A stretch of DNA of 64,000 nucleotides from contig NZ_AP018694.1 of the NCBI RefSeq assembly GCF_009689585.1, positions 3,115,001 through 3,179,000 of the forward strand, in the 5' to 3' direction. The position numbers were made by a program, and so were the translations under genes. The stretch is from Aquipluma nitroreducens (lineage in GTDB: Bacteria; Bacteroidota; Bacteroidia; Bacteroidales; Prolixibacteraceae). Positions 1-64,000 of the stretch are shown in pieces (the first letter of the stretch is position 1; every line of letters starts with the position of its first letter). Under the pieces are notes generated by a model. That model had not been told where the DNA came from. It saw only the letters and a list, made by a program, of their open reading frames with translations, and made no database searches.

Positions 1-454
1 TTTCGCTTTCATTCATGTTCTCATACACCTTTCGGGCAAATGCTTTTCTCAGAGAGTGAGATGAAATCTGTAACCGTTTCGTGTTGAATAGAGATTTCAG
101 AATCACATTAATTGATTGAGTTCGGTATGTTGTCCCTTTCTGCGAGATGAAAATGTATTTTTCGTCAACATTGACATTTTTAAAACTCAAGGTTGCCAAC
201 ATAGTTTCATAAGAACTCTTTACCACCTTATTCAAACTAATCTCCCGGGCTTTCTTAGTTTTCTTCTCTTTGAGAAAAAGCTTATTACCGGATAGATCCA
301 GATGCTTCAGTTTCAGAATATCAGAAACACGAAGTCCGCAGTTAATACTTAAAATGATATAAAATCCGATTACACACATTTTTTTGTCGTTTAATAGTTT
401 CAGACCTTTGTTCAAGACTACATCATACTCTAGATAATCACTTGTTTTATTCAT
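1..454 (-). CDS. tyrosine recombinase (integrase), partial at the left edge
   Basis: This is the catalytic domain of a tyrosine site-specific recombinase, which cuts and rejoins att sites for an integrated element. The 151 visible residues show the first catalytic Arg in NCGLRVSD (R42), the Lys-rich beta-turn (KEKKTKKAR, ~62-70) and the HSLRK box (H133, R136). The C-terminal nucleophilic Tyr lies beyond the window. The protein begins almost directly with the catalytic fold and has no N-terminal SAM-like core-binding domain, as in short FimB-like recombinases, or because the N-terminus is lost. It points out of the window, so the element it moves is probably to the left. The tRNA-like direct repeats at 1.5 and 3.9 kb are plausible old targets of such an enzyme; that link is inference. 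Confidence 0.85.
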   Translation of the reverse strand, partial: MNKTSDYLEYDVVLNKGLKLLNDKKMCVIGFYIILSINCGLRVSDILKLKHLDLSGNKLFLKEKKTKKAREISLNKVVKSSYETMLATLSFKNVNVDEKYIFISQKGTTYRTQSINVILKSLFNTKRLQISSHSLRKAFARKVYENMNESE

Positions 455-869
455 AGGAAGAAATTTAAGATCAGGGGCTAACGTAAGGAATTTATCTTCA
501 TTAACATCCTGATCTTAAGGATAATAACCCTTATTTCTTCAGTGAATTTTTAAATAAACAAGGAAGTGCTTGATTATGAGCAGGGAAGAGAAAATATCTA
601 CAATATTGTACTTATTGAATATTGTTTAAAATGAAAAAAAACTGTATTTGGACTTACACTTTCAATTGAAAGGTTCTGATTCAATCGGACACCTATTTTT
701 TCTCTCATACTCTTCCATTGCTTTTTGCCTTGGGATTGAACCAAAAATATTTACTCAATGTGTAATTCAATATTAGAACCCGTAAAATGAAAGTTGCCAG
801 ATTAAGTATGAATTCTTCCATTTTATGGTTGTAACCCAATTAAATACTCCATAGAGTTTGTCGAGCTAT
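455..869. other. intergenic, no gene seen
   Basis: AT-rich spacer between the integrase start and the methyltransferase remnant. I see no open frame with coding character and no RNA structure. It is probably the decayed part of the genomic island. Confidence 0.5.
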
Positions 870-905
870 AAAAAAGTGGCGAAGTAAAATTACCTCACCA
901 CTTTT
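870..905 (-). terminator. Rho-independent terminator of the methyltransferase remnant
   Basis: On the minus strand the hairpin has arms of about 15 bp (AAAAGTGG..., with a few G-T pairs), a very short loop and a following T-run. It lies about 20 bp after the stop codon of the methyltransferase fragment. Confidence 0.75.
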
Positions 906-925
906 CTTATGTCGCAATAATATAA

Positions 926-1405
926 CTAAGCAACCAATTTGGAATCTTCATCCGATTCTTTTGACAAGTAAGGTTTTAGCCTGACCTCAGAACCCATAAT
1001 ATATTCTGGTTTTATCTCATAACCTACTGCCTTCCTTTTTGCTAAGATTGCAGCTTCTAAACTTGTACCAGTTCCGTTATATATGTCAAGAACCGTATCA
1101 TTTTCTTTGGACGTAGTCAAAATTGCAATAAGCGGAACAGTCAAAGGAAATCCAGAAGTGTGCGTCAAATTAAACCCTGCATCCTTACAAGCTTTTCTCA
1201 AGGATTCCATATTATTCCCATTTGTTCTAAGAATATTTTCTCGGAAATCCATAGAGGAAATGATATTTTTAATTTTGCCCCCAGTGCCAAATGAAATTCT
1301 GTTATCGGAATCAGTTACATTTTCCAACCAAGAAACATCGTAATAGTAATTTGAATTTTTGACAAAGTGAAAGATATACTCATGATATATTGTCAACATC
1401 GACAA
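926..1405 (-). pseudogene. N-terminally truncated DNA methyltransferase (beta-class N4/N6 type)
   Basis: The 159 residues correspond to the C-terminal half of a DNA adenine/cytosine-N4 methyltransferase of a restriction-modification system. Visible parts are a HEYIFHFVK segment typical of the region after motif VIII, a FPLTVPLIAI stretch, and motif I VLDIYNGTGTSLEAA (normally DPFxGxGT) followed by the acidic VGYEI of motif II. In this circularly ordered class the catalytic DPPY motif comes first, and it is absent. The frame opens only 16 bp from the upstream direct repeat that starts at 1421, so recombination at the repeat probably removed the 5' half. Without motif IV it should be inactive. 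No cognate restriction enzyme is visible. Confidence 0.75.
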
Positions 1406-1420
1406 AATTTAACGAAGAAT

Positions 1421-1657
1421 ACTGGAGTGCCCTTTTAGTGCTTAAGAATGCTTTTAAATGCTATACTTTGCGTTTTCGTGATTTTATATCACTCACATAA
1501 TCAATAAAATAAAAATATGCCTTTATCCCTGGCAGTCAAAAGGTCATCGGTTCGATTCCGATATTCTCCACTTTGAAAATCAAGACTTTACAGCGATGTG
1601 AGGTCTTTTTTGTTTTCTGGAGTGCCCATCTGGAGTGCCCTTCTGATTTTTTGAGTG
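1421..1657. repeat. direct repeat, copy A (att-like, with tRNA 3' half)
   Basis: Copy A of a ~230-bp imperfect direct repeat; copy B is at 3774-3998. Order: CTGGAGTGCCC motif (1422-1432), AT-rich spacer, a tRNA 3' half (1527-1570) with a perfect T-arm (ATCGG-TTCGATT-CCGAT) and acceptor strand ATTCTCCA, a Rho-independent terminator, then two more CTGGAGTGCCC motifs (1617-1627, 1630-1640) and a TGATTTTTTGAG tail. No matching 5' half of a tRNA precedes it. The similarity to copy B starts inside what would be the anticodon loop, as expected for an attachment site of an integrase that uses tRNA genes. The repeated 11-bp motif could be arm-type binding sites (inference). Confidence 0.75.
1582..1611 (+). 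terminator. terminator after the tRNA 3' half, copy A
   Basis: An 11-bp stem AAGACTTTACA / TGTGAGGTCTT with loop GCGA, followed by a T-run. The copy in repeat B differs by G to A in the 3' arm, which turns a G-T pair into A-T, so the stem is preserved. Confidence 0.8.
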
Positions 1658-2150
1658 TATTTCTATTTGATTTTGTATACTGTTTAATTGGTTTATTTTT
1701 AATTTTTCTCTTCTTAAATCTGACAACTCATTTCTTTTTCTTGGACATTTAGAATCTATATCGGCGCCACCTTTTTTATTGCACAAATTAGAACTTACAC
1801 TATTGTCAGGTTGAGTTTGTCATTTGTAATAAACCAAATAAATAAATGGCTCTTTTATTTCAATACAATCACCATTTTCATTTGTTTTCTTCATAATTCA
1901 TAATTTTTACAATATTTGGAGAATTTCGTAAATGTAAGGACAAATAAAGGTGTTTAATCTAGGTTTTGTAGAAGAATAACTGAAGGTCACGATAACAATA
2001 ATCAATTCCATCAAAGAAAGGTGCTTATTTCCTCCCTCCCTAGATTTTGATTGTATAGATTTTTGAAAATTGGTATGGGTAATAAGAATAGTATATAGTT
2101 AACAGATATTTTTTACCTATGAAAGAAGATATTGTAAAAGATAAATTGTC
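1658..2150. other. intergenic, no gene seen
   Basis: AT-rich stretch between repeat copy A and the hipB operators. I see no credible open frame on either strand; the 68-codon minus-strand frame that reads through the terminator hairpin has no coding character. Confidence 0.5.
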
Positions 2151-2250
2151 TATATTTTAAAGCATATAATTTCATTTAAATTAGTCTTGCTATATTTAAT
2201 AGCATATAATTTACTATATTTGAACTTAATTATATCTAAAAGCATACAAT
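2151..2250 (+). promoter_or_regulatory. hipBST promoter with three evenly spaced operators
   Basis: Three copies of a 20-bp element lie exactly 40 bp apart at 2151-2170, 2191-2210 and 2231-2250. Each is an inverted repeat TATAT-N8-ATATA plus AT; the third has ATACA. E. coli HipB operators have the same layout (TATCC-N8-GGATA). A perfect Bacteroidota -7 box, TATATTTG, sits at 2215-2222 between operators 2 and 3. Operator 3 runs into the hipB start codon. This is what autorepression by HipB would need; the binding itself is inferred. Confidence 0.75.
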
Positions 2251-2458
2251 GAAGAGATTGGCAGAATTTGTAAAGGAATGCAGAAAAGAGGTAAATCTGA
2301 CACAGGAGGAATTTGCCGACAGAGCCGGAGTTGCACTTACGGTTATCCGTAAAATAGAACAGGGTAAGACAAATTTGAATCTCGACAAGGTTAATCTGGT
2401 TTTGAGTATGTTCGGCCACGAGTTGATTCCTGTAGATAGCAAAGAAATTGAAAAATGA
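2249..2458 (+). CDS. hipB: HipB-like HTH (XRE family) antitoxin
   Basis: A 69-residue DNA-binding protein that is almost entirely one Cro/cI-type helix-turn-helix (LTQEEFADRAGVALTVIRKIEQGK, ~19-41, with the usual Gln-Glu and recognition helix). It should act as the autorepressor of the operon. In HipBST systems HipB binds operator DNA and the toxin complex. The start codon overlaps operator 3. Its stop overlaps the start of the next gene by 4 bp (ATGA), indicating translational coupling. As a small XRE protein the sequence alone is generic; the assignment rests on the two following genes. Confidence 0.85.
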   Translation: MKRLAEFVKECRKEVNLTQEEFADRAGVALTVIRKIEQGKTNLNLDKVNLVLSMFGHELIPVDSKEIEK

Positions 2459-2790
2459 GAAAAGGCAAGGTTTATTATAAAGAACATTTTGCAGGGATTA
2501 TCACGGAAACTGATGATGGGGAATTTGTATTTCGCTACGACGAAACCTTTGTAACAGAACATCCCAAAGAGTTCATTACGTTTACCATGCCTGTTACAAA
2601 CAAACCCTATACAGAAAAGCGATTATTCCCTTTTTTTGATGGTTTGATTCCCGAAGGTTGGCTACTGGATATTGCCTCTAAAAATTGGAAAATAAATCAA
2701 AATGACCGCATGGGACTGTTGCTGGCATGTTGCAAGAACTGTATTGGAGCAGTAAGTGTTGAACAAATTCAAGAAGAAAATGAGCAATAA
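2455..2790 (+). CDS. hipS: HipS-like antitoxin (stand-alone HipA N-terminal subdomain 1)
   Basis: These 111 residues match the N-terminal subdomain 1 of HipA kinases (KGKVYYKEHFAGIITETDDGEFVFRYDE..., FFDGLIPEGWLLDIASKNWKINQNDRMGLLLACCKNCIGAVSV). In classical HipA this is the first ~100 residues of the toxin. Here it is a separate protein ahead of a shortened kinase, the arrangement of the three-gene HipBST systems in which HipS is the neutralising antitoxin. It starts in a 4-bp overlap with hipB and ends 11 bp inside hipT. The role is taken from the family and gene order; a simple split HipA is the alternative. Confidence 0.8.
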   Translation: MRKGKVYYKEHFAGIITETDDGEFVFRYDETFVTEHPKEFITFTMPVTNKPYTEKRLFPFFDGLIPEGWLLDIASKNWKINQNDRMGLLLACCKNCIGAVSVEQIQEENEQ

Positions 2791-3727
2791 GTGCCTGTAT
2801 TGTTATCAATTAATTGAAGGGGAAGGCGATTTTCATGCAAAATGCTGCACAGATTTTTTTGGGACAGCTACGCCACCACTTATACCCTATTCGATAGACC
2901 AAATGGATGAACTGGCTAAAGACGTCGTTGAACGTAGCGTCGCTGTTCCCGGTGTACAGCCCAAATTATCAATGTCGGTAGTGAAAGACACAAGGGAAAA
3001 TTTAGACACACGATTAACTGTGGTAGGTGCGCTTGGTGGTCAATATATTCTGAAACCGCCGTCCAGTAAATATCCAGGAATGCCTGAAAATGAACACGTG
3101 ACTATGCGGATTGCCGAAGTTTATGGAATCAGGGTTGTGCCGTCGAGTCTAATCCGCCTGGCATCGGGCGAATTATCGTATATCACCAAAAGAATTGACC
3201 GCACCGCAAGTGGAACAAAAGTCCACATGATTGATATGTTTCAGATTACTGAAGCTTTTGACAAGTATATCAGCTCAATGGAGAAAGTGGGAAAAGCTCT
3301 TCACTCGTATTCAAATAATACCCTACTTGATAAGCTTTTCTTTTTCGAACTTTCGGTGTTTAGTTTTCTAACCGGGAATAACGATATGCACCTAAAAAAT
3401 TTCTCAATGATTGAAAGCACTTTGGGCTGGGTTTTAGCCCCTGCTTACGATTTGTTGAATGTGACAATTGTTAATCCCGATGATACCGAAGAACTTGCCC
3501 TGACGCTCAATGGCAAGAAGAAAAAATTAAAGAAAGAGCATTTTGAAAAATTAGCTAAAGGGCTCGGATTAACAGACAAACAGATACAACGGGTATTTAA
3601 GCGGATGATAAACAACAAGCATAAAGCCATGAAATGGGTTGACCAATCTTTTCTTTCTGACGAACTAAAAGCGGCCTACAAAAAGATTGTAAATAACAGA
3701 TATGCTCAATTAAATCTCGTTGAGTAA
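2780..3727 (+). CDS. hipT: HipT-like Ser/Thr kinase toxin
   Basis: A 315-residue HipA-fold protein kinase without subdomain 1, the size of known HipT toxins, which stop growth by phosphorylating an aminoacyl-tRNA synthetase. I chose the ATG that overlaps hipS by 11 bp; a longer in-frame start at 2756 is less likely. Visible: a Cys/His cluster near the N-terminus (C5, C8, H19, C22, C23), the Gly-rich loop VPGVQPKLS (~56-64), the catalytic loop GNNDMHLKNF (D202) and PAYDLLN (D224). The residues aligned with the autophosphorylated Ser-x-Ser of E. coli HipT appear to be A55-V56-P57; only S53 is near. This is from memory of that protein and needs an alignment. No separate promoter is seen. Confidence 0.85.
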   Translation: MSNKCLYCYQLIEGEGDFHAKCCTDFFGTATPPLIPYSIDQMDELAKDVVERSVAVPGVQPKLSMSVVKDTRENLDTRLTVVGALGGQYILKPPSSKYPGMPENEHVTMRIAEVYGIRVVPSSLIRLASGELSYITKRIDRTASGTKVHMIDMFQITEAFDKYISSMEKVGKALHSYSNNTLLDKLFFFELSVFSFLTGNNDMHLKNFSMIESTLGWVLAPAYDLLNVTIVNPDDTEELALTLNGKKKKLKKEHFEKLAKGLGLTDKQIQRVFKRMINNKHKAMKWVDQSFLSDELKAAYKKIVNNRYAQLNLVE

Positions 3728-3773
3728 TCAGCCTGCATCAAAATTGTCAATGTTGGCAACATTAATCTCAAAT

Positions 3774-3998
3774 ACTGGAGTGCCCTTTTTGTGCTCAAAA
3801 ATGCTAAAAAAAGCCATTTTTGCATCGTTGATGATTTTCAAATATCTGATAATCAAATTTATATCAATATGACATTCTCCCTCGCAGTCAAAAGGTCATT
3901 GGTTCGATTCTGATATCTCCACATTGAAAATTAAGACTTTACAGCAATGTAAGGTCTTTTTTATTTTCTGGAGTGCTCGTCTGATTTTTTTTGAGCGT
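3774..3998. repeat. direct repeat, copy B (att-like, with tRNA 3' half)
   Basis: Second copy of the repeat at 1421-1657. It carries CTGGAGTGCCC (3775-3785), a degenerate tRNA 3' half (3879-3921; T-arm ATTGG-TTCGATT-CTGAT and an acceptor strand one base shorter), the terminator hairpin, CTGGAGTGCTC (3968-3978) and the same TGATTTTTTTTGAGCG tail. With copy A it encloses the ~2.35-kb HipBST cassette. The T-arm decay suggests that copy A is closer to the donor tRNA sequence. Confidence 0.75.
3933..3962 (+). terminator. terminator after the tRNA 3' half, copy B; likely ends hipBST
   Basis: An 11-bp stem AAGACTTTACA / TGTAAGGTCTT with loop GCAA, then a run of T. It is the first clear terminator downstream of hipT and could serve that operon. 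Confidence 0.8.
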
Positions 3999-4040
3999 AA
4001 ACCACAGATAATCAATTGAAGGCAATGTCTAGCTGGTAGG

Positions 4041-5141
4041 TTATTCCGTATGCGAATTGAGATTACCAACTCTTTTCTGAGCCTCCGGGTCGGTTTCAAA
4101 GTCCATAACAAACTGAACTACTCCAAAATAGTCTTCAATTCCCTTTTCAATTTTGTTGGTTTTCAGGTAAACATCGTTCACTTTTCCGGCAGCTTTGTCG
4201 ATTTGTTCGTTTCGCATGCTTTCCCAGTGCTTTTGTACTTTTCGGATGTCGTCAATTACAGGCTTGTCGATTTGATGTATCAGATCAGCAAAGTTGTGCA
4301 GGCGTCTGGCCTGCGAAAGGAAATAGTTGATCATATTTAGGTTGGCGCTGTAACGAAGATATTTTGAGTCGCTTTTGACACAAACCAGCCAACCATAAAA
4401 ATTGGCCTCTGCTTCGCTGGTAATTCCAAACTGATGAGCAGATTCGTGAGCAAGCACCTGTGGATATTCAATCATCAGCAAGTTATCGTTCAAGTGTACC
4501 TCGCTGAAAAATGGTCCGTAATAACCGGCAATACCAGCTTTCGCGAAAAAGGAACTTAGGCTTATTGATTTTGGAATGCGCGAACCCTGAGGATAATTCA
4601 GCTTCAGGAAAGATGAATTTTCTTTGTATGATGATTCCACCAGTCTTGAAATCTCCGATTTTGTAATGTCGTCGAATGTGCAATACGATTCGTTGGTTTG
4701 TGCAATCAAATTTTCCAGAACACGGACAAATTGTACTGTGTCGGGTTTCGATTTACCAATCTGAAGCCGATCATTAATTCCGGAACGGTAATAATTAAAC
4801 CCCCAAAACCAGTAAAAAAGCACATAGCAGATAGAAAGTGTTTGCAGAAATAACAACAGAAATTTTCTGAACCTGATTTTTCTGAAAATCGTCAATAGGG
4901 AAATTGTCAATAGAAAAATAGCCAAAATCACATAAAACGTATCGTCCATCGAGAATGAAACCCATTTGCTTACAAACGACAACAGAAAAGCAATTCCTGG
5001 ATAGAAAGTTTGGGAGTAGAAGACTTCGGTAACCTTTGGATGGCGCGAAAATAATTCAGTCAACCCGAAAGTGATTAATGCGAGCCAGATCGGGAGAGCC
5101 GCCCTTCCAAAGAATATTTGCCTGAATTTACCTATTGCCAT
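4041..5141 (-). CDS. DUF3810 family membrane protein with HExxH-like motif
   Basis: A 366-residue inner-membrane protein of the DUF3810 family. The first ~130 residues carry about three hydrophobic segments (near 15-27, 45-62 and 68-85, plus one around 90-110). The rest is soluble and contains VLAHESAHQFGITSEAEANFYGWL (~232-255), a HESAH site with a downstream EAEANF, suggestive of a zinc metallopeptidase. Substrate unknown. The gene reads toward the integration-site repeat and ends 43 bp from it, so it appears to be the first intact core gene next to the island. It is divergent from the regulator at 5308; a TAATTTTG box at 5193-5200 lies in the shared 166-bp gap but faces the other way. Confidence 0.8.
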   Translation of the reverse strand: MAIGKFRQIFFGRAALPIWLALITFGLTELFSRHPKVTEVFYSQTFYPGIAFLLSFVSKWVSFSMDDTFYVILAIFLLTISLLTIFRKIRFRKFLLLFLQTLSICYVLFYWFWGFNYYRSGINDRLQIGKSKPDTVQFVRVLENLIAQTNESYCTFDDITKSEISRLVESSYKENSSFLKLNYPQGSRIPKSISLSSFFAKAGIAGYYGPFFSEVHLNDNLLMIEYPQVLAHESAHQFGITSEAEANFYGWLVCVKSDSKYLRYSANLNMINYFLSQARRLHNFADLIHQIDKPVIDDIRKVQKHWESMRNEQIDKAAGKVNDVYLKTNKIEKGIEDYFGVVQFVMDFETDPEAQKRVGNLNSHTE

Positions 5142-5307
5142 ATCGTGTGATTCTATTGAATTGCGAAGATCAGTATTTATCTGATTAATCCATAATTTTG
5201 CCTAATTTGGGTGCTTCAAAAATCGATGAAGTTTGAGTGAATTTCTTTAGGTTCGAAAGAAGTGTTACTCACTGTCAGTTCGTGCTAATCTGTTATGAAT
5301 TAAACGC

Positions 5308-7623
5308 TTGCGACTAAGAATACTATCATATAGAATCATCTTAATCATTCTGCTGAATGTTTTTCCTTTGTATTTGTTGGCTGGAAGCCGCGAGCATCAG
5401 GATAGCATCTGGCAAACACTGCGACTTCGCTCGCATCTGCTCATTAATCCCGAAGAACTAAGTCAACAGCAATTTGATTCGTTATTGTTGGAGAAAATTC
5501 CAATGGCATTCCTGACTTCAGGAGAGATAACTGAAAAGCTGCGAGGAATGATTGCCCGGATTCCAAAAGATGAATGGCCGGTAGTTATCATTCCGGAAGG
5601 TAAAGCCCCAATTTTAAATAACAATTACCCTGAAATATTTGTATTGCCTGAGAATGATGTCGATAAAATGAGCGCGAGCACGGACATCGAAACAATTAAA
5701 AAGAAACTTAGCTGTAAGGAATTTCTTTGGATGGAGGTTGATTCTGATTCGATTCCTTCGATTGTTTTTTTTACCGGATTATGGGAGCAAACCGGCAAGA
5801 TGCCTAATTTTATTCAGGCCAAACCCTTTTCAATACTCAAATTTGCTGACATTATCCGCGAGCTAAACGGCCATCCGAAAATCTTTGGAGTTGTGCGCAA
5901 TGGAAATCAGCTATTGGCAGGTGTTTCCTGGAAAGACCTTCCGAAGAGGGAGACGAATGGCTATTTCAGTTTTCCAATCAGTCTGTCGGGAAGTTTGCCA
6001 CTTTCGCCCTATAAGGCCGGTTACCAGTTTTCGCCTGACATTGTGTTGCCGTCTCCTGAAAATCTCCGAAACCTGAAAGTTTTCAATGCTGTTCATCTTG
6101 ATCCCAATTTTGGGTTGACTGATCAATACAGTTTTTCGAAAAGGATTCGAAATTTAAAGCGACTGAACAATGACGAGATAATTCCATATAATATCGGTTT
6201 CGTTAGGGACAAAACCCGTGGTAACTGCGCATTTTTTTCAGGAAAGGCCTATATTGACGGTGGTTTAAAAAGCAGGACAGCGTTAAAATCGAACTTCAGC
6301 ATAACGGGTTGGATAAAACCAACAGAGTTGGGAGCAAACAGTTGTATTCTGGGAAAAGGGAAGGATTTCGTTCTGAAAATACACGGTGGGTTACTTACTT
6401 TTACCGTGCAGGGAGTGAAAGATTACTATTCGACAAAAACGGCAATACCACTTAATCAATGGTCGTTCATCAGTCTGGTGCATACTGGCTCTGATAACTT
6501 CATCAGTTTTTATCTAAACGGTAAACTGACAGAGAAGATCCGTTTGCTGACACCGTATGTCGATTCGGATTACACCATGCTCATTGGCAGTAACCTCTGG
6601 GAGGAGTATTTTGTGGGTTACATGAGCGAGATTAAAATTTGGGACCGGGAACTGAATGAAGAGGAAATCAATAATGAATATTTGTCCGGAAATTCGACAA
6701 CGGGAGCCTTTTCTTCAAGTTGGTTATTGGGATTGATCCTTCTTCTGGGAATTTTAGGTTTTTACCTGAGACGCCGGTTTATTCACACGGATCGAACTGA
6801 TATGGATAAAACGCTGGAAATGGAATTGATCCCGGCTAAGGTGGCACTTCCTGCAAGCATTGCACCTGAAAATTCTGAACAAATTTGCTGTTTTGGAGGA
6901 CTGAAAGTGATCGATGCTGATGGAAAAGATTTGAGTAAAAAATTTTCTCCCAAAATAAAACAACTTTTTGCGCTAATCCTTTTGAATAGTGTTGGAGGCC
7001 GGACTGGGATTGGTTCAAAAGATTTGTCAGATTGTTTGTGGCCGGGAATGAATCCGCAAAATGCCAAGAATATCCGCGGAACCAACATTCAGAACCTAAA
7101 AACATTATTGTCGTCTTGTACCGGAATTAAACTCGTTTTTCAGGATAAACTTTGGGTGCTCGAATTTGCTGACGACTATTTTATTGATTACGCTTTTGTT
7201 GAGGCAAGGCTTAATGAGCCTGATTCAAATGATGTTGAAAAGCTCGCTGGTCAGCTTCCCGATCTTTTGTCGATCCTGAAAAAAGGTACTCTGTTGCCAA
7301 ATATGAGCGAATTGTGGATCGATCCGTACATTGATCGCATGAGTAACCGGATTATTGAATATGGGCTAAATCTGTTTCGCTTGCTGGCCGATGATAAATA
7401 CGATGCGTTGCTTTTGGAAGTTGCCGAGGTCATCAGCATCAACGATCTGCTGAATGAATCGGCGCTGCGCAAGAAAATCAGCATTCTGACCCGACAAGGT
7501 AAACTGAGTTTGGCTCGTTCGGTATTCGACAATTTTGGGAAGCTCTATCTTGATTTATACCAGGAAAAGTATCCCGGAGATTTTAAATCTTTGGTGGACA
7601 CCGATCATAATTATTTTGGGTGA
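5308..7623 (+). CDS. membrane-tethered regulator: LamG-like sensor, TM helix, SARP-type output
   Basis: A 771-residue protein with a TTG start chosen because it gives a signal peptide (IILIILLNVFPLYLLAG); the next Met would remove it. Residues ~25-300 are extracytoplasmic and unassigned. Residues ~314-450 look like a LamG/concanavalin A-like jelly roll (SITGWIKPT, NQWSFISLVHTG, FYLNGKL, YMSEIKIWDREL). One TM helix lies at ~471-490 (WLLGLILLLGILGFYL). The cytoplasmic part has an OmpR-type winged helix (~527-620, FGGLKVIDADGK... FSPKIKQLFALIL) and a helical tail like the BTAD domain of SARP activators. It could read a periplasmic glycan signal and act on DNA from the membrane. It stands just upstream of the sigma/SusCD genes, so control of that locus is likely but inferred. 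Confidence 0.7.
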   Translation: MRLRILSYRIILIILLNVFPLYLLAGSREHQDSIWQTLRLRSHLLINPEELSQQQFDSLLLEKIPMAFLTSGEITEKLRGMIARIPKDEWPVVIIPEGKAPILNNNYPEIFVLPENDVDKMSASTDIETIKKKLSCKEFLWMEVDSDSIPSIVFFTGLWEQTGKMPNFIQAKPFSILKFADIIRELNGHPKIFGVVRNGNQLLAGVSWKDLPKRETNGYFSFPISLSGSLPLSPYKAGYQFSPDIVLPSPENLRNLKVFNAVHLDPNFGLTDQYSFSKRIRNLKRLNNDEIIPYNIGFVRDKTRGNCAFFSGKAYIDGGLKSRTALKSNFSITGWIKPTELGANSCILGKGKDFVLKIHGGLLTFTVQGVKDYYSTKTAIPLNQWSFISLVHTGSDNFISFYLNGKLTEKIRLLTPYVDSDYTMLIGSNLWEEYFVGYMSEIKIWDRELNEEEINNEYLSGNSTTGAFSSSWLLGLILLLGILGFYLRRRFIHTDRTDMDKTLEMELIPAKVALPASIAPENSEQICCFGGLKVIDADGKDLSKKFSPKIKQLFALILLNSVGGRTGIGSKDLSDCLWPGMNPQNAKNIRGTNIQNLKTLLSSCTGIKLVFQDKLWVLEFADDYFIDYAFVEARLNEPDSNDVEKLAGQLPDLLSILKKGTLLPNMSELWIDPYIDRMSNRIIEYGLNLFRLLADDKYDALLLEVAEVISINDLLNESALRKKISILTRQGKLSLARSVFDNFGKLYLDLYQEKYPGDFKSLVDTDHNYFG

Positions 7624-7654
7624 TTGGTGGTTTAATAGCGGTTTGTGGCAGGGA

Positions 7655-7685
7655 TATTGTATTAAGTACCAAATTGCTATATTTG
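7655..7685 (+). promoter_or_regulatory. Bacteroidota-type promoter of the ECF sigma gene
   Basis: ATTG (-33) at 7656-7659, an 18-bp spacer and a perfect -7 box TATATTTG at 7678-7685. The sigma-factor start codon follows about 38 bp later. Confidence 0.55.
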
Positions 7686-7723
7686 CCAACCGTTGGGTGG
7701 ACTTGTGATTTAAAGGAAGAGAT

Positions 7724-8320
7724 ATGTTGAAGCAAAATTTTAAGAACGATGCGGAGGCCTTGCTGCAAATGTCGGATGGAAACGCCGCGGCTTATCGTTT
7801 TTTGTTCGACCACCACTTCACCGATTTGTGTAATTTCCTCCTGATTTACTTACATTCAAAAGAGCTTTCGGAAGAAATAGCGCTCGAAATTTTCACCTTC
7901 ATTTGGGAAAAAAGACAAACCCTTCAAATCAAAGCGAACTTTAAATCATTTCTTTTTTCTTCGGCTAAAAACCGAGCCATAAGTTTGTACCGGAAAGAAC
8001 AGAAAAAGATGTTTACCTCAATCGATCCCGGACAATCTGTTTTTCTGGACGATTCAAGCTCGCAACAACTGATGGAGAACAACGAGCTACGCGAAATTAT
8101 TAATACTGCAATCAATAAACTTCCGGAAAAAAGTAAGCAGATTTACCAATTGGCATGGGAAGAGAACTTGTCGCACAAAGAGATTGCCGAGCAATTGGGA
8201 ATTACTCCGAAAACAGTTGAGAACCATGTGGGAATTGCTTTGCGCAAACTTCGTGAATCGCTGAATCCTTATTATCAGCAAATTTTTATGCTTTTGCTGG
8301 TTCAGCTTTTTATCGACTGA
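7724..8320 (+). CDS. ECF RNA polymerase sigma factor (Bacteroidota sigma-70 family)
   Basis: A 198-residue extracytoplasmic-function sigma factor. Region 2 is seen at ~20-95 (AYRFLFDHHFTDLCNFLLIYLHSKELSEEIALEIFTFIWEKR..., FKSFLFSSAKNRAISLYRK) and region 4 at ~125-180 (LPEKSKQIYQLAWEENLSHKEIAEQLGITPKTVENHVGIALRKLRESL). There is no region 3. It should be held by the FecR protein encoded at 10691 and released when the STN-bearing SusC binds substrate, then transcribe the sus genes. Unusually a GH3 gene separates sigma and anti-sigma. The promoter is a standard housekeeping one, with no sign of autoregulation. Confidence 0.9.
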   Translation: MLKQNFKNDAEALLQMSDGNAAAYRFLFDHHFTDLCNFLLIYLHSKELSEEIALEIFTFIWEKRQTLQIKANFKSFLFSSAKNRAISLYRKEQKKMFTSIDPGQSVFLDDSSSQQLMENNELREIINTAINKLPEKSKQIYQLAWEENLSHKEIAEQLGITPKTVENHVGIALRKLRESLNPYYQQIFMLLLVQLFID

Positions 8321-8488
8321 CTTCCAAAATCTAAATATTGTACTTATCAACCCATTGCAAAACAATAAGTTCTATGCTTTGGACGGGTTTGCAGACCATT
8401 GAATAAGATGTCAGTTAAATAATTACTTTTAATTTATTAAACACGACTTATTCTCAGAACCATTCAAAACCTAAATTCTGAATCAATC

Positions 8489-10588
8489 ATGGAAATTATC
8501 AATCCTCGAATCAATGTTCTTCGGTTAACTTTTTTGAGTTTCTTAATGGTAACAGTGGCAACTGGCCTATTTGCTCAAAAACTTGTTCAGCCAGTTTTAG
8601 GACATCGTAGTGTTAGCATCCTGAAAGTAGATAATCTCGAATTTAAGGATCTCAACAAAAATGGCAAGTTAGATAAATACGAAGATTGGAGGCTTTCTGC
8701 TGAAGAAAGGAGCGCTGATCTTCTCTCAAAAATGTCAGTTGAAGAAAAAGCAGGCTTTATGCTCATCAATACGGTCTCTATGATCGGAGCTAAAAAGGCT
8801 GAAGCTGAAGGTTTGGTTGCCAGCGATTTTAATGAAACAGGAGGCCAGACCCGTGGTGGTTTTGGCGAAGCGCCGGCCAATAGTGGAGCTGGTAGAACAC
8901 AAACAACAACTGGTGCAACTGGCGTTGCCGGTGTTCTTGCTAATATGAGCGGCGGGGGAGGCGTAACCAAATTTGTGAAGGAGTATAACAATCGTCATTT
9001 TATTTATCGAATGAACGAGAGTCCAAAAAATACAGCTGAATGGGCCAATAAATTGCAGGCGTTGTGTGAAAGTCAACCATTGGGTATTCCCGCAATAGTT
9101 GCATCAAATCCGCGTAACAATATTACTGTTAATGCATCGCTTGGTACCAGTGCTGGTGCATCAATCTTTTCTGCATGGCCTGGCGAGTTGGGTTTATCTG
9201 CCATGCGCGACCTGAAATTAACCAGGGAATTTGCTGATATCGCCCGTCAGGAATGGCTGGCAGTGGGACTACGAAAAGGTTATATGTATATGGCCGATTT
9301 AGCCACAGAGCCGAGATGGTCGCGCGTAAACGGAACATTTGGGGAAGATGCTGAATGGGTCGCTAAAATGATTACTGAAGTAATCTATGGTTTTCAGGGA
9401 GAAAAATTAAGCGCCAGTTCTGTTGCTTTAACAACCAAACACTTTCCGGGTGGTGGTTCCGGAGAAGATGGGCAGGATTCTCATTTTGAGTGGGGTAAAA
9501 AAGAAATCTATCCCGGCGGCATGTTTGAAAATAATCTGATCCCTTTCCGTGCTGCGATAAAAGCTGGTACTTCATCGATGATGCCTTATTATTCGCTTCC
9601 TTCAGGCACCAAATATGAAGAGGTCGGTTTTGCCTTCAATAAGGGAGCTATTACCGACTTGCTCCGGAATGAAATGGGTTTCAAGGGCATCATTAATTCC
9701 GATACCGGTCCACTTACTGGTATGCCTTGGGGAGTCGAAAATCTCACTAAACAGGAACGCTATAAAAAAGCGATTGAAGCGGGCGTAAATCTATTTTCAG
9801 GAGAATCGGATCCAGCTATGTTGCTTGAAATAATTAGCAATGGAATGGTTGATATGAGTTACATTGACAACTCAGTAATTCGGCTGTTAAATGAAAAATT
9901 TGAAATGGGCTTGTTTGAAAATCCATATGTTGATGAAAATGCAGCCGAAAAAATTGTCAACAATGCAAAGTTCAAAGAACGAGCTGATTTAGCACTTCGT
10001 AAATCAATTGTTTTGTTGGAAAACGACACCAAGACATTACCAGTTCAGGCAAAAACCAAAATCTATTTTGAGACATATTCGAAAGGTACTAAAGACAAGT
10101 TGTCGGATCCTGGAATCGTTTATACTGAAAATGGCAATAAATATCCGGTAACATTTGTGAATACTCCTGAAGAAGCCGATGTTGTGCTTTTATGGCTTGT
10201 ACCTACCGGAAATTCGTTATTTGCTTCCACCGGAGCACCTGTCTCCATTTCATTGTCAAAATGTTCTGTGGATGTGGATTATGTGAACAAGCTAACGGTT
10301 AAAAAACCAACCATCCTAGTTGTGAATTACACCAATCCATGGGTGATCGACGAGATTTACAATAACCAGACCAAAGGCAACTTTAAAGCTGTTTTGGCAA
10401 CATTTGGAACTACCCAAGATGCACTTTTGGATGTAGTAACCGGAAAGTTTAACCCATCCGGTAAAATGCCTTTTTCTACACCCATTTCTGATGAAGCTGT
10501 CACCAATCAAAAGGAAGACGTACCCGGTTATCTGGAAGGAAAGGGCTATGCTCTTTTTAATTACAATCAGGGTTTGAGTTATAAGTAG
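8489..10588 (+). CDS. glycoside hydrolase family 3 (beta-glucosidase-like), secreted
   Basis: A 699-residue exported enzyme that removes beta-linked sugars from non-reducing ends. Signal peptide ~1-30 (FLMVTVATGLFAQ). Residues ~50-65 (KDLNKNGKLDKYEDW) form a Ca-binding-like DxNxNGxxD loop. The GH3 barrel shows TTKHFPGGGSGEDGQD and GFKGIINSDTGPL, with D405 as the expected nucleophile (SD in place of the usual TDW). The C-terminal sandwich domain has TILVVNYTNPWVIDE and FGTTQDALLDVVTGKFNPSGKMPFS. A low-complexity Gly/Ala/Thr stretch at ~113-153 is not usual for the family. It sits between the sigma and anti-sigma genes and ends at a strong terminator. Linkage and sugar cannot be read from the sequence. 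Confidence 0.88.
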   Translation: MEIINPRINVLRLTFLSFLMVTVATGLFAQKLVQPVLGHRSVSILKVDNLEFKDLNKNGKLDKYEDWRLSAEERSADLLSKMSVEEKAGFMLINTVSMIGAKKAEAEGLVASDFNETGGQTRGGFGEAPANSGAGRTQTTTGATGVAGVLANMSGGGGVTKFVKEYNNRHFIYRMNESPKNTAEWANKLQALCESQPLGIPAIVASNPRNNITVNASLGTSAGASIFSAWPGELGLSAMRDLKLTREFADIARQEWLAVGLRKGYMYMADLATEPRWSRVNGTFGEDAEWVAKMITEVIYGFQGEKLSASSVALTTKHFPGGGSGEDGQDSHFEWGKKEIYPGGMFENNLIPFRAAIKAGTSSMMPYYSLPSGTKYEEVGFAFNKGAITDLLRNEMGFKGIINSDTGPLTGMPWGVENLTKQERYKKAIEAGVNLFSGESDPAMLLEIISNGMVDMSYIDNSVIRLLNEKFEMGLFENPYVDENAAEKIVNNAKFKERADLALRKSIVLLENDTKTLPVQAKTKIYFETYSKGTKDKLSDPGIVYTENGNKYPVTFVNTPEEADVVLLWLVPTGNSLFASTGAPVSISLSKCSVDVDYVNKLTVKKPTILVVNYTNPWVIDEIYNNQTKGNFKAVLATFGTTQDALLDVVTGKFNPSGKMPFSTPISDEAVTNQKEDVPGYLEGKGYALFNYNQGLSYK

Positions 10589-10628
10589 CTGTATTTGTGT
10601 AATCTACAATAAGGTGTTAAAAAAGTTT

Positions 10629-10667
10629 AAAAATCCTTCAATTTCGATTGAGGGATTTTTTCTTTTT
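10629..10667 (+). terminator. Rho-independent terminator after GH3
   Basis: A 14-bp stem (arms 10629-10642 and 10647-10660, one G-T pair) with a TTCG tetraloop, followed by T-rich sequence. It separates the GH3 gene from the fecR-like gene. Confidence 0.85.
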
Positions 10668-10690
10668 AGGAGACTTATACACGTAAGACT

Positions 10691-11695
10691 ATGACTATGC
10701 AACAAGACCATATACCCTGGGATGCGATCTCCGCTCGTTTGAAAGACGAAGCTGATGAGGATCAAATTCGACAAATTCAAAAGTGGCTGGATTTGTCTCC
10801 AGAGCATCCAGTAATTTTGACTGAAATAATGAATGTTTGGTCGGTTTCGAAAAGCAGTACCGAATTTTATCAGCCCGATTTATCAGTCAATTGGCAGAAA
10901 TTGATGCAGAAGGTTAATTCTCGTCCTAAACAAAGCCTGTTTCGTACCATTTCTTTTCGGATCTCGGCAGCCGCAGCTGTTTTGGCATTGGTTTTTTTGG
11001 CTGGATTAGGTCTTGGTGATGGTTTTTTGAATTCATCTAAAAAAGTATCTTATACCCGCATTATTGCTCCGGAAGGAAATAAAACTCAAATTGTTCTTCC
11101 TGATAGTACACATGTTTGGCTCAATTCGGGCTCTGAATTGCAGTATGCATCTGATTATTCTGCAAGGAACCGCAAAGTCAATATGAAAGGCGAGTGTTTC
11201 TTTGATGTGGTAAAAGATCCGGATCACCCATTTATCGTTCAGGGATCGAAATTTCAGGTGCGCGTTTTTGGAACCCGATTTAATGTGAATGAAGATGCCT
11301 CCCAAAATACTGCGGATATTACATTAGTTTCAGGTAAAGTTCAGGTTTTCAATTTAGACGATAAGCCTGTATCCGAATTGATTCCTGGTCAGCAATTGGT
11401 TTATAATCAAGGAATTTATCACGTGCAGAAGGCCGTTAATATGGAAGCGCTTACCGCATGGCTAAATAACATGCTGATTTTCGATAACCAGCCTTTTGAA
11501 GAAGTAATTCATTATTTGGAGAAATGGTATGGGGTGAAAATACAGTTAGATCATACCCTGTATTACAGTCACAACTATACATTCAAAGTTAAAACCGAAA
11601 GTTTACGCGAAGTTCTTGCCCTTATTTCGGTCATCACACCCATTGAATATCAGATAGAAGGAGAAAAAGTAATGATCAAATATAAAAAGCTATGA
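10691..11695 (+). CDS. FecR-family anti-sigma factor
   Basis: A 334-residue inner-membrane anti-sigma regulator. The cytoplasmic part (~1-90) would bind the sigma factor. One TM helix lies at ~97-115 (AAAAVLALVFLAGLGLGDG). The periplasmic FecR domain starts at ~123 (TRIIAPEGNKTQIVLPDSTHVWLNSGSELQY... GECFFDVVKDPDHPFIVQGSKFQVRVFGTRFNV) and the C-terminal DUF4974 domain covers ~255-330 (FDNQPFEEVIHYLEKWYGVKI... FKVKTESLREVLALI). It would receive the signal from the STN domain of the SusC protein encoded next. A second ATG two codons downstream is equally possible as start. Confidence 0.92.
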   Translation: MTMQQDHIPWDAISARLKDEADEDQIRQIQKWLDLSPEHPVILTEIMNVWSVSKSSTEFYQPDLSVNWQKLMQKVNSRPKQSLFRTISFRISAAAAVLALVFLAGLGLGDGFLNSSKKVSYTRIIAPEGNKTQIVLPDSTHVWLNSGSELQYASDYSARNRKVNMKGECFFDVVKDPDHPFIVQGSKFQVRVFGTRFNVNEDASQNTADITLVSGKVQVFNLDDKPVSELIPGQQLVYNQGIYHVQKAVNMEALTAWLNNMLIFDNQPFEEVIHYLEKWYGVKIQLDHTLYYSHNYTFKVKTESLREVLALISVITPIEYQIEGEKVMIKYKKL

Positions 11696-11711
11696 GTTAA
11701 TTCGACACAAA

Positions 11712-11743
11712 AAACAGGAAGCGTTCGAGGCTCCCTGTTTCTA
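11712..11743 (+). terminator. likely terminator after fecR-like gene
   Basis: Stem AAACAGGAAGC / GCTCCCTGTTT with one mismatch and a 7-nt loop. The following T-run is short, so termination may be partial. Confidence 0.5.
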
Positions 11744-11838
11744 AATTAGTTTTATTGTTGAACCGAATTTTCCATGCAAAAAGCTTCCTGAGAAAAAGTA
11801 CTGCATAGAAAATTCAAAAAACTAAATCATTCAAAATT

Positions 11839-14800
11839 ATGAAAAAAAAATCAATGCACATGTGGCGGGGGAACCCGCTTGCACAAAAAATTCTTTTAAT
11901 TATGCGACTTACGCTATTCTTAATGGTTTTTAGTGTTTTAAGTGCTTTTTCGAGCAGCTACGCACAAAAGACCAAACTTAATCTGAAAGTTCAAAATAGT
12001 CAGGTGAAGGAAGTTTTAAACGAGATCGAAAATCAGAGCGATTTCTTTTTTATGTACGACAATCATCAGGTTGATGTTGAACGGCGTGTAAATCTTGAAA
12101 TTAATTCGCTGAACATTGATCAGGCGCTTCAAAAATTATTCGAGGGCACATCAACAGGTTACAAAGTTGTAAACAGGCAGATTCTCCTTTTCACAGAAAA
12201 TGAAAGCAGTGCTTATTCTCAGCAAACCACTAAGGTTACTGGTAAAGTAACTGATGGGTCGGGTGGTACATTACCTGGCGTTTCTGTCGTAGTAAAAGGA
12301 ACTACAAATGGAACTATCACCGACATCGACGGTGCATATAACATTGGTAATGTGCCTGTAAACGCAACATTGCAGTTCTCTTTTGTTGGTATGAAGTCTC
12401 AGGATATAGCAGTGGCTGGTAAAACCACCATTAATGTAGTTCTTGAAGAAGAAACAGTTGGTATTGAAGAGGTTATTGCTATTGGTTATGGCGTTCAGAA
12501 AAAGAAATTAAATACCGGATCAACGATTCAGGTAACCGGCGAAAATCTGCAAAAGATGAGTACTGTGAGCGCTTTGGGCGCTTTGCAGAGTCAAACTCCT
12601 GGGGTTAGTATTACTCAATCATCAGGTATGCCTGGCGAAGGTTATAAAGTTACTGTTCGTGGTTTGGGTACTATTGGTAATTCCAATCCATTGTATGTTA
12701 TCGACGGGATTGCTGGAGGCGATATTAACTCGTTAAACCCTGCAGATATTGAGTCGGTTGACGTACTGAAAGATGCTGCTTCGGCTGCAATTTATGGTGC
12801 ACGCGCCGCTAACGGTGTTATTTTGGTTACTACCAAACAAGGTAAGTCAGGAAAAATGCAGGTTACCTACGACGGGTATTACGGCGTACAGAATCCATAC
12901 AAGGAAGCGCCGCTTTTGAATGCAAAAGAATACATGACTATTTTGGATGAAATCAATTTTAACGAAGGTTTGGCTTCTTTCGATTGGCAAGGCGTGCTTC
13001 CTTCTTTATATTCAAAAATTCAGAGTGGTGAGTGGAACGGAACAAATTGGCTAAAAGAAATCCGTAATAAAAATGCAGCAACACAGAACCACGCCATCAA
13101 CATGTTGGGTGGTAGTGAAACCTCGAAATTCTCATTGGGTTTTTCTTACAGCGATCAACAAGGTATTTATGGTAGTCCGGTTGAGCCAGACAATAAACGT
13201 TATACGGCTCGATTGAATTCGGAACATGTTATTTTGAAAGGCAGTTCAGGCCGTGATGTAGTAAAATTTTCTGAAAACCTGAATTTTGGCTACGGCGAAA
13301 AACAAGGTATTGGTATTGGCAATATCTATTGGAACGACATTCACAATATGATGGTTGGTAGTCCTTTGATGCCAGTTTACGGTACCGATGGAACTTATTT
13401 CGATAAAAAAGACAAGGCTTTAACGGGGCTTGATCTTTTTAATCCAGACATTGCAAACCCTATTGCAAACATGGTCTATAATCGGGGTCAGAATTTGTCG
13501 AAAAACTACAATTTAAACGCAAATGCTTCTCTTGAAATTCAGCCCATTAAAGATTTAACATTGAAAAGTACATTTGGGTATAAGAACAGCGCAAGTAGCT
13601 ATCGTCAATATACTCCAATGTACGAACTTTCAACTTCAAGCATGAATACCATCGATAAGGTTAACCAGTCAATGGGTTCAGGCTATAGCTGGACATTTGA
13701 GAACACAATTTCCTATTCAAAAATGTTTAACGAGCATTCGTTTAATGCCATTATTGGTCAGTCTCTCGAAAAATGGGGAATGGGTGAAGATATGAATGTT
13801 ACCAATGGCTACTCACTTTTTACTGATTTTGAACATGCATGGCTCGATAATACCAAAGGCTTGACTGCCGGAACAACAACAATCAGCGGTAAACCTTGGG
13901 GATCAGGAGGCGTTGAGTCGTTCTTTGGTCGTTTAAGCTACAACTACAAAGAAACCTATATGGCTACCGTTGTGATGCGTGCCGATGGTTCTTCAAACTT
14001 CGCCCGTGGAAATCGTTGGGGTTATTTCCCATCAGTTTCGGCAGGTTGGGTTATGACAAATGAGTCGTTTATGCAAAACACCAAGAGCTGGTTAGATTTC
14101 TTCAAACTACGTGGTAGCTGGGGTCAAAACGGTAACGCCGCGATTGATAATTTCCAATACCTTGCAACAGTGGCTTTCGATTTAACAGGAGCCTATTCAT
14201 TTGGTAATACCAAAACTACTCAGTCAACAGGTGGTTATGCCGAAATTCTCCCAAACAAAGACATTAAATGGGAGACTTCTGAAACAGTTGATTTAGGGTT
14301 TGATGCCCGTTTCATACAGTCGCGTTTGGGTTTGGCTTTCGACTGGTATAACAAAAAAACCATCGACTGGCTTGTTGACGCACCAATATTGGGATCGTAT
14401 GGAACAAAAGCTCCATACATTAATGGTGGTGATGTTGTGAATAAGGGTTTTGAACTTGGCGCTAACTGGAAAGATCATGTTGGTAAAGTAAACTATGGAG
14501 TAAACTTCAACATTGCCCATAATAAGAACGAAGTTACCCGTATTGCGAATAGTGAAGGGATTATCCATGGTGATGCAAATGTTTTGAGCCAGGGTACTTC
14601 TGAAATGTATCGTGCACAGGTAGGATTTCCTATTGGTTATTTCTGGGGATACAAAACTGCCGGAGTATTCCAGAATCTGGAAGAAATTGCTGCTACAAAA
14701 ACATTTTTGCAATCAAAACCTCAGCCCGGAGATTTAATCTTTGTTGATACCAACAGTGATGGAAAAATTGATAACAAAGATAAAGTTGAAATTGGTGATC

Positions 14801-15297
14801 CTCATCCCGACTTTACTATCGGTTTCGGTTTTAATGTTGATTATAAAGGGTTCGATTTGAATGTGGCTGCTTCAGGAGCCTTTGGACAACAAATTGCAAA
14901 ATCGTACCGTTCGTTTGCCGACTCATATGTTCAAAATTATACAACCGATATATTTGCCCGCTGGCATGGAGAAGGAACTTCCAATAAATTGCCTCGTTTG
15001 ACAAGCGGAAGCAATACAAACTGGCAGGAAATTTCTGATATCTATATTGAAAATGGCGACTATGTAAAAATTCAAAATGTAAGTGTTGGCTACGATTTCA
15101 AAAAATTGTTCACCAAATTACCATTTTCACAGGCTCGTTTATATGTAACAGCGCAGAATGTTTACACATTCACCAATTATTCTGGTCAGGATCCTGAAAT
15201 TGGATATGGCGGCGGTCAAAGCTGGGTATCTGGAGTTGATTTAGGATTCTATCCAAGTCCACGGACATTTTTGATGGGTGTTAATCTCAAATTTTAA
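11839..15297 (+). CDS. SusC/RagA-type TonB-dependent transporter with STN signalling domain
   Basis: A 1152-residue outer-membrane TonB-dependent transporter for oligosaccharides. Signal peptide to ~42 (SSYAQ). STN domain ~45-120 (KLNLKVQNSQVKEVLNEIENQ... GYKVVNRQILLF) for contact with the FecR anti-sigma. CarboxypepD-regulatory-like domain ~132-213 (VTGKVTDGSGGTLPGVSVVVKG). The RagA signature and plug follow (~220-345: PLYVIDGIAGGDINSLNPADIESVDVLKDAASAAIYGARAANGVILVTTK cut across), then a 22-strand-type barrel. It pairs with the SusD gene 12 bp downstream. The STN domain explains the sigma/FecR pair upstream. The substrate is not readable; neighbouring GH3/GH2 enzymes suggest a beta-linked glycan. 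Confidence 0.95.
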   Translation: MKKKSMHMWRGNPLAQKILLIMRLTLFLMVFSVLSAFSSSYAQKTKLNLKVQNSQVKEVLNEIENQSDFFFMYDNHQVDVERRVNLEINSLNIDQALQKLFEGTSTGYKVVNRQILLFTENESSAYSQQTTKVTGKVTDGSGGTLPGVSVVVKGTTNGTITDIDGAYNIGNVPVNATLQFSFVGMKSQDIAVAGKTTINVVLEEETVGIEEVIAIGYGVQKKKLNTGSTIQVTGENLQKMSTVSALGALQSQTPGVSITQSSGMPGEGYKVTVRGLGTIGNSNPLYVIDGIAGGDINSLNPADIESVDVLKDAASAAIYGARAANGVILVTTKQGKSGKMQVTYDGYYGVQNPYKEAPLLNAKEYMTILDEINFNEGLASFDWQGVLPSLYSKIQSGEWNGTNWLKEIRNKNAATQNHAINMLGGSETSKFSLGFSYSDQQGIYGSPVEPDNKRYTARLNSEHVILKGSSGRDVVKFSENLNFGYGEKQGIGIGNIYWNDIHNMMVGSPLMPVYGTDGTYFDKKDKALTGLDLFNPDIANPIANMVYNRGQNLSKNYNLNANASLEIQPIKDLTLKSTFGYKNSASSYRQYTPMYELSTSSMNTIDKVNQSMGSGYSWTFENTISYSKMFNEHSFNAIIGQSLEKWGMGEDMNVTNGYSLFTDFEHAWLDNTKGLTAGTTTISGKPWGSGGVESFFGRLSYNYKETYMATVVMRADGSSNFARGNRWGYFPSVSAGWVMTNESFMQNTKSWLDFFKLRGSWGQNGNAAIDNFQYLATVAFDLTGAYSFGNTKTTQSTGGYAEILPNKDIKWETSETVDLGFDARFIQSRLGLAFDWYNKKTIDWLVDAPILGSYGTKAPYINGGDVVNKGFELGANWKDHVGKVNYGVNFNIAHNKNEVTRIANSEGIIHGDANVLSQGTSEMYRAQVGFPIGYFWGYKTAGVFQNLEEIAATKTFLQSKPQPGDLIFVDTNSDGKIDNKDKVEIGDPHPDFTIGFGFNVDYKGFDLNVAASGAFGQQIAKSYRSFADSYVQNYTTDIFARWHGEGTSNKLPRLTSGSNTNWQEISDIYIENGDYVKIQNVSVGYDFKKLFTKLPFSQARLYVTAQNVYTFTNYSGQDPEIGYGGGQSWVSGVDLGFYPSPRTFLMGVNLKF

Positions 15298-15309
15298 TTT
15301 TTTTCCGCT

Positions 15310-17019
15310 ATGAAGAATTTAATATATATATGTATAGCCGCAACTTCGCTGCTATTTATGAGTTGTGAAGATTTTTTGGATACAAGTAATCTCACAAAAA
15401 AGGATACTTCAAATTATCCTCAGACTTTAACCGATGCACAGCAAATGATTACTGGAATTTACTCCAATCTTAACTATGCTGTTGCAAGTCCTGCGAGTTC
15501 ATCTTATTTCGTGTCAGAGCTTGTTTCCGACGACCGTTTTGGTGGAGGTGGAGAAAATGATAAAATGGTGCAGGCCTTAGATCTTATGCTCAATTATGGG
15601 TCAAGCATGCTTCAGGATTTCTGGAACACCCGCTATAAAGGCATTTTCCGTGCGAACATGGCTATTGAAACTCTTGACAATTGTTCTGGTTTCGAAAGCG
15701 ATGATCAAAAAAATCAGATAAAAGGCGAAGCTTATTTCATGCGTGCCTTTTTCTACTCCGAAATGGCAACTCTTTTTGGTCAGGTGCCTTTGGTGGTTGC
15801 TACTGATCCGGTAAACTTGCCTAAAGCTACTCCCGAAGAGCTTTATGCCCAGATTGCTACCGACCTGAAAACAGCTATTGAGATGATGCCATCGAAACCT
15901 TATACTTCGGTTGAAGCCGGACACGCAACCAAATGGGCTGCAGAGGCGCTTATGGCTCGCGTATATTTATTCTATACCGGATTTTATACAAAAGATGCAC
16001 TTCCTCTTGTTGGTGGTGGATCTGTATCTAAAGATCAGGTAGTTGCATGGCTTGAAGATTGTATTGAGAATAGTGGCCACACTCTCGTGGGCGATTATCG
16101 CAATCTTTGGTCGTATACCAATAAATATACTGTTGAAGATTATGACTATACAAAAGGTAAAGGGTTGAAATGGGTTGAAGACGATGGCGCGGTAAATCCT
16201 GAAACCATGTTCTCGGTTAAATTCTCAAACTTTCCAAGCTGGAGCACAACTATTGGTTATGCTAATCAGAATGCTCTTTACTTCGGAATCCGTGGTGGTC
16301 AGGATTTAGCTAAAACATTCCCATTTGGTCAAGGCTGGGGAATGGGTCCGGTGAATCCAACACTTTGGAATGACTGGAAAGCTGCAGAACCAACAGATAT
16401 TCGCCGTTCAGCTTCAATTATTGATATTCCTCAGGAACTACCAAATTATACCAAGGGTGGATGGGCTGACTTTGTTCAGGAAACTGATTACTGGCAAAAG
16501 AAATTTAGTCCGGTATCTGCAAAAAATACTGAAGGCGGTTATGCATCTTCATACAGTGTATTGATGTATAATACTCCTGAAAACTTCCAGCTCGACAATA
16601 CAATGGATCAGGTTATTATTCGTTTGGCCGATGTTTACCTGATGCACTCTGAATTAACACAAACCAATACCTATATGAATAAGGTTCGTGAACGTGCTGG
16701 CTTGACAGATAAGCCTTACTCATTGGCAAACATTCAGAATGAACGTCGTTGGGAGCTTGCTTTTGAAGGTACTCGATGGAATGATATTCGCCGTTGGGGT
16801 CTTGCTGCCGATTTACTCGATAAACAAATTGGGGTTGCCTGCTACTACAAGGCCACTGCCGATGTGACCAAATCGTTTGGTGGAGGTTACAAGGCTCGCT
16901 ACAATGCGACGAAAGGATTTTTTCCGATTCCTGAAGCTCAAATTGCTCTTTCGCAGGGTGTCTTGGTTCAGAACGATGGCTGGGGAACTACTGGTGCGGA
17001 GTATACCGGTTGGAAATAA
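15310..17019 (+). CDS. SusD/RagB-type surface glycan-binding lipoprotein
   Basis: A 569-residue lipoprotein with lipobox LLFMSC (lipidated C19), anchored at the cell surface as the lid of the SusC barrel. SusD-typical pieces: early TLTDAQQMITGIYSNL, the TPR-rich centre (GEAYFMRAFFYSEMATLFGQVPLV, ATKWAAEALMARVYLFYTGFYT), and the C-terminal RLADVYLMHSEL ... NKVRERAGL and NERRWELAFEGTRWNDIRRWG segments. It binds glycan and passes it to the transporter. Expressed with susC (12-bp gap) and with the lipoprotein gene 33 bp downstream. Confidence 0.95.
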   Translation: MKNLIYICIAATSLLFMSCEDFLDTSNLTKKDTSNYPQTLTDAQQMITGIYSNLNYAVASPASSSYFVSELVSDDRFGGGGENDKMVQALDLMLNYGSSMLQDFWNTRYKGIFRANMAIETLDNCSGFESDDQKNQIKGEAYFMRAFFYSEMATLFGQVPLVVATDPVNLPKATPEELYAQIATDLKTAIEMMPSKPYTSVEAGHATKWAAEALMARVYLFYTGFYTKDALPLVGGGSVSKDQVVAWLEDCIENSGHTLVGDYRNLWSYTNKYTVEDYDYTKGKGLKWVEDDGAVNPETMFSVKFSNFPSWSTTIGYANQNALYFGIRGGQDLAKTFPFGQGWGMGPVNPTLWNDWKAAEPTDIRRSASIIDIPQELPNYTKGGWADFVQETDYWQKKFSPVSAKNTEGGYASSYSVLMYNTPENFQLDNTMDQVIIRLADVYLMHSELTQTNTYMNKVRERAGLTDKPYSLANIQNERRWELAFEGTRWNDIRRWGLAADLLDKQIGVACYYKATADVTKSFGGGYKARYNATKGFFPIPEAQIALSQGVLVQNDGWGTTGAEYTGWK

Positions 17020-17052
17020 TATAATTGATTAAAGACTTTTAACTAAGCGAAT

Positions 17053-17886
17053 ATGAAAAATATAATATATGCTTTGTACATGTTGGTCATTGTTTTGGTA
17101 GCATGTGACCCTATTGAAAATCGTGATTCAATTGGAGGCGCAATTAGCGCCGATCAATTGGATGTAACAGCCACACCGATTGTTGTTAATGGCAAGAAAT
17201 CGAACAAAATCGTGCTAACCAATAATAGCCCTGTATTGTCATCATGGGATTATGGTTTAAAAATTTCTCAGAAGCAATGTGACACGATACTGATGGTTGT
17301 TCCTGGAAATGCTACAATTGCATTTACGGGATTAAATCCTGACGGAAGTAAAATAACCAAAGATCTTCAGGTAACTGTTGACGAACTTACTTATCCTGTT
17401 GCGCCGCAATGGGGATACCTTTGCGGATCGGGTCAGAAGACATGGGTTTGGGACGAAACTGCCAGTTCCTGTTTTGGTAACGGAGGATATTTGGGCAATA
17501 ATTCACCAGGTTGGTGGGCGCTTAAAATCGGTGAGCTCGATGGCCAGGCTGCTGGCGAAGGCGAAGGCGCTTCAATGGTTTTTTCTACCACTGGTGCTTC
17601 TTTAACCAAAAACTACACCAATGGCACTGCCGCCAGTAAAGGTAAGTTTGATTTTGATATGTCGAAAACAACAGCCGATGGAAATGGAGCAACCTGGGCA
17701 CAAGGTGTGTTAACTACATCAAACGTTACAGTGCTTTGTGGTATCTCAATCAATGAAGGGAAAAAGAATGTGAATTCATACGACATTCTCTCGTTGGATA
17801 ATGATAAAATGACACTTTCTTATCATGCACCAGGAACTGGTGGTTGGGGAGAGGCTTGGTTTTGGCTGTTTAGAAAAGCTGATTAA
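17053..17886 (+). CDS. SusE/F-position surface lipoprotein, family not recognised
   Basis: A 277-residue lipoprotein with lipobox VLVAC (C18). It occupies the slot of SusE/SusF-type glycan-binding lipoproteins at the end of a susCD operon. The first ~110 residues look like an Ig/PKD-like beta-sandwich (VVNGKKSNKIVLTNNSPVLSSWDYG, TIAFTGLNPDGSKITKDLQVTVDELT). The remainder is rich in Gly, Trp and aromatic residues (QKTWVWDETA, NNSPGWWALKIG, GTGGWGEAWFWLFRK), consistent with a second carbohydrate-binding sandwich. Glycan binding is inferred from position and composition. A strong terminator follows. Confidence 0.7.
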   Translation: MKNIIYALYMLVIVLVACDPIENRDSIGGAISADQLDVTATPIVVNGKKSNKIVLTNNSPVLSSWDYGLKISQKQCDTILMVVPGNATIAFTGLNPDGSKITKDLQVTVDELTYPVAPQWGYLCGSGQKTWVWDETASSCFGNGGYLGNNSPGWWALKIGELDGQAAGEGEGASMVFSTTGASLTKNYTNGTAASKGKFDFDMSKTTADGNGATWAQGVLTTSNVTVLCGISINEGKKNVNSYDILSLDNDKMTLSYHAPGTGGWGEAWFWLFRKAD

Positions 17887-17913
17887 TTAGTATTTGCGGC
17901 TAAATATATTCAG

Positions 17914-17945
17914 AGAGGGCGAGCTCATGGCTCGTCCTCTTTTTG
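17914..17945 (+). terminator. terminator of the susCD operon
   Basis: An 11-bp GC-rich stem (AGAGGGCGAGC / GCTCGTCCTCT), a 5-nt loop and a T-run. Confidence 0.9.
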
Positions 17946-17992
17946 CATATAGAAATTTTGGCTGATTTTTTATGTAAGGTTATTCTGATTTT

Positions 17993-18586
17993 ATGAAAAA
18001 TTCTGTTTTTGTTTTGTTCTTGTTTCTTATTTCCTGCCAATCCCGAAATAATTATACCATTGTTGGTCAACTGCCCGGCAAAACCTACGATGGTGAACTC
18101 ATTTATCTGGTACCGATGGAGAATGCTTCAAAGGAAAGAGTAGATTCAACATTCATAAAGGACGGATCTTTTCAATTTGAGGGATTTGCAAAAATTCCGG
18201 AGATGTATGTTATTCGGGCGAAGCCGGTATTGAGATATAACCTTGAAGAGCTTTTAGTGGTTCGCGAGGCTGGCAAAATGAACGTGAAATTGGATAAAAG
18301 CAGCTCTGTTCAAGGCACAGCACTCAACGACTCTCTTCAGTATTGGAAGGAACAAAAAATGAAGTTCGATCTTGTCGACGCTGACTTGATAAAACAGTAT
18401 CGGAATGCCAGCGATAGTGTGAAACAAGATTTAAAACAGCGGGCAGATTTGCTAAAGATTAATGCTACAAACTTTCACTTCAATTTTGTATTGAATAACA
18501 AAGAAAATGCTGTTGGTCAGTTTGTTCAAAAAATGATGGGTAGCTCTTTCTCCGAAGAGCAAAAGCAGAAACTGAATGTAAAATGA
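17993..18586 (+). CDS. DUF4369-domain lipoprotein
   Basis: A 197-residue lipoprotein (FLFLISC, C15) with the DUF4369 fold that often precedes a thioredoxin domain in TlpA/ResA-like proteins: YTIVGQLPGKTYDGELIYLVPM ... VDSTFIKDGSFQFEGFAK. The thioredoxin part is missing; instead there is a helical tail (~110-197). It is the first gene after the sus terminator, 9 bp before the DUF6057 gene, so it probably heads that operon. Function unknown; a periplasmic partner of the DUF6057/CxxCH proteins is possible. Confidence 0.7.
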   Translation: MKNSVFVLFLFLISCQSRNNYTIVGQLPGKTYDGELIYLVPMENASKERVDSTFIKDGSFQFEGFAKIPEMYVIRAKPVLRYNLEELLVVREAGKMNVKLDKSSSVQGTALNDSLQYWKEQKMKFDLVDADLIKQYRNASDSVKQDLKQRADLLKINATNFHFNFVLNNKENAVGQFVQKMMGSSFSEEQKQKLNVK

Positions 18587-18595
18587 CCTGATTGA

Positions 18596-20332
18596 ATGAA
18601 GGGGTATTTCGAAAAATATGATTGGATTTTGCCGGTTGGGCTTGTGGGGCTGAGTTTTGTGTTTTTTCAATTCTTTTACCCTTATCATTTGTTCTTCAAA
18701 GAGCAGATCCAATTGTTTTTGTACACTCCCAATTATTTTCTATCCTACTTTAAAAAGCCGGCCTGGCTGGCCGCATATTTTGGCGATTTCCTAACTCAGT
18801 TTTTTTATCTGCGTGGCGGTGGTGCTGCAATATTGGCTTCCCTTTTTTGCTTCGAATGGGTGCTTACTGCGGCAGTCCTTAAACGCATTACTTCAAGCAC
18901 AAAAGCGGGGTTGTGGTCTTTGCTCCCGCCTTCGGCCGACTGGGTTCTCCATTGCAACACGTTACACGGCGTGTCGGTTTCCGTCGGTTTTATCCTTGTT
19001 TTGTGTATGTTTTTAATCTATGCTGCTCTTTCCGAAGTGTGGATTTCATATGCAATTCTGACAATATTTTCCTTGACTGGTTATTGGCTTTTGGGCAGTT
19101 CATTTCTCATTTTCCCATTTTTGATTTTGGCTTACGATATTAACAATCATCGGGTTCACTGGATGAAATGGATATTTGTCCTGTCCGTAGCATTCGCTAT
19201 CCCGCTAATTTTGAGGCAACATTATTTGCTTACTCCAGTTCAGGCAGTTATTTTTCCTGCCTTCAGTAAGCAAAGTCTACTTTTACAAGTAGCACTCTTG
19301 TTTTCGGTTATAAGCTCCTTTTTCCTGAAAAAAATTGAAGCGGCTCACTCCCAATTAATTAGTTTTGGAATCGTTACCGTTTTGGCATTTGTGCTTTCTG
19401 TTGGAATATTAAACAAAGCCGATTTTAATCTCGAAAAGATACTTTCGCTCGATGGCGAAACCTATTTTGGAAACCCTGATCGGGTCATCGAACTCTCAAA
19501 AAAATTCGATTTAAAAAATAAGCAGGCGACTTATTTTACAAATATAGCTTTGGCCGAAAAAGGAGTTTTACCCGAATATCTGCTCGATTTCTACCAGCCA
19601 TTTTCGCCGGGACTTATTCCTCAGGTGACACCTGAAGAAAACTGGCAATCGATATTTGTCAGTAACGAAGTTTTTTTCCTGATTGGCGATATGAATATGG
19701 CTCAGCATTCGGCCATGCTTGGAAATACTTTCTCGCCATATCAGCGGAGTTCGCGAATGATGCGGCGTTTGGCCGAAATTAATCTGGTGACAGGTGATTC
19801 GGCGGCGGCTATCAAATACCTGCGGATTCTTTCTAAAACTCTTTTTCACCGGAAATGGGCTGAAAGCCAGGTGAGGACGATTCAATCTGCTGAAACAAAT
19901 AAATGGCTTGCCGGCAAACGAAGTCAGGTTTCTGATGCTGATCTGTTGCGAAAATCGAACGATTATCTGTCATCGCTTCAATTCCTTGTTGAGCAGCATC
20001 CCGACAATCTTGTAGCTGTTGATTACCTGCTTTGTTACCTGTTGCTCAATAAAGAGGTTAAGTTGTTTCGCGAAAACTACGAACGATATTACCTGAAATT
20101 GAAACGTCAGGTTTCAAAAGTTTATGCCGAAGCTTTGCTTGTGCAGTTGGTTGCCGACAAAGCCTCGCAGCAAGAGGCACAATCGTATTTAATCAATCCT
20201 GAAATTGTTACGAGGTTTACCGAATACACCCGTATTTTCGAGAAGACTTCAGGAGATATGAATGCATTGAATAAGCAATTCTCGAAATCGTATTGGTTTT
20301 ATTATCACTTTGCCACAATTCAGAAGAAATGA
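18596..20332 (+). CDS. DUF6057-family polytopic membrane protein, copy 1
   Basis: A 578-residue inner-membrane protein. About nine hydrophobic segments fill residues ~10-285; the C-terminal half is soluble and helical with TPR-like repeats (MMRRLAEINLVTGDSAAAIKYLRILSKTLFHRKWAE). The N-terminal signature is FFYPYHLFFKEQIQLF, then YFLSYFKKPAWLAAYFGDFLTQF. It is a clear paralogue of the protein at 21936, sharing YPhH..EQ.Q.FL, KP.....Y.G.F.TQF, YQ.SSR...RLAE and KYLR.L.KT. The stop codon overlaps the start of the CxxCH lipoprotein gene (ATGA), so both are likely made together. Biochemical role not known to me; nothing in it proves an enzyme. Confidence 0.75.
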   Translation: MKGYFEKYDWILPVGLVGLSFVFFQFFYPYHLFFKEQIQLFLYTPNYFLSYFKKPAWLAAYFGDFLTQFFYLRGGGAAILASLFCFEWVLTAAVLKRITSSTKAGLWSLLPPSADWVLHCNTLHGVSVSVGFILVLCMFLIYAALSEVWISYAILTIFSLTGYWLLGSSFLIFPFLILAYDINNHRVHWMKWIFVLSVAFAIPLILRQHYLLTPVQAVIFPAFSKQSLLLQVALLFSVISSFFLKKIEAAHSQLISFGIVTVLAFVLSVGILNKADFNLEKILSLDGETYFGNPDRVIELSKKFDLKNKQATYFTNIALAEKGVLPEYLLDFYQPFSPGLIPQVTPEENWQSIFVSNEVFFLIGDMNMAQHSAMLGNTFSPYQRSSRMMRRLAEINLVTGDSAAAIKYLRILSKTLFHRKWAESQVRTIQSAETNKWLAGKRSQVSDADLLRKSNDYLSSLQFLVEQHPDNLVAVDYLLCYLLLNKEVKLFRENYERYYLKLKRQVSKVYAEALLVQLVADKASQQEAQSYLINPEIVTRFTEYTRIFEKTSGDMNALNKQFSKSYWFYYHFATIQKK

Positions 20333-21774
20333 GAGCATATTTGATTGTGTACTTTGTAGCAATGGTAATTTTTTCGTGCAGGGGTCCCGAAAATGTAAAG
20401 ATTAGCAAGGATTTTCCACCGGTTTATCCTGATTATATTGATGTTATCATTCCTCAAAACATAGCTCCTCTCAATTTTCTGTTACGGAATAAACCTGAAA
20501 AACTAATCGTAACGATCAAAGGAAAATCAGATTCAATAACAGTAAAGGGAGAACAAAAAATTGAAATCCCCGGCGCTCATTGGAAGAATTTACTGGCATC
20601 CAGCCTGAATGACAGCTTGCTTGTAAGCGTTTTGGCTCGTTCGAATGGTGAATGGATTCGATATAAGTCGTTTAAGTGGTACGTGAAAAGCGATGAGGTT
20701 GATTCGTACCTGAGCTACCGTCTGATTGAACCCGGTTACGAAGTCTGGAACAAACTGCAAATTGTGGAGCGCAATGTCGAATCCTTTGATGAGCGTGTGT
20801 TGGCCGACAATAACCTAACGCAAGGCAATTGTATGAATTGCCACATCCACGGCAATCAGAGTGGAAAGCTTTCGATGTTTCACCTTCGGGGCGAAAAGGG
20901 AGGAACGATCCTGAATAAAGATGGCAAGCTGCGAAAATTAAATACCCGTGCCAATGGCATGATTTCGAATGCTGTTTATGGCGATTTTCATCCGAACGGA
21001 AGATATGCTGTTTTCTCGACAAACATCATTATTCCTGAATTGCATGCCAACCGGACCGATCGGCTTGAAGTGTACGATACGGCTTCCGATTTGGTGGTGA
21101 TTGATTTGGATTCGGATAAGGCATTCACTAAACCTTTCCTGTCAGACACCACTAATTTCGAGACGTTTCCGGTATTTTCTGCCGATGGAAAATGGATCTA
21201 CTTCTGCTCTGCGCCCAAAGTGACGTTGCCCGATAGCATCAAATCGTTGAAATACAACATTTACCGGGTTGGGTTCGACGCTGCAAAAGGCGAAATTGGA
21301 ACGAAAATAGACACCTTATGGAATGCAAAGAAAATGGGTGGTTCTGTTTGTCATTTGAAAGCTTCTCCCGACGGTAAGTTCCTGCTTTATACTGTTGCCG
21401 ATTACGGAACATTTCCGATTTGGCACCGCGAGGCCGATTTGCAGATGATGAACCTCCAAACCGGTGAAATCGATAAGCTGAGAGGCGTAAATGGCCCGAA
21501 TTCCGATTCATACCACAGTTGGTCATCGAATAGTCGTTGGTTTGTTTTTGCCAGCAAACGCGATGACGGTATTTACGGTAAACCTTATTTTTGCTATATT
21601 GATGCTTCAGGAAAAGCTTATAAACCGTTTGTTTTGCCGCAACGCGATCCTGAAATTTATGATTACATGTTGAAATCGTTTAATATTCCTGATTTGTCTG
21701 ATTCTCCGGTACCTTTTGATGCGGCTGATGTCGAAAAGGTTTACATGGAGCAGGAGGCTGAACAGGTAAAGTAA
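20329..21774 (+). CDS. beta-propeller lipoprotein with one CxxCH haem motif, copy 1
   Basis: A 481-residue lipoprotein. I chose the ATG that overlaps the previous stop because it gives a compact signal with lipobox VIFSC; an upstream in-frame start would not. A beta-sandwich-like N-domain is followed by a single c-type haem site NCMNCH (C168, C171, H172) with a conserved HLRG 14 residues on. Then come TolB/PD40-like propeller blades (SNAVYGDFHPNGRYAVFS, FPVFSADGKWIYFCS, LKASPDGKFLLYTVADYGTFPIWHREADLQMMNLQTGE, SYHSWSSNSRWFVFASKRDDG cut here). A periplasmic or surface cytochrome-like protein is suggested; the second axial ligand is not certain. It pairs with the DUF6057 protein by gene overlap. 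Confidence 0.75.
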   Translation: MRAYLIVYFVAMVIFSCRGPENVKISKDFPPVYPDYIDVIIPQNIAPLNFLLRNKPEKLIVTIKGKSDSITVKGEQKIEIPGAHWKNLLASSLNDSLLVSVLARSNGEWIRYKSFKWYVKSDEVDSYLSYRLIEPGYEVWNKLQIVERNVESFDERVLADNNLTQGNCMNCHIHGNQSGKLSMFHLRGEKGGTILNKDGKLRKLNTRANGMISNAVYGDFHPNGRYAVFSTNIIIPELHANRTDRLEVYDTASDLVVIDLDSDKAFTKPFLSDTTNFETFPVFSADGKWIYFCSAPKVTLPDSIKSLKYNIYRVGFDAAKGEIGTKIDTLWNAKKMGGSVCHLKASPDGKFLLYTVADYGTFPIWHREADLQMMNLQTGEIDKLRGVNGPNSDSYHSWSSNSRWFVFASKRDDGIYGKPYFCYIDASGKAYKPFVLPQRDPEIYDYMLKSFNIPDLSDSPVPFDAADVEKVYMEQEAEQVK

Positions 21775-21776
21775 AA

Positions 21777-21908
21777 GCCTCCCCCAAACCCCCTCCAAAA
21801 GAGGGGGCTTAAAGAGGTGGGATTGTTAAGTCATCTGCTTTGAAAAGAACACGTTGTGAATATACTCTGCCCAAAGTCTCCCCTTTCGGGGGAGATTTAG
21901 AGGGGGCT
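21777..21908. repeat. GC-rich inverted-repeat element R1
   Basis: About 132 bp beginning AGCCTCCCCCAAACCCCC and ending GAGATTTAGAGGGGGCT, each end forming its own hairpin around a 45-bp unique middle. The ends are imperfect inverted repeats, like a small MITE or REP-type element. R3 (60197-60320) has nearly the same ends. It lies between module copies 1 and 2, 3 bp after a stop codon. Confidence 0.75.
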
Positions 21909-21935
21909 GATATTTTAAATAATTAATTTTTGAAG

Positions 21936-23693
21936 ATGAAATACTTTTCTCTTGATAAACTGCTTTCGCTAATTTTTGGACTTGTTGTCTTTTGGTTTTT
22001 TGCCTTTTTGTACCCGTTCCATCTGAATTATCAGGAACAATACCAAATGTTTTTGTTTTCATCCGATTACTTCCTGAATTTCTTTGCCAAACCCGGTGGA
22101 ATCAGCGATTACATTGGTAATTTCTTTACCCAGTTCTATTTTTATTCGTGGGTTGGAGCTTTGACTATTGCAGTTTTGTTAGTTGTTCTTCAGCGTGCCG
22201 TTTGGTTTATTTCAAAGCAATTTGGTGCAAAGCCGGTTTTCGTTCCGATTACTTTTATCCCTTCATTGCTTTATTGGAGCTTGTTTTGCGACGAAAACTA
22301 CCTGTTGGGTGGTTTAATCGTTATGTTGATTGTGTCGGGATTTGTTTCGGCTTTTCTATTGATAAAGCCTGTAAATATTCGGATGGGCTTTGTGTTGGTT
22401 TCGATTCCGGTTTTATTCTGGATGGCCGGCGGTGCTTTTGTTTTACTCCCGTTATTTGCAGTAGTTTTTGAAGCAGTGAACCGGAATCTGAAAGTGACTT
22501 ACTTGTCAATTTTTGGATTGGTATCAACTTTGATTTCATATGCAATTCCAACACTTTGCAAGTCATTTTTTCTGCAATATCCGCTTCGGCAGGTATGGAT
22601 TGGCGCCAATTATTTCCGATTTCCGGTTAATGTTCCGGTTTCGGTTGGTATTGTTGCCCTTTTACTGGTCGTTATTCCATATGCACTTTATTACTTTTCA
22701 AGAATTATAAAACGAGATCATTCGAAGATATTCATTGCCGGTCAGTTGATTGTGCTGGTTTTTGGAGCTTCTTTTTTGATCACTCATTCAGTTGATATGG
22801 GAAAGGAAGAAGTTATGGCCTACGATTTCAACTGCCGGATGCGCAAATGGAATCGGGTAATTGCTATGGCCGAGAAAAAGACACCGACTACACCGCTATC
22901 GGTAACCTGCCTGAATCTGGCTTTGGCCAAGGAAGATATGCTTGGCGAACGCATGTTCAACTATTTTCAGAATGGTATTGGCGGACTGATGCCCGATTTC
23001 GTTCGCGACTATACCATTCCGTTGATTGCCGGTGAAGTGTATTATCATCTGGGGTTTGTAAATACAGCTCAGCGTTTTGCTTTCGAGGCCATGGAGGCTT
23101 TGCCCGATTACCAAAAAAGTTCGCGTGCCGTTATGCGTCTGGCCGAAACCAACATTATAAACGGCAATTATGAGGTTGCCGGAAAGTATTTGCGTTTGTT
23201 GCAGAAAACTTTTTATTACAAGGGCTGGGCGACAAAGGCAATGGCAACGATGAAAGATGAAAAACTGATTGCACAGCATCCGGAATGGGGCTGGTTGCGC
23301 AAATGCCGGACACAGGAAGACTTCCTTTTCAGCGAGGGTGAAAAAGACATGATGTTAGGAGTTCTTTTCAGGCAAAATCCTGAAAACCGCATGGCTTTCG
23401 AGTATTTAATGGCTTACACGTTATTAAACAAGGATCTGAAACATTTTCTTCAATATTTCCCGTTGAGCGAATCGCTGAAGTATCGAGCCATCCCTAAAAG
23501 TTATCAGGAGGCGCTGTATTATGCCTGGACCCAAACGAATAATGATCCAACTAAAGATATTCCCTACCCGATAAGTAATTTGATCAAGCAACGGTTTCAG
23601 GCATTTCAGAAAATGCCGGGACAACCGAATTCAGGTTCTGGCAAAAACGAGTTTTCAGATACGTACTGGTATTATCTTTATTTCGTAAAATAA
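21936..23693 (+). CDS. DUF6057-family polytopic membrane protein, copy 2
   Basis: A 585-residue paralogue of the protein at 18596. Start set at the ATG giving MKYFSLDKLLSL; a TTG two codons upstream is possible. Residues ~10-285 contain about nine hydrophobic segments (LIFGLVVFWFFAFLYPFHL, GALTIAVLLVVLQRAVWFI, LIVMLIVSGFVSAFLLI and others). The soluble half has TPR-like helices (AVMRLAETNIINGNYEVAGKYLRLLQKTFYYKGWA). The shared N-terminal YPFHL..QEQYQMFL and C-terminal half show that the whole gene was duplicated, but the sequences have diverged widely. The CxxCH lipoprotein gene follows after 6 bp. No function is established. Confidence 0.75.
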   Translation: MKYFSLDKLLSLIFGLVVFWFFAFLYPFHLNYQEQYQMFLFSSDYFLNFFAKPGGISDYIGNFFTQFYFYSWVGALTIAVLLVVLQRAVWFISKQFGAKPVFVPITFIPSLLYWSLFCDENYLLGGLIVMLIVSGFVSAFLLIKPVNIRMGFVLVSIPVLFWMAGGAFVLLPLFAVVFEAVNRNLKVTYLSIFGLVSTLISYAIPTLCKSFFLQYPLRQVWIGANYFRFPVNVPVSVGIVALLLVVIPYALYYFSRIIKRDHSKIFIAGQLIVLVFGASFLITHSVDMGKEEVMAYDFNCRMRKWNRVIAMAEKKTPTTPLSVTCLNLALAKEDMLGERMFNYFQNGIGGLMPDFVRDYTIPLIAGEVYYHLGFVNTAQRFAFEAMEALPDYQKSSRAVMRLAETNIINGNYEVAGKYLRLLQKTFYYKGWATKAMATMKDEKLIAQHPEWGWLRKCRTQEDFLFSEGEKDMMLGVLFRQNPENRMAFEYLMAYTLLNKDLKHFLQYFPLSESLKYRAIPKSYQEALYYAWTQTNNDPTKDIPYPISNLIKQRFQAFQKMPGQPNSGSGKNEFSDTYWYYLYFVK

Positions 23694-23699
23694 TCGGCT

Positions 23700-25286
23700 A
23701 TGAGTGAAATACAATTCAAAAAATATCTGTTGGTATCTCTTACCCCCAACTCCCTAAAGGGGGCTAAATCATTTGCAGTATGGCAAGTCCCCTTTAGTGG
23801 ATTTAGGGGTAATTTATACGAGATTTTGGCCTTTCTTCTTTTGTCGCTTACCCTTGTTTTATCAGGATGCGGAGGGAAAGTAAATCCAGAAGCGGTTCTC
23901 AAAGAAAAACCAAAACTTTTTCCCGACTATGTGGATGTTACAATTCCTGCCTCGATTGCCCCTTTAAATTTTAAACTTCAGGAGGAGTATTCGGCTATGG
24001 ATGCAGTTTTCGAGGGGAAGAATAACCAGGTTATTCATGTTCAGGATAGCAAGGAAATCTGTATTCCGGCTGGTGATTGGAGTAAAATGTTGGAAGCCAG
24101 CAAAGGCGACAGCCTGAAAGTAACTGTTTCGGTAAAGCAACACGACCGCTGGAAGCAGTTTGCTCCTTTTCGTTTGTACGTGAGCGAAACGCCTATTGAT
24201 TATGGTTTGGTGTATCGCCTGATTGCTCCCGGATACGAAGTTTACAGCAAAATGGGCATTTATCAACGCAATCTTTCGAATTTCGACCAAAGTCCGATTG
24301 TCGAAAATACGCTGGTTCCCGGAAGTTGTGTGAATTGCCATTCGTTTCGCCAGTCTGATCCAAAAAACATGAGTTTGCATATCAGAGGCCCCAAAGGGGG
24401 TACGGTTTTGCTTGCCGATGGAAAAATGAATGTTTTGAACACGAAGACCGACAAAACCATTTCGAATTTCGTTTATCCGTTCTGGCATCCATCGGGTAAT
24501 TATATCGCCTATTCGGTTAACAACACCCATCAGGTTTTTCACGAAGAAAAAGACTCCCGGGTTGAAGTTGGCGATGCTGCTTCGGATGTTGTTGTTTACG
24601 ACATCAAAAACAATCAGGCCATAAGTTGTAACCTGCTGATGCAGGACAGTATTTTTGAGACATTTCCGTCGTTTTCTGCTGATGGCCGTACGCTTTATTT
24701 TTGCCGGGCAGCTCATAAAAAAATGCCCGAGCAGTATAAAGAAGTCAGGTATAACCTTTGCAGTATTGCTTTTAATCCTGAAAATGGCACGTTTGGCGAC
24801 CGGATTGATACTTTATTCAATGCAACGGCACAGAATAAAAGCGTTACTTTTCCGCGTCCTTCGCCCGATGGAAAATACATCATGTTTACCTTGGTTGATT
24901 ACGGAAATTTTTCGATCTGGCACAAGGAAGCCGATTTGTATTTGCTTGACCTGAAAACCGGACAGACCCATCGCCTCGACGAAGTGAACAGCGACAATAC
25001 CGAGAGTTACCATTCGTGGTCGTCGAATTCGCGCTGGTTTGTGTTCAGTAGCCGTCGGATGGATGGATTATACACGCGTCCTTTTATCGCTTACCTCGAT
25101 GAAAATGGTAAGGCCGGGAAACCATTCCTGTTGCCGCAATCGGATACTGAATTTTACGACCGGCTGCTTTATTCATTCAATATTCCTGAATTTGTCAGCG
25201 GGAAAGTGGATGTTGATCCGAACATCATTGAAAAGTTGGTTTCAGGTGAAAAGCGGGTTCAGGTAGAATCGCTAAAATTGCAATAA
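23700..25286 (+). CDS. beta-propeller lipoprotein with one CxxCH haem motif, copy 2
   Basis: A 528-residue paralogue of the protein at 20329. Haem site SCVNCH (C210, C213, H214) with HIRG following; propeller blades include FVYPFWHPSGNYIAYSV, FPSFSADGRTLYFCRA, PSPDGKYIMFTLVDYGNFSIWHK and SNSRWFVFSSRRMDG. The ATG 6 bp after the previous stop is probably the ancestral start, but repeat R2 (23740-23812) has been inserted in frame, adding ~25 residues ahead of the hydrophobic stretch and lipobox (LAFLLLSLTLVLSGC). A TTG at 23826 would restore a normal short signal peptide and may be the working start. Both copies share PDYhDVhIP..IAPLNF and YRLI.PGYEV. Confidence 0.75.
   Translation: MSEIQFKKYLLVSLTPNSLKGAKSFAVWQVPFSGFRGNLYEILAFLLLSLTLVLSGCGGKVNPEAVLKEKPKLFPDYVDVTIPASIAPLNFKLQEEYSAMDAVFEGKNNQVIHVQDSKEICIPAGDWSKMLEASKGDSLKVTVSVKQHDRWKQFAPFRLYVSETPIDYGLVYRLIAPGYEVYSKMGIYQRNLSNFDQSPIVENTLVPGSCVNCHSFRQSDPKNMSLHIRGPKGGTVLLADGKMNVLNTKTDKTISNFVYPFWHPSGNYIAYSVNNTHQVFHEEKDSRVEVGDAASDVVVYDIKNNQAISCNLLMQDSIFETFPSFSADGRTLYFCRAAHKKMPEQYKEVRYNLCSIAFNPENGTFGDRIDTLFNATAQNKSVTFPRPSPDGKYIMFTLVDYGNFSIWHKEADLYLLDLKTGQTHRLDEVNSDNTESYHSWSSNSRWFVFSSRRMDGLYTRPFIAYLDENGKAGKPFLLPQSDTEFYDRLLYSFNIPEFVSGKVDVDPNIIEKLVSGEKRVQVESLKLQ
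23740..23812. repeat. inverted-repeat element R2 inside a coding sequence
   Basis: A 73-bp element with ends TTACCCCCAACTCCCTAAAG and its imperfect inverted complement CTTTAGTGGATTTAGGGGTAA. It is similar in style to R1 and R3 but shorter. It lies inside the signal-peptide region of the CxxCH lipoprotein gene and keeps the frame open. Confidence 0.75.
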
Positions 25287-25335
25287 AATCATTTGCAGAA
25301 ATTAAAAATACAAGTAGGTTTAAATCAATTTTGTG

Positions 25336-26529
25336 ATGAGAGAAGGAAAAATAAAAGTTACACAGGGAATAATGATAAAGCCTAAATATCAGATTTTTAT
25401 ACCCGGATGCATCGGGTCTTTCGAAGAACAGTGGTCCGATTGTTTCAACGAGTTTCAGCTTTTCCTGAATACGTATCCTAATCAAAAAGCGTTTATTGCC
25501 CGGGTTTTTGTTGGAGCCAATAATCCGGATGAGTATTTCAGTTATTCAAAACAGATCGAAAGTCGTTTAAATGCGACTGGTATTCCTTTCAGCGTGGTGG
25601 CCGAATCGCCTGAATCTCCCGTGTTGGTGATGATTGAAGCCGGATTTGTAAATTCCGCCGATATTCAGATTGAGTATGGCATGGCCGGAACAGTCAGATA
25701 CAGTAAGATCAATTCTTCGGGATACAATGAATATTGGTTTGCCGGTGTTGGTAGTGGAATAGAAGGCGAATCAACCAGAGAAAAATCGGCCAATGCTTTT
25801 GCCTCTCTTCTGGAAGCCTTTCTAAAATTGGGAATCGGGTTCAATTCGGTTTTCAGACAGTGGAATTACGTTGAGCAAATTTTTGATTTTGATCAGACTG
25901 AGAATCGGCAAAGGCAGAATTACCAGCTTTTTAATGAAATTCGCAATGAGTATTATTCGAAATACCTCACTGGTCAAGGGTTTCCGGCTGCAACTGGCAT
26001 TGGTACCAACCTCAATGGAGTAACTATTGAGTGTATGGCGGTAACCAGCGATAGTGAAGTTACTACAGTTGCAATCAGTAATCCGAAACAGCTTAATTCG
26101 TACAAATATGGTCAGGATGTGCTGAAAGGCGATCCACAATTCAGCTGCAAGCAAAATCAACCACCACAGTTCGAACGGGCCCGCCTGATGACAAACGGGA
26201 ACGGTTCCAGATTATTTATTTCCGGAACTGCATCCATTGTTGGACAAGAGACCATTGGATTGAATGATGTAGAAAAGCAAGCCTATGTAACTATTGAAAA
26301 TATTGGACAGTTGGTAAGCGAAAAAAATCTGAGAGCGCATTATCCTGAACTCACTGTTTTTCCTGATAAGTACGCCTATGTGCGTGTATATGTGAAGAAC
26401 GAGGAAGATATTCCAACGGTCAAAGTCATTTGCGAGAACCATTTTGGAGCCGTGCCTATGACTTTTGTAAAAGCTGATATTTGTCGCGCCGATTTGCTGG
26501 TTGAAATAGAAGCCGAGATGATTAGCTAA
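25336..26529 (+). CDS. chorismatase-like protein (FkbO/Hyg5/XanB2 family)
   Basis: About 397 residues resembling the chorismatases that hydrolyse chorismate to dihydroxycyclohexadiene carboxylate (FkbO) or to 3-hydroxybenzoate plus pyruvate (Hyg5, XanB2). Family-like segments: FPAATGIGTNLNGVTIECMAV (~218-238), QFSCKQNQPPQFERARLM and, most typical, RLFISGTASIVGQETIG followed by a Q-rich helix (QAYVTIENIGQLVS). The N-terminal ~150 residues fit the RidA-like first half of these trimer-like proteins. The GTG one codon upstream and an ATG 12 codons downstream are alternative starts. It lies 49 bp after the second CxxCH gene and before the GH2 gene, an unexpected place for a secondary-metabolism enzyme. 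The product type cannot be decided by eye. Confidence 0.7.
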   Translation: MREGKIKVTQGIMIKPKYQIFIPGCIGSFEEQWSDCFNEFQLFLNTYPNQKAFIARVFVGANNPDEYFSYSKQIESRLNATGIPFSVVAESPESPVLVMIEAGFVNSADIQIEYGMAGTVRYSKINSSGYNEYWFAGVGSGIEGESTREKSANAFASLLEAFLKLGIGFNSVFRQWNYVEQIFDFDQTENRQRQNYQLFNEIRNEYYSKYLTGQGFPAATGIGTNLNGVTIECMAVTSDSEVTTVAISNPKQLNSYKYGQDVLKGDPQFSCKQNQPPQFERARLMTNGNGSRLFISGTASIVGQETIGLNDVEKQAYVTIENIGQLVSEKNLRAHYPELTVFPDKYAYVRVYVKNEEDIPTVKVICENHFGAVPMTFVKADICRADLLVEIEAEMIS

Positions 26530-26578
26530 ATGCACAATACAATTTTTTTCTTGTAATGTAACCTAAACCTATATCACC

Positions 26579-29023
26579 ATGAAAACGAAAACCTTTACCT
26601 TGCAAATTGCTGTCGTTCTGCTCGTTTTTTCTTTTCTGACATCCACCGGACAAACCAGAGAGCTAACCACGTTGCAAACTGGATGGAAATTTTCGAAAGG
26701 AAATTTCGATAAAGCCTCTCAGCCGAAATTCGACGATTCGAAATGGCAGGATGTTACTATTCCGCACGATTGGGCTATTGCCGAACCAACCGTAATTGAT
26801 GGCGATGGAAATACCGGCAAACTTCCATGGAAAGGCGAAGGCTGGTATCGCAAAAGTCTTGAAATTCCGGCAGCATATTCCGGCAAAAACATCATCCTGA
26901 TTTTTGACGGAATAATGTCGAAGCCTGAAGTTTACCTGAACGGACAGTTGGCCGGCAAATGGGATTACGGTTACAATTCGTTTTACCTCGATGTGACTAA
27001 ACTGGTGAATTTCAGTGGTAAAAATCAATTGGCAATTCATGCCGATACCCGAGATCACGATAGTCGCTGGTATCCCGGAGCCGGCATTTACCGGAAAATT
27101 CAGATGATGGTGGTCGATCCCATTCATGTTGGCGTTTGGGGAACTCAGATTACAACTCCGATTGTAAAATCAAACTTTGCCGAAGTCAGGATCATGAATA
27201 CCATAATAAATAATTCAGGAAATGCGGAAGATAAAATCAAAGTTGAGAATATCATTTTGAACCAGAAAGGTACTGAAATTGCCCGGAAAGAAGCTACCGC
27301 TAAAATAGCTTCAGGAGCAAACAAGGAAGTTGAAACCAGCATCGGCTTGACTGATCCGCAACGCTGGGACATTAATAGTCCAGTGATGTATCAGGTGAAA
27401 ACCAACATTTACAAAGGCGACAAATTGGTTGATTCGTCGGTTAATTCGTTCGGAGTGCGCACCATCCGGATCACACCTAACAACGGTTTATACCTGAACG
27501 ATAAACGTGTTCAGCTAAAAGGTGTGAACCTTCATCACGATCAGGGATTGCTTGGTGGCGCTTTTTATCCGCGGGCGATGGAACGCCAGATTGAAATTAT
27601 GAAGTCGATGGGTTGCAATGCCATTCGTACCAGTCACAATATGCCGGCCCCCGAATTATTGGAATTGTGCGACAAAATGGGAGTTCTGGTGTTCGATGAA
27701 GCTTTCGATAAATACGACAAAAAAGCTGACATTACTGAAACAACCGATTTTGAGGATTTTGCTCACCGAAACATTCAGAATTTTGTTGAGCGCGACCGGA
27801 ACCACCCGTGTATTTTTATCTGGAGTTTTGGAAACGAAATGGGCGATGTTCAATATAACCAGAACAATGGGTTCCATCGGATGCAAACCATGATCAATTA
27901 TATTCACAAATTCGATCCAACACGTCCGGTTACCATGGCGTGCGATAATACCAACAGCGCGGCATTGCGCCATTTCGATTTTTACGATGTACACAGTTGG
28001 AATTACGGTCGTCGCTACAGTCTTGCCCGCCAGATGGAACCCAACAAAGCAGTCATTGTTAGCGAGTCAGGTTCAACGGTGAGTACCCGTGGATTTTACG
28101 AATTGCCTCTTCCGGAAAAAAGAAGCGAATTTACACCTTCGTTACAGGTGAGTTCATACGATCTGAACGTTCCGGCATGGGCCGATTTGCCCGACGAAGA
28201 TTTTATGTGGCAACAAGATGAAGAATACATTGCCGGCGAATTTGTCTGGACAGGCTTCGACTATTTGGGAGAGCCAACGCCTTACGGAAACGATTACGCT
28301 AAAGGCCATGGGTTGACCGACAAAGAAGCTTCGCGCAGTTCGTACTTCGGTATCGTTGATTTGTGCGGAATCCCAAAAGACCGGTATTTCCTGTACAAAA
28401 GCTACTGGAAACCTGAAGAAACTACCTTCCACATTCTTCCTCACTGGAACTGGGATGGTAGCAAAGTTGATAAAGTTCCGGTATTTGTGTACACGAATGG
28501 AGACTGTGCCGAACTTTTCCTGAATGGAAAGTCGTTGGGCAAGAGATGCAAAAATCCAACTTCATTAAAATCCATTGAGCGTTTCCGCCTGATGTGGAAT
28601 GATGTGACCTACCAGCCTGGCGAACTTAAAGCGGTTGCGTATAAAGAAGGTGTGGTCATTGGCGAAGAGACCTTGAAAACTGCCGGTGAGCCATATCAAA
28701 TCCGGCTGACTCCTGATCGTTCAACGATTCATGCCGATGGAATGGATTTGTCGTATGTGTTGGTTGAAGCTGTTGACAAAGATGGAAACATTTGTCCGTT
28801 GGCCGACAACAAAATCGAACTGTCAATCAGTGGGCCAGGCAAAATTGCAGGTGTTGGTAATGGCAATCCTCAATCGTTCGATTCCTTTCAGGCCAATTAC
28901 GTCAATCTTTTCTACGGAAAGGCAATGCTCATTGTAGGCTCTGGCTTCGAAAAAGGCGACATCAGCATAACCGCAAAAGGCGACGGTTTGGTAAAAGACC
29001 TAAAGTTGATTAAATCAGAATAA
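26579..29023 (+). CDS. glycoside hydrolase family 2 (beta-galactosidase-like), secreted
   Basis: An 814-residue exported exo-glycosidase; GH2 enzymes remove beta-galactose, mannose or glucuronic acid. Signal peptide ~1-25. Sugar-binding domain ~30-190 (GWKFSKGNFD, TIPHDWAI, GEGWYRKSLEIP, VYLNGQLAGKWDYGYNSFYLD), Ig-like linker domain ~190-300, TIM barrel ~300-600 with LKGVNLHHDQG, acid/base E420 in WSFGNEMG and nucleophile E496 in VSESGS, then EFVWTGFDYLGEP. The C-terminus has a DUF4982-like and a GH2 C5/invasin-type domain (RLTPDRSTIHADGMDLSYVLVEAVD). All catalytic motifs are intact. It is followed 53 bp later by a GH3 gene, so they likely act on the same glycan. Confidence 0.92.
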   Translation: MKTKTFTLQIAVVLLVFSFLTSTGQTRELTTLQTGWKFSKGNFDKASQPKFDDSKWQDVTIPHDWAIAEPTVIDGDGNTGKLPWKGEGWYRKSLEIPAAYSGKNIILIFDGIMSKPEVYLNGQLAGKWDYGYNSFYLDVTKLVNFSGKNQLAIHADTRDHDSRWYPGAGIYRKIQMMVVDPIHVGVWGTQITTPIVKSNFAEVRIMNTIINNSGNAEDKIKVENIILNQKGTEIARKEATAKIASGANKEVETSIGLTDPQRWDINSPVMYQVKTNIYKGDKLVDSSVNSFGVRTIRITPNNGLYLNDKRVQLKGVNLHHDQGLLGGAFYPRAMERQIEIMKSMGCNAIRTSHNMPAPELLELCDKMGVLVFDEAFDKYDKKADITETTDFEDFAHRNIQNFVERDRNHPCIFIWSFGNEMGDVQYNQNNGFHRMQTMINYIHKFDPTRPVTMACDNTNSAALRHFDFYDVHSWNYGRRYSLARQMEPNKAVIVSESGSTVSTRGFYELPLPEKRSEFTPSLQVSSYDLNVPAWADLPDEDFMWQQDEEYIAGEFVWTGFDYLGEPTPYGNDYAKGHGLTDKEASRSSYFGIVDLCGIPKDRYFLYKSYWKPEETTFHILPHWNWDGSKVDKVPVFVYTNGDCAELFLNGKSLGKRCKNPTSLKSIERFRLMWNDVTYQPGELKAVAYKEGVVIGEETLKTAGEPYQIRLTPDRSTIHADGMDLSYVLVEAVDKDGNICPLADNKIELSISGPGKIAGVGNGNPQSFDSFQANYVNLFYGKAMLIVGSGFEKGDISITAKGDGLVKDLKLIKSE

Positions 29024-29076
29024 GGTTTTCCTTGAACAGAAAACTTCAAGATATAAATCTGAAAAATAGAATTAGT

Positions 29077-31281
29077 ATGATACGAAATCTTTTTATGCTA
29101 GTAATCCTGCTTAGGACTACGCTTATCCTATCGGCGCAAAACCCTGTTCCGGTTTATCTCGATCCCTCCAAATCTGTTGGAGAACGGGTTGAAAATGCAT
29201 TGTCGCTGATGACTACCGAAGAAAAGGTAGCCCTTTGTCATGCACAGTCGAAATTCAGCAGCAAAGGCGTTGCCCGTCTGGGTATTCCTGAAATATGGAT
29301 GAGCGATGGGCCACACGGTGTTCGTGCCGAAATAGAATGGGACAGCTGGGGTTATGCTAATTTTACCAACGACTCATGCCTGGCTTTTCCGGCGCTGACT
29401 TGTTTGGCATCAACATTCAATCCTGAACTGGCAGCTCGCTACGGAAAAGCCATTGGCGAAGAAGCCCGTTACCGTAAAAAGGAAGTGATTCTCGGTCCCG
29501 GAGTAAACATTTACCGTTCACCTTTAAACGGACGTAATTTCGAATACATGGGCGAAGATCCGTATCTGGCTTCGAAAATGGTAGTTCCTTATGTTCAGGG
29601 CGTACAAAAAAGTGGAGTTGCTGCTTGCGTCAAACATTTTGCTTTGAATAATCAGGAAAACTGGCGTGGGCACATTGACGTTGAGTTGAGCGATCGTGCA
29701 CTTTACGAAATTTATCTGCCAGCTTTTAAGGCTGCTGTAATGGAAGGGAAAGCCTGGTCGATCATGGGTTCGTACAACAAATTTCGTGGTGAGCATTGCT
29801 GCCACAACGATTTGTTGCTGAATAAGATTCTGAAAACTGACTGGGAATTTGATGGCGCTGTAATTACCGACTGGGGCGGTGCACACGACGATCATCAGGC
29901 TGCTATGAACGGACTTGACATTGAAATGGGTACGGGAACTGATGGATTGACGACATCGGTTAAAAATGCATACGATTATTATCATTTAGCAAATCCGCTT
30001 CTGAAAGCTGTAAAAAATGGCGATGTTCCGATGGAAGTTTTGAACGATAAAGCGCGTCGTGTGCTTCGTTTGATTTTCCGTACTAGCATGAATCCGAACC
30101 GTCCTTGGGGAAGTTTTGTAACTCCTGAACATTCGAAAGTTGCCAGTGACGTTGCCAAAGAGGGAATTGTTTTATTGAAGAATGATCAAAATGTTTTGCC
30201 GGTCAACCCTAAGTTGTATAAGAAGATTCTGGTAGTTGGCGAAAATGCAACGCGTAAAATGACCATTGGCGGCGGAAGTTCGGAATTGAAAACCCAATAC
30301 GAAATTTCACCGCTTCAGGGAATCAAAAATGCTTTTGGTTCGCAATGCGAAGTGAACTATGCGATGGGTTATGCATCAGGTCCATCGGCTTACGGACGCG
30401 AAATTCCGTCGAAACTGAATGCCGATACACTTCTGAATGAGGCTGTACGCATGGCTAATGATGCCGACCTGATTCTTTATGTGGGTGGATTGAATAAAAA
30501 CCATTTTCAGGATTGTGAAGGAGGCGACCGTAAAACGTATGAATTGCCCTTCGGACAGAATAAACTGATTGGCGAACTGATTAGAACCAATAAAAAAGTG
30601 GTGGTAGTTATTGTCAGTGGAAATGCGGTATCCATGCCCTGGGTGAATCAGGTTCCAGCCATTGTGCAGGCTTGGTATCTGGGTTCTGAATCGGGTAATG
30701 CCATTGCCTCGGTTCTTTCAGGCGAAACCAATCCATCGGGAAAATTGCCGTTTACGTTTGGCGTGAAGCTAAACGATTATGGCGCTCATTCGTTCGACAA
30801 GCTTTGCTTCCCGGGCGACAGCATTAAAGAGGTTTACAAGGAAGATATTCTGGTTGGCTACCGTTGGTTCGATACCAAAAATATTGTACCGCAATTTCCG
30901 TTTGGATACGGACTTTCTTACACCACATTTCAGATAGGCAAAGCGTCGGTTGACAAAACAAAATACGCAAAGAATGACGTTGTGAAACTTTCGGTCACGC
31001 TAACCAACTCCGGAAAGTTGGATGGTGCTGAAGTGATTCAGGCGTATATTCAGGATAAAGTTTCGTCGGTTCCGCGACCAACAAAAGAGTTGAAAGGCTT
31101 CAGTAAGGTTGACCTGAAAGCGGGCGAAAGCAAAGTGGTGACCTTGGAATTGCCTGTCAGCGAATGGGGCTTTTATGACGAGACTTCCAAGCAATTTAAG
31201 GTAGAGCACGGTCAGTTTGTGATTAATCTCGGGACTTCGTCGCGCGACATTAAGCAACAGATTCCGGTAACGGTAGAATAA
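29077..31281 (+). CDS. glycoside hydrolase family 3 (beta-glucosidase/xylosidase), secreted
   Basis: A 734-residue GH3 enzyme. I prefer the ATG that yields a clean signal peptide (LFMLVILLRTTLILSAQ) over the TTG 15 codons upstream. Barrel domain ~35-340 with KVALCHAQSKFSSKGV, WMSDGPHGVR, CVKHFALNNQE and the nucleophile D265 in VITDWGG. Sandwich domain ~370-590 (EGIVLLKNDQNVLPV, VGENATRKMTIGGGSSELK). A fibronectin III-like domain closes the protein (KLSVTLTNSGKLDGAEVIQAYI). All three domains are present, unlike the atypical GH3 at 8489. The last gene of the long carbohydrate run; a strong terminator follows. Confidence 0.93.
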   Translation: MIRNLFMLVILLRTTLILSAQNPVPVYLDPSKSVGERVENALSLMTTEEKVALCHAQSKFSSKGVARLGIPEIWMSDGPHGVRAEIEWDSWGYANFTNDSCLAFPALTCLASTFNPELAARYGKAIGEEARYRKKEVILGPGVNIYRSPLNGRNFEYMGEDPYLASKMVVPYVQGVQKSGVAACVKHFALNNQENWRGHIDVELSDRALYEIYLPAFKAAVMEGKAWSIMGSYNKFRGEHCCHNDLLLNKILKTDWEFDGAVITDWGGAHDDHQAAMNGLDIEMGTGTDGLTTSVKNAYDYYHLANPLLKAVKNGDVPMEVLNDKARRVLRLIFRTSMNPNRPWGSFVTPEHSKVASDVAKEGIVLLKNDQNVLPVNPKLYKKILVVGENATRKMTIGGGSSELKTQYEISPLQGIKNAFGSQCEVNYAMGYASGPSAYGREIPSKLNADTLLNEAVRMANDADLILYVGGLNKNHFQDCEGGDRKTYELPFGQNKLIGELIRTNKKVVVVIVSGNAVSMPWVNQVPAIVQAWYLGSESGNAIASVLSGETNPSGKLPFTFGVKLNDYGAHSFDKLCFPGDSIKEVYKEDILVGYRWFDTKNIVPQFPFGYGLSYTTFQIGKASVDKTKYAKNDVVKLSVTLTNSGKLDGAEVIQAYIQDKVSSVPRPTKELKGFSKVDLKAGESKVVTLELPVSEWGFYDETSKQFKVEHGQFVINLGTSSRDIKQQIPVTVE

Positions 31282-31305
31282 ATTTCAGAAAAATATAAAG
31301 TGAAT

Positions 31306-31342
31306 AAGGGTTTCATCTTTAAAGGAGATGAAACCCTTTTGG
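31306..31342 (+). terminator. terminator after GH3
   Basis: A 13-bp perfect stem (AAGGGTTTCATCT / AGATGAAACCCTT) with a 7-nt loop and a T-rich tail. Confidence 0.88.
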
Positions 31343-31418
31343 TTTAAGATAATTATTACTGATATCTGGATGAGACGAATAATTTGAGTAAATTTATAGA
31401 AACTAAATCGTATTTGTC

Positions 31419-32120
31419 ATGAAATCAAAAATTTTGACTGTACTACTTCTAATTGCTTCAATAAGTCTATCAGCACAGATACCCAAAGGATCTTTTATGG
31501 CTGAAGGTGGAATTAAATTAGGAAACAATTGGCGATACGAATCCATGCTTTTCCCTGATGGTTTCGGAATTTCGGTTGGAACGCGTGATGTGTACAATAA
31601 AAATTACAGCACTGGAAATGATCAGTTTTCATGGGGAACCCGAAATTTTGGGTTTTCACTCTCGCCAAGGTTTGGTTATTCTGTTTTTCGAAATTTTCTG
31701 GTCGGAATTGACTTAAAATACATCAGGAATAACTATAGTTATTCGCCATTTAAAGACGAAGATAAAGGTTATGATCGGGGTAAAGGATATGGCTTTTTTG
31801 TCAGAAAGTATTTTGGTGCTAAGAAGTTTACACCATTTATTGAAGGTGAATTTGGTTTTTGGTCATTAAAAAATTTTGAGCATTCCACCTCACCAGGTGG
31901 TGGTTTATATGAATCTACTGGAAAACACGATCTGGCGTATTACGGTGGTGCTTTTGGTTATTCATATTCGGCTGGTTCGAGATTTAAATTAAACCTTATG
32001 GCCAAATTGCAGCACACAGAAGTTACCTCCCCGAATTATTCTTATTATAAAGAATTAGATTTCGATTCTGCGCTGGTTTTATCTTTCAGCTATTTCCTGA
32101 ACCGAAAGGAAAAGCTGTAA
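31419..32120 (+). CDS. outer-membrane beta-barrel protein
   Basis: A 233-residue exported protein with signal peptide ~1-19 (VLLLIASISLSAQ) and alternating hydrophobic, aromatic strands of an 8- to 10-stranded barrel (FGFSLSPRFGYSVFRNFLVGIDLKY, GYGFFVRKYFGAKKFTPFIEGEFGFW, DSALVLSFSYFL at the C-terminus). This is the common small Bacteroidota porin-like fold, of unknown role. It has its own gap on both sides and no evident operon partner. Confidence 0.7.
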   Translation: MKSKILTVLLLIASISLSAQIPKGSFMAEGGIKLGNNWRYESMLFPDGFGISVGTRDVYNKNYSTGNDQFSWGTRNFGFSLSPRFGYSVFRNFLVGIDLKYIRNNYSYSPFKDEDKGYDRGKGYGFFVRKYFGAKKFTPFIEGEFGFWSLKNFEHSTSPGGGLYESTGKHDLAYYGGAFGYSYSAGSRFKLNLMAKLQHTEVTSPNYSYYKELDFDSALVLSFSYFLNRKEKL

Positions 32121-32235
32121 CCTTATTGCAAAAACTTTTCGAAACAGATTATAGTGTTCATAAGATGTGATTAATGCCGTAAATTGAATTTGCTATTTTC
32201 AATATACTGTATTAATTCAAGTTTTGCGAAGAGTT

Positions 32236-33792
32236 CTATCCAAACCACTCCCTCGTTCGATTTGTAGTTTTCAGGCAATCGATGGCAATATTTACATTGC
32301 TTACTACCTGAAAATCGAACATCCCGACGCAAATAAAGTCGGCGCCATTGTCGAAAGCCCATTTGAACCCGTCTTTTGGTTCAATCGCTCCGGCCGCCAG
32401 AACCTTGAACCCCATAATCGGTACTGTGGCTTTGCTCACAAATTCAACAGTTCGTTCAGGAAACAGGCAAAACATGTTGTTGTGGAAACGGTTGTGGTCG
32501 AGGTAATTTGTTCCGTCAACTTCAAAAGGGAAGCGGTATTCGCGCGGGTGAGCCGACCAGTATCGATCGTGGTGCATGGTTTTCATGTAATAATCCGGAA
32601 TAATTCCCTGATCGGCGCAGGCAATCATCGATTCGATAGAATGTGATGCCAGTCCTGCCGTGTAGCCTTGCTGCCGTATGTGTCCCATCATTTCGTGAAT
32701 CACTTCAATCTTATTGTCGCGCACCAGCCAGTCGCACCAATTGCCCTGAATTTGAATAATGTCAACCCCAAAATCAATGGCTTTGTCGATGTTCTCGAAA
32801 TACAGTTTTTTGTCCGTGTTCGACCCTACTTCTGCCAGTTTCTGATTGTTCAGGTTAGGCCCGACTTGCGAAATCACCTTGATTTTGCTCCCGGTAATCT
32901 TTTTATATTTGGCCAGCAGCGGGTTCGATGGGAAACCGATATTGATGGTATTGATCCCGGCTTTTTCGGCCAACATCAGTGTTTCGTAAACTTTTTGTTC
33001 GGTATTGTAAGCTTTGAAAAGCGTATCGGCGTAAATCAGGTCGCGTGCATGCGACCAGCCGCCAATCAGGTTTCCACCGGCAATTAACCGGCTGATCTCA
33101 TGTTTCCCAATTTTGCCCTTCGGAAGTTCGCCTTTCAGTTCGTTCAGTGCGGTTTGTTTCACCTGAATCGTGGCACCCGACATCACATCAACGCCAAAAG
33201 TTTTAAAGTTATTCACAGCTCCAAACCCCATTGCTCCCAATACAGGAAGAGTGGCCAGATTTTTCAGAACTTCACGGCGCGAAGAAATTTCTTCAGTTTC
33301 AGGAACAGGAGTTTTCTTGCGCTCACGGAGGATTTCGATAAGCGTATCAATACTGTAGCCTTTCTCCTGATAGAAGAAAAGAAACAGCAATGCAGCCGCT
33401 TCAATGAATAATTTATCAACAATGAATAAATGCCCGTCGGATGCGCTGACTAGCGGATTCCCAAACGGTGGATAGGCAAAATAGTACAGGATCAGCAGCA
33501 AGGATCCAGCCAGTGAGGCAAAGCGGCTGAAAAGTCCGATAAACAACGCCAGTCCGATGAAGAAAAGGCCATGCATATTCAGGATGTCGGTGACTTTCAA
33601 AATGGCAGGCGAGCTGGCTAAAGCGTGGTAAAATCCGGAAAGAAATCCGGAGGTATTCAGCAAATAGCTTGAAGCGGTCCAGTTGCCCTGAAGAATTTTG
33701 GATAGGCCTTCGTAAATAAAATGCCATCCGATAGCTACACGTAGAATGGTAACAAATAAATGGGAATAGAATTTAGGTTTTGTGGTATTCAT
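32236..33792 (-). CDS. DoxX-like membrane domain fused to a TIM-barrel domain
   Basis: A 518-residue fusion. The first ~150 residues are a DoxX-type four-helix membrane domain (LRVAIGWHFIYEGLSKIL, LFFIGLALFIGLFSRFASLAGSLLLILYY). After a linker with a Tat-like SSRREVLKNLATLPVLGAMGFGA stretch comes an alpha/beta barrel from ~235 (ISRLIAGGNLIGGWSHARDL, INTINIGFPSN, IDFGVDIIQIQGNWCDW, FKVLAAGAIEPKDGFKWAFDNGADFICVGMFDF) that recalls aldo-keto-reductase-like or aldolase-like barrels. The internal Tat-like segment suggests that the barrel is outside the cytoplasm. Substrate unknown. Monocistronic, with no terminator identified. Confidence 0.7.
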   Translation of the reverse strand: MNTTKPKFYSHLFVTILRVAIGWHFIYEGLSKILQGNWTASSYLLNTSGFLSGFYHALASSPAILKVTDILNMHGLFFIGLALFIGLFSRFASLAGSLLLILYYFAYPPFGNPLVSASDGHLFIVDKLFIEAAALLFLFFYQEKGYSIDTLIEILRERKKTPVPETEEISSRREVLKNLATLPVLGAMGFGAVNNFKTFGVDVMSGATIQVKQTALNELKGELPKGKIGKHEISRLIAGGNLIGGWSHARDLIYADTLFKAYNTEQKVYETLMLAEKAGINTINIGFPSNPLLAKYKKITGSKIKVISQVGPNLNNQKLAEVGSNTDKKLYFENIDKAIDFGVDIIQIQGNWCDWLVRDNKIEVIHEMMGHIRQQGYTAGLASHSIESMIACADQGIIPDYYMKTMHHDRYWSAHPREYRFPFEVDGTNYLDHNRFHNNMFCLFPERTVEFVSKATVPIMGFKVLAAGAIEPKDGFKWAFDNGADFICVGMFDFQVVSNVNIAIDCLKTTNRTREWFG

Positions 33793-33892
33793 AAATTGAT
33801 CTGGTTAGGTTGATTCAAAATCGACTGTTAATTTCAGAATCTTTTTTGAGAAATACACGGAAGTATCTGCCAATCTGAAATTTATATTTTAT

Positions 33893-33927
33893 TTTGATCA
33901 TATTGTTGAGTTAATTCTTTATTTTTG
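33893..33927 (+). promoter_or_regulatory. possible promoter of the toxin/antitoxin/SecB-like module
   Basis: A perfect -7 box TATTTTTG at 33920-33927 with TTTG at 33893-33896. The 23-bp spacer is longer than ideal. The first gene starts about 70 bp downstream. Confidence 0.4.
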
Positions 33928-33998
33928 ATACGAATATAATTACTATTAATGGAAGATGTTGAAAAAAATGTTAACAAATAAACCTATAAGTTGATTTA

Positions 33999-34559
33999 AT
34001 GAAGATTGTTCGTATATTTGATCCCGAAGATTGTCTACTTTCTGTTCGCTTTGAACAAGAATTATATGATGAATTTGCCAGACTATTTGAGGAATGGGTC
34101 GATATCGAATATCTTGAAGAATTTTTTACATTGAATGAAGCTGATTTGAAAAGACCCTTTTGGAAGGGAGTAAGTATTGAAGAAGCAATTTTAAAAACCG
34201 TTGAAGAAGCATCAAAGCTTAGGCAGCATTTCATTAAACTTTCAGAAAATAAGAATGATGACAGGATTGAAGCCTTTAGAAAATTGTTTCGACCACTGAA
34301 CAAAACCCCTGACCGCATTTTTTACCTTGAAAAGAAAAAAGCTTATGGTTTAAAGGAAAGAGGTTGGCTAAGGATTTATGCATTAAAAGTTGATGATGAT
34401 ATGTACTTGATAACCGGTGGTACTATTAAACTCACTGATAATATGGAAGAACGCGATCATACCAGAAAAGAGCTGCAAAAAATTGAAACCGTCAGACTAT
34501 TTCTGAAAAATCAGGGTATTATTGATGAAGATGGTATGGTTGAACTATTCGAACTTTGA
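33999..34559 (+). CDS. putative toxin of a toxin/antitoxin/chaperone module
   Basis: A 186-residue soluble protein I cannot place in a named family with certainty. It recurs in Bacteroidota beside an HTH antitoxin; conserved-looking parts are WLRIYALKVDDDMYLITGGTIKLT and the following METRxHT-like NMEERDHTRKELQKIETVRLFL (~145-168), reminiscent of the HigB/RelE-fold toxin core with basic residues. The N-terminal ~110 residues are acidic and helical. It precedes an XRE gene by 19 bp, the toxin-first order of HigBA. Toxicity is inferred from context. A regulator with a non-toxic role is the alternative. Confidence 0.55.
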   Translation: MKIVRIFDPEDCLLSVRFEQELYDEFARLFEEWVDIEYLEEFFTLNEADLKRPFWKGVSIEEAILKTVEEASKLRQHFIKLSENKNDDRIEAFRKLFRPLNKTPDRIFYLEKKKAYGLKERGWLRIYALKVDDDMYLITGGTIKLTDNMEERDHTRKELQKIETVRLFLKNQGIIDEDGMVELFEL

Positions 34560-34578
34560 ATTCGGAACAAATCAAAAA

Positions 34579-35025
34579 ATGAACGAAAGACTTAAAAATT
34601 TAATCACTAAAGAGCCTTCTGCATGGCTTGAAAAAGCAAAATGGAATCAGGAGAACCGCGATTGGCTCGAAAAATCAGCAAAAATCGCCATTAAAATTTT
34701 GCGTGAGATTCGAGCACAAAAGGAAAAGAATGGAATGTCGCAAAAGAAACTGGCCGAAATACTTTTTGTTTCGCCACAGTACATCAACAAAATTGTAAAA
34801 GGGCAAGAAAACTTTTCGCTGGAGACCATCTGCAAAATTGAAAAAGTATTAGGAATCTCTCTCATTGAAATTCCTTTATTTCAGGTGAGTCAGGAGTTTG
34901 ATGTTGATCTGCAGTATACAGGATCTGGGTTAAGTAGAAATAAAGCTCAAAAAATTGCCTCGCATGTGGGTGATTATTCTGTATATGCTTCTTTTGAATA
35001 TCAAGAATTAGATAAAAGAGCCTGA
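34579..35025 (+). CDS. HTH (XRE family) antitoxin, HigA-like
   Basis: A 148-residue protein with a Cro/cI helix-turn-helix at ~54-95 (NGMSQKKLAEILFVSPQYINKIVKGQENFSLETICKIEKVLG) and a C-terminal extension (~100-148). The ATG 19 bp after the preceding gene is preferred to a start inside it. The extension ahead of a SecB-like gene resembles the chaperone-addiction tails of antitoxins in TAC systems, which make the antitoxin dependent on the chaperone; that is an inference. Its stop codon overlaps the next start (TGATG). Confidence 0.75.
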   Translation: MNERLKNLITKEPSAWLEKAKWNQENRDWLEKSAKIAIKILREIRAQKEKNGMSQKKLAEILFVSPQYINKIVKGQENFSLETICKIEKVLGISLIEIPLFQVSQEFDVDLQYTGSGLSRNKAQKIASHVGDYSVYASFEYQELDKRA

Positions 35026-35468
35026 TGGAAACCAAACCAACAAACATTAGCTTTTCCCTTCAAAAAGTGACCACAGAGCAATTCGCCATCATTGAAGAAG
35101 GATTTGAAGAGAAAGGAAATATTCGCGTTGGGATCAACCTGCGTTTTGCAGCTGACGATGCGAAAAATATGATCGCTGTGTTTACAGCATTTAACTTCGA
35201 TTCTAATCAGAAACCTTTTATTATTATAGAAGCTGGCTGCCATTTCATGATTGAGAAAGAAGCCTGGGATCAAATGTTTAAGGCTGAAACCAATGCACTG
35301 AATGTTCCCAAAGGTTTTTTAAGTCACATGACCATGATAACAGTCGGGACCGCGCGTGGAATATTGCATGCTAAAACCGAAAATACTTGTTTCAATAAAT
35401 ATGTTCTGCCTACCGTTAATGTGTCCGAAATGATAAAAGAAGATGTCTCATTCAGCTTTGATCATTGA
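35025..35468 (+). CDS. SecB-like chaperone of a TAC module
   Basis: A 147-residue protein with the layout of SecB: an N-terminal strand region (ISFSLQKVTTEQ), central strands (NIRVGINLRFAADDAKNMIAVFTAFNF), a helix, and the C-terminal signature ITVGTARGILHAKTENTCFNKYVLPTVNVSEMI, comparable to the LxxxRGxFPxLxLPPVNF end of SecB. It is translated from an overlapping TGATG junction with the antitoxin gene. Stand-alone secB in Proteobacteria lies elsewhere, so this copy is most likely dedicated to the antitoxin. Sequence similarity is weak and judged by eye. Confidence 0.6.
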   Translation: METKPTNISFSLQKVTTEQFAIIEEGFEEKGNIRVGINLRFAADDAKNMIAVFTAFNFDSNQKPFIIIEAGCHFMIEKEAWDQMFKAETNALNVPKGFLSHMTMITVGTARGILHAKTENTCFNKYVLPTVNVSEMIKEDVSFSFDH

Positions 35469-35639
35469 TTAGGGATATAAGTAATTTGAAGAGCTCTATT
35501 CGATCTTTTTTTGTTTCCATGACTCAACTAGCTACGTTTCGTTTCCGAATGTTTAAAAATAAACCAAAATTCGAAATAGCTGTAATCAAGTAAAACGTTT
35601 TGACGTGTTGATGTACATATAGAATCAAAATCCAGACAA

Positions 35640-37190
35640 ATGAAAACGTCGCTAATTTTTTTATTGGTAATCAATTTTGCCGCTGCATCAATGGCTCAGG
35701 AGGAAAAAGTAGGCAATAGTAAATATTCACCCTTGGTAACGTTTACTGCTCAACAGGATCATGACAACATGATGCAGCAGTTGGGAATTAAAGCGCTTAG
35801 GCCAGGTCCGAGCGGCAATGAATCAGATCCGAATCACGCCAATACTGATGAGTCTCTGGCTAATCCTTGCCCTCAGTTACCGGATATTCTTATAACGAGA
35901 AGCGGCAAAAAAGTGACTTCTGAAGAAATGTGGTGGAAACAACGCCGCCCGGAAATTGCAGAGGACATTGAACGGGAAGTTTATGGATGCCTCCCTCAAA
36001 ATATTCCAAATGTAAAGTGGACTGTAAAAATCACTGATCGTGAATTTGTGGGTTGGACACCCGTAATTGCCAAACAATTGGTTGGTCATGTTGATAATAG
36101 TGAATATCCGTTGATCAATGTAGATATTAATATGATGCTGGTTGTGCCTGCCAATGTCAAAGGTCCTGTCCCGGTATTGATGATGTTCGGTGGACGCCCG
36201 TCTTTTCCTTCGCCTGCGCAACCATCACCCGATGACATGGAAAAATTGAATACCACATTTAAAGAAATGATGATTAAAATTAATCCGGAATTGAAGTCAA
36301 TTTTTGATCAATATCCGGCATATATGCCTATTACGAGATTGGCAGGACCAAATTTTTTCGCACCGAAACCGGAAGGCGATCTTTCTCCGACTGAACAATT
36401 ACTGGCAGCAGGCTGGGGATATGTTACGATCGATCCCAATAGCATTCAGGCCGATAATGGTGCAGGTATTACAAGAGGAATCATAGGATTGGTCAATAAA
36501 GGTCAACCCCGAAAGCCGGATGATTGGGGAGCGCTTCGGGCGTGGGCATGGGGTGCCGCACGTGGATTGGATTACCTGGAAACAGACTCGTTGGTCGACT
36601 CTAAAAAAGTGGGCATTGAAGGTGTTTCGCGATATGGAAAAGCGGCATTGGTCACACTGGCTTTTGAACCTCGTTTCGTGGTTGGATTAATTGGTTCTTC
36701 AGGGAAAGGTGGAGCTACCTTGCATCGTCGCGTATTTGGCGAGGCTGTTGAAAGCCTTACCGGTGGCGAATATTATTGGATGGCGGGTAACTACATGAAA
36801 TATGGCGCTTCGGAAGCTGTTTTTGGCAGTAAAACTGGGTGCGATTTGCCGGTTGATTCGCACGAACTGATTGCTCTTTGTGCCCCGCGATTCACATTCA
36901 TTAGTTATGGTATTCCGGAGAAAGGCGATGCCAAATGGCTCGATCAGCACGGCAGTTACATGGCAACAATAGCCGCTGGTTCTGTATTTAAGTTGTTAGG
37001 AGTAAAAGATCTTGGTGTTTCAAACGATTACCTGACCGAAAAAATGCCTCCGGTTAATACCGGATTCATTGAAGGTGAATTGGCCTGGCGTCAGCATGAT
37101 GGCGGCCACACTGACGCTCCAAATTTTAAATATTTTATACCCTGGGCCAGTAAGTTACTGAAGTATGAGCGAACTCCGGTTCGCAGGTAA
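35640..37190 (+). CDS. CE15-type glucuronoyl methylesterase, secreted
   Basis: A 516-residue alpha/beta-hydrolase with signal peptide (~1-19, NFAAASMAQ). Family-15 esterases cut the ester between lignin alcohols and 4-O-methyl-glucuronic acid of xylan. Visible: the nucleophile motif GVSRYGKAA with S330, the helical DDWGALRAWAWGAARGLDYLE before it, GSSGKGGATLHRRVFGE, and the C-terminal HDGGHTDAPNF with H486/H490 for the catalytic His. Residues ~30-70 are a linker. It lies alone, outside the sus locus, but would fit a hemicellulose-degrading lifestyle. No promoter was identified. Confidence 0.85.
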   Translation: MKTSLIFLLVINFAAASMAQEEKVGNSKYSPLVTFTAQQDHDNMMQQLGIKALRPGPSGNESDPNHANTDESLANPCPQLPDILITRSGKKVTSEEMWWKQRRPEIAEDIEREVYGCLPQNIPNVKWTVKITDREFVGWTPVIAKQLVGHVDNSEYPLINVDINMMLVVPANVKGPVPVLMMFGGRPSFPSPAQPSPDDMEKLNTTFKEMMIKINPELKSIFDQYPAYMPITRLAGPNFFAPKPEGDLSPTEQLLAAGWGYVTIDPNSIQADNGAGITRGIIGLVNKGQPRKPDDWGALRAWAWGAARGLDYLETDSLVDSKKVGIEGVSRYGKAALVTLAFEPRFVVGLIGSSGKGGATLHRRVFGEAVESLTGGEYYWMAGNYMKYGASEAVFGSKTGCDLPVDSHELIALCAPRFTFISYGIPEKGDAKWLDQHGSYMATIAAGSVFKLLGVKDLGVSNDYLTEKMPPVNTGFIEGELAWRQHDGGHTDAPNFKYFIPWASKLLKYERTPVRR

Positions 37191-37221
37191 ACTGATTTGA
37201 TAATCTGGGTGATTCAGTTCT

Positions 37222-39690
37222 TTATCGGGTTGATTCCAAATGTTTTAATACAAACCGGATTTCGCCATAAGAATACTGATTGTTTAGTCCGATGCGAATA
37301 TCCGAAAGGTTGCCGCTGTTGTGTTGGTCGAGGTATTTCACAATAACTTTTACTTTTTCGGGCTCAACCAGTTTTTCAATAGGTATTTCGCCGGTCCCGA
37401 TAAAATGAGCCAAATGTCCTTCAATGGTCGAAACAGCCATGCCGCGCTCTTTGGCAATTTCAGGAATGGTTTTGCCGCCTTTGAACAGTTCGAGACTTGT
37501 TCCCTGTGTGCTTAAACTTGCTTTTGCCGCTTCCTTTTCAGCGCCAATGGGCAATTCCAGGCCTTTTTCTTTGCGGTAGGCGATCACCATTTCCAAAATT
37601 TCTTTCCCAAATTGTTGCATCCGGGTGCCGCCCATTCCTTTTACGGCTTTTAACTCATTTTTCGATGCCGGCAAAGTTTGTACAATATCGTGCAGGGTTT
37701 TCTGCGGAACGATTCTCCGGATTTCGACATTTAGTAAATCCGCTTTTTCGTCGCGCCACTTTTTCAGTCTGGCGTAGAATTCAGGATGCATTGTGAAGGT
37801 AGATGCACTGGAAGAGGTCGATCCTTTGTGCCCTGCTTCAGGAATTTCGATGGCCGATTTCGACTTGATTTCAAGGTAGGTTTTCAGGTTAAAACCACTT
37901 TTGCACAACGCGAGACACACTTTTTTTGTGTGTATTTCTTTCCGGAGCTTGTCGGCCGCTTCGTTAAAACTTTTGCGGATGGCTTTATTGTCGGTACTGA
38001 ATGATGCTGTTGAAAAAGGCTCTTCTACGATGGATAGAAGCTTTCCGGAGAAGTAATCGGCTGCTTTTCTAACCCGTTCCTGAAGTTGCTCGTTTTCTTC
38101 GGCATTGGGCGAATTAGCAATCAGTTGTCTGATTTGATTCTCGAATTTTTCCGCAACATTAATCAATTCGGTCTGCAATGGAATGGTTAAGCCTTGCAGA
38201 TTTTCTTTCAGCGTGCCAAGCAATTGTGCCTGATGTTCTTCCCAAAGTTTTAGCAGGTACTGAATCTGTCGTGACATGGGCTTAAAATCGAACAATTCGC
38301 CAAGCAACTGTTTCACGTATTCCTTTCTCGATTGTTCCAATTCTGCCAACCCGGGCTGGTTTCGCTCCACATCATCCGAAAACTGGATCACAGTTGTGTC
38401 ATTTTTTACACTGAAGTCGGCAATGGGCGAACTCAATACCAATCCTTCGAGGGTTTTGCAGCGGCTCAGTGCCACATAAACCTGCCCATGTGCAAACGAT
38501 GCACGAGCGTCGATAATCGCCTTTTCGAACGTCAATCCCTGGCTTTTATGGATGGTAATGGCCCAGGCCAGTTTCAGAGGAAACTGTGTGAAGGTGCCGA
38601 TCACATCTTCATCGATTTCCTGTGTGGTTTCGTTCAATGTATATTTGGCATTTTGCCATTCAGTCTTCTCCACATCAATAGGCAGGTAATCGCCCGGACA
38701 TTGCACTTCAATGGTTTCGTCATTGATGTTGGTTATTTTACCGATTTTCCCGTTGTAAAATCGTTTTTCTGTATCATTCTTTACGAACATCACCTGCGCG
38801 CCAACTTTCAGCTCCAGTTCGGGGTCGGTGGGGTAGGAGTACTCCGGAAATTCGCCTTTTACCTCGGCTTTAAAACGGTGCGATTTGGTATTCAGCTTGT
38901 CCAGTTTCGAATTGTTGATTTGCTGCGACTGGTAATTGTGTGTGGTCAGGGTTATGTAGCCTTCTTTTTCTTCCGGATTAAATCCCTGGATGTGCCGTTG
39001 GTTTAATTCCTGAAGGGTGGCCGCATCCATACGATTTTCGCGCACTTTGTTGAGCAGGTCGATAAACTTTTGATCGCTTTGCCGGAAGATATGATTTAGC
39101 TCGATGCCAGTAAATTTTGATCGTTTCAAAGCATGACTGCTGAAGAAAAAACAAGTATCGTAATACGGTTTCAGGATAGCCCAATCGTCTTCTTTGACAA
39201 CCGGAGCTAATTGCTGCAAATCGCCAATCATGAGTAATTGTACACCGCCAAAAGGTTTGTAGCGGTTTTTATAGCGACGAAGCACCTCGTCGATTCCATC
39301 CAGAATGTCGGCGCGAACCATCGAAATTTCGTCGATCACCAAAAGATCGAGGCTGCGCATGATGTTGATTTTTTCGCGACTGAATCGTTTGATCCCGGCG
39401 GCCACATTGCCATCGGCAGGGACTGCCACTTGTCTTTGCTGGTCGGGATCAACGGGTATTTGTGGGCCAAACGACATCTGGAAAAATGAGTGAATGGTTA
39501 CCCCGCCCGCATTGATAGCAGCCACACCGGTTGGCGCCACTACCACCATTCGCTTGGGCGATTGTTTCTTCAGGTTACGCAAAAAAGTGGTTTTCCCGGT
39601 TCCGGCTTTTCCAGTCAGAAAAATATTTTGGTTGGTAAACTGAAGAAAATTAAAGGCAAGCTCTAATTGCGGGTTCGACTCATATTCCAT
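37222..39690 (-). CDS. Pif1/RecD-like helicase with HRDC and HTH domains
   Basis: An 822-residue superfamily 1 DNA helicase. Walker A LTGKAGTGKTTFL (~26-38), Walker B LLVIDEISMV, a motif with GGVQLLMIGDLQQLAPV, and the C-terminal ATPase motifs WAITIHKSQGLTFEKAIID and VYVALSRCKTLEGLVL identify a Pif1/RecD-like core. A coiled region follows (~450-620), then an HRDC domain (~640-725, RLKKWRDEKADLL... LKAVKGMGG) and an HTH_40-type tail (GGKTIPEIAKERGMAVSTIEGHLAHFI). It probably unwinds DNA in replication or repair. The gene runs toward the CE15 gene with a 31-bp gap and no clear terminator. Confidence 0.9.
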   Translation of the reverse strand: MEYESNPQLELAFNFLQFTNQNIFLTGKAGTGKTTFLRNLKKQSPKRMVVVAPTGVAAINAGGVTIHSFFQMSFGPQIPVDPDQQRQVAVPADGNVAAGIKRFSREKINIMRSLDLLVIDEISMVRADILDGIDEVLRRYKNRYKPFGGVQLLMIGDLQQLAPVVKEDDWAILKPYYDTCFFFSSHALKRSKFTGIELNHIFRQSDQKFIDLLNKVRENRMDAATLQELNQRHIQGFNPEEKEGYITLTTHNYQSQQINNSKLDKLNTKSHRFKAEVKGEFPEYSYPTDPELELKVGAQVMFVKNDTEKRFYNGKIGKITNINDETIEVQCPGDYLPIDVEKTEWQNAKYTLNETTQEIDEDVIGTFTQFPLKLAWAITIHKSQGLTFEKAIIDARASFAHGQVYVALSRCKTLEGLVLSSPIADFSVKNDTTVIQFSDDVERNQPGLAELEQSRKEYVKQLLGELFDFKPMSRQIQYLLKLWEEHQAQLLGTLKENLQGLTIPLQTELINVAEKFENQIRQLIANSPNAEENEQLQERVRKAADYFSGKLLSIVEEPFSTASFSTDNKAIRKSFNEAADKLRKEIHTKKVCLALCKSGFNLKTYLEIKSKSAIEIPEAGHKGSTSSSASTFTMHPEFYARLKKWRDEKADLLNVEIRRIVPQKTLHDIVQTLPASKNELKAVKGMGGTRMQQFGKEILEMVIAYRKEKGLELPIGAEKEAAKASLSTQGTSLELFKGGKTIPEIAKERGMAVSTIEGHLAHFIGTGEIPIEKLVEPEKVKVIVKYLDQHNSGNLSDIRIGLNNQYSYGEIRFVLKHLESTR

Positions 39691-40152
39691 TGCTGCAAAC
39701 TGTTTATTGGAGTGGTGGTTGATTTATTGTTCGTTCTCTTACAAAGGTATTAAAAAGCGACTTATTTGAGGAAAATATTTGCTTGTGCTTCTATTTGAAT
39801 TTTGCCCTTGTTTTAACAACAAGTGACTATTAAATCAGAGAAAAAGTCTCTTTTAACAACTCTTGAGTAGCACTTTGGAATGAATACAGATATATTAAGA
39901 CAAAAAAGTCTTTAAATGCCAACCTAACTGATTTGCTTACGTATAGCTGAATAAATCCAGAATCATAGGATGTATTTCTTCTGAACTATTTATAAACTTC
40001 AGAAACCCTGAGAAGGGTTATTCAAAATAACAGTTGATTCGTTCAACTGGCACCTAGTAGCACAAAATCAATGTCGTTAAGTTACCGAATTGAATCCCGA
40101 AATGTCGGGGTTTCAGAACTGTTGTCAATTATGAACACTTAAAATTACAGCA
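39691..40152. other. intergenic, no gene seen
   Basis: A 462-bp AT-rich divergent gap. It holds a candidate minus-strand -7 box for the helicase and a small hairpin (CCCGA-AATG-TCGGG) near 40098-40112. I see no open frame and no RNA gene. Confidence 0.5.
39742..39749 (-). promoter_or_regulatory. -7 box of the helicase gene
   Basis: TACCTTTG on the minus strand, a perfect TAnnTTTG match ~50 bp before the start codon. No good -33 box is seen. Confidence 0.4.
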
Positions 40153-40940
40153 ATGAAAAGACTTTTAACATCAGTAGTGGTCATTTTAATGACCTTAAGT
40201 TTGAACGCACAAAACAATCCTCCTCAATTGTATTTATTGTTTGAGTTTATGCAGGTAAAAGGCGAAAACGGATCGGATTATCAGCAGGTTGAAGAATTTT
40301 GGTCGGGTATTCACAAGCAACGTGTACCGACAAATCAATACTCGGATGGGATCTTTGGTCGCTAACGCCTTCTGGAACAAAGCAAGGATCACAATATTTG
40401 ACAGTTACATTATTTGCCAATCTTCAGGATATGTTGAAATCAATTAATTCTTTGGATGTTTACGGATATGCAAAAAAAGCTTATCCAACCAAAACTGACA
40501 AAGACCTGAATGCCATGTTTGATAAAACCGGAAAATCCCGGGATATGGCTAATCAGGTTCTTTTTAAGATGGTTGATCAGACGAAAAGCGACTTTGACAT
40601 GAAAGTGGGAACAATTGCGACTTTGGACATTATGAAGCAGTTGGACGATAGCTATGAAAAAGTTGAATCTGAAATATTTAAACCTTGGCACCAACAGATG
40701 GTCGATCAGGGGAAAAAAGGAAATTGGGGGTTGCTTCGCGCCATTTTGCCAGCAGGGAGCGAGGCTTACGCCTCGCACATTACCTTCAGCATGTATAAAG
40801 ATGAAGCGCAGTTGGCTGCATTTATGGAAGATTCGGGTGGTACAATGGATCTAACAACCCAACTTGCAGTGAAAGAAGGGCTAAAAACCAGAGAGGATAA
40901 AGAAGTTAAGTTCGCCAGATTGATCATGACGGTGAAATGA
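40153..40940 (+). pseudogene. secreted protein of unknown function, frameshifted
   Basis: A protein of ~262 residues split over two frames. The first frame begins MKRLLTSVVVILMTLSLNAQ (signal peptide) and stops at 40363-40365. The second frame carries on naturally from about 40335 as DKSILGWDLWSLTPSG and runs to 40940. Reading GTA-(n)CC-GAC-AAA shows that one missing base near 40334 would restore the full frame. The mature part is alpha/beta, rich in charged residues (VLFKMVDQTKSDFDMK, HITFSMYKDEAQLAAFMED). I do not recognise the family. Either a real inactivating mutation or a base error. Confidence 0.7.
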
Positions 40941-40963
40941 TTTAATTAACTGGGTAAAATGTA

Positions 40964-40999
40964 AAAAGGCGGCTCGTAATCATGTACAAGTCGCCTTTT
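40964..40999. terminator. bidirectional terminator between convergent genes
   Basis: An 11-bp stem AAAAGGCGGCT / AGTCGCCTTTT, with A-run and T-run at its base, usable from both sides, between the frameshifted gene and the head-GIN gene. Confidence 0.75.
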
Positions 41000-41028
41000 C
41001 ATATTTCATCCCGAAGTGATAAATCCAG

Positions 41029-41739
41029 TTATCTGGCACTTCTTACTTTTCCGGAGCCAGCGATCGATTGGTCAATCATTGGTCTGCCTTTGTATGTTAC
41101 ATTTCCGGAGCCAGCCAGGCGAACGTACAGGTTTTTATTGGCTTCGATATCAACATTTCCTGAACCCGCAATTTTAACCGAAACATCGTCAGCGCTATAG
41201 TCAAATCCTTTAAAGTTTCCACTGCCCGAAATGGCAACGCTCAAATCCTGAGCCGCAGCTTTACCCGCCAAAACAATATCGCCCGAACCTGAGATTGATG
41301 ATTTTACGCGCTCTGCCGAAAGCTCAGACAATCTGATGTTTCCGCTACCACTCACCCCAAGATCAAGGATTTTGGTTTTAATCTCATTTTCAGCAATAAT
41401 ATCGCCCGATCCGGAAACGCCCAAACCATTAATTTCAGGAGTCGTGATGTAAATAATTACTTCGCCGGGTTGAAATGTTTTCCAAAAATAATCTTTGTTG
41501 GGGAAGCGGATAATCAGTTTCCCGTCTTTTACTTCGGTAATAATCTCGTCGAGTGTCGAAGATTTGGCGACAATTTCGAGGTTTTGTTTTGCGCCCTGTT
41601 CCAGATGAACTTTGGCTCCAATCCGTAACGAAATTTCCGAAAACGGATCAACCTTCCGGTTTTGTTCTTCGGCCTGGACCTGTATTCCTGTTAGAATAAA
41701 AACGAATAAAATAAACGCTGTTGCTAATTTTGTTCTCAT
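41029..41739 (-). CDS. head-GIN domain (DUF2807) secreted protein
   Basis: A 236-residue exported protein, signal peptide ~1-23 (AFILFVFILTGIQVQA). The mature part is a right-handed beta-helix of the head-GIN/DUF2807 family, with the repeat V.GSG(N/D)(I/V) seven times between ~105 and 230 (VSGSGDII, VSGSGNIRL, ISGSGDIVL, ISGSGNFKG, IAGSGNVDI, LAGSGNVTY, IAGSGKV). Such proteins are common and surface-exposed in Bacteroidota, with a proposed adhesin-like role. The 5' region has no clear promoter. Confidence 0.9.
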   Translation of the reverse strand: MRTKLATAFILFVFILTGIQVQAEEQNRKVDPFSEISLRIGAKVHLEQGAKQNLEIVAKSSTLDEIITEVKDGKLIIRFPNKDYFWKTFQPGEVIIYITTPEINGLGVSGSGDIIAENEIKTKILDLGVSGSGNIRLSELSAERVKSSISGSGDIVLAGKAAAQDLSVAISGSGNFKGFDYSADDVSVKIAGSGNVDIEANKNLYVRLAGSGNVTYKGRPMIDQSIAGSGKVRSAR

Positions 41740-41892
41740 GTGTAATTAATTTGATTGTTTCCTCTGAATTAACGCTATTATAGACGGTAAATTATTCGGG
41801 AAGTTGCATGGAGGCAGAAAAAAGTGTTCAGTCGCAGTTGTCAGTCGTCGGATTTAAGTTCCTGAATACTGAGATTGATGACTGAGACTTTT

Positions 41893-42432
41893 CTACTCGT
41901 CGTCCAGATTAAACAAGCCTTCAGGAATCTGCAATTCGATTTCGCGTAAATCTTCATTCAACCGGACGATCAAATCTTCGTTTAGCGGAATCATTGCTTC
42001 TTTTCCCTGGTAAACGACCGAAAGCAATAGGTTTCCGGAGAAGTCGTTTACTTCGGTAATTTCGCCAATTAGCCCGAGCGTTTCGTCGAATAACCGATAA
42101 CCCACAAGCTCATTTGTGTTCAATTCATCCTCGAACTCAATGATGTCGTCCTGATTAACGAAGACAGATAATCCACAGATGGCTTTGGCTTTTTTATCCG
42201 TATCAATCCATTCGAGGTTTGTAATTACAGCTTCTCCCGATTTAAATCGCAGTCCTTCTTCAGAAATGAAAAAGGGAACGAGTAAATTATCTATTTCGAG
42301 AAAAAGAGTCGGACATTCTTCGAGGGTTTCGTAATACTGCTCTTCAAACCGGATAACCAGTTCGCCGTGTATTCCGTGAGGCTTCTGAACAAAGCCAACT
42401 TTTACGCAATTGCTTTTGGGTATTGTTTCCAT
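41893..42432 (-). CDS. rimM: 16S rRNA-processing factor RimM
   Basis: A 179-residue ribosome maturation factor that binds S19 and assists 30S head assembly. The N-terminal domain has KVGFVQKPHGIHGELVIRFE, and the PRC-barrel half shows ELVGYRLFDETLGLIGEITEVNDFSGNLLLSVVYQGKEAMIPL, then the end IELQIPEGLFNL. It follows rpsP on the same strand, as in many bacteria, but a strong hairpin sits between the two genes, 15 bp before this start. TrmD and rplS, often next, are not in the adjacent gene. Confidence 0.93.
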   Translation of the reverse strand: METIPKSNCVKVGFVQKPHGIHGELVIRFEEQYYETLEECPTLFLEIDNLLVPFFISEEGLRFKSGEAVITNLEWIDTDKKAKAICGLSVFVNQDDIIEFEDELNTNELVGYRLFDETLGLIGEITEVNDFSGNLLLSVVYQGKEAMIPLNEDLIVRLNEDLREIELQIPEGLFNLDDE

Positions 42433-42446
42433 AGTTGTAAAAATAG

Positions 42447-42476
42447 AAAAAAGCGACAGATTTCTCTATCGCTTTT
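42447..42476 (-). terminator. hairpin between rpsP and rimM
   Basis: On the minus strand a 12-bp stem (AAAAGCGATAGA / TCTGTCGCTTTT) with a GAAA tetraloop, followed by T-rich sequence. It would end most rpsP transcripts and let only read-through reach rimM. Confidence 0.75.
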
Positions 42477-42525
42477 ATAAGTTGTCTGTTTTATCCCGAA
42501 GGTTAAAACAGCATTCGACTAGTTG

Positions 42526-43074
42526 TTATCCTTCAGTTTCTTCAGGAGCAGCTTCTTCAGCTACTTCTTCAACAACTGGTGCAGGTTCAGAAGCGGCTTT
42601 GGCAGCAGCAGCAGCTTCGGCATTGCGTTTAGCAATAGCGTTTGCTCTTTCTGCGCTCTTTTTAGCTTCCATTTCAAGCTGAGTCTTGCGTGAAGCCTCA
42701 ACACTGCTAACTAATCCATCTTTCTTAGCCTGAACTTTATTCGCTTTCTCGGCTACCCAAGCTTCGAATTTAGTTTCAGCTTCTTCAGCAGTGAAAGCGC
42801 CTTTGGCTACACCACCTAAAAGATGTTTTTTGTACATTACTCCTTTGTAAGATAAAATAGCTCTTACTGTGTCGGTTGGTTGAGCACCATTGGCAAGCCA
42901 TGTTAAAGCTTTGTCAAAATCGAGTTCAATAGTAGCAGGATTTGTGTTTGGATTATAAGATCCAATCCTTTCAATGTTACTACCATCCCGTGGCGCCCTG
43001 CTATCAGCTATCACAATGTGATAGTAAGCATACCGTTTACGACCATGTCGTTGCAATCTGATTTTTGCTGGCAT
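42526..43074 (-). CDS. rpsP: 30S ribosomal protein S16
   Basis: The start is set at [13 protein letters not shown], the universal S16 beginning; a longer frame upstream is not used. The first ~85 residues are S16 ([55 protein letters not shown]). The tail of nearly 100 residues is Ala/Glu/Lys-rich, ending in [16 protein letters not shown]; long charged tails on S16 are usual in Bacteroidota. A well-formed promoter lies 50-75 bp upstream. It forms a pair with rimM. Confidence 0.97.
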
Positions 43075-43120
43075 TTTGCTTAAGTTTAAATGATAAACAG
43101 TTATTAAAAAATTTGTGGCG

Positions 43121-43150
43121 CAAAGATAAAACTTTAATCCTGAATTCAAA
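43121..43150 (-). promoter_or_regulatory. rpsP promoter
   Basis: On the minus strand TTTG (-33) at 43150-43147, an 18-bp spacer and TATCTTTG (-7) at 43128-43121. Both boxes are perfect to the Bacteroidota consensus. Confidence 0.75.
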
Positions 43151-43249
43151 ATTGGTTTTAAAAGTTTCTGATTCGGTGGTTTATCTATTTATCGATACCA
43201 CAGGACAATAAAACTCCTTTCCCGGAAGTTCGATTAACAGTCAAATAAA

Positions 43250-43257
43250 TATCTTTG
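43250..43257 (+). promoter_or_regulatory. -7 box of the first paralogous lipoprotein gene
   Basis: TATCTTTG, a perfect TAnnTTTG match about 78 bp before the start codon; the -33 region is weak. Confidence 0.4.
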
Positions 43258-43334
43258 TACCGACACAACCTTGAACTCTGTATTGGCATCTTAGATTTTA
43301 TTAATTGTTTATTTTTCAAAAGAAGTATAAAAAC

Positions 43335-44036
43335 ATGAAACTACTTAATTTTTTCGTTCTTGTTTCAATCGCCTTACTTATAGCTTCGTGCAACAAGAAT
43401 CAGGATGAAGGTTCCGGTACAGGCGATGCAATCATTGTGGTCAAAAAATCAGGAACAAATACGGTTTATGGAGTATCCCTGTATGCTTATTCCTTTAGTC
43501 CATTCCAAAGTGTGAAAGCCACCAGCTCGGCTGATGCTACAAAAAACTATACATTAAAGGAGAATCAAGGGTATAAAACAAATTTTGCCTACGAAGCTCC
43601 GGATACTGAATTTACTGTCACAAAACCTGTTGCTTCTACCTTTAACTTCACTGCCGTTTTTGAGAATGGTGTTACCGATGAGTTTACCGATGAATTGACT
43701 GCGAGCGCTTTATCAGTTCCAGTTCTCGATGTCCCTAAATTTGATGCAACCACCAGTGAGCTTACAGCAACATGGGCATCAGTGACTGATGCTGATAGTT
43801 ATGCCATCAATATTATGGATGGTTCAACAATGGTTTTTGGAAGCCTTGAGCTTGCCAATACGATAAAATCATATACACTAAGCGCGACTTCAAGTGGATG
43901 GATTAACGGAATTACCCCTGTTGCAGGAAAAACTTATACGCTCAGACTCAATGCTTATTTGTACGAAGACAATGGTAATACCTATAATATGCAGTCAGTC
44001 TCTATGGCCGAAAGATCAATTGTTTGGGGCAAGTAA
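43335..44036 (+). CDS. lipoprotein of unknown function, paralogue 1
   Basis: A 233-residue lipoprotein with lipobox LLIASC (C20). The ATG giving MKLLNFFVLV is preferred to an upstream start. The N-terminal domain contains DAIIVVKKSGTNTVYGVSLYAYSFS, and the C-terminal half looks like a fibronectin III-type sandwich (FDATTSELTATWASVTDADSYAINIMD... GKTYTLRLNAYLYED). The next gene is a paralogue with the same order of segments. Surface or periplasmic location. Function unknown. Confidence 0.7.
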   Translation: MKLLNFFVLVSIALLIASCNKNQDEGSGTGDAIIVVKKSGTNTVYGVSLYAYSFSPFQSVKATSSADATKNYTLKENQGYKTNFAYEAPDTEFTVTKPVASTFNFTAVFENGVTDEFTDELTASALSVPVLDVPKFDATTSELTATWASVTDADSYAINIMDGSTMVFGSLELANTIKSYTLSATSSGWINGITPVAGKTYTLRLNAYLYEDNGNTYNMQSVSMAERSIVWGK

Positions 44037-44111
44037 TGTTGAATATTATTCATTTTAAGTTAGGGTAAAGACAAGTTTAGACGGAGTAGATTTAGCTAAA
44101 TATTTACTCAA

Positions 44112-44819
44112 ATGAAACAGTTAAAAATCTTTACTTTAATTTTATTGGTAGCTTTTTTGTCGTCGTGTAACAAAGATAGCGACGATTCTTCGGTAGTTGG
44201 CGATGCAATCATTGTCAGTAAGCGTTCAGGAACAGAAGTAATTTATGGGGTTGCATTGTATGCATACGCCTTCAGCTCCATTAAAACGGCAACCGCCGTA
44301 AATTCAACCAGTCCCTTTGAAGCGATCCCTCTTGCGGCAAATGGTTCGTACTCCTATAATTTCTATAAAGAACCGTCAGACTCGGAATATTCAGAGACTG
44401 TTCCAGAAGCAAGCACATACACTTTCAGCGGAGTATTCGATAGTGGCGCAACCTTCGAATGTCAGGATATTCTGACATCCAATGCCCTTGTTCCGGTCAC
44501 TTTCGAAAAATGCGAATACAATACGGCAAGTTCGTATGCTGAACTTAGTTGGACTGCTTTAGCAAATGCTGATAGCTACATTATTTATGTAGTAGACGAA
44601 TCGGGAACTATTGTATTCAGGAGCAGTGAACTTTCCAACACCGTTGTATCCGGTACTCTCAATTCTTCGACTAGTGGATGGACATCAGGTTATCCCATAA
44701 ACGGAGCTACGTACACAGTCAAAATTTATGCATTTGAGTATGAGGACTCCTCGAATATAAATTCATATCAGTTGCAGGCCACTTCAATATCTGAATCGAC
44801 TTTAGTTTGGGGTCAATAA
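44112..44819 (+). CDS. lipoprotein of unknown function, paralogue 2
   Basis: A 235-residue lipoprotein with lipobox AFLSSC (C19). It mirrors paralogue 1: GDAIIVSKRSGTEVIYGVALYAYAFS, a middle Ser/Thr-rich part, then ASSYAELSWTALANADSYIIYVVDESG and GATYTVKIYAFEYEDSS, ending STLVWGQ against SIVWGK. The tandem duplication has kept both ends well and the middle poorly. The pair ends at a very strong terminator. Confidence 0.7.
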   Translation: MKQLKIFTLILLVAFLSSCNKDSDDSSVVGDAIIVSKRSGTEVIYGVALYAYAFSSIKTATAVNSTSPFEAIPLAANGSYSYNFYKEPSDSEYSETVPEASTYTFSGVFDSGATFECQDILTSNALVPVTFEKCEYNTASSYAELSWTALANADSYIIYVVDESGTIVFRSSELSNTVVSGTLNSSTSGWTSGYPINGATYTVKIYAFEYEDSSNINSYQLQATSISESTLVWGQ

Positions 44820-44843
44820 GTAAAAGAGAACAAGATTCAATAC

Positions 44844-44894
44844 AAATCGGTCGATATAGATAATTAGAATTAATCTGTATCGACCGATTTTTTG
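44844..44894 (+). terminator. strong terminator after the lipoprotein pair
   Basis: An 18-bp stem with one G-T pair, beginning AAATCGGTCGATATAGAT, with an 11-nt loop and a T-run. Confidence 0.92.
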
Positions 44895-44943
44895 TTTAGA
44901 AAACAAATGTTTACTGTGACCTTCCGATTCACGATTCATTTTC

Positions 44944-44951
44944 TACTTTTG
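44944..44951 (+). promoter_or_regulatory. -7 box of prfB
   Basis: TACTTTTG, a perfect TAnnTTTG match 27 bp before the prfB start codon. The -33 region is not clear. Confidence 0.45.
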
Positions 44952-44977
44952 TTTTTAGTAACATTTAAAAGAAAAAA

Positions 44978-46073
44978 ATGATTTTCAAAGAACAGGTAAA
45001 AGGTCTCAATGATCGCCGGGATGCGTTAAGGAGGCATCTTTGACTACGATCAGAAAGTGATCCAACTACAGGAAGAGGAACTGAAAACTCAGGATCCTGC
45101 TTTCTGGAATAATCCAAAAGAAGCTGAGGCTCAGATGAAAGTCGTTCGTTCGATTAAAGTATGGACTGACGGATTCAAGCAGGTTGATCAAGCTATGGAA
45201 GATTTGCTGGTCTTGTTTGACTTTTTCGAGATGGACGAGGCAACAGAGGACGATGTTGAACAACAATTCAATATAACTCTTGAGGCTATTGAAACTCTTG
45301 AAACCAAGAATATGCTCCGAAAAGAGGAGGATAAATTAGGAGCAATTTTGCGCATCAATGCGGGAGCTGGGGGTACCGAAAGTAACGACTGGGCCGAAAT
45401 GCTAATGCGCATGTACATGCGTTATGGCGAGAAACAGGGCTATAAGGTGAAAACGATTGAATATCACGAGGGCGACGAAGCTGGAGTGAAAAGCTGCACC
45501 ATTGAATTCGAAGGCGAATACGCGTACGGCTTCCTGAAAAGTGAAAATGGAGTGCACCGGTTGGTACGTCTGTCTCCTTTCAACGCACAGAGTAAACGCA
45601 TGACCTCTTTTGCTTCAGTTTTTGTTGCGCCAGCTATTGACGACACCATTGAAGTTGAAATCAATCCTGCCGATATTACCTGGGATACTTTTCGATCGGG
45701 TGGGGCAGGCGGACAGAATGTAAATAAGGTTGAAACCGGAGTTCGTCTTCGTCACGCACCAACGGGCATTATCATCGAGAATACCGAAAGCCGCTCGCAA
45801 TTTGGGAACAAAGACAATGCACTTCGTTTACTGAAATCTCAGTTATACGAACTGGAGCTTCGGAAACGGCAGGAAGCTGAGCAGCAAATCAACGCCACAA
45901 AGAAAAAGATTGAATGGGGATCCCAGATCAGGTCATACACACTTCAGCCCTACAAGCTGGTAAAAGATGTCCGTACAGGTTTTGAGTCGGGAAATGTGAA
46001 TGCTGTGCTCGACGGAGGAATTGACGGTTTTATTAAAGCCTTTTTGATGGAATTTAGCGATGATGTGAATTGA
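44978..46073 (+). CDS. prfB: peptide chain release factor 2 (programmed +1 frameshift)
   Basis: RF2 releases the finished chain at UGA and UAA stop codons. The gene opens at ATG 44978 and meets an in-frame TGA after 21 codons (45041-45043). A +1 shift at CTT-TGA-C continues the frame as ...HLDYDQK and on to 46073, giving 364 residues. Domain features: SPF tripeptide for stop recognition ([11 protein letters not shown]) and the GGQ loop ([20 protein letters not shown]). The first frame alone would give a 21-residue peptide, and the second frame alone lacks a proper N-terminus. Autoregulation by UGA readout is the known role of this arrangement. Confidence 0.97.
45029..45044 (+). promoter_or_regulatory. 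prfB recoding signal
   Basis: AGGAGG-CAT-CTT-TGA-C, with the same spacing as E. coli (AGGGGG-TAT-CTT-TGA-C). The SD-like AGGAGG stimulates the +1 slip at CTT when RF2 is scarce. Confidence 0.92.
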
Positions 46074-46101
46074 AATAGTAACATTTAAAATTGATGTCCA
46101 A

Positions 46102-46290
46102 ATGAAAAAAAGAGCAATTTCAGTTGTAGCGGTTCTTTTGATAATTTCCATAGGAAATTATTTTAGGATTATCTCAGACGGGAGTGTCAGGACTGTTGAG
46201 TTTTTATCAATTTTTGCCATTGGAGCCTTATCCGGAATATTATTAACTCAAATTACAGCAGCAGTGAGGGATAAAAAGAAGTTATCCTGA
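46102..46290 (+). CDS. small membrane protein of unknown function
   Basis: A 62-residue protein with two predicted TM segments (ISVVAVLLIISIGNYF and TVEFLSIFAIGALSGILLTQI) and a Lys-rich C-terminus. It follows prfB by 28 bp and is preceded by the same TAGTAACATTTAAAA string found before prfB. Codon use and the strong start context support a real gene, but the family is not known to me. Confidence 0.55.
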   Translation: MKKRAISVVAVLLIISIGNYFRIISDGSVRTVEFLSIFAIGALSGILLTQITAAVRDKKKLS

Positions 46291-46330
46291 TCGACAAAAA
46301 TAAGTTCATAATTCATAATCAACAATTGAA

Positions 46331-46930
46331 ATGAATCCAATTATACGGTTAGTAGAGAAACGCGATGTTTCGGGAATTCTGGAAATATATGCTCCTTTTA
46401 TCCTTGAAACCTCCGTCACTTTTGAAGAAATTGTTCCTGACGAAGCCTCTTTCTGGGAACGGATACAGGGAATAATGGCCGAGCTGCCTTACCTGGTTTG
46501 CGAAATCGATGGGCGGATTGCCGGATATGCCTATGCCTCGGGTTACCGCAGTCGTGCATCATACCGGTGGAGTAAAGAAGTTTCGGTGTATGTTCACCCC
46601 GATTTTCAGCGCATGAAAGTTGCCGGTGCCCTTTATACCAGCCTTAATCAGATGGTTCGTTATCAGGGAATTGCCGATTTACTGGCTATTATTACCATGC
46701 CAAACGAACCGAGCGTGGCTTTTCATGAGCATTTTGGATACCGTAAGTGCGGTGAGTTTTCAAAGGTGGGCTACAAACTAAATCAATGGCAAAATGTAGG
46801 CTGGTTCGAGTTGTTTCTTCAAGATGAAAGTGAAGCGCCAAAAGATCGTATAATTCCTTTAAATGAGATTGTCGGACTTCCGGTATTTCAGGAGGCCATT
46901 CAGAATGGCATGAATAAACTTAAATTGTAA
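46331..46930 (+). CDS. GNAT acetyltransferase, phosphinothricin-acetyltransferase-like
   Basis: A 199-residue acetyl-CoA-dependent N-acetyltransferase. PAT-like markers: IRLVEKRDVSGILEIYAPFILETSVTFEE, then VSVYVHPDFQRMKVAGALYTSLNQMV (the acetyl-CoA-binding Q/RxxGxG/A region, here RMKVAGA) and the tail PNEPSVAFHEHFGYRKCGEFSKVGYKLNQWQNVGWFEL cut here, typical for the PAT subgroup that acetylates small amines such as methionine derivatives. The pyrophosphate loop is degenerate (K for G), which could weaken binding. The substrate is not defined. Confidence 0.85.
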   Translation: MNPIIRLVEKRDVSGILEIYAPFILETSVTFEEIVPDEASFWERIQGIMAELPYLVCEIDGRIAGYAYASGYRSRASYRWSKEVSVYVHPDFQRMKVAGALYTSLNQMVRYQGIADLLAIITMPNEPSVAFHEHFGYRKCGEFSKVGYKLNQWQNVGWFELFLQDESEAPKDRIIPLNEIVGLPVFQEAIQNGMNKLKL

Positions 46931-46971
46931 GAGACTGTTTATTTGTTGTTTTGATTTTTAAAACTCAGAAG

Positions 46972-49374
46972 ATGAACAAGGCAAGTAAATACAATAACCG
47001 AGAGATTAGCTGGCTTTCGTTTAATGCCCGGGTACTTCAGGAAGCCGAGGATCCCACGGTGCCATTGTTTGAGCGAGTCAGGTTTCTGGGTATTTTTTCA
47101 AACAACCTTGACGAGTTTTTCAGAGTAAGGGTTGCTGCAGTTCGCCGAATGCTCGAATATGGAAAAGACGACGAAACTCTTCTGGGCAATTACACTGCTG
47201 ATGAATTGTACGATAAAATTCAGGAAACAGTAGTTCAGCAACAGCAAAAGGCACAGGAAATTTACAGGAAAATTTGGGCTGAAATGGCCAATGAAAATAT
47301 TTTCATGCTCGATGAAAAGCAATTGACACACGAGCAGGGCGTATATGTCCGGAAATATTTTAACACCAAAGTACTGCCCAATATCGTCCCGATCATGCTG
47401 GGAAAATCTATGAAGTTCCCGTATTTGCGCGACAAATCTGTTTACCTGGCCGTCAAATTATCTGAAACAAATTCGCCCCAAAAGTTTGCTTATGCTTTGA
47501 TTCGTGTTCCTTCCCGGTCTGTTTCCCGGTTTCTGGTTTTGCCTGAACAGGGAAATAAAAAGTACATCATTTTGGTTGACGACATCATTCGGTTTTGCCT
47601 GAATGATGTGTTTCCTATTTTTAGTTTCGACCATTTCGAAGCCTATACCATCAAAGTTACCCGCGACGCAGAGCTGGATATTGATGATGACATTTCAAAA
47701 AGTTTCATGGAAAAGATGGAACTCAGCCTGAAAAAGCGCAAAATTGGTATTCCGGTAAGGCTTATTTACGACCGTGAAATGCCTGACGATTTGCTCGAAT
47801 TCATCATGAAAAAGATGAAACTCGATGGCGCTGAAAAAACCGTCGCAGGTGGGAGATATCACAACCATAAAGACTTTATGAATTTTCCGGAGATCGGGAA
47901 ATCAAGACATTATTATCAAAGCTTTCCGCCGGTTCCTCACAAAGATTTGCCTCCTCATCAAAGTATATTGAAAAAACTTCGGCATAAGGATGTCTTGCTT
48001 CATTATCCTTACCAGAGTTTCTCGCATTTTATCGATTTACTGAGAGAGGCAGCCATCGATCCTAAAGTTCGTGAAATTGGTATAACCATTTATCGGGTTT
48101 CAGATACTTCCAAGGTTGTAAATGCTTTGCTGAATGCCATTCGGAATGGCAAAAAAGTGACTGTTGTTATTGAGTTGCAGGCTCGGTTTGACGAAGAAGC
48201 CAACATCTTTTGGTCCAATAAACTTCAGGAAGAAGGCGCGCAGGTAATCAATGGCATTCCAGGATTAAAAGTACATTGCAAACTGGCGTGGATTCAACGA
48301 AAAGAGAAAAATGGGCTTCGTAATTACGCCTACATTGGTACCGGAAATTTTCACGAGGGAACTGCCCGTGTATATGCCGATAAAGGTTTGATGACTGCTG
48401 ATCATGAGATTGCCAACGACGTGGCTCACATGTTCGAATTTTTCAAACACACCTATAATCATTTTAACTATAACCAGATCATCATCAGTCCGTTTTCGAT
48501 GCGAAATTTCTTTATCCATAAAATCGATCAGGAGATTGCTAACGCGAAAAAAGGAAAGATGGCCTATATGGTTCTGAAAATGAATAGTTTGATTGATCCC
48601 AGCATGATTGATAAGCTTTACGAGGCAAGTCAGGCAGGCGTGAAAATTCAACTGATCATCCGTGGAATATTTGGTTTGAAAACCGGCGATCCCGTACTAA
48701 GTAAAAACATCGAAGCCATTAGTATTGTCGATAAATACCTGGAGCATACCCGCGTTTTCCTTTTTGCCAACGGTGGAAAGGAAGATATATACATTTCATC
48801 AGCCGACTGGATGCCGCGAAACCTCGACCGGCGAATCGAAGTGGCCTGTCCGATCTATTCTCCTGAAATCAGGAACGAACTGAAAGAATTGCTTCGGATA
48901 CAGCTTCGGGATAATACCAAAGCCCGTATTTTGGACAGTGCATTGAGCAATCGGTATAACAATCAAACGAACGGTCAACGTTATCGTGCCCAGGAAGATT
49001 ATCATATTTACATCAAAAAAAGACATCAGAATCTCATGAAAATTTACCACAATCCACGTTGCTCGAAAAGCCGTGAAGGGCTTAAATACCTGGAAGAAAA
49101 AGGTTTTGAAATTGAAGTAATCGACTACATGAAAAATGGAATTACACCGAAAGAAATCAAGGAATTCCTAAGTAAATCAGGTCTTTTGGTTACCGATATA
49201 ATCCGGACCAACGAAGAATTTTATAAACTAAATTATAAGGGAAAAGAAATTAGCGATGATGAATGGATTCAGATTCTGGTTGAAAATCCCAGACTGATTC
49301 AACGTCCATTGGTTATCAAAGGAACGCACGCTGTTATTGCCCGTCCGGTCGAAGAAATCCTGAAATTGATTTGA
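46972..49374 (+). CDS. ppk1: polyphosphate kinase 1 fused to an ArsC/Spx-like domain
   Basis: An 800-residue fusion. Residues 1-~685 are Ppk1, which polymerises the ATP gamma-phosphate into polyphosphate. They start NNREISWLSFNARVLQEA and keep the two catalytic histidines at E. coli positions: H435 (GLKVHCK) and H592 (YLEHTRVF), as well as GTGNFHEGTARVY and SADWMPRNLDRRIEV. From M689 a 112-residue domain of the glutaredoxin-like arsenate reductase/Spx family follows: YHNPRCSKSREGL (C697) and the end QRPLVIKGTHAVIARPVEEIL. There is no stop between them. Whether one polypeptide or an internal start at M689 gives two proteins is open. The ATG 7 codons into the open frame is used as start. Confidence 0.92.
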   Translation: MNKASKYNNREISWLSFNARVLQEAEDPTVPLFERVRFLGIFSNNLDEFFRVRVAAVRRMLEYGKDDETLLGNYTADELYDKIQETVVQQQQKAQEIYRKIWAEMANENIFMLDEKQLTHEQGVYVRKYFNTKVLPNIVPIMLGKSMKFPYLRDKSVYLAVKLSETNSPQKFAYALIRVPSRSVSRFLVLPEQGNKKYIILVDDIIRFCLNDVFPIFSFDHFEAYTIKVTRDAELDIDDDISKSFMEKMELSLKKRKIGIPVRLIYDREMPDDLLEFIMKKMKLDGAEKTVAGGRYHNHKDFMNFPEIGKSRHYYQSFPPVPHKDLPPHQSILKKLRHKDVLLHYPYQSFSHFIDLLREAAIDPKVREIGITIYRVSDTSKVVNALLNAIRNGKKVTVVIELQARFDEEANIFWSNKLQEEGAQVINGIPGLKVHCKLAWIQRKEKNGLRNYAYIGTGNFHEGTARVYADKGLMTADHEIANDVAHMFEFFKHTYNHFNYNQIIISPFSMRNFFIHKIDQEIANAKKGKMAYMVLKMNSLIDPSMIDKLYEASQAGVKIQLIIRGIFGLKTGDPVLSKNIEAISIVDKYLEHTRVFLFANGGKEDIYISSADWMPRNLDRRIEVACPIYSPEIRNELKELLRIQLRDNTKARILDSALSNRYNNQTNGQRYRAQEDYHIYIKKRHQNLMKIYHNPRCSKSREGLKYLEEKGFEIEVIDYMKNGITPKEIKEFLSKSGLLVTDIIRTNEEFYKLNYKGKEISDDEWIQILVENPRLIQRPLVIKGTHAVIARPVEEILKLI

Positions 49375-50172
49375 TCAAATCAATTTTGCCTGAAGCTCTT
49401 TGATCTCTTTTTGGAGTTCAGCTTTCATTTTCAAAGCATTTGATAAGTTGAGGGCATCTTTTATCGCCTGTTTATCGCCTGCTTCAAGAACGATGAAAAA
49501 CTGGCGTTTCCCCAGAAAAACAGCCTTGAGGTTTCGGTCAGCATTATCGGCAATAAACTGGATAACTCCGTTGTCTTTGCCATTCATGTAACTCACTTTT
49601 TCCCAATGTGTGTTCATAAACTCGCTGTGGTGATTGTTCGGATCATCCAATGACACTGAATCTGTTTTCGCCTGGAAAATGCCGTCGTAAACTCTTATAC
49701 CCATATGATTCAGCCACTCAGCTCCATAATAATTGCTTGATATATACAATTCGCCTCTTTCGTCGAGGTGAAGCTGGATAAACGATTGATCCCACCGGCG
49801 TTCAAATTTTTGCGATTTATGGATGTATTGGGTAAACCGGTCAAATTCTGTTTTTTCCTTGTCAAATAATTTCTCAAGTTCATTGATTCGGCTACTTACT
49901 TTGTCGAATTGATCCTGCTTTCGGGACAATATTTCAGAATTTATTTTGTGGCTCATTTCCTTCGCTTTCGCTATCGATTCAATCGCTTCAGGAAACAAAC
50001 TACTGACCGAATCTAATTGTTGCAAAGCGGTAATCGTATCTCCTTTTTCATAAACATTTACGGCCAAATTAAATCTTTCGGCAGCTCTTTCTTTGTTGGA
50101 CTTTCCGCACGAGAAAAGCACCGCAAAGAATAAGATCACACCAACTATTTTAATGTTTTTCATTGTTTTCAA
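49375..50172 (-). CDS. coiled-coil lipoprotein of unknown function
   Basis: A 265-residue lipoprotein (VLFSC lipobox; the ATG three codons in is also usable). A TPR-like start (ERAAERFNLAVNVYEKGDTITALQQLDSVSSLFPEA) precedes a coiled coil (~75-115), a beta-rich centre (QSFIQLHLDERGELYISSNYYGAEWLNHMGIRVYDG) and a second helical coil at the C-terminus. The stop codon is immediately next to that of the convergent ppk1 fusion; the two TGA stops share the palindrome TGATCA, leaving no room for a terminator. Function unknown. Confidence 0.65.
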   Translation of the reverse strand: MKTMKNIKIVGVILFFAVLFSCGKSNKERAAERFNLAVNVYEKGDTITALQQLDSVSSLFPEAIESIAKAKEMSHKINSEILSRKQDQFDKVSSRINELEKLFDKEKTEFDRFTQYIHKSQKFERRWDQSFIQLHLDERGELYISSNYYGAEWLNHMGIRVYDGIFQAKTDSVSLDDPNNHHSEFMNTHWEKVSYMNGKDNGVIQFIADNADRNLKAVFLGKRQFFIVLEAGDKQAIKDALNLSNALKMKAELQKEIKELQAKLI

Positions 50173-50222
50173 TCTAAAAAATCAGTCATTTGTACCTCAA
50201 AGAAAAAGATATTCCGCGAACG

Positions 50223-50741
50223 ATGGAAACAAATTCAATAGTTTTTTTCAACCACCAAAAATATACTGAGCTCTCGTGCAAGCCTGTAATTGCGGCCTGG
50301 CAAATCATTAATCCCGAAAATATAGGGAGTTTGATCAGGCTGGCCGATAATGTTGGAGCCGAAGATGTTTTTATTCTGGGTAGTGATTTTCATCTTAAAA
50401 TGTCGTCGATTAAAAAGACGGGAGGACTCAGTCTTAACAATGTCCGGCTTATCTTTATTTCTCCGGAAGATTTTTTTAATCAGCTAAGTCCGGATTGGCA
50501 ATTGATTGCCATCGAGACCAGTGAAGATTCGACCAACATCTTTACTACCAAACTTCCTGAAAAGATTATCATTCTGCTTGGGAATGAGAGAAACGGGCTT
50601 CCGGCTGAAATCCTTCAGAAATGTAAGATGAAAGTGCATATTCCCATGACTGGTAAATGCAAATCGATGAACGTTTCGCATGCCCTTTCAGTTGCTTTAT
50701 TTGAGTGGCAAAGGCAGATGCTTTTCCAAAGGAGTAGTTAA
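50223..50741 (+). CDS. SpoU/TrmH-family RNA 2'-O-methyltransferase
   Basis: A 172-residue SPOUT methyltransferase that adds a methyl to a ribose 2'-OH of tRNA or rRNA. The start is set at the ATG giving METNSIVFFNHQ, since the upstream TTG has no support. Three SpoU motifs are in order: NPENIGSLIRLADN (~33-46), ILLGNERNGLPAEIL (~120-134) and IPMTGKCKSMNVSHALSVALFEW (~142-164), forming the knotted SAM site. There is no N-terminal substrate-binding domain, so target choice is unclear. Confidence 0.88.
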   Translation: METNSIVFFNHQKYTELSCKPVIAAWQIINPENIGSLIRLADNVGAEDVFILGSDFHLKMSSIKKTGGLSLNNVRLIFISPEDFFNQLSPDWQLIAIETSEDSTNIFTTKLPEKIIILLGNERNGLPAEILQKCKMKVHIPMTGKCKSMNVSHALSVALFEWQRQMLFQRSS

Positions 50742-50757
50742 ATCATTCTAATTTTGG

Positions 50758-50786
50758 TTGAATAATTGACTTTTTAGTTATATTTA
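50758..50786 (+). promoter_or_regulatory. oxyR promoter
   Basis: TTG (-33) at 50758-50760, an 18-bp spacer and TATATTTA (-7, one mismatch from TAnnTTTG) at 50779-50786, about 20 bp before the start codon. Confidence 0.4.
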
Positions 50787-50805
50787 GCAGATAAATTCAA
50801 AACCA

Positions 50806-51747
50806 ATGATCACCTTAACCCAACTCGAATATATCGTTGCTGTTGACACTTTTCGTCATTTTGGCAAGGCTGCCGAAAACTGTTTCATCACCCAGCCAAC
50901 CTTGAGTATGCAGATTAAAAAGCTGGAAGAAGATCTGGAAGTCATTATTTTTGACCGGAGCAAACAACCGCTTATCCCAACAGACGTTGGCCGCCGGATC
51001 ATCGATCAGGCCAGAGTTGCCTTGCAGGAGTCGCAGAAGATAAATACCATTATTAAAGATCATAAAAACCTGATTTCCGGAGAACTTAAGATTGGCATTA
51101 TCCCAACATTGGCACCCTATCTGTTGCCTTTGTTTATTGGTAATTATAAGCGAAAATACCCTAACATTAACATCAAGGTCGAAGAGTTGACTACCTCCAA
51201 CATTATCGATCGTTTAAACCGCGACTTAATCGACGTTGGAATTTTAGTCACACCGCTTCATGAAGAACGCATCAACGAAAAGCCGCTGTTTTATGAGGGA
51301 ATGTTGCTGTATCTTCACGATGATCATCCGCTCGCCAATCAGTCAAACATCAAGCTTAAAGACATTGCTACTCCTGAAATCTGGCTTTTAAGCGACGGGC
51401 ATTGTTTCCGTGATCAGGTGATTAATCTTTGTTCGTTCAAGGGAGCAGTTAATTCAGCTTTGCCTTTCCATTTCGAAGCAGGATCGCTTGAAACCATTAT
51501 GAATATTATCGATAAGGAAGGCGGAATGACCATTATTCCTGAATTAGCGACTCTCGGAATGAGTGAAGCTCGTTTTGATCATGTCCGGACTTTTGTCGAT
51601 GCCAATCCGCTAAGGGAAGTCAGTCTGGTTTTTTCGAGGCATTTTGCTAAATACAAACTAGTGGAACTGCTTTGGAAAGAGATTGTTGCCTCAATGCCCG
51701 AAAAACTTCTGCAAAAGAACCGTGGAACGATTGTTGAATGGCGATAA
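50806..51747 (+). CDS. oxyR: OxyR, LysR-type peroxide sensor
   Basis: A 313-residue LysR-family activator of oxidative-stress genes. The HTH covers ~1-60 (TLTQLEYIVAVDTFRHFGKAAENCFITQPTLSMQIKKLEEDL cut). The regulatory domain carries the redox pair in SDGHCFRDQVINLCSF, C200 and C209, nine apart as C199/C208 of E. coli OxyR, with the invariant GHCxRDQ context. It should form a disulfide on H2O2. The sulfur-iron genes lie 0.7 kb away on the other strand, but no OxyR site was identified. Confidence 0.92.
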   Translation: MITLTQLEYIVAVDTFRHFGKAAENCFITQPTLSMQIKKLEEDLEVIIFDRSKQPLIPTDVGRRIIDQARVALQESQKINTIIKDHKNLISGELKIGIIPTLAPYLLPLFIGNYKRKYPNINIKVEELTTSNIIDRLNRDLIDVGILVTPLHEERINEKPLFYEGMLLYLHDDHPLANQSNIKLKDIATPEIWLLSDGHCFRDQVINLCSFKGAVNSALPFHFEAGSLETIMNIIDKEGGMTIIPELATLGMSEARFDHVRTFVDANPLREVSLVFSRHFAKYKLVELLWKEIVASMPEKLLQKNRGTIVEWR

Positions 51748-51816
51748 ATTTTTTTTGCCGATTCGCTTGTTGTTTCAAAAAACTTAATTTCCTTTGCATC
51801 GCTAAAATAAAAAACG

Positions 51817-51846
51817 CCTATGGCTAAACGAAGCCAAAGGATTTTT
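51817..51846 (+). terminator. likely terminator after oxyR
   Basis: Stem CCTATGGCT / AGCCAAAGG with one mismatch, loop AAACGA, then ATTTTT. Moderate strength. Confidence 0.5.
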
Positions 51847-51866
51847 AGCAAAAAACTCTGAAAAAA

Positions 51867-51897
51867 TTTGGCGACTAAAAAAAATAGTCTATTTTTG
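51867..51897 (+). promoter_or_regulatory. promoter of tRNA-Glu and rpsT
   Basis: TTTG (-33) at 51867-51870, a 19-bp spacer and TATTTTTG (-7) at 51890-51897, a perfect Bacteroidota promoter. The tRNA begins 28 bp later. Confidence 0.8.
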
Positions 51898-51925
51898 CAG
51901 TCCCAAATCAGGGAATAAACAAGTT

Positions 51926-51997
51926 GGCCCGTTCGTCTAGGGGTTAGGACGCCAGGTTTTCATCCTGGTAGCAGGGGTTCGAATCCCCTACGGGCTA
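51926..51997 (+). tRNA. tRNA-Glu (anticodon TTC)
   Basis: 72 nt with a full cloverleaf: acceptor GGCCCGT/ACGGGCT (G1-U72 pair), D-arm, anticodon stem CCAGG/CCTGG with loop TTTTCAT reading GAA/GAG codons, T-arm with GGTTCGAATCC and discriminator A. The CCA end is not encoded. The only intact tRNA in the window; rpsT follows 32 bp later. Confidence 0.97.
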
Positions 51998-52029
51998 CAA
52001 ATAAATTTAACAATTTAGGAAACAAAAAG

Positions 52030-52281
52030 ATGGCACATCATAAATCAGCAAAAAAGAGAATCAAGCAAGACGAAGTAAAAACTTTGCAGAATAAATACTA
52101 CGCTAAAACTATGCGTAATGCTGTTAAAAAATTACGTCTTGAGACTAGCAAAGAAGTTGTTGCTGAAGCTCTACCAAAAGTTGTTTCGATGATTGACAAA
52201 TTGGCTAAAAAGAATGTGATTCACAAAAACAAGGCTGCCAACTTGAAATCTTCATTGGTTTTACACCTGAACAAGATCTAA
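52030..52281 (+). CDS. rpsT: 30S ribosomal protein S20
   Basis: An 83-residue, very basic helical protein of the small subunit, MAHHKSAKKRIKQDE at the start and HKNKAANLKSSLVLHLNKI at the end. It shares a promoter with tRNA-Glu (32-bp gap), an order seen in other Bacteroidota. A strong terminator follows. Confidence 0.97.
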   Translation: MAHHKSAKKRIKQDEVKTLQNKYYAKTMRNAVKKLRLETSKEVVAEALPKVVSMIDKLAKKNVIHKNKAANLKSSLVLHLNKI

Positions 52282-52305
52282 GGAAATTATTTTCAAGATA
52301 TACAG

Positions 52306-52337
52306 AAACCGTCTTAGTTTTAAGACGGTTTTTTTGC
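52306..52337 (+). terminator. rpsT terminator
   Basis: An 11-bp perfect stem AAACCGTCTTA / TAAGACGGTTT with loop GTTT and a T-run. Confidence 0.93.
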
Positions 52338-52369
52338 ATACAATAAACTCATATCTCCTATACATCACA

Positions 52370-52399
52370 AAAAAAGCCTCACAGTTTCCTGCAAGGCTT
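52370..52399 (-). terminator. suf operon terminator
   Basis: On the minus strand an 11-bp stem (AAGCCTTGCAG / CTGTGAGGCTT, two G-T pairs) with a GAAA tetraloop and a T7 run, 20 bp after sufD. Confidence 0.88.
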
Positions 52400-52419
52400 C
52401 AATTCAAAGTATAGAATGT

Positions 52420-53790
52420 TTAGCAATTACATTGATAGTTGCAATCGTGACATCGGCTGATTTCTCCGTTCAGACGTTTTTCAATCAGCTCATCGATGCG
52501 CTCACGCAATGGTTCAATCGAAATCTTCAGGATAACTTCGTGGGCAAAGGCATTCATCAGCATCATACGGGCATCTTTCTCGCCAATTCCCCGCGCACGA
52601 AGGAAAAACAAGGCTTCTTCATCAATCTGGCCAACAGTTGCTCCATGGCTGCATTTTACGTCGTCAGCATCAATGATTAACTGCGGTTTGGTTTGCATCC
52701 GGGCTTTATCCGACAGCAATACATTGTTGTTTCGCTGGAAAGCCACCGTTTGCTGTGCATCGCGTGCAACATGGATGCGGCCTGCAAAAGCGCCCGTCGA
52801 TTCATCGTCGAGTATATTTTTGTAAATCTGATTGCTCAAACAGTTGGGGGAAGAGTGTTCGATCACGGTGAAATTATCGACGTGCTGCTTCTTATCAGTA
52901 AACGAAATGCCGTTTACATTCGCTTCTGCATGTTCGCCATTGAACGTTACTTTCAGGTTATTCCTGATTAATCCTCCATGTAGGCTGACCGTGCCGGTAA
53001 CCAGATTCGAATTGCGTTCTTGTTTGTAAAAAGCTGAATTTATAGAAGTCGACTGGTTGTGATGATTTTGGATGGTGTAAACATCAACCATGGCATCTTC
53101 GCCAACAAAAATTTCAGAAACAGTATTGAAAAGAAACGAAGTTGAAGTTAACGTGTGATCACAAACCAGCAATTTAACCTGACTGGCGGCTTCGGCAATA
53201 ACCAGATTGCGCTGCGTAGCCATCAGATTTTCGTCGGAACTCAGTAAGTTGATGATCTGAATCGGCTTTTCGATGACAACTCCTTTCGGAACAAACAGAA
53301 AAAAGCCATCTTTTGCAAAGGCCGTGTTCAGCGCAACAAAAGGATCATTTGACAATCCAGCCTGACGGTTCAGGTGATTTTGAAGCAACTCAGGCTTATC
53401 GTTGGCAATTTGTTCCAGACCTCCAAGTACAACTCCATTCGGGAGTTCAGCTCTTGGATTGTTGCCACTGTAAAACCAGCCATTCACCAGAAAAACCAAA
53501 TGCGTATCCAGTTGTGGAATATTGCATTTGAAGACTTCATTCAGGTTAATTAAGCCTGATTCACGCACCAATTCCTGACGATACGATTTTTCAAAAGCAG
53601 GCTTCAGATTGGTGTATTTATAGTCTTCGTTCTTGAAATCGGGTATTCCGGCTTGGGCAAAACGCTTAAACGACACCTCGCGCATCCTGTTAAGGATGGG
53701 TGAAGAGCCCTGATTCAGTTTTTCCCTGCTTTGCTCGAACAGAGAAGCCAGCTGATCCGTTTGCGATATTTTTTCAGAAATAATACTCAT
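52420..53790 (-). CDS. sufD: Fe-S cluster assembly protein SufD
   Basis: A 456-residue beta-helix protein, partner of SufB and SufC in the SufBC2D scaffold. Typical parts: FKRFAQAGIPDFKNEDYKYTNL near the N-terminus, FVPKGVVIEKPIQIINL, FTDKKQHVDNFTVIEHSSPNCLSNQIYKNIL, and DDVKCSHGATVGQIDEEALFFLRARGIGEKDARMMLMNAFAHEV cut across. The C-terminus ends in an unusual cysteine-rich tail (C447, C450, C454, C456; RCHDCNYQCNC). The gene begins 5 bp after sufC. SufBCD is the core of the operon; sufS, sufE and sufU are not in view. Confidence 0.95.
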   Translation of the reverse strand: MSIISEKISQTDQLASLFEQSREKLNQGSSPILNRMREVSFKRFAQAGIPDFKNEDYKYTNLKPAFEKSYRQELVRESGLINLNEVFKCNIPQLDTHLVFLVNGWFYSGNNPRAELPNGVVLGGLEQIANDKPELLQNHLNRQAGLSNDPFVALNTAFAKDGFFLFVPKGVVIEKPIQIINLLSSDENLMATQRNLVIAEAASQVKLLVCDHTLTSTSFLFNTVSEIFVGEDAMVDVYTIQNHHNQSTSINSAFYKQERNSNLVTGTVSLHGGLIRNNLKVTFNGEHAEANVNGISFTDKKQHVDNFTVIEHSSPNCLSNQIYKNILDDESTGAFAGRIHVARDAQQTVAFQRNNNVLLSDKARMQTKPQLIIDADDVKCSHGATVGQIDEEALFFLRARGIGEKDARMMLMNAFAHEVILKISIEPLRERIDELIEKRLNGEISRCHDCNYQCNC

Positions 53791-53795
53791 AATTG

Positions 53796-54545
53796 TTATT
53801 CGTTCCCGTTCTTAATCCAGTCGTAACCTTTTTCTTCCAGTTCGAAAGCTAATTCTTTTCCACCCGATTTTACAATTCGGCCCTTGTACAAAACATGTAC
53901 AAAGTCAGGCACGATGTAATCGAGCAAACGCTGGTAGTGTGTTACAACGATGGTTGCATTTTCAGGCGTTTTCAAGGCATTGACACCTTCGGCTACAACA
54001 CGAAGCGCATCAATGTCGAGTCCTGAATCGGTTTCGTCCAAAATAGCGAGCTTAGGTTCAAGCATGGCCATCTGGAATATTTCGTTTTTCTTTTTTTCTC
54101 CTCCTGAAAAACCTTCGTTCACAGAGCGGTTGGTCAGTTCAGTATCCAAATGAAGCATATCTTTTTTTGCACGCATCAGTTTCAGAAATTCACCGGCTGT
54201 CAGCGGCTCCAAACCCTTGAATTTGCGATGTTCATTAACTGAGGCTTTCAGGAAATTGATCATCGGGACACCCGGAATCTCAACAGGATACTGAAAACTC
54301 AGGAATAATCCACTGCGTGAACGAATTTCCGGCGACAGTTCAAGTAAATCCTGTCCCAGGAAAGTGACTTCACCTCCAAGAACTTCGTAGTCTGATTTCC
54401 CGGCCAGAATATTGGCTAATGTACTTTTCCCGGAGCCATTTGGACCCATGATGGCATGTACCTCGCCAGCTTTTATTTCCAGATTGATCCCTTTCAGGAT
54501 TTCTTTGCCCTCAACCGAGGCGCGTAAATTTTTTATTGATAGCAT
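53796..54545 (-). CDS. sufC: Fe-S cluster assembly ATPase SufC
   Basis: A 249-residue ABC-type ATPase energising the SufBCD scaffold. Walker A GPNGSGKSTLANIL (~35-48), the signature FSGGEKKKNEIFQ, Walker B LAILDETDSGLDIDALRVV and the H-loop VVTHYQRLLDYI are intact. It follows sufB after a 128-bp gap that contains an inverted repeat, and is 5 bp ahead of sufD. Confidence 0.97.
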   Translation of the reverse strand: MLSIKNLRASVEGKEILKGINLEIKAGEVHAIMGPNGSGKSTLANILAGKSDYEVLGGEVTFLGQDLLELSPEIRSRSGLFLSFQYPVEIPGVPMINFLKASVNEHRKFKGLEPLTAGEFLKLMRAKKDMLHLDTELTNRSVNEGFSGGEKKKNEIFQMAMLEPKLAILDETDSGLDIDALRVVAEGVNALKTPENATIVVTHYQRLLDYIVPDFVHVLYKGRIVKSGGKELAFELEEKGYDWIKNGNE

Positions 54546-54594
54546 TCTATAACAGTTTCAAGATTATTATTCCAAATTTCAAGTCTTGAGTGGC

Positions 54595-54636
54595 GAATCT
54601 CGAATCTTGAATAAAAACACTCATCATTCGAGATTC
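54595..54636. repeat. inverted repeat between sufB and sufC
   Basis: GAATCTCGAAT (54595-54605) and its perfect inverted copy ATTCGAGATTC (54626-54636) with a 20-nt loop, in a region of several related ATTC/GAAT-rich words. It may stabilise or process the operon mRNA. Confidence 0.6.
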
Positions 54637-54673
54637 ATTCACCATTCGGGATTCTAACATTCTAATATTCCCC

Positions 54674-56119
54674 TTATCCTACGCTGCCTTCCAGGCTAAT
54701 CGCCAGCAATTTTTGCGCTTCAACGGCAAATTCCATTGGCAGTTTATTCAGCACTTCACGAGCATAACCGTTTACGATCATTCCAATGGCGTCTTCAGTT
54801 GAAATGCCGCGCTGGTTACAGTAAAAAATCTGGTCTTCACCAATTTTCGAGGTGGTTGCTTCGTGTTCCACAATCGACGACTTGTTACCCACTTCGATGT
54901 ACGGGAAAGTATGTGCGCCACAGGTTGAACCCAGCAAAAGAGAGTCGCACTGTGAATAATTGCGGGCATTTATTGCTCCCGGCATCACTTTGACTAAACC
55001 ACGATACGAGTTATCGCTTTTCCCTGCCGAAATACCTTTAGAAACGATGGTGCTTTTGGTGTTTTTGCCAATGTGAATCATTTTGGTTCCAGTGTCGGCC
55101 TGCTGATGGTGATTGGTCAATGCCACAGAGTTGAATTCGCCCACCGAATTGTCGCCAATCAACACACAACTTGGATATTTCCAGGTGATTGCCGATCCAG
55201 TTTCAACTTGTGTCCAGCTAATTTTAGACGATTCGCCACGACAAATGCCGCGCTTGGTTACAAAGTTGTAAATTCCGCCAATACCGTTTTTATCGCCCGG
55301 ATACCAGTTCTGAACCGTCGAGTATTTCACTTCAGCACGATCCATTGCAATAATCTCGACAACTGCTGCATGTAACTGATTTTCGTCGCGCATCGGGGCT
55401 GTACAGCCTTCGAGATAACTGACGTAGGTATCGTCTTCTGCAATGATCAAAGTGCGTTCAAACTGTCCTGACCCGGCAGTATTTATTCTGAAATAGGTTG
55501 AAAGTTCCATCGGGCAGCGAACTCCTTTGGGGATGTAACAAAACGACCCATCGGAAAATACAGCCGAATTTAGTGCTGCAAAGAAATTATCAGTTGGTGG
55601 AACCGACATTCCAAGGTATTTTTTTACCAATTCAGGATGCTCTAATACTGCCTCGCTGAACGAACAAAAAATAATGCCCTTTTCGGCCAACACTTTTTTG
55701 AAGGTAGTTGTCACCGAAACGCTGTCCATGACCACGTCAACTGCCACTCCGGCCAGATGTTTCTGTTCCTCAATTGGAATTCCTAGTTTTTTAAAAGTTT
55801 CGAGCAATTCTGGATCGACCTCATCCAGACTTGCATATTTTGCCTGATTCCGGGGGGCTGCATAATAGATCGTTTCCTGAAAATCGATGGGCGGAATATT
55901 CAAATGTGCCCATTCCGGAGCTTTCATCTTCAGCCATGCATGGTAGGCTTTCAGCCTGAATTCGAGCATGAATTCGGGTTCGTTTTTCTTAGCCGAAATC
56001 AGCCTTACCACATCCTCGCTCAACCCTTTCGGAATAACATCGGTGTCAATATCGGTTACAAAACCGTATTCGTATTCCTTGGTTGTTATATCGTTTAATA
56101 ATTTATCCTGATTTTCCAT
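54674..56119 (-). CDS. sufB: Fe-S cluster assembly protein SufB
   Basis: A 481-residue scaffold subunit on which Fe-S clusters are built. Family segments: [103 protein letters not shown] and [24 protein letters not shown] (with conserved Cys) cut here. It heads the operon sufB-sufC-sufD and is divergent from thiL. Length and all blocks are normal. Confidence 0.97.
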
Positions 56120-56190
56120 GTTCCACAGTTTTCTTTCGCTTCTGATTACAGCCTTAGTAACAATCTTGAAACCCGACTGTTTAAAATTAA

Positions 56191-56221
56191 TTGCAAAGAT
56201 AAGGAAGTAAAGCTATTTTTG
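56191..56221 (+). promoter_or_regulatory. thiL promoter
   Basis: TTG (-33) at 56191-56193, a 20-bp spacer and a perfect -7 box TATTTTTG at 56214-56221, 58 bp before the thiL start. Confidence 0.55.
56194..56201 (-). promoter_or_regulatory. -7 box of the sufBCD operon
   Basis: TATCTTTG on the minus strand (perfect TAnnTTTG), 75 bp before sufB. It lies next to the -33 element of thiL, so the divergent promoters overlap. Its own -33 is weak. Confidence 0.5.
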
Positions 56222-56278
56222 CCGAATCTTCGAAGGTAATTAATACCTTCAGGTCTTAATTTTAACACGAAAGAAACA

Positions 56279-57307
56279 ATGAAGCAGACACCGCTTTCTG
56301 AACTTGGAGAGTTTGGATTAATTACCCGCCTGACCGAAAAAATACAAATAAAGAATGAAAGTACGCTTACCGGAGTTGGCGACGACGCTGCGGTTTTAAG
56401 TTTTCCGGATAAAAAAATAGTGATTACCACCGATCTTTTAACCGAAGGAATTCATTTTAATCTGATGTATGTTCCGCTGAAACATCTGGGCTACAAAGCA
56501 GTGGTAGTCAATCTGTCGGATGTGTTTGCCATGAATGCAACTCCGCGCCAGATTACGGTTTCGATCGCTATTTCATCGAAATTTTCGCTGGAAGCTATAG
56601 AGGAATTGTATTCAGGAATTCACCTGGCCTGCGAAAAATACGGTGTTGACCTGATTGGCGGCGACACCACCAGTTCACTCACCGGATTGACAATCAGCGT
56701 AACGGCTATCGGCGAAGCCAATGAGGATGAACTGGTTTACCGAAGTGGTGCAAAATCGGGCGATCTGGTTTGTGTGTCGGGCGATTTGGGAGGCGCCTAC
56801 ATGGGGCTTCAATTGTTGGAACGCGAAAACGAAGTGTTCAAAGTGAATCCCAATCAGCAACCTCAGTTTGAAGGGTATGACTATATTCTGGAACGACAAT
56901 TAAAACCTGAAGCGCGCGGTGATATTAAGGAATTGCTGAAAACACTTGATATAAAGCCGACTTCGATGATCGACATTTCGGATGGACTTTCGTCGGAAGT
57001 GTTGCATTTATGTAAAGCTTCGAAGGTAGGTTGCAATATTTATGAAGAAAAAATGCCATTAGATAAGCAAACCAAAGATTTTGCAGAGGAATTAAGCATC
57101 AATCCGTTGGTGGCTGCGCTTAACGGAGGTGAAGATTACGAATTGCTATTCACCGTTCCAATTGCAAGCTACGATTTGATCAAAAAAGAATTTGACATTA
57201 CCATCATCGGCCACATTACTTCGGAAAATGAAGGAGCCAATCTGGTTACTACCGGAGGCTCAATTATTCCGCTTCAGGCGCAAGGCTGGAATCCGCTGAA
57301 GGATTAG
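56279..57307 (+). CDS. thiL: thiamine-monophosphate kinase ThiL
   Basis: A 342-residue enzyme that phosphorylates thiamine monophosphate to thiamine diphosphate with ATP, the last step of cofactor synthesis. PurM-like fold markers: LGEFGLITRLTE, GVGDDAAVL, VITTDLLTEGIHF, YKAVVVNLSDVFAMNATPRQITVSIAI, IGGDTTSSLTGLTISVTAIG and SMIDISDGLSSEVLHLCKAS. No other thi gene or TPP riboswitch is visible. It shares a divergent promoter region with sufB. Confidence 0.95.
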   Translation: MKQTPLSELGEFGLITRLTEKIQIKNESTLTGVGDDAAVLSFPDKKIVITTDLLTEGIHFNLMYVPLKHLGYKAVVVNLSDVFAMNATPRQITVSIAISSKFSLEAIEELYSGIHLACEKYGVDLIGGDTTSSLTGLTISVTAIGEANEDELVYRSGAKSGDLVCVSGDLGGAYMGLQLLERENEVFKVNPNQQPQFEGYDYILERQLKPEARGDIKELLKTLDIKPTSMIDISDGLSSEVLHLCKASKVGCNIYEEKMPLDKQTKDFAEELSINPLVAALNGGEDYELLFTVPIASYDLIKKEFDITIIGHITSENEGANLVTTGGSIIPLQAQGWNPLKD

Positions 57308-57313
57308 GAAACT

Positions 57314-57364
57314 GTCATTAGTCACTAGAAAATTTGGCCTCCCTTTTTTCTAATGACTAATGAC
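57314..57364. terminator. bidirectional terminator between thiL and the MFS gene
   Basis: A 19-bp inverted repeat (GTCATTAGTCACTAGAAAA and its complement, one mismatch) with a 13-nt loop, between convergent genes. Confidence 0.75.
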
Positions 57365-57375
57365 CATTTTCATTA

Positions 57376-58584
57376 TTAAGTTCTGGTTTTTGGGGCTTTG
57401 AGTAAACTTACCAAAATAGTAGCCAGAATAAGGAATACGCCTGCAACAAGGTATCCATTGCTATACGAACCGGTTTTGTCAGCTACCATTCCACCCAACA
57501 TTGGGCCAACAACTCCTGCAATACCCCATCCGGTAAAAATCATTCCATAATTTACACCCAGATTTTTCATCCCGAAATATTCGGCAGTGGTAGTTGGAAA
57601 CAAAGAAAATACTGCTCCGTATGAAATTCCGGCAATGGCAGAACCAACAACCAGCATCGGAATTGAAGTGTAGAAAGCGAACAGGAACATATTTACTGCC
57701 TGAATCATGAATACAATCATCATAGCGCGGGTACGCCCAACTTTATCTGACAAAGCTCCTGCTCCCAAACGTCCAATCGCATTAAAAATAGAAAGAATGA
57801 CTACCAGCATAAATCCGGCAGTTTTCCAGTCGGCCTGTGCAACGGCTATGCTTGGTAAGTGTGCAATCAACATCAATCCGGCAGTTGCAGCAAGCAAATA
57901 CATCACCCATAACAAATAAAACTGGGGAGTTTTAGCCACTTCGCTCCAGGTATAATCATTCCCTTTTTGCGTCGATGCTGCTTGTTTGGCTGAAGCTTTT
58001 GGTGCCTGATCTTCCGTAGGATCAGCCAAAAACATGGATAAAACAGAGACAACTGCAATGGCAAAAACACCAAGAATAATGAATGTGTTGCTTATTCCGT
58101 AAGCTTTTAGAAGTGTGGAGGTAATGGGTGTCATATAAACGGGAGAAAGTCCCACTCCCGAAACCACAATTCCGGCAATTAAACCTTTCTTCGATGAGTC
58201 GAACCATTTCATGGCGCAAGGTGTCGCCGCCGAATATCCGAGGCCGATTCCTATGGAGCCAATTACTCCAAAAGTAAAAACCATTGTCATTAAGCTGGTG
58301 GCAAAGCCTGAAAGAATGAGTCCGCCTCCCAGCATAATCCCGCCAAAGATGGTGACTAGTTTGGGGCCGAATTTATCCTGTGCCCTTCCGGCAAAAATCA
58401 TAGTAAATGCAAAGACGGCTGCTGAAACGGTGAAAGGAAGCGCAGCGTCGGTGTTGGTCCAGTGCCAGTCGCTTACAAGGGCTTTTTTAATGACTCCCCA
58501 CGAGTACAGCGTTCCCATGATCAGGTTTATGCCCAAGGCGGCAAAGGTGATGATCCACCCGCGGTTGTTAGTTGTTTTGTTCAT
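57376..58584 (-). CDS. OFA-family MFS transporter
   Basis: A 402-residue membrane transporter with 12 hydrophobic segments, of the oxalate/formate antiporter (OFA) group: WIITFAALGINLIMGTLYSWGVIKKAL at the start, FAGRAQDKFGPKLVTIFGG between TM2 and TM3, and a central SDKVGRTRAMMI loop before TM8. OFA proteins exchange small carboxylates; the exact ligand cannot be told from sequence. The gene stands alone, convergent with thiL and divergent from the oxidoreductase. Confidence 0.88.
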   Translation of the reverse strand: MNKTTNNRGWIITFAALGINLIMGTLYSWGVIKKALVSDWHWTNTDAALPFTVSAAVFAFTMIFAGRAQDKFGPKLVTIFGGIMLGGGLILSGFATSLMTMVFTFGVIGSIGIGLGYSAATPCAMKWFDSSKKGLIAGIVVSGVGLSPVYMTPITSTLLKAYGISNTFIILGVFAIAVVSVLSMFLADPTEDQAPKASAKQAASTQKGNDYTWSEVAKTPQFYLLWVMYLLAATAGLMLIAHLPSIAVAQADWKTAGFMLVVILSIFNAIGRLGAGALSDKVGRTRAMMIVFMIQAVNMFLFAFYTSIPMLVVGSAIAGISYGAVFSLFPTTTAEYFGMKNLGVNYGMIFTGWGIAGVVGPMLGGMVADKTGSYSNGYLVAGVFLILATILVSLLKAPKTRT

Positions 58585-58922
58585 TTTTTTGAGAGGTTTT
58601 TGGGTTCTTAAAATAATGGATAATAATTTGGATTTACTAATTGGCGATGCAGAAAAGTTAAATTTGAAATTAAAATAGCTCGATTAATAATCATTCGGTG
58701 GTAAAAGTCTATTTCTGCTTTAAATCTAGTTTATTGCTTCATCCGGCAATCTAAATTATTCTATCGAATTTAGTTCTGGGCAGTGGTTTTGTTTTCGCAA
58801 ATACTAAAGAACATGTAATTTTTTGATTGCATTACCCCATTTATTACCCCTCGTTTTATACGTACAATGCTTTCTTTGTTGTAACTTAATCAAGTCAAAC
58901 GCATTCAACTAAATCATATGAT
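58585..58922. other. divergent intergenic region, no gene seen
   Basis: A 338-bp gap between the transporter and oxidoreductase start codons. It must carry both promoters, but I found no clear TAnnTTTG box and no operator repeat. No small gene or RNA is supported. Confidence 0.5.
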
Positions 58923-60191
58923 ATGACAGAAAAAACAAACAATCGCCGCGATTTCCTGAAGAAATCGTTGGTAGCGGCTGCCGCGATTACAATTATCCCG
59001 CGGCGCGTCTTGGGTGGAAATGGCTTTCTTGCTCCAAGTGATCAGTTAACCAAAGCCATTATCGGAGTTGGCGGAATGGGACAGGGGCATATCGTTTACG
59101 AAGGCACCAGACTATTGGCCATTTGCGATGTGGATAAAAACCATTTAAGCAGTACCCTTCAAAAAGTTGGTTCTGAAGTGAAAGGATATTCCGATTTTCG
59201 TGAATTATTGCTTCGTCCGGATATTGACATTGTACACATCGCCACACCTCCTCACTGGCACGGAATTATGTCGGTAATGGCAGCCGAGGCAGGGAAAGAC
59301 GTTTGGTGCGAAAAACCCATGACCCGGACCATTGGCGAAGGTAAGCGGGTAATGGAAGCGATCAACGCAACGGGTAAAATGTTCAGGCTAAATACCTGGT
59401 TCAGGTTTAAAGACAATTTCTACGGATTGAATACTCCGGTGAAACCGCTGAAAAAAGTAGTTGAAAGCGGAGTTTTAGGTTGGCCTTTGAAAGTAACAAT
59501 CAGTGGAGTGACCGGCTTCGACTGGAAATTCTACTGGGTTGGAAAGACAAATCTGTCACCACAGCCTGTTCCTGAAGTACTCGATTACAACATGTGGTTG
59601 GGGCCAGCTCCCGAAAAACCATATAATGTACACCGCATACACCAGACATTCCGCGGATATTGGGATTACGATGGAGGCGGATTGGGCGATATGGGTCAGC
59701 ATTACATCGATCCGGTTCAGTACTTTTTAGGAAAAGACAATACCAGCCCGGTAAAAGTGGAAGTGGATGCCCCTCAACAGCATTACGATGCCATTGGTAC
59801 CTGGCGCAAAATAACTTATACTTATGCCGATGGTTGCCAGATTATTCTGGACGGTGAAAACAAAGACCAGAATGCAGCTTACATTGAAGGGCCAAACGGG
59901 AAAATATTCAAAGGCTTCAAGTCGGACATTCCGAATTTGAATGCCTTGATAGACACGCTTCCGGAGCCTGCACCTCAGATTAGCACTTTCAGCGAATCGG
60001 TTCGTACCCGACATAAATTTGCCTTGAACGAAGAAAATGGTTTCCGCTCGGCTACCATTGTAAATTTGGGAGTCATCGCATTGCGCTTGGGCCGCACACT
60101 CAACTTCGATCCGGAAACGCTGACCTTTGTCAACGATGATGAAGCGAACAGGTTAATTAATCAACCAATGCGCGGAGAATGGAGGATATAG
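58923..60191 (+). CDS. Tat-exported Gfo/Idh/MocA family oxidoreductase
   Basis: A 422-residue NAD(P)-dependent sugar oxidoreductase. The N-terminus is a Tat signal (NNRRDFLKKSLVAAAAITI), so the enzyme folds with its cofactor and is exported. A Rossmann fold follows (AIIGVGGMGQGH at ~45-56, VHIATPPHWHGIMSVMAAEAGKDVWCEKPM with the catalytic-site EKPM) and the second domain has GWPLKVTISGVTGFDW, YDGGGLGDMGQHYIDPVQY. Family members oxidise sugars, often at C3. With the DUF1080 protein encoded 145 bp downstream, a 3-keto-glycoside pathway is likely. Repeat R3 lies between them. Confidence 0.88.
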   Translation: MTEKTNNRRDFLKKSLVAAAAITIIPRRVLGGNGFLAPSDQLTKAIIGVGGMGQGHIVYEGTRLLAICDVDKNHLSSTLQKVGSEVKGYSDFRELLLRPDIDIVHIATPPHWHGIMSVMAAEAGKDVWCEKPMTRTIGEGKRVMEAINATGKMFRLNTWFRFKDNFYGLNTPVKPLKKVVESGVLGWPLKVTISGVTGFDWKFYWVGKTNLSPQPVPEVLDYNMWLGPAPEKPYNVHRIHQTFRGYWDYDGGGLGDMGQHYIDPVQYFLGKDNTSPVKVEVDAPQQHYDAIGTWRKITYTYADGCQIILDGENKDQNAAYIEGPNGKIFKGFKSDIPNLNALIDTLPEPAPQISTFSESVRTRHKFALNEENGFRSATIVNLGVIALRLGRTLNFDPETLTFVNDDEANRLINQPMRGEWRI

Positions 60192-60196
60192 GGAAT

Positions 60197-60320
60197 AGCC
60201 TCCCCCAACCCCCTCCAAAGGAGGGGACCTAAAAAGGCAAAAGTTCTTAGAGAACGTGAAATTAATAAATAACAGGCTTTTTCTGAAGCCTCACCCTTAG
60301 GGGGAGGTTTGGAGGGGGCT
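60197..60320. repeat. GC-rich inverted-repeat element R3
   Basis: About 124 bp starting AGCCTCCCCCAACCCCCTCC and ending GGAGGTTTGGAGGGGGCT, near-complementary ends, hairpin-forming at each side. The ends are almost those of R1. It sits 5 bp after a stop codon and 16 bp before the next start. Confidence 0.78.
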
Positions 60321-60335
60321 CAAAAGACAGATCGA

Positions 60336-63300
60336 ATGAAAAACATTACAAAGAATATATTGACCATTTTTCTGGCTCTTTTCCTGACGGCTCCAACGTT
60401 TGCTCAGGATAATCGTCGCCTTGAAACCAAAGTTGCCGATGTTTTGGCACAGTTTCCGGCACAAAACGGAGAACATTCGGCGAAATTAATGCTCCAGATC
60501 ATCGGAACCGGAGCTCCCGGAATCTCTAAATTTTGCGACATGATCGTTCCTCCTGGAACGGGCAACGACACTCAGGCTCGTTTTGCATTGGAGAGCCTTG
60601 CCCAGTATGCCGGGGCGCAAAATCGCGAAGCCGACCGGAGGCTGGTGGAAGGTTCAATCCTTGAAGCATTGCAAAAAGCAACTGACAAGGAAGTAAAAGC
60701 CTTTTTCATCCGCCGCCTGCAATATTGTGGAGGCGCTGAAACTGTTGCTGCAATGGAAACTTACCTGAATTCGGCTGATTTGTACGAACCGGCCTTGGCT
60801 GTATTGTTTAGCATTGGTAGCGCCGATGCCGGAAAAGTAATCCTGAAAAATGCACAGGGTAAAAAAGACCAGCAATTACTTTCGATGGTAAAGGTGTTGG
60901 GTCAGTTAAAGTATCAACCTGCCGAAAGTTTCCTGATCGACCTCACCAAAACGGTCAAAGTTGCTTTGCTGAAACATGTTTATGCGTCACTTGCTGAAAT
61001 CGGAGGGAAAGCTTCGCTTCCGACTTTCGAAGCTGCTGCAAAAGCCGCCAAGTACCAATACGATTACGCTGAAACGATGGTCGCTTACCTTCAATATGCC
61101 AATCGTTTGGCTCAACAGGGTGAAACAAAACTCAGCAACCAGTTAGGTGAAACTGTACTGAAAAACTGTACGACCGACAATCAGTTGGTTTACCGTTCAT
61201 CGGCGCTGACTATTCCAGGTTTTGGCTCGAATGCCTTGTTCCTGAAAGAGATTCAGAATAAAAATAAAGCTTATCGCAATGCCGTTCTGACGAATGCTGC
61301 CAATCAATTGAAAAGTGAAACCGTTGGATCATGGATTGCCGCGATGAAAAAAGCGCCAGCCGAAACTCAGGCCGAAATCATTCATTTCTTAGCCAATCGT
61401 CCGGAACCTGAAGTTTTGCAAAAAGCGATTCTTCCAGCTTTGTCATCAGAAAATGAGGCAATCCGGGTTGAAGCAATTAGCTCATTGGCTACCAATCAAA
61501 AAACCAAAGCAGTACCGGTTTTGCTCGAACAACTGAAGAAAGCTAAAAGCGCCAATGAGTTTGCCGAGATTGAAAAAGCCTTGCTAAATACCTGTTCTAT
61601 TAAAGAAACAGAATTGCTTTCAGCACAGCTCAATAGCGCGGGCAACGAAAGTAAAGTGGTTTTAATTCATGTTTTGGGCGCTCGCCGCGCAACCGAAACT
61701 TTTGGGGCCATGATGAAACTTTGTCAATCAGAAAATGCAGATGTCAAAGATGCCGTTTTTGCCGCCTTGGCAAATGTTTCGAAAGTTGATAATGCTGCTG
61801 AATTAATCTCAACACTAAAGAAAACAACTGATAAAAAATCGATAGAAAATATACAGGCTGCTTTAATTGCTATTTATTCAGGAACAACAAAACCTGATAC
61901 GAAACTGGTGCTGGATGAGATCCAGAAAGGAGAACAAACCGAAAAGTTTATTCCTGTTTTGTCGTCGCTTAACGATCCGAAAGCACTGAAAATGGTTGCA
62001 GGATTGCTGAAAACAGGTAGCCCGGCTGAGCGCGAGGCTGCATTTACATCGCTTTCAAACTGGACTGACCCTAAAGCTGCACCATATTTATTTGCAGTTT
62101 TTACCAATCCTGAAATGAAATCATTCAGGAGCAAAGCTTTGAAATCGTATCTGCGGATTACCCTTGAATCCAGTTTGCCCGCCGACGAAAAACTGTTGAT
62201 GATTGAAAAACTGATGCCCGAATGCACCACTACTCCTGAAAAAGAATCGGTTATTCAGGCTACCCGAAATGTGAAAACGTTCCTGTCGCTGGTTTTCGTT
62301 TCATCTTATCTGGATGATCCGGAACTGAGTGATGTGGCAGCATCAACGGCAAAAGCGCTTGCATTGCCATCTTCAGGAAAGAAAAATGGACTTACCGGTG
62401 AATTTGTTGCCGACGTTTTGAAAAAAGTAATGGGTAAGATGGTTGGTCCCGACAGCCAATACGATGTGATCGACTTGCGCGAATACCTCGAAAAAATGCC
62501 CAAAGAAAAAGGTTTTGTGAGCATTTTCAACGGAAAGGATTTAAGTGGCTGGCATGGTCTGGTGAAGAATCCTGTTCTGCGCGCAAAAATGAAACCTGAA
62601 GAACTGGCCAAAGAACAAGTCGCAGCCGATGCCAAAATGTTAACCAACTGGTCGGTTAAAGATGGCTGTATTGTGTTTAACGGTGAAGGCGATAATTTGT
62701 GCACCACAAAAATGTATGGCGATTTTGAAATGATTGTTGATTGGAGAATCAGCAAGAACGGCGATAGTGGAATTTATCTGCGAGGCGCTCCTCAGGTTCA
62801 GATTTGGGATACTGCACGTGTTGATGTGGGCGCTCAGGTTGGTTCAGGCGGATTGTACAACAATCAGAAAAATCCAAGCAAACCGCTTGTTTTGGCCGAC
62901 AATGCCATTGGCGACTGGAATACCTTCCGGATTAAAATGGTTGGCGAGCGCGTAACTGTTTACCTGAACGGCATTTTGGTGGTTGACAATGTGGTGATGG
63001 AAAATTACTGGGACCGCAGCATACCGATTTTCGCGAAAGATGCCATCGAATTACAAGCTCACGGAACAGATCTGGCCTTCCGGAATATTTTTGTGAAGGA
63101 ACTTAACACCGAAGAAGCTCAGTTGAGCGATCAGGAAAAAGCCGAAGGATTTAAATTGTTGTTTAACGGTAAAAACCTTGACAATTGGCAGGGCGATAAA
63201 ATTGATTACACTGCTGAAGATGGAATGATCGTTGTTAGCCCGAAAGAAGGCGGACACGGAAACATATACACCGATAAGGAATATTCTGACTTCATTTTCA

Positions 63301-63719
63301 GGATGGAATTTCAGTTGACTCCCGGTGCCAACAATGGTCTTGGCATTCATGCGCCGCTTGAGGGCGATGCCGCTTACGTAGGCAAAGAATTGCAGATTCT
63401 GGATAATACCGCCGAGATTTACAAAGACCTTCAGCCATACCAATATCACGGATCGGTTTACGGAATTATTCCGGCCAAACGGGGATTTTTAAAACCAGTG
63501 GGCGATTGGAATTACGAAGAAGTGATTGTGAAAGGCGACGACATTAAAATTACCCTGAATGGTACTGTAATCGTTGACGGAAACATGAAAGAAGCCAGCA
63601 AGAACGGCACGGCTGATCACAAAAATCACCCCGGATTGCTCCGCCACAAAGGTTATATCGGATTCCTCGGTCATGGTTCTGATCTGAAATTCAGGAATAT
63701 CCGGATTAAAGAACTTTAG
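60336..63719 (+). CDS. HEAT-repeat protein with two DUF1080 (3-keto-glycoside hydrolase-like) domains
   Basis: A 1127-residue secreted protein; the ATG after repeat R3 gives a signal peptide (ILTIFLALFLTAPTFAQ). Residues ~25-690 are HEAT-like helical repeats (IRVEAISSLATNQKTKAVPVLLEQL, REAAFTSLSNWTDPKAAPYLFAVF). Two concanavalin-like DUF1080 domains follow: ~728-920 (GFVSIFNGKDLSGWHG, SGIYLRGAPQVQIWD) and ~935-1125 (GFKLLFNGKNLDNWQG, NNGLGIHAPLEG, ELQILDN, ending HGSDLKFRNIRIKEL). DUF1080 members are linked to cleavage of 3-keto-sugars. Together with the oxidoreductase this suggests extracytoplasmic oxidative glycoside breakdown. The HEAT part may be a scaffold. Confidence 0.85.
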   Translation: MKNITKNILTIFLALFLTAPTFAQDNRRLETKVADVLAQFPAQNGEHSAKLMLQIIGTGAPGISKFCDMIVPPGTGNDTQARFALESLAQYAGAQNREADRRLVEGSILEALQKATDKEVKAFFIRRLQYCGGAETVAAMETYLNSADLYEPALAVLFSIGSADAGKVILKNAQGKKDQQLLSMVKVLGQLKYQPAESFLIDLTKTVKVALLKHVYASLAEIGGKASLPTFEAAAKAAKYQYDYAETMVAYLQYANRLAQQGETKLSNQLGETVLKNCTTDNQLVYRSSALTIPGFGSNALFLKEIQNKNKAYRNAVLTNAANQLKSETVGSWIAAMKKAPAETQAEIIHFLANRPEPEVLQKAILPALSSENEAIRVEAISSLATNQKTKAVPVLLEQLKKAKSANEFAEIEKALLNTCSIKETELLSAQLNSAGNESKVVLIHVLGARRATETFGAMMKLCQSENADVKDAVFAALANVSKVDNAAELISTLKKTTDKKSIENIQAALIAIYSGTTKPDTKLVLDEIQKGEQTEKFIPVLSSLNDPKALKMVAGLLKTGSPAEREAAFTSLSNWTDPKAAPYLFAVFTNPEMKSFRSKALKSYLRITLESSLPADEKLLMIEKLMPECTTTPEKESVIQATRNVKTFLSLVFVSSYLDDPELSDVAASTAKALALPSSGKKNGLTGEFVADVLKKVMGKMVGPDSQYDVIDLREYLEKMPKEKGFVSIFNGKDLSGWHGLVKNPVLRAKMKPEELAKEQVAADAKMLTNWSVKDGCIVFNGEGDNLCTTKMYGDFEMIVDWRISKNGDSGIYLRGAPQVQIWDTARVDVGAQVGSGGLYNNQKNPSKPLVLADNAIGDWNTFRIKMVGERVTVYLNGILVVDNVVMENYWDRSIPIFAKDAIELQAHGTDLAFRNIFVKELNTEEAQLSDQEKAEGFKLLFNGKNLDNWQGDKIDYTAEDGMIVVSPKEGGHGNIYTDKEYSDFIFRMEFQLTPGANNGLGIHAPLEGDAAYVGKELQILDNTAEIYKDLQPYQYHGSVYGIIPAKRGFLKPVGDWNYEEVIVKGDDIKITLNGTVIVDGNMKEASKNGTADHKNHPGLLRHKGYIGFLGHGSDLKFRNIRIKEL

Positions 63720-63860
63720 AAAATGGTCATTAGAATACAAATATTACGGGATGCGAGTTACGTGAGACCACAAAACCTGAAAAAGCTTCGGTCTTCGGTC
63801 TCCTGACTTCCAGCTCCCGACTTTAAATTGAAACCCAAACTAAGTAGATTTATAAGCCGG

Positions 63861-63898
63861 CGCCTTCTGTTTGCAAAAGCAGGAGGCGTTTTTTTTAT
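63861..63898 (+). terminator. terminator after the DUF1080 gene
   Basis: A 12-bp stem CGCCTTCTGTTT / AAGCAGGAGGCG (two G-T pairs) with loop GCAA and a T8 run. Confidence 0.9.
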
Positions 63899-63950
63899 GG
63901 ATAAATTCCTTTTTTGGTATATCTTAGCTTGAAATTCAAAAACAAAATCC

Positions 63951-64000
63951 ATGGCACAGCGAAATTTTAAACCACAGCATTCGGTGGCTGGCAAAAAATA
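63951..64000 (+). CDS. start of a gene cut by the right edge
   Basis: An ATG after the terminator opens MAQRNFKPQHSVAGKK and runs off the window. Sixteen basic residues are not enough to name it. The distance to the terminator and the basic start fit a real gene. Confidence 0.4.
   Translation, partial: MAQRNFKPQHSVAGKK

Follow-up and report, generated by a model that had tools for sequence, protein, structure and literature searches.

A DUF6057 membrane protein and a CxxCH lipoprotein form a recurring gene pair in Bacteroidales

A DUF6057 membrane protein and a TolB-like lipoprotein with a single CxxCH motif are encoded together as a conserved unit, often with a chorismatase-like gene that in the window lies at 25333-26529. 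The recurring pair looks like a new envelope system; its individual parts are known folds, and the combination could not be matched to any described system. Our best explanation, held at a probability of roughly 0.42, is a transferase-like envelope module built on DUF6057, with a haem c lipoprotein as its partner and a tie to chorismate-derived phenol chemistry. The original prediction had also regarded the arrangement as lying outside any described pathway known to it, and the literature searches agree: no paper on DUF6057 was found, no published c-type cytochrome or propeller with PUL, TolB, SusD or Prevotella, and nothing on an HzsA-related protein or hydrazine synthase in Bacteroidetes. 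Further searches, judged by title and the start of the abstract and covering chorismatase weakly, found no such system.

Gene order at the locus

The window, the whole stretch of 64,000 nucleotides that was analysed, covers positions 3115001-3179000 of a source genome that is a single contig of 5.7 Mb. Two consecutive DUF6057/CxxCH lipoprotein pairs had been predicted to follow a DUF4369 lipoprotein, and all five open reading frames were found in that arrangement, within the following gene row.

7724 (start): ECF sigma gene, in the gene row of the locus
8489 (start): GH3 gene, in the same row
10691 (start): FecR gene, in the same row
11839 (start), + strand: SusC
15310 (start), + strand: SusD
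17053 (start), + strand: lectin-like lipoprotein
11839..17886, + strand: SusC, SusD and lectin-like lipoprotein taken together, same locus, a recurrent but non-constant association
17993..18586, + strand: DUF4369 lipoprotein, accessory (Pfam PF14289, E 3e-15)
18596..20332, + strand: DUF6057a, predicted GT-C-fold membrane protein with periplasmic TPR tail (PF19529, 486 bits)
20329..21774, + strand: CxxCHa lipoprotein, with N-terminal beta domain, TolB-like propeller and one CxxCH (residues 168-172)
21936..23693, + strand: DUF6057b, predicted GT-C-fold membrane protein with periplasmic TPR tail (PF19529, 605 bits)
23700..25286, + strand: CxxCHb, second TolB-like lipoprotein, one CxxCH (CVNCH)
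25333..26529, + strand: relative of Hyg5-type (CH-II) chorismatases, third component (PDB 5ag3, E 1e-30)
26579 (start): GH2 gene, in the gene row, 3' of the chorismatase-like gene
29032 (start): second GH3 gene, in the gene row

CxxCHa and CxxCHb are each PD40/TolB-like, with a lipobox Cys and a single CxxCH. The DUF6057a and CxxCHa genes overlap by ATGA, with the ATG at 20329 and the TGA at 20330-20332, in keeping with the translational coupling proposed earlier for the first pair. The same genome has a third pair (2549567-2552784) in the vicinity of SusC/D genes and a gene for an ECF-type sigma factor, and the closest relative of the window among the pattern-scan loci is a Prolixibacteraceae MAG (L008) with 88-98% protein identity.

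Several smaller features of the locus were also observed. The chorismatase-like gene adjoins the end of the span first described (25286) and was missed there; alternative starts for it are possible at the ATG at 25336 or 25372. The ECF sigma and FecR genes are separated by a GH3 gene (window 7724-11695). Short palindromes with G/C runs (CCCCCT...AGGGGG type) recur at 21789-21900, 23743-23810 and 60209-60226; one falls between the two pairs and another (about 23743-23810) inside the N-terminal coding part of CxxCHb.

Conservation of the pair and its neighbourhood

In profile searches covering 295 genomes from the order, 38 genomes match the lipoprotein, 36 match DUF6057 and 34 match both, so that the genomic survey proposed earlier found the pairs co-occurring (naive Fisher 1e-37; the counts run across related rows with kinship uncorrected, and as the genomes are related such Fisher values are not independent tests). 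The lipoprotein alone, as a weak or partial match, is seen in four genomes and DUF6057 alone in two. A DUF6057 gene lies at most 600 bp from 61 of the 66 full-length lipoproteins, which are placed immediately 3' of it in the same orientation (52), upstream (8) or on the other strand (1); a lipoprotein partner is likewise present for 60 of 65 DUF6057 matches of at least 1 kb. These counts cover lipoproteins of at least 420 residues and chorismatases of at least 280, and the best five lipoprotein and best four DUF6057 candidates were scored per genome, so some partners were missed; for example, G318:C2 seemed unpaired, with a DUF6057 gene beside it. In the class as a whole, DUF6057 exceeds its cut-off in 9 of 395 genomes, all nine from the same order and including the genome of the window.

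The partners also diverge together. Their distances correlate with r 0.74 (54 pairs from 32 genomes, 12 of which have more than one pair), and reshuffling partners within genomes gave a maximum r of 0.67, with none of 5000 trials reaching the observed value. Adjacency in 61 of 66 cases and this co-divergence bear out the idea of a dedicated membrane partner. Mean identity is higher for the lipoprotein (39%) than for DUF6057 (21%). Joint duplication of both members followed by divergence is supported as well: CxxCHa and CxxCHb are only 42% identical and DUF6057a and DUF6057b only 26%, indicating that the duplication is old, and in other genera each copy, a or b, has closest relatives of its own. 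Records of Prevotella and of Xylanibacter ruminicola contain pairs too; arginine-biosynthesis genes neighbouring the Prevotella-type loci were taken, by eye, as housekeeping. In three genomes (L078, L079, L080) a short DUF6057 of about 390 residues ends a similar gene row, with neither a CxxCH partner nor the first periplasmic loop; the neighbour survey excluded these loci and L073, whose DUF6057 is likewise short or partial and has no CxxCH partner.

The surroundings of the pair are less constant than the pair. SusC, SusD and glycosidase genes adjoin it in the window and several relatives, and the earlier placement of the pairs inside a glycan locus is accurate for the window; as a general context it was rejected, since in the neighbour survey only 21 of 61 lipoproteins have a SusC or SusD gene no more than four genes away and the neighbours are diverse. 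DUF4369 is found near pairs in L068, L070, L074 and many further loci, with only some relatives keeping it, and across relatives it is inconstant beside the pair, as are SusC/D and glycosidases. It could be argued that the genes are ordinary glycan-utilisation parts, namely a binding lipoprotein of the TolB-like kind and a membrane protein, duplicated along with SusC/D genes, as the adjacency in the window and several relatives would suggest; however, the 21 of 61 lipoproteins, the diversity of the other neighbours and the fact that the constant element is the pair itself make this very improbable.

The CxxCH lipoprotein

The CxxCH motif singled out by the original prediction is conserved, being kept in 117 of 118 aligned relatives, with the His as conserved as both Cys (117/118 each), and in 60 of the 61 lipoproteins found independently of the peptide-pattern scan; 57 of the 118 come from that scan and the window, the scan patterns themselves containing the CxxCH peptide, while the other 61 come from outside the scan but were found with a search profile (A1) that contains the CxxCH columns. 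The 118 and the 61 exclude L033-L036, a set of three distant TolB-like proteins without CxxCH and a fourth locus with none labelled. R187, N388 and W404 are kept in 118/118 lipoproteins and H396 in 112.

The sole lipoprotein relative without CxxCH (L168:6062-7459) has also lost H396, and there is no DUF6057 match in its locus. The idea of H396 as a strict distal haem ligand arose from this joint loss and was rejected, four CxxCH copies having Pro and one Leu at that position. A rule that CxxCH is lost only where the partner is absent was likewise dropped, because L140, L167 and L170, also without a DUF6057 match, keep the motif.

The lipoprotein is a probable carrier of covalent haem c, for which the genomes give indirect support. 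A CcsA-type gene (PF01578) is present in all 34 genomes with both genes versus 204 of 261 others (the 34/34 was read from the survey listing, and 20 listed negatives were checked separately), and ResB in 15 of 16 of a smaller genome set. The contrary reading does without haem: CxxCH would be a metal or thiol site, and the lipoprotein would serve the GT-C-like protein as acceptor or accessory subunit, with a parallel in oligosaccharyltransferase, which has thiol subunits. It is consistent with the position of CxxCH in a propeller strand of the lipoprotein model and with the lack of any cytochrome c Pfam domain in the two window lipoproteins at E 0.1; among 47 relatives, Paired_CXXCH_1 matches two (best E 0.077, among 25 of 28 families listed). 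The equal conservation of the His and the CcsA-type gene in all 34 genomes speak against it, and we consider it improbable.

A haem lipoprotein could also serve a purely redox module, as an electron carrier or an oxidase (with a propeller like that of hydrazine synthase alpha) for an extracytoplasmic enzyme, in line with the electron delivery suggested earlier. DUF6057 would then have a GT-C-like fold but no transferase activity, and would only anchor the lipoprotein in the membrane, act as a sensor or assist assembly. This is the strongest of the alternatives, though still unlikely. Among the 89 unlabelled nearest neighbours of the pairs, no Pfam family has more than 4 matches, and there is therefore no constant oxidase or reductase; nor is there a strictly conserved sixth haem ligand across the 118 aligned lipoproteins. 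In comparison with the hydrazine synthase alpha subunit (5c2v), the window proteins have no match to the HZS_alpha middle domain at E 0.1, and the single CxxCH of the window lipoprotein presumably lies at a different place.

Other propeller proteins differ in further ways. TolB of the Tol-Pal system has a TIGR02800 cut-off of 343, where the window lipoproteins score 22.9 and 35.3, and unlike it they have CxxCH and a lipid anchor. XusB (DUF4374) of Bacteroides is likewise a propeller lipoprotein with envelope partners, and is described in PMC13142918, whose text does not contain 'CXXCH', as seven-bladed and siderophore-binding.

DUF6057, the chorismatase-like gene and a possible mechanism

DUF6057 is predicted to be a GT-C-fold protein with a periplasmic TPR tail, a layout like that of TMTC and TMEM260. 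The predicted structure of DUF6057b matches the GT-C fold (Pmt/Stt3-like) over the N-terminal 290 or so residues and TPR folds over about residues 290-450, and the fold of DUF6057a is transferred from this paralogue; the tail is placed on the active-site side, in the periplasm, with topology predicted from loop charge. At the sequence level, TPR_12 is matched by 3 of 46 DUF6057 members, and no GT-C family, TMTC or DUF2723 is matched in Pfam by any of the 46 (GT-C at E 0.1), so that the likeness to the GT-C proteins Pmt and oligosaccharyltransferase falls below Pfam detection. Reverse-direction matches between DUF6057 and GT-C reach E 1.6e-6 and 2.5e-4, hhalign is weak, and sequence searches of solved structures with the lipoprotein and DUF6057 alignments also gave weak matches. 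The suggestion of glycan or polymer export would fit a polytopic protein with a TPR-like tail, which DUF6057 is; it was dropped in favour of the predicted GT-C and TPR fold, and the nine Pfam families matched at E 0.1 among the 46 members include no transporter family (weak single matches are Wzy_C_2, E 0.016, and a NiFe-hydrogenase membrane subunit), leaving an exporter the most remote of the readings.

PMC7801869 and PMC11292533 describe TMTC and TMEM260 as GT-C proteins with luminal TPRs and an acidic motif in the first non-cytoplasmic loop. DUF6057 is predicted to resemble the O-mannosyltransferases TMTC1-4 and TMEM260 in a cytoplasmic N terminus, an odd number of membrane helices and a TPR tail on the active-site side, whereas TMTC has 11 helices against about nine in DUF6057 (counted by eye, one long helix taken as two) and a DD motif against a non-universal Glu-Gln-x-Gln. 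Pfam gives no sequence link between them, and DUF6057 differs in being paired with a CxxCH lipoprotein.

The first periplasmic loop of DUF6057b contains E34, Q37, F39, Y45 and Q66. An invariant catalytic Glu was considered and rejected: E34 is present in 46/46 of alignment A2, both window copies included, but in only 46 of 67 of a wider set of relatives, where 55 of the 63 covering the loop have an acid no more than six residues ahead of F39 and eight lack one. Based on aligned start positions, the loop acid may be equivalent to that of Pmt and Stt3. This check lowered our probability for the transferase-like module from 0.50 to 0.42 and slightly raised that of the redox module. F39 (62/67) and Q66 (57/67) are conserved as expected of an active or binding site, which counts against the redox module.

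The third gene is predicted from its sequence to encode a 3-hydroxybenzoate synthase. All 29 aligned relatives, window copy included, have the active-site Glu together with the CH-II residues Gly, Gly and Cys (positions mapped through the 5ag3 alignment onto residues named in PMC7170507), and according to that paper Gly, Gly and Cys mark 3-hydroxybenzoate synthases among chorismatases. The window protein thus shares these four residues with Hyg5-type enzymes; it differs in having no polyketide genes among its annotated neighbours and in its link to CxxCH propeller genes, and it misses the TIGR04444 cut-off (163 versus 325 bits), which no genome of the 295 in the order passes.

The chorismatase family is found in 26 of the 34 genomes with both pair genes versus 11 of 261 others. 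Within the 14 families in which some genomes have the pair and others lack it, the figures are 14/17 versus 2/24, a value reached in 0 of 20000 permutations (families were assembled by hand from listings, with 37 genomes outside them). The gene lies within 10 kb of the pair in 9 of the 26 genomes, and no other non-PUL neighbour of interest recurs; apart from the window, it is a neighbour in 5 of 64 loci. In a phylum sample of 345 genomes, a full-length lipoprotein occurs in only two others, both from another class, and in both loci (L222, L223) lipoprotein, DUF6057 and chorismatase are contiguous. In one such triad the DUF6057 (L222:8908-10770) has no acid where one is expected in the loop, and this residue may therefore be dispensable for the triad.

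In the transferase-like module that we favour, two genes would form the core and the chorismatase would accompany them in many genomes. DUF6057 would be an inner-membrane GT-C-type protein with its active-site loop in the periplasm, its TPR tail perhaps holding an acceptor or a partner in the way suggested for TMTC and TMEM260. That partner would be its own lipoprotein, a periplasm-facing TolB-like propeller with haem c at CxxCH. With 3-hydroxybenzoate formed by the chorismatase in the cytoplasm, DUF6057 might transfer a group linked to polyprenyl phosphate, either onto the lipoprotein or onto a substrate that the lipoprotein holds, and the haem lipoprotein might perform or gate a redox step on a phenolic product. 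The haem attachment, transferase activity, substrate, TPR docking and role of 3-hydroxybenzoate are all conjectural here, and the complete three-part scheme, in which chorismate is converted to 3-hydroxybenzoate, a group is attached by the GT-C/TPR protein to the haem c lipoprotein or together with it, and the haem carries out redox chemistry on a phenolic product, is itself rather unlikely, its probability having been lowered somewhat by the loop-Glu check. If the scheme is true, it would contain, as far as we know, the first haem c protein to serve a GT-C transferase, and it might involve a new phenol-derived cofactor, or a new modification of the envelope, in Bacteroidales. DUF6057 gains a testable identity through the predicted GT-C fold and TPR tail, as well as a dedicated partner in the CxxCH lipoprotein, both proteins being tied to a predicted 3-hydroxybenzoate synthase.

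Elsewhere, the chorismatase adjoins other CxxCH propeller proteins. In L204:2167-3915 and L205:1315-3042 a membrane-anchored lipoprotein relative with CxxCH adjoins the chorismatase gene; the L204 protein aligns with the lipoprotein at E 1.6e-25 (hhalign), and both have a tail of about 90 residues that by eye is helical and TPR-like, possibly a propeller and TPR fusion. In L196, L198, L200 and L209 (one member of each cluster scanned) the chorismatase lies near a two-CxxCH propeller protein that gives a MauG-like match (scanned in L209), along with Dak1/Dak2 kinase and DeoC-type aldolase genes and, in three of the four, an IclR regulator; three of these loci, L196, L198 and L200, also have nearby a CcsA-type gene and an HZS_alpha/FGE-sulfatase-type protein with two CxxCH (scanned in L198).
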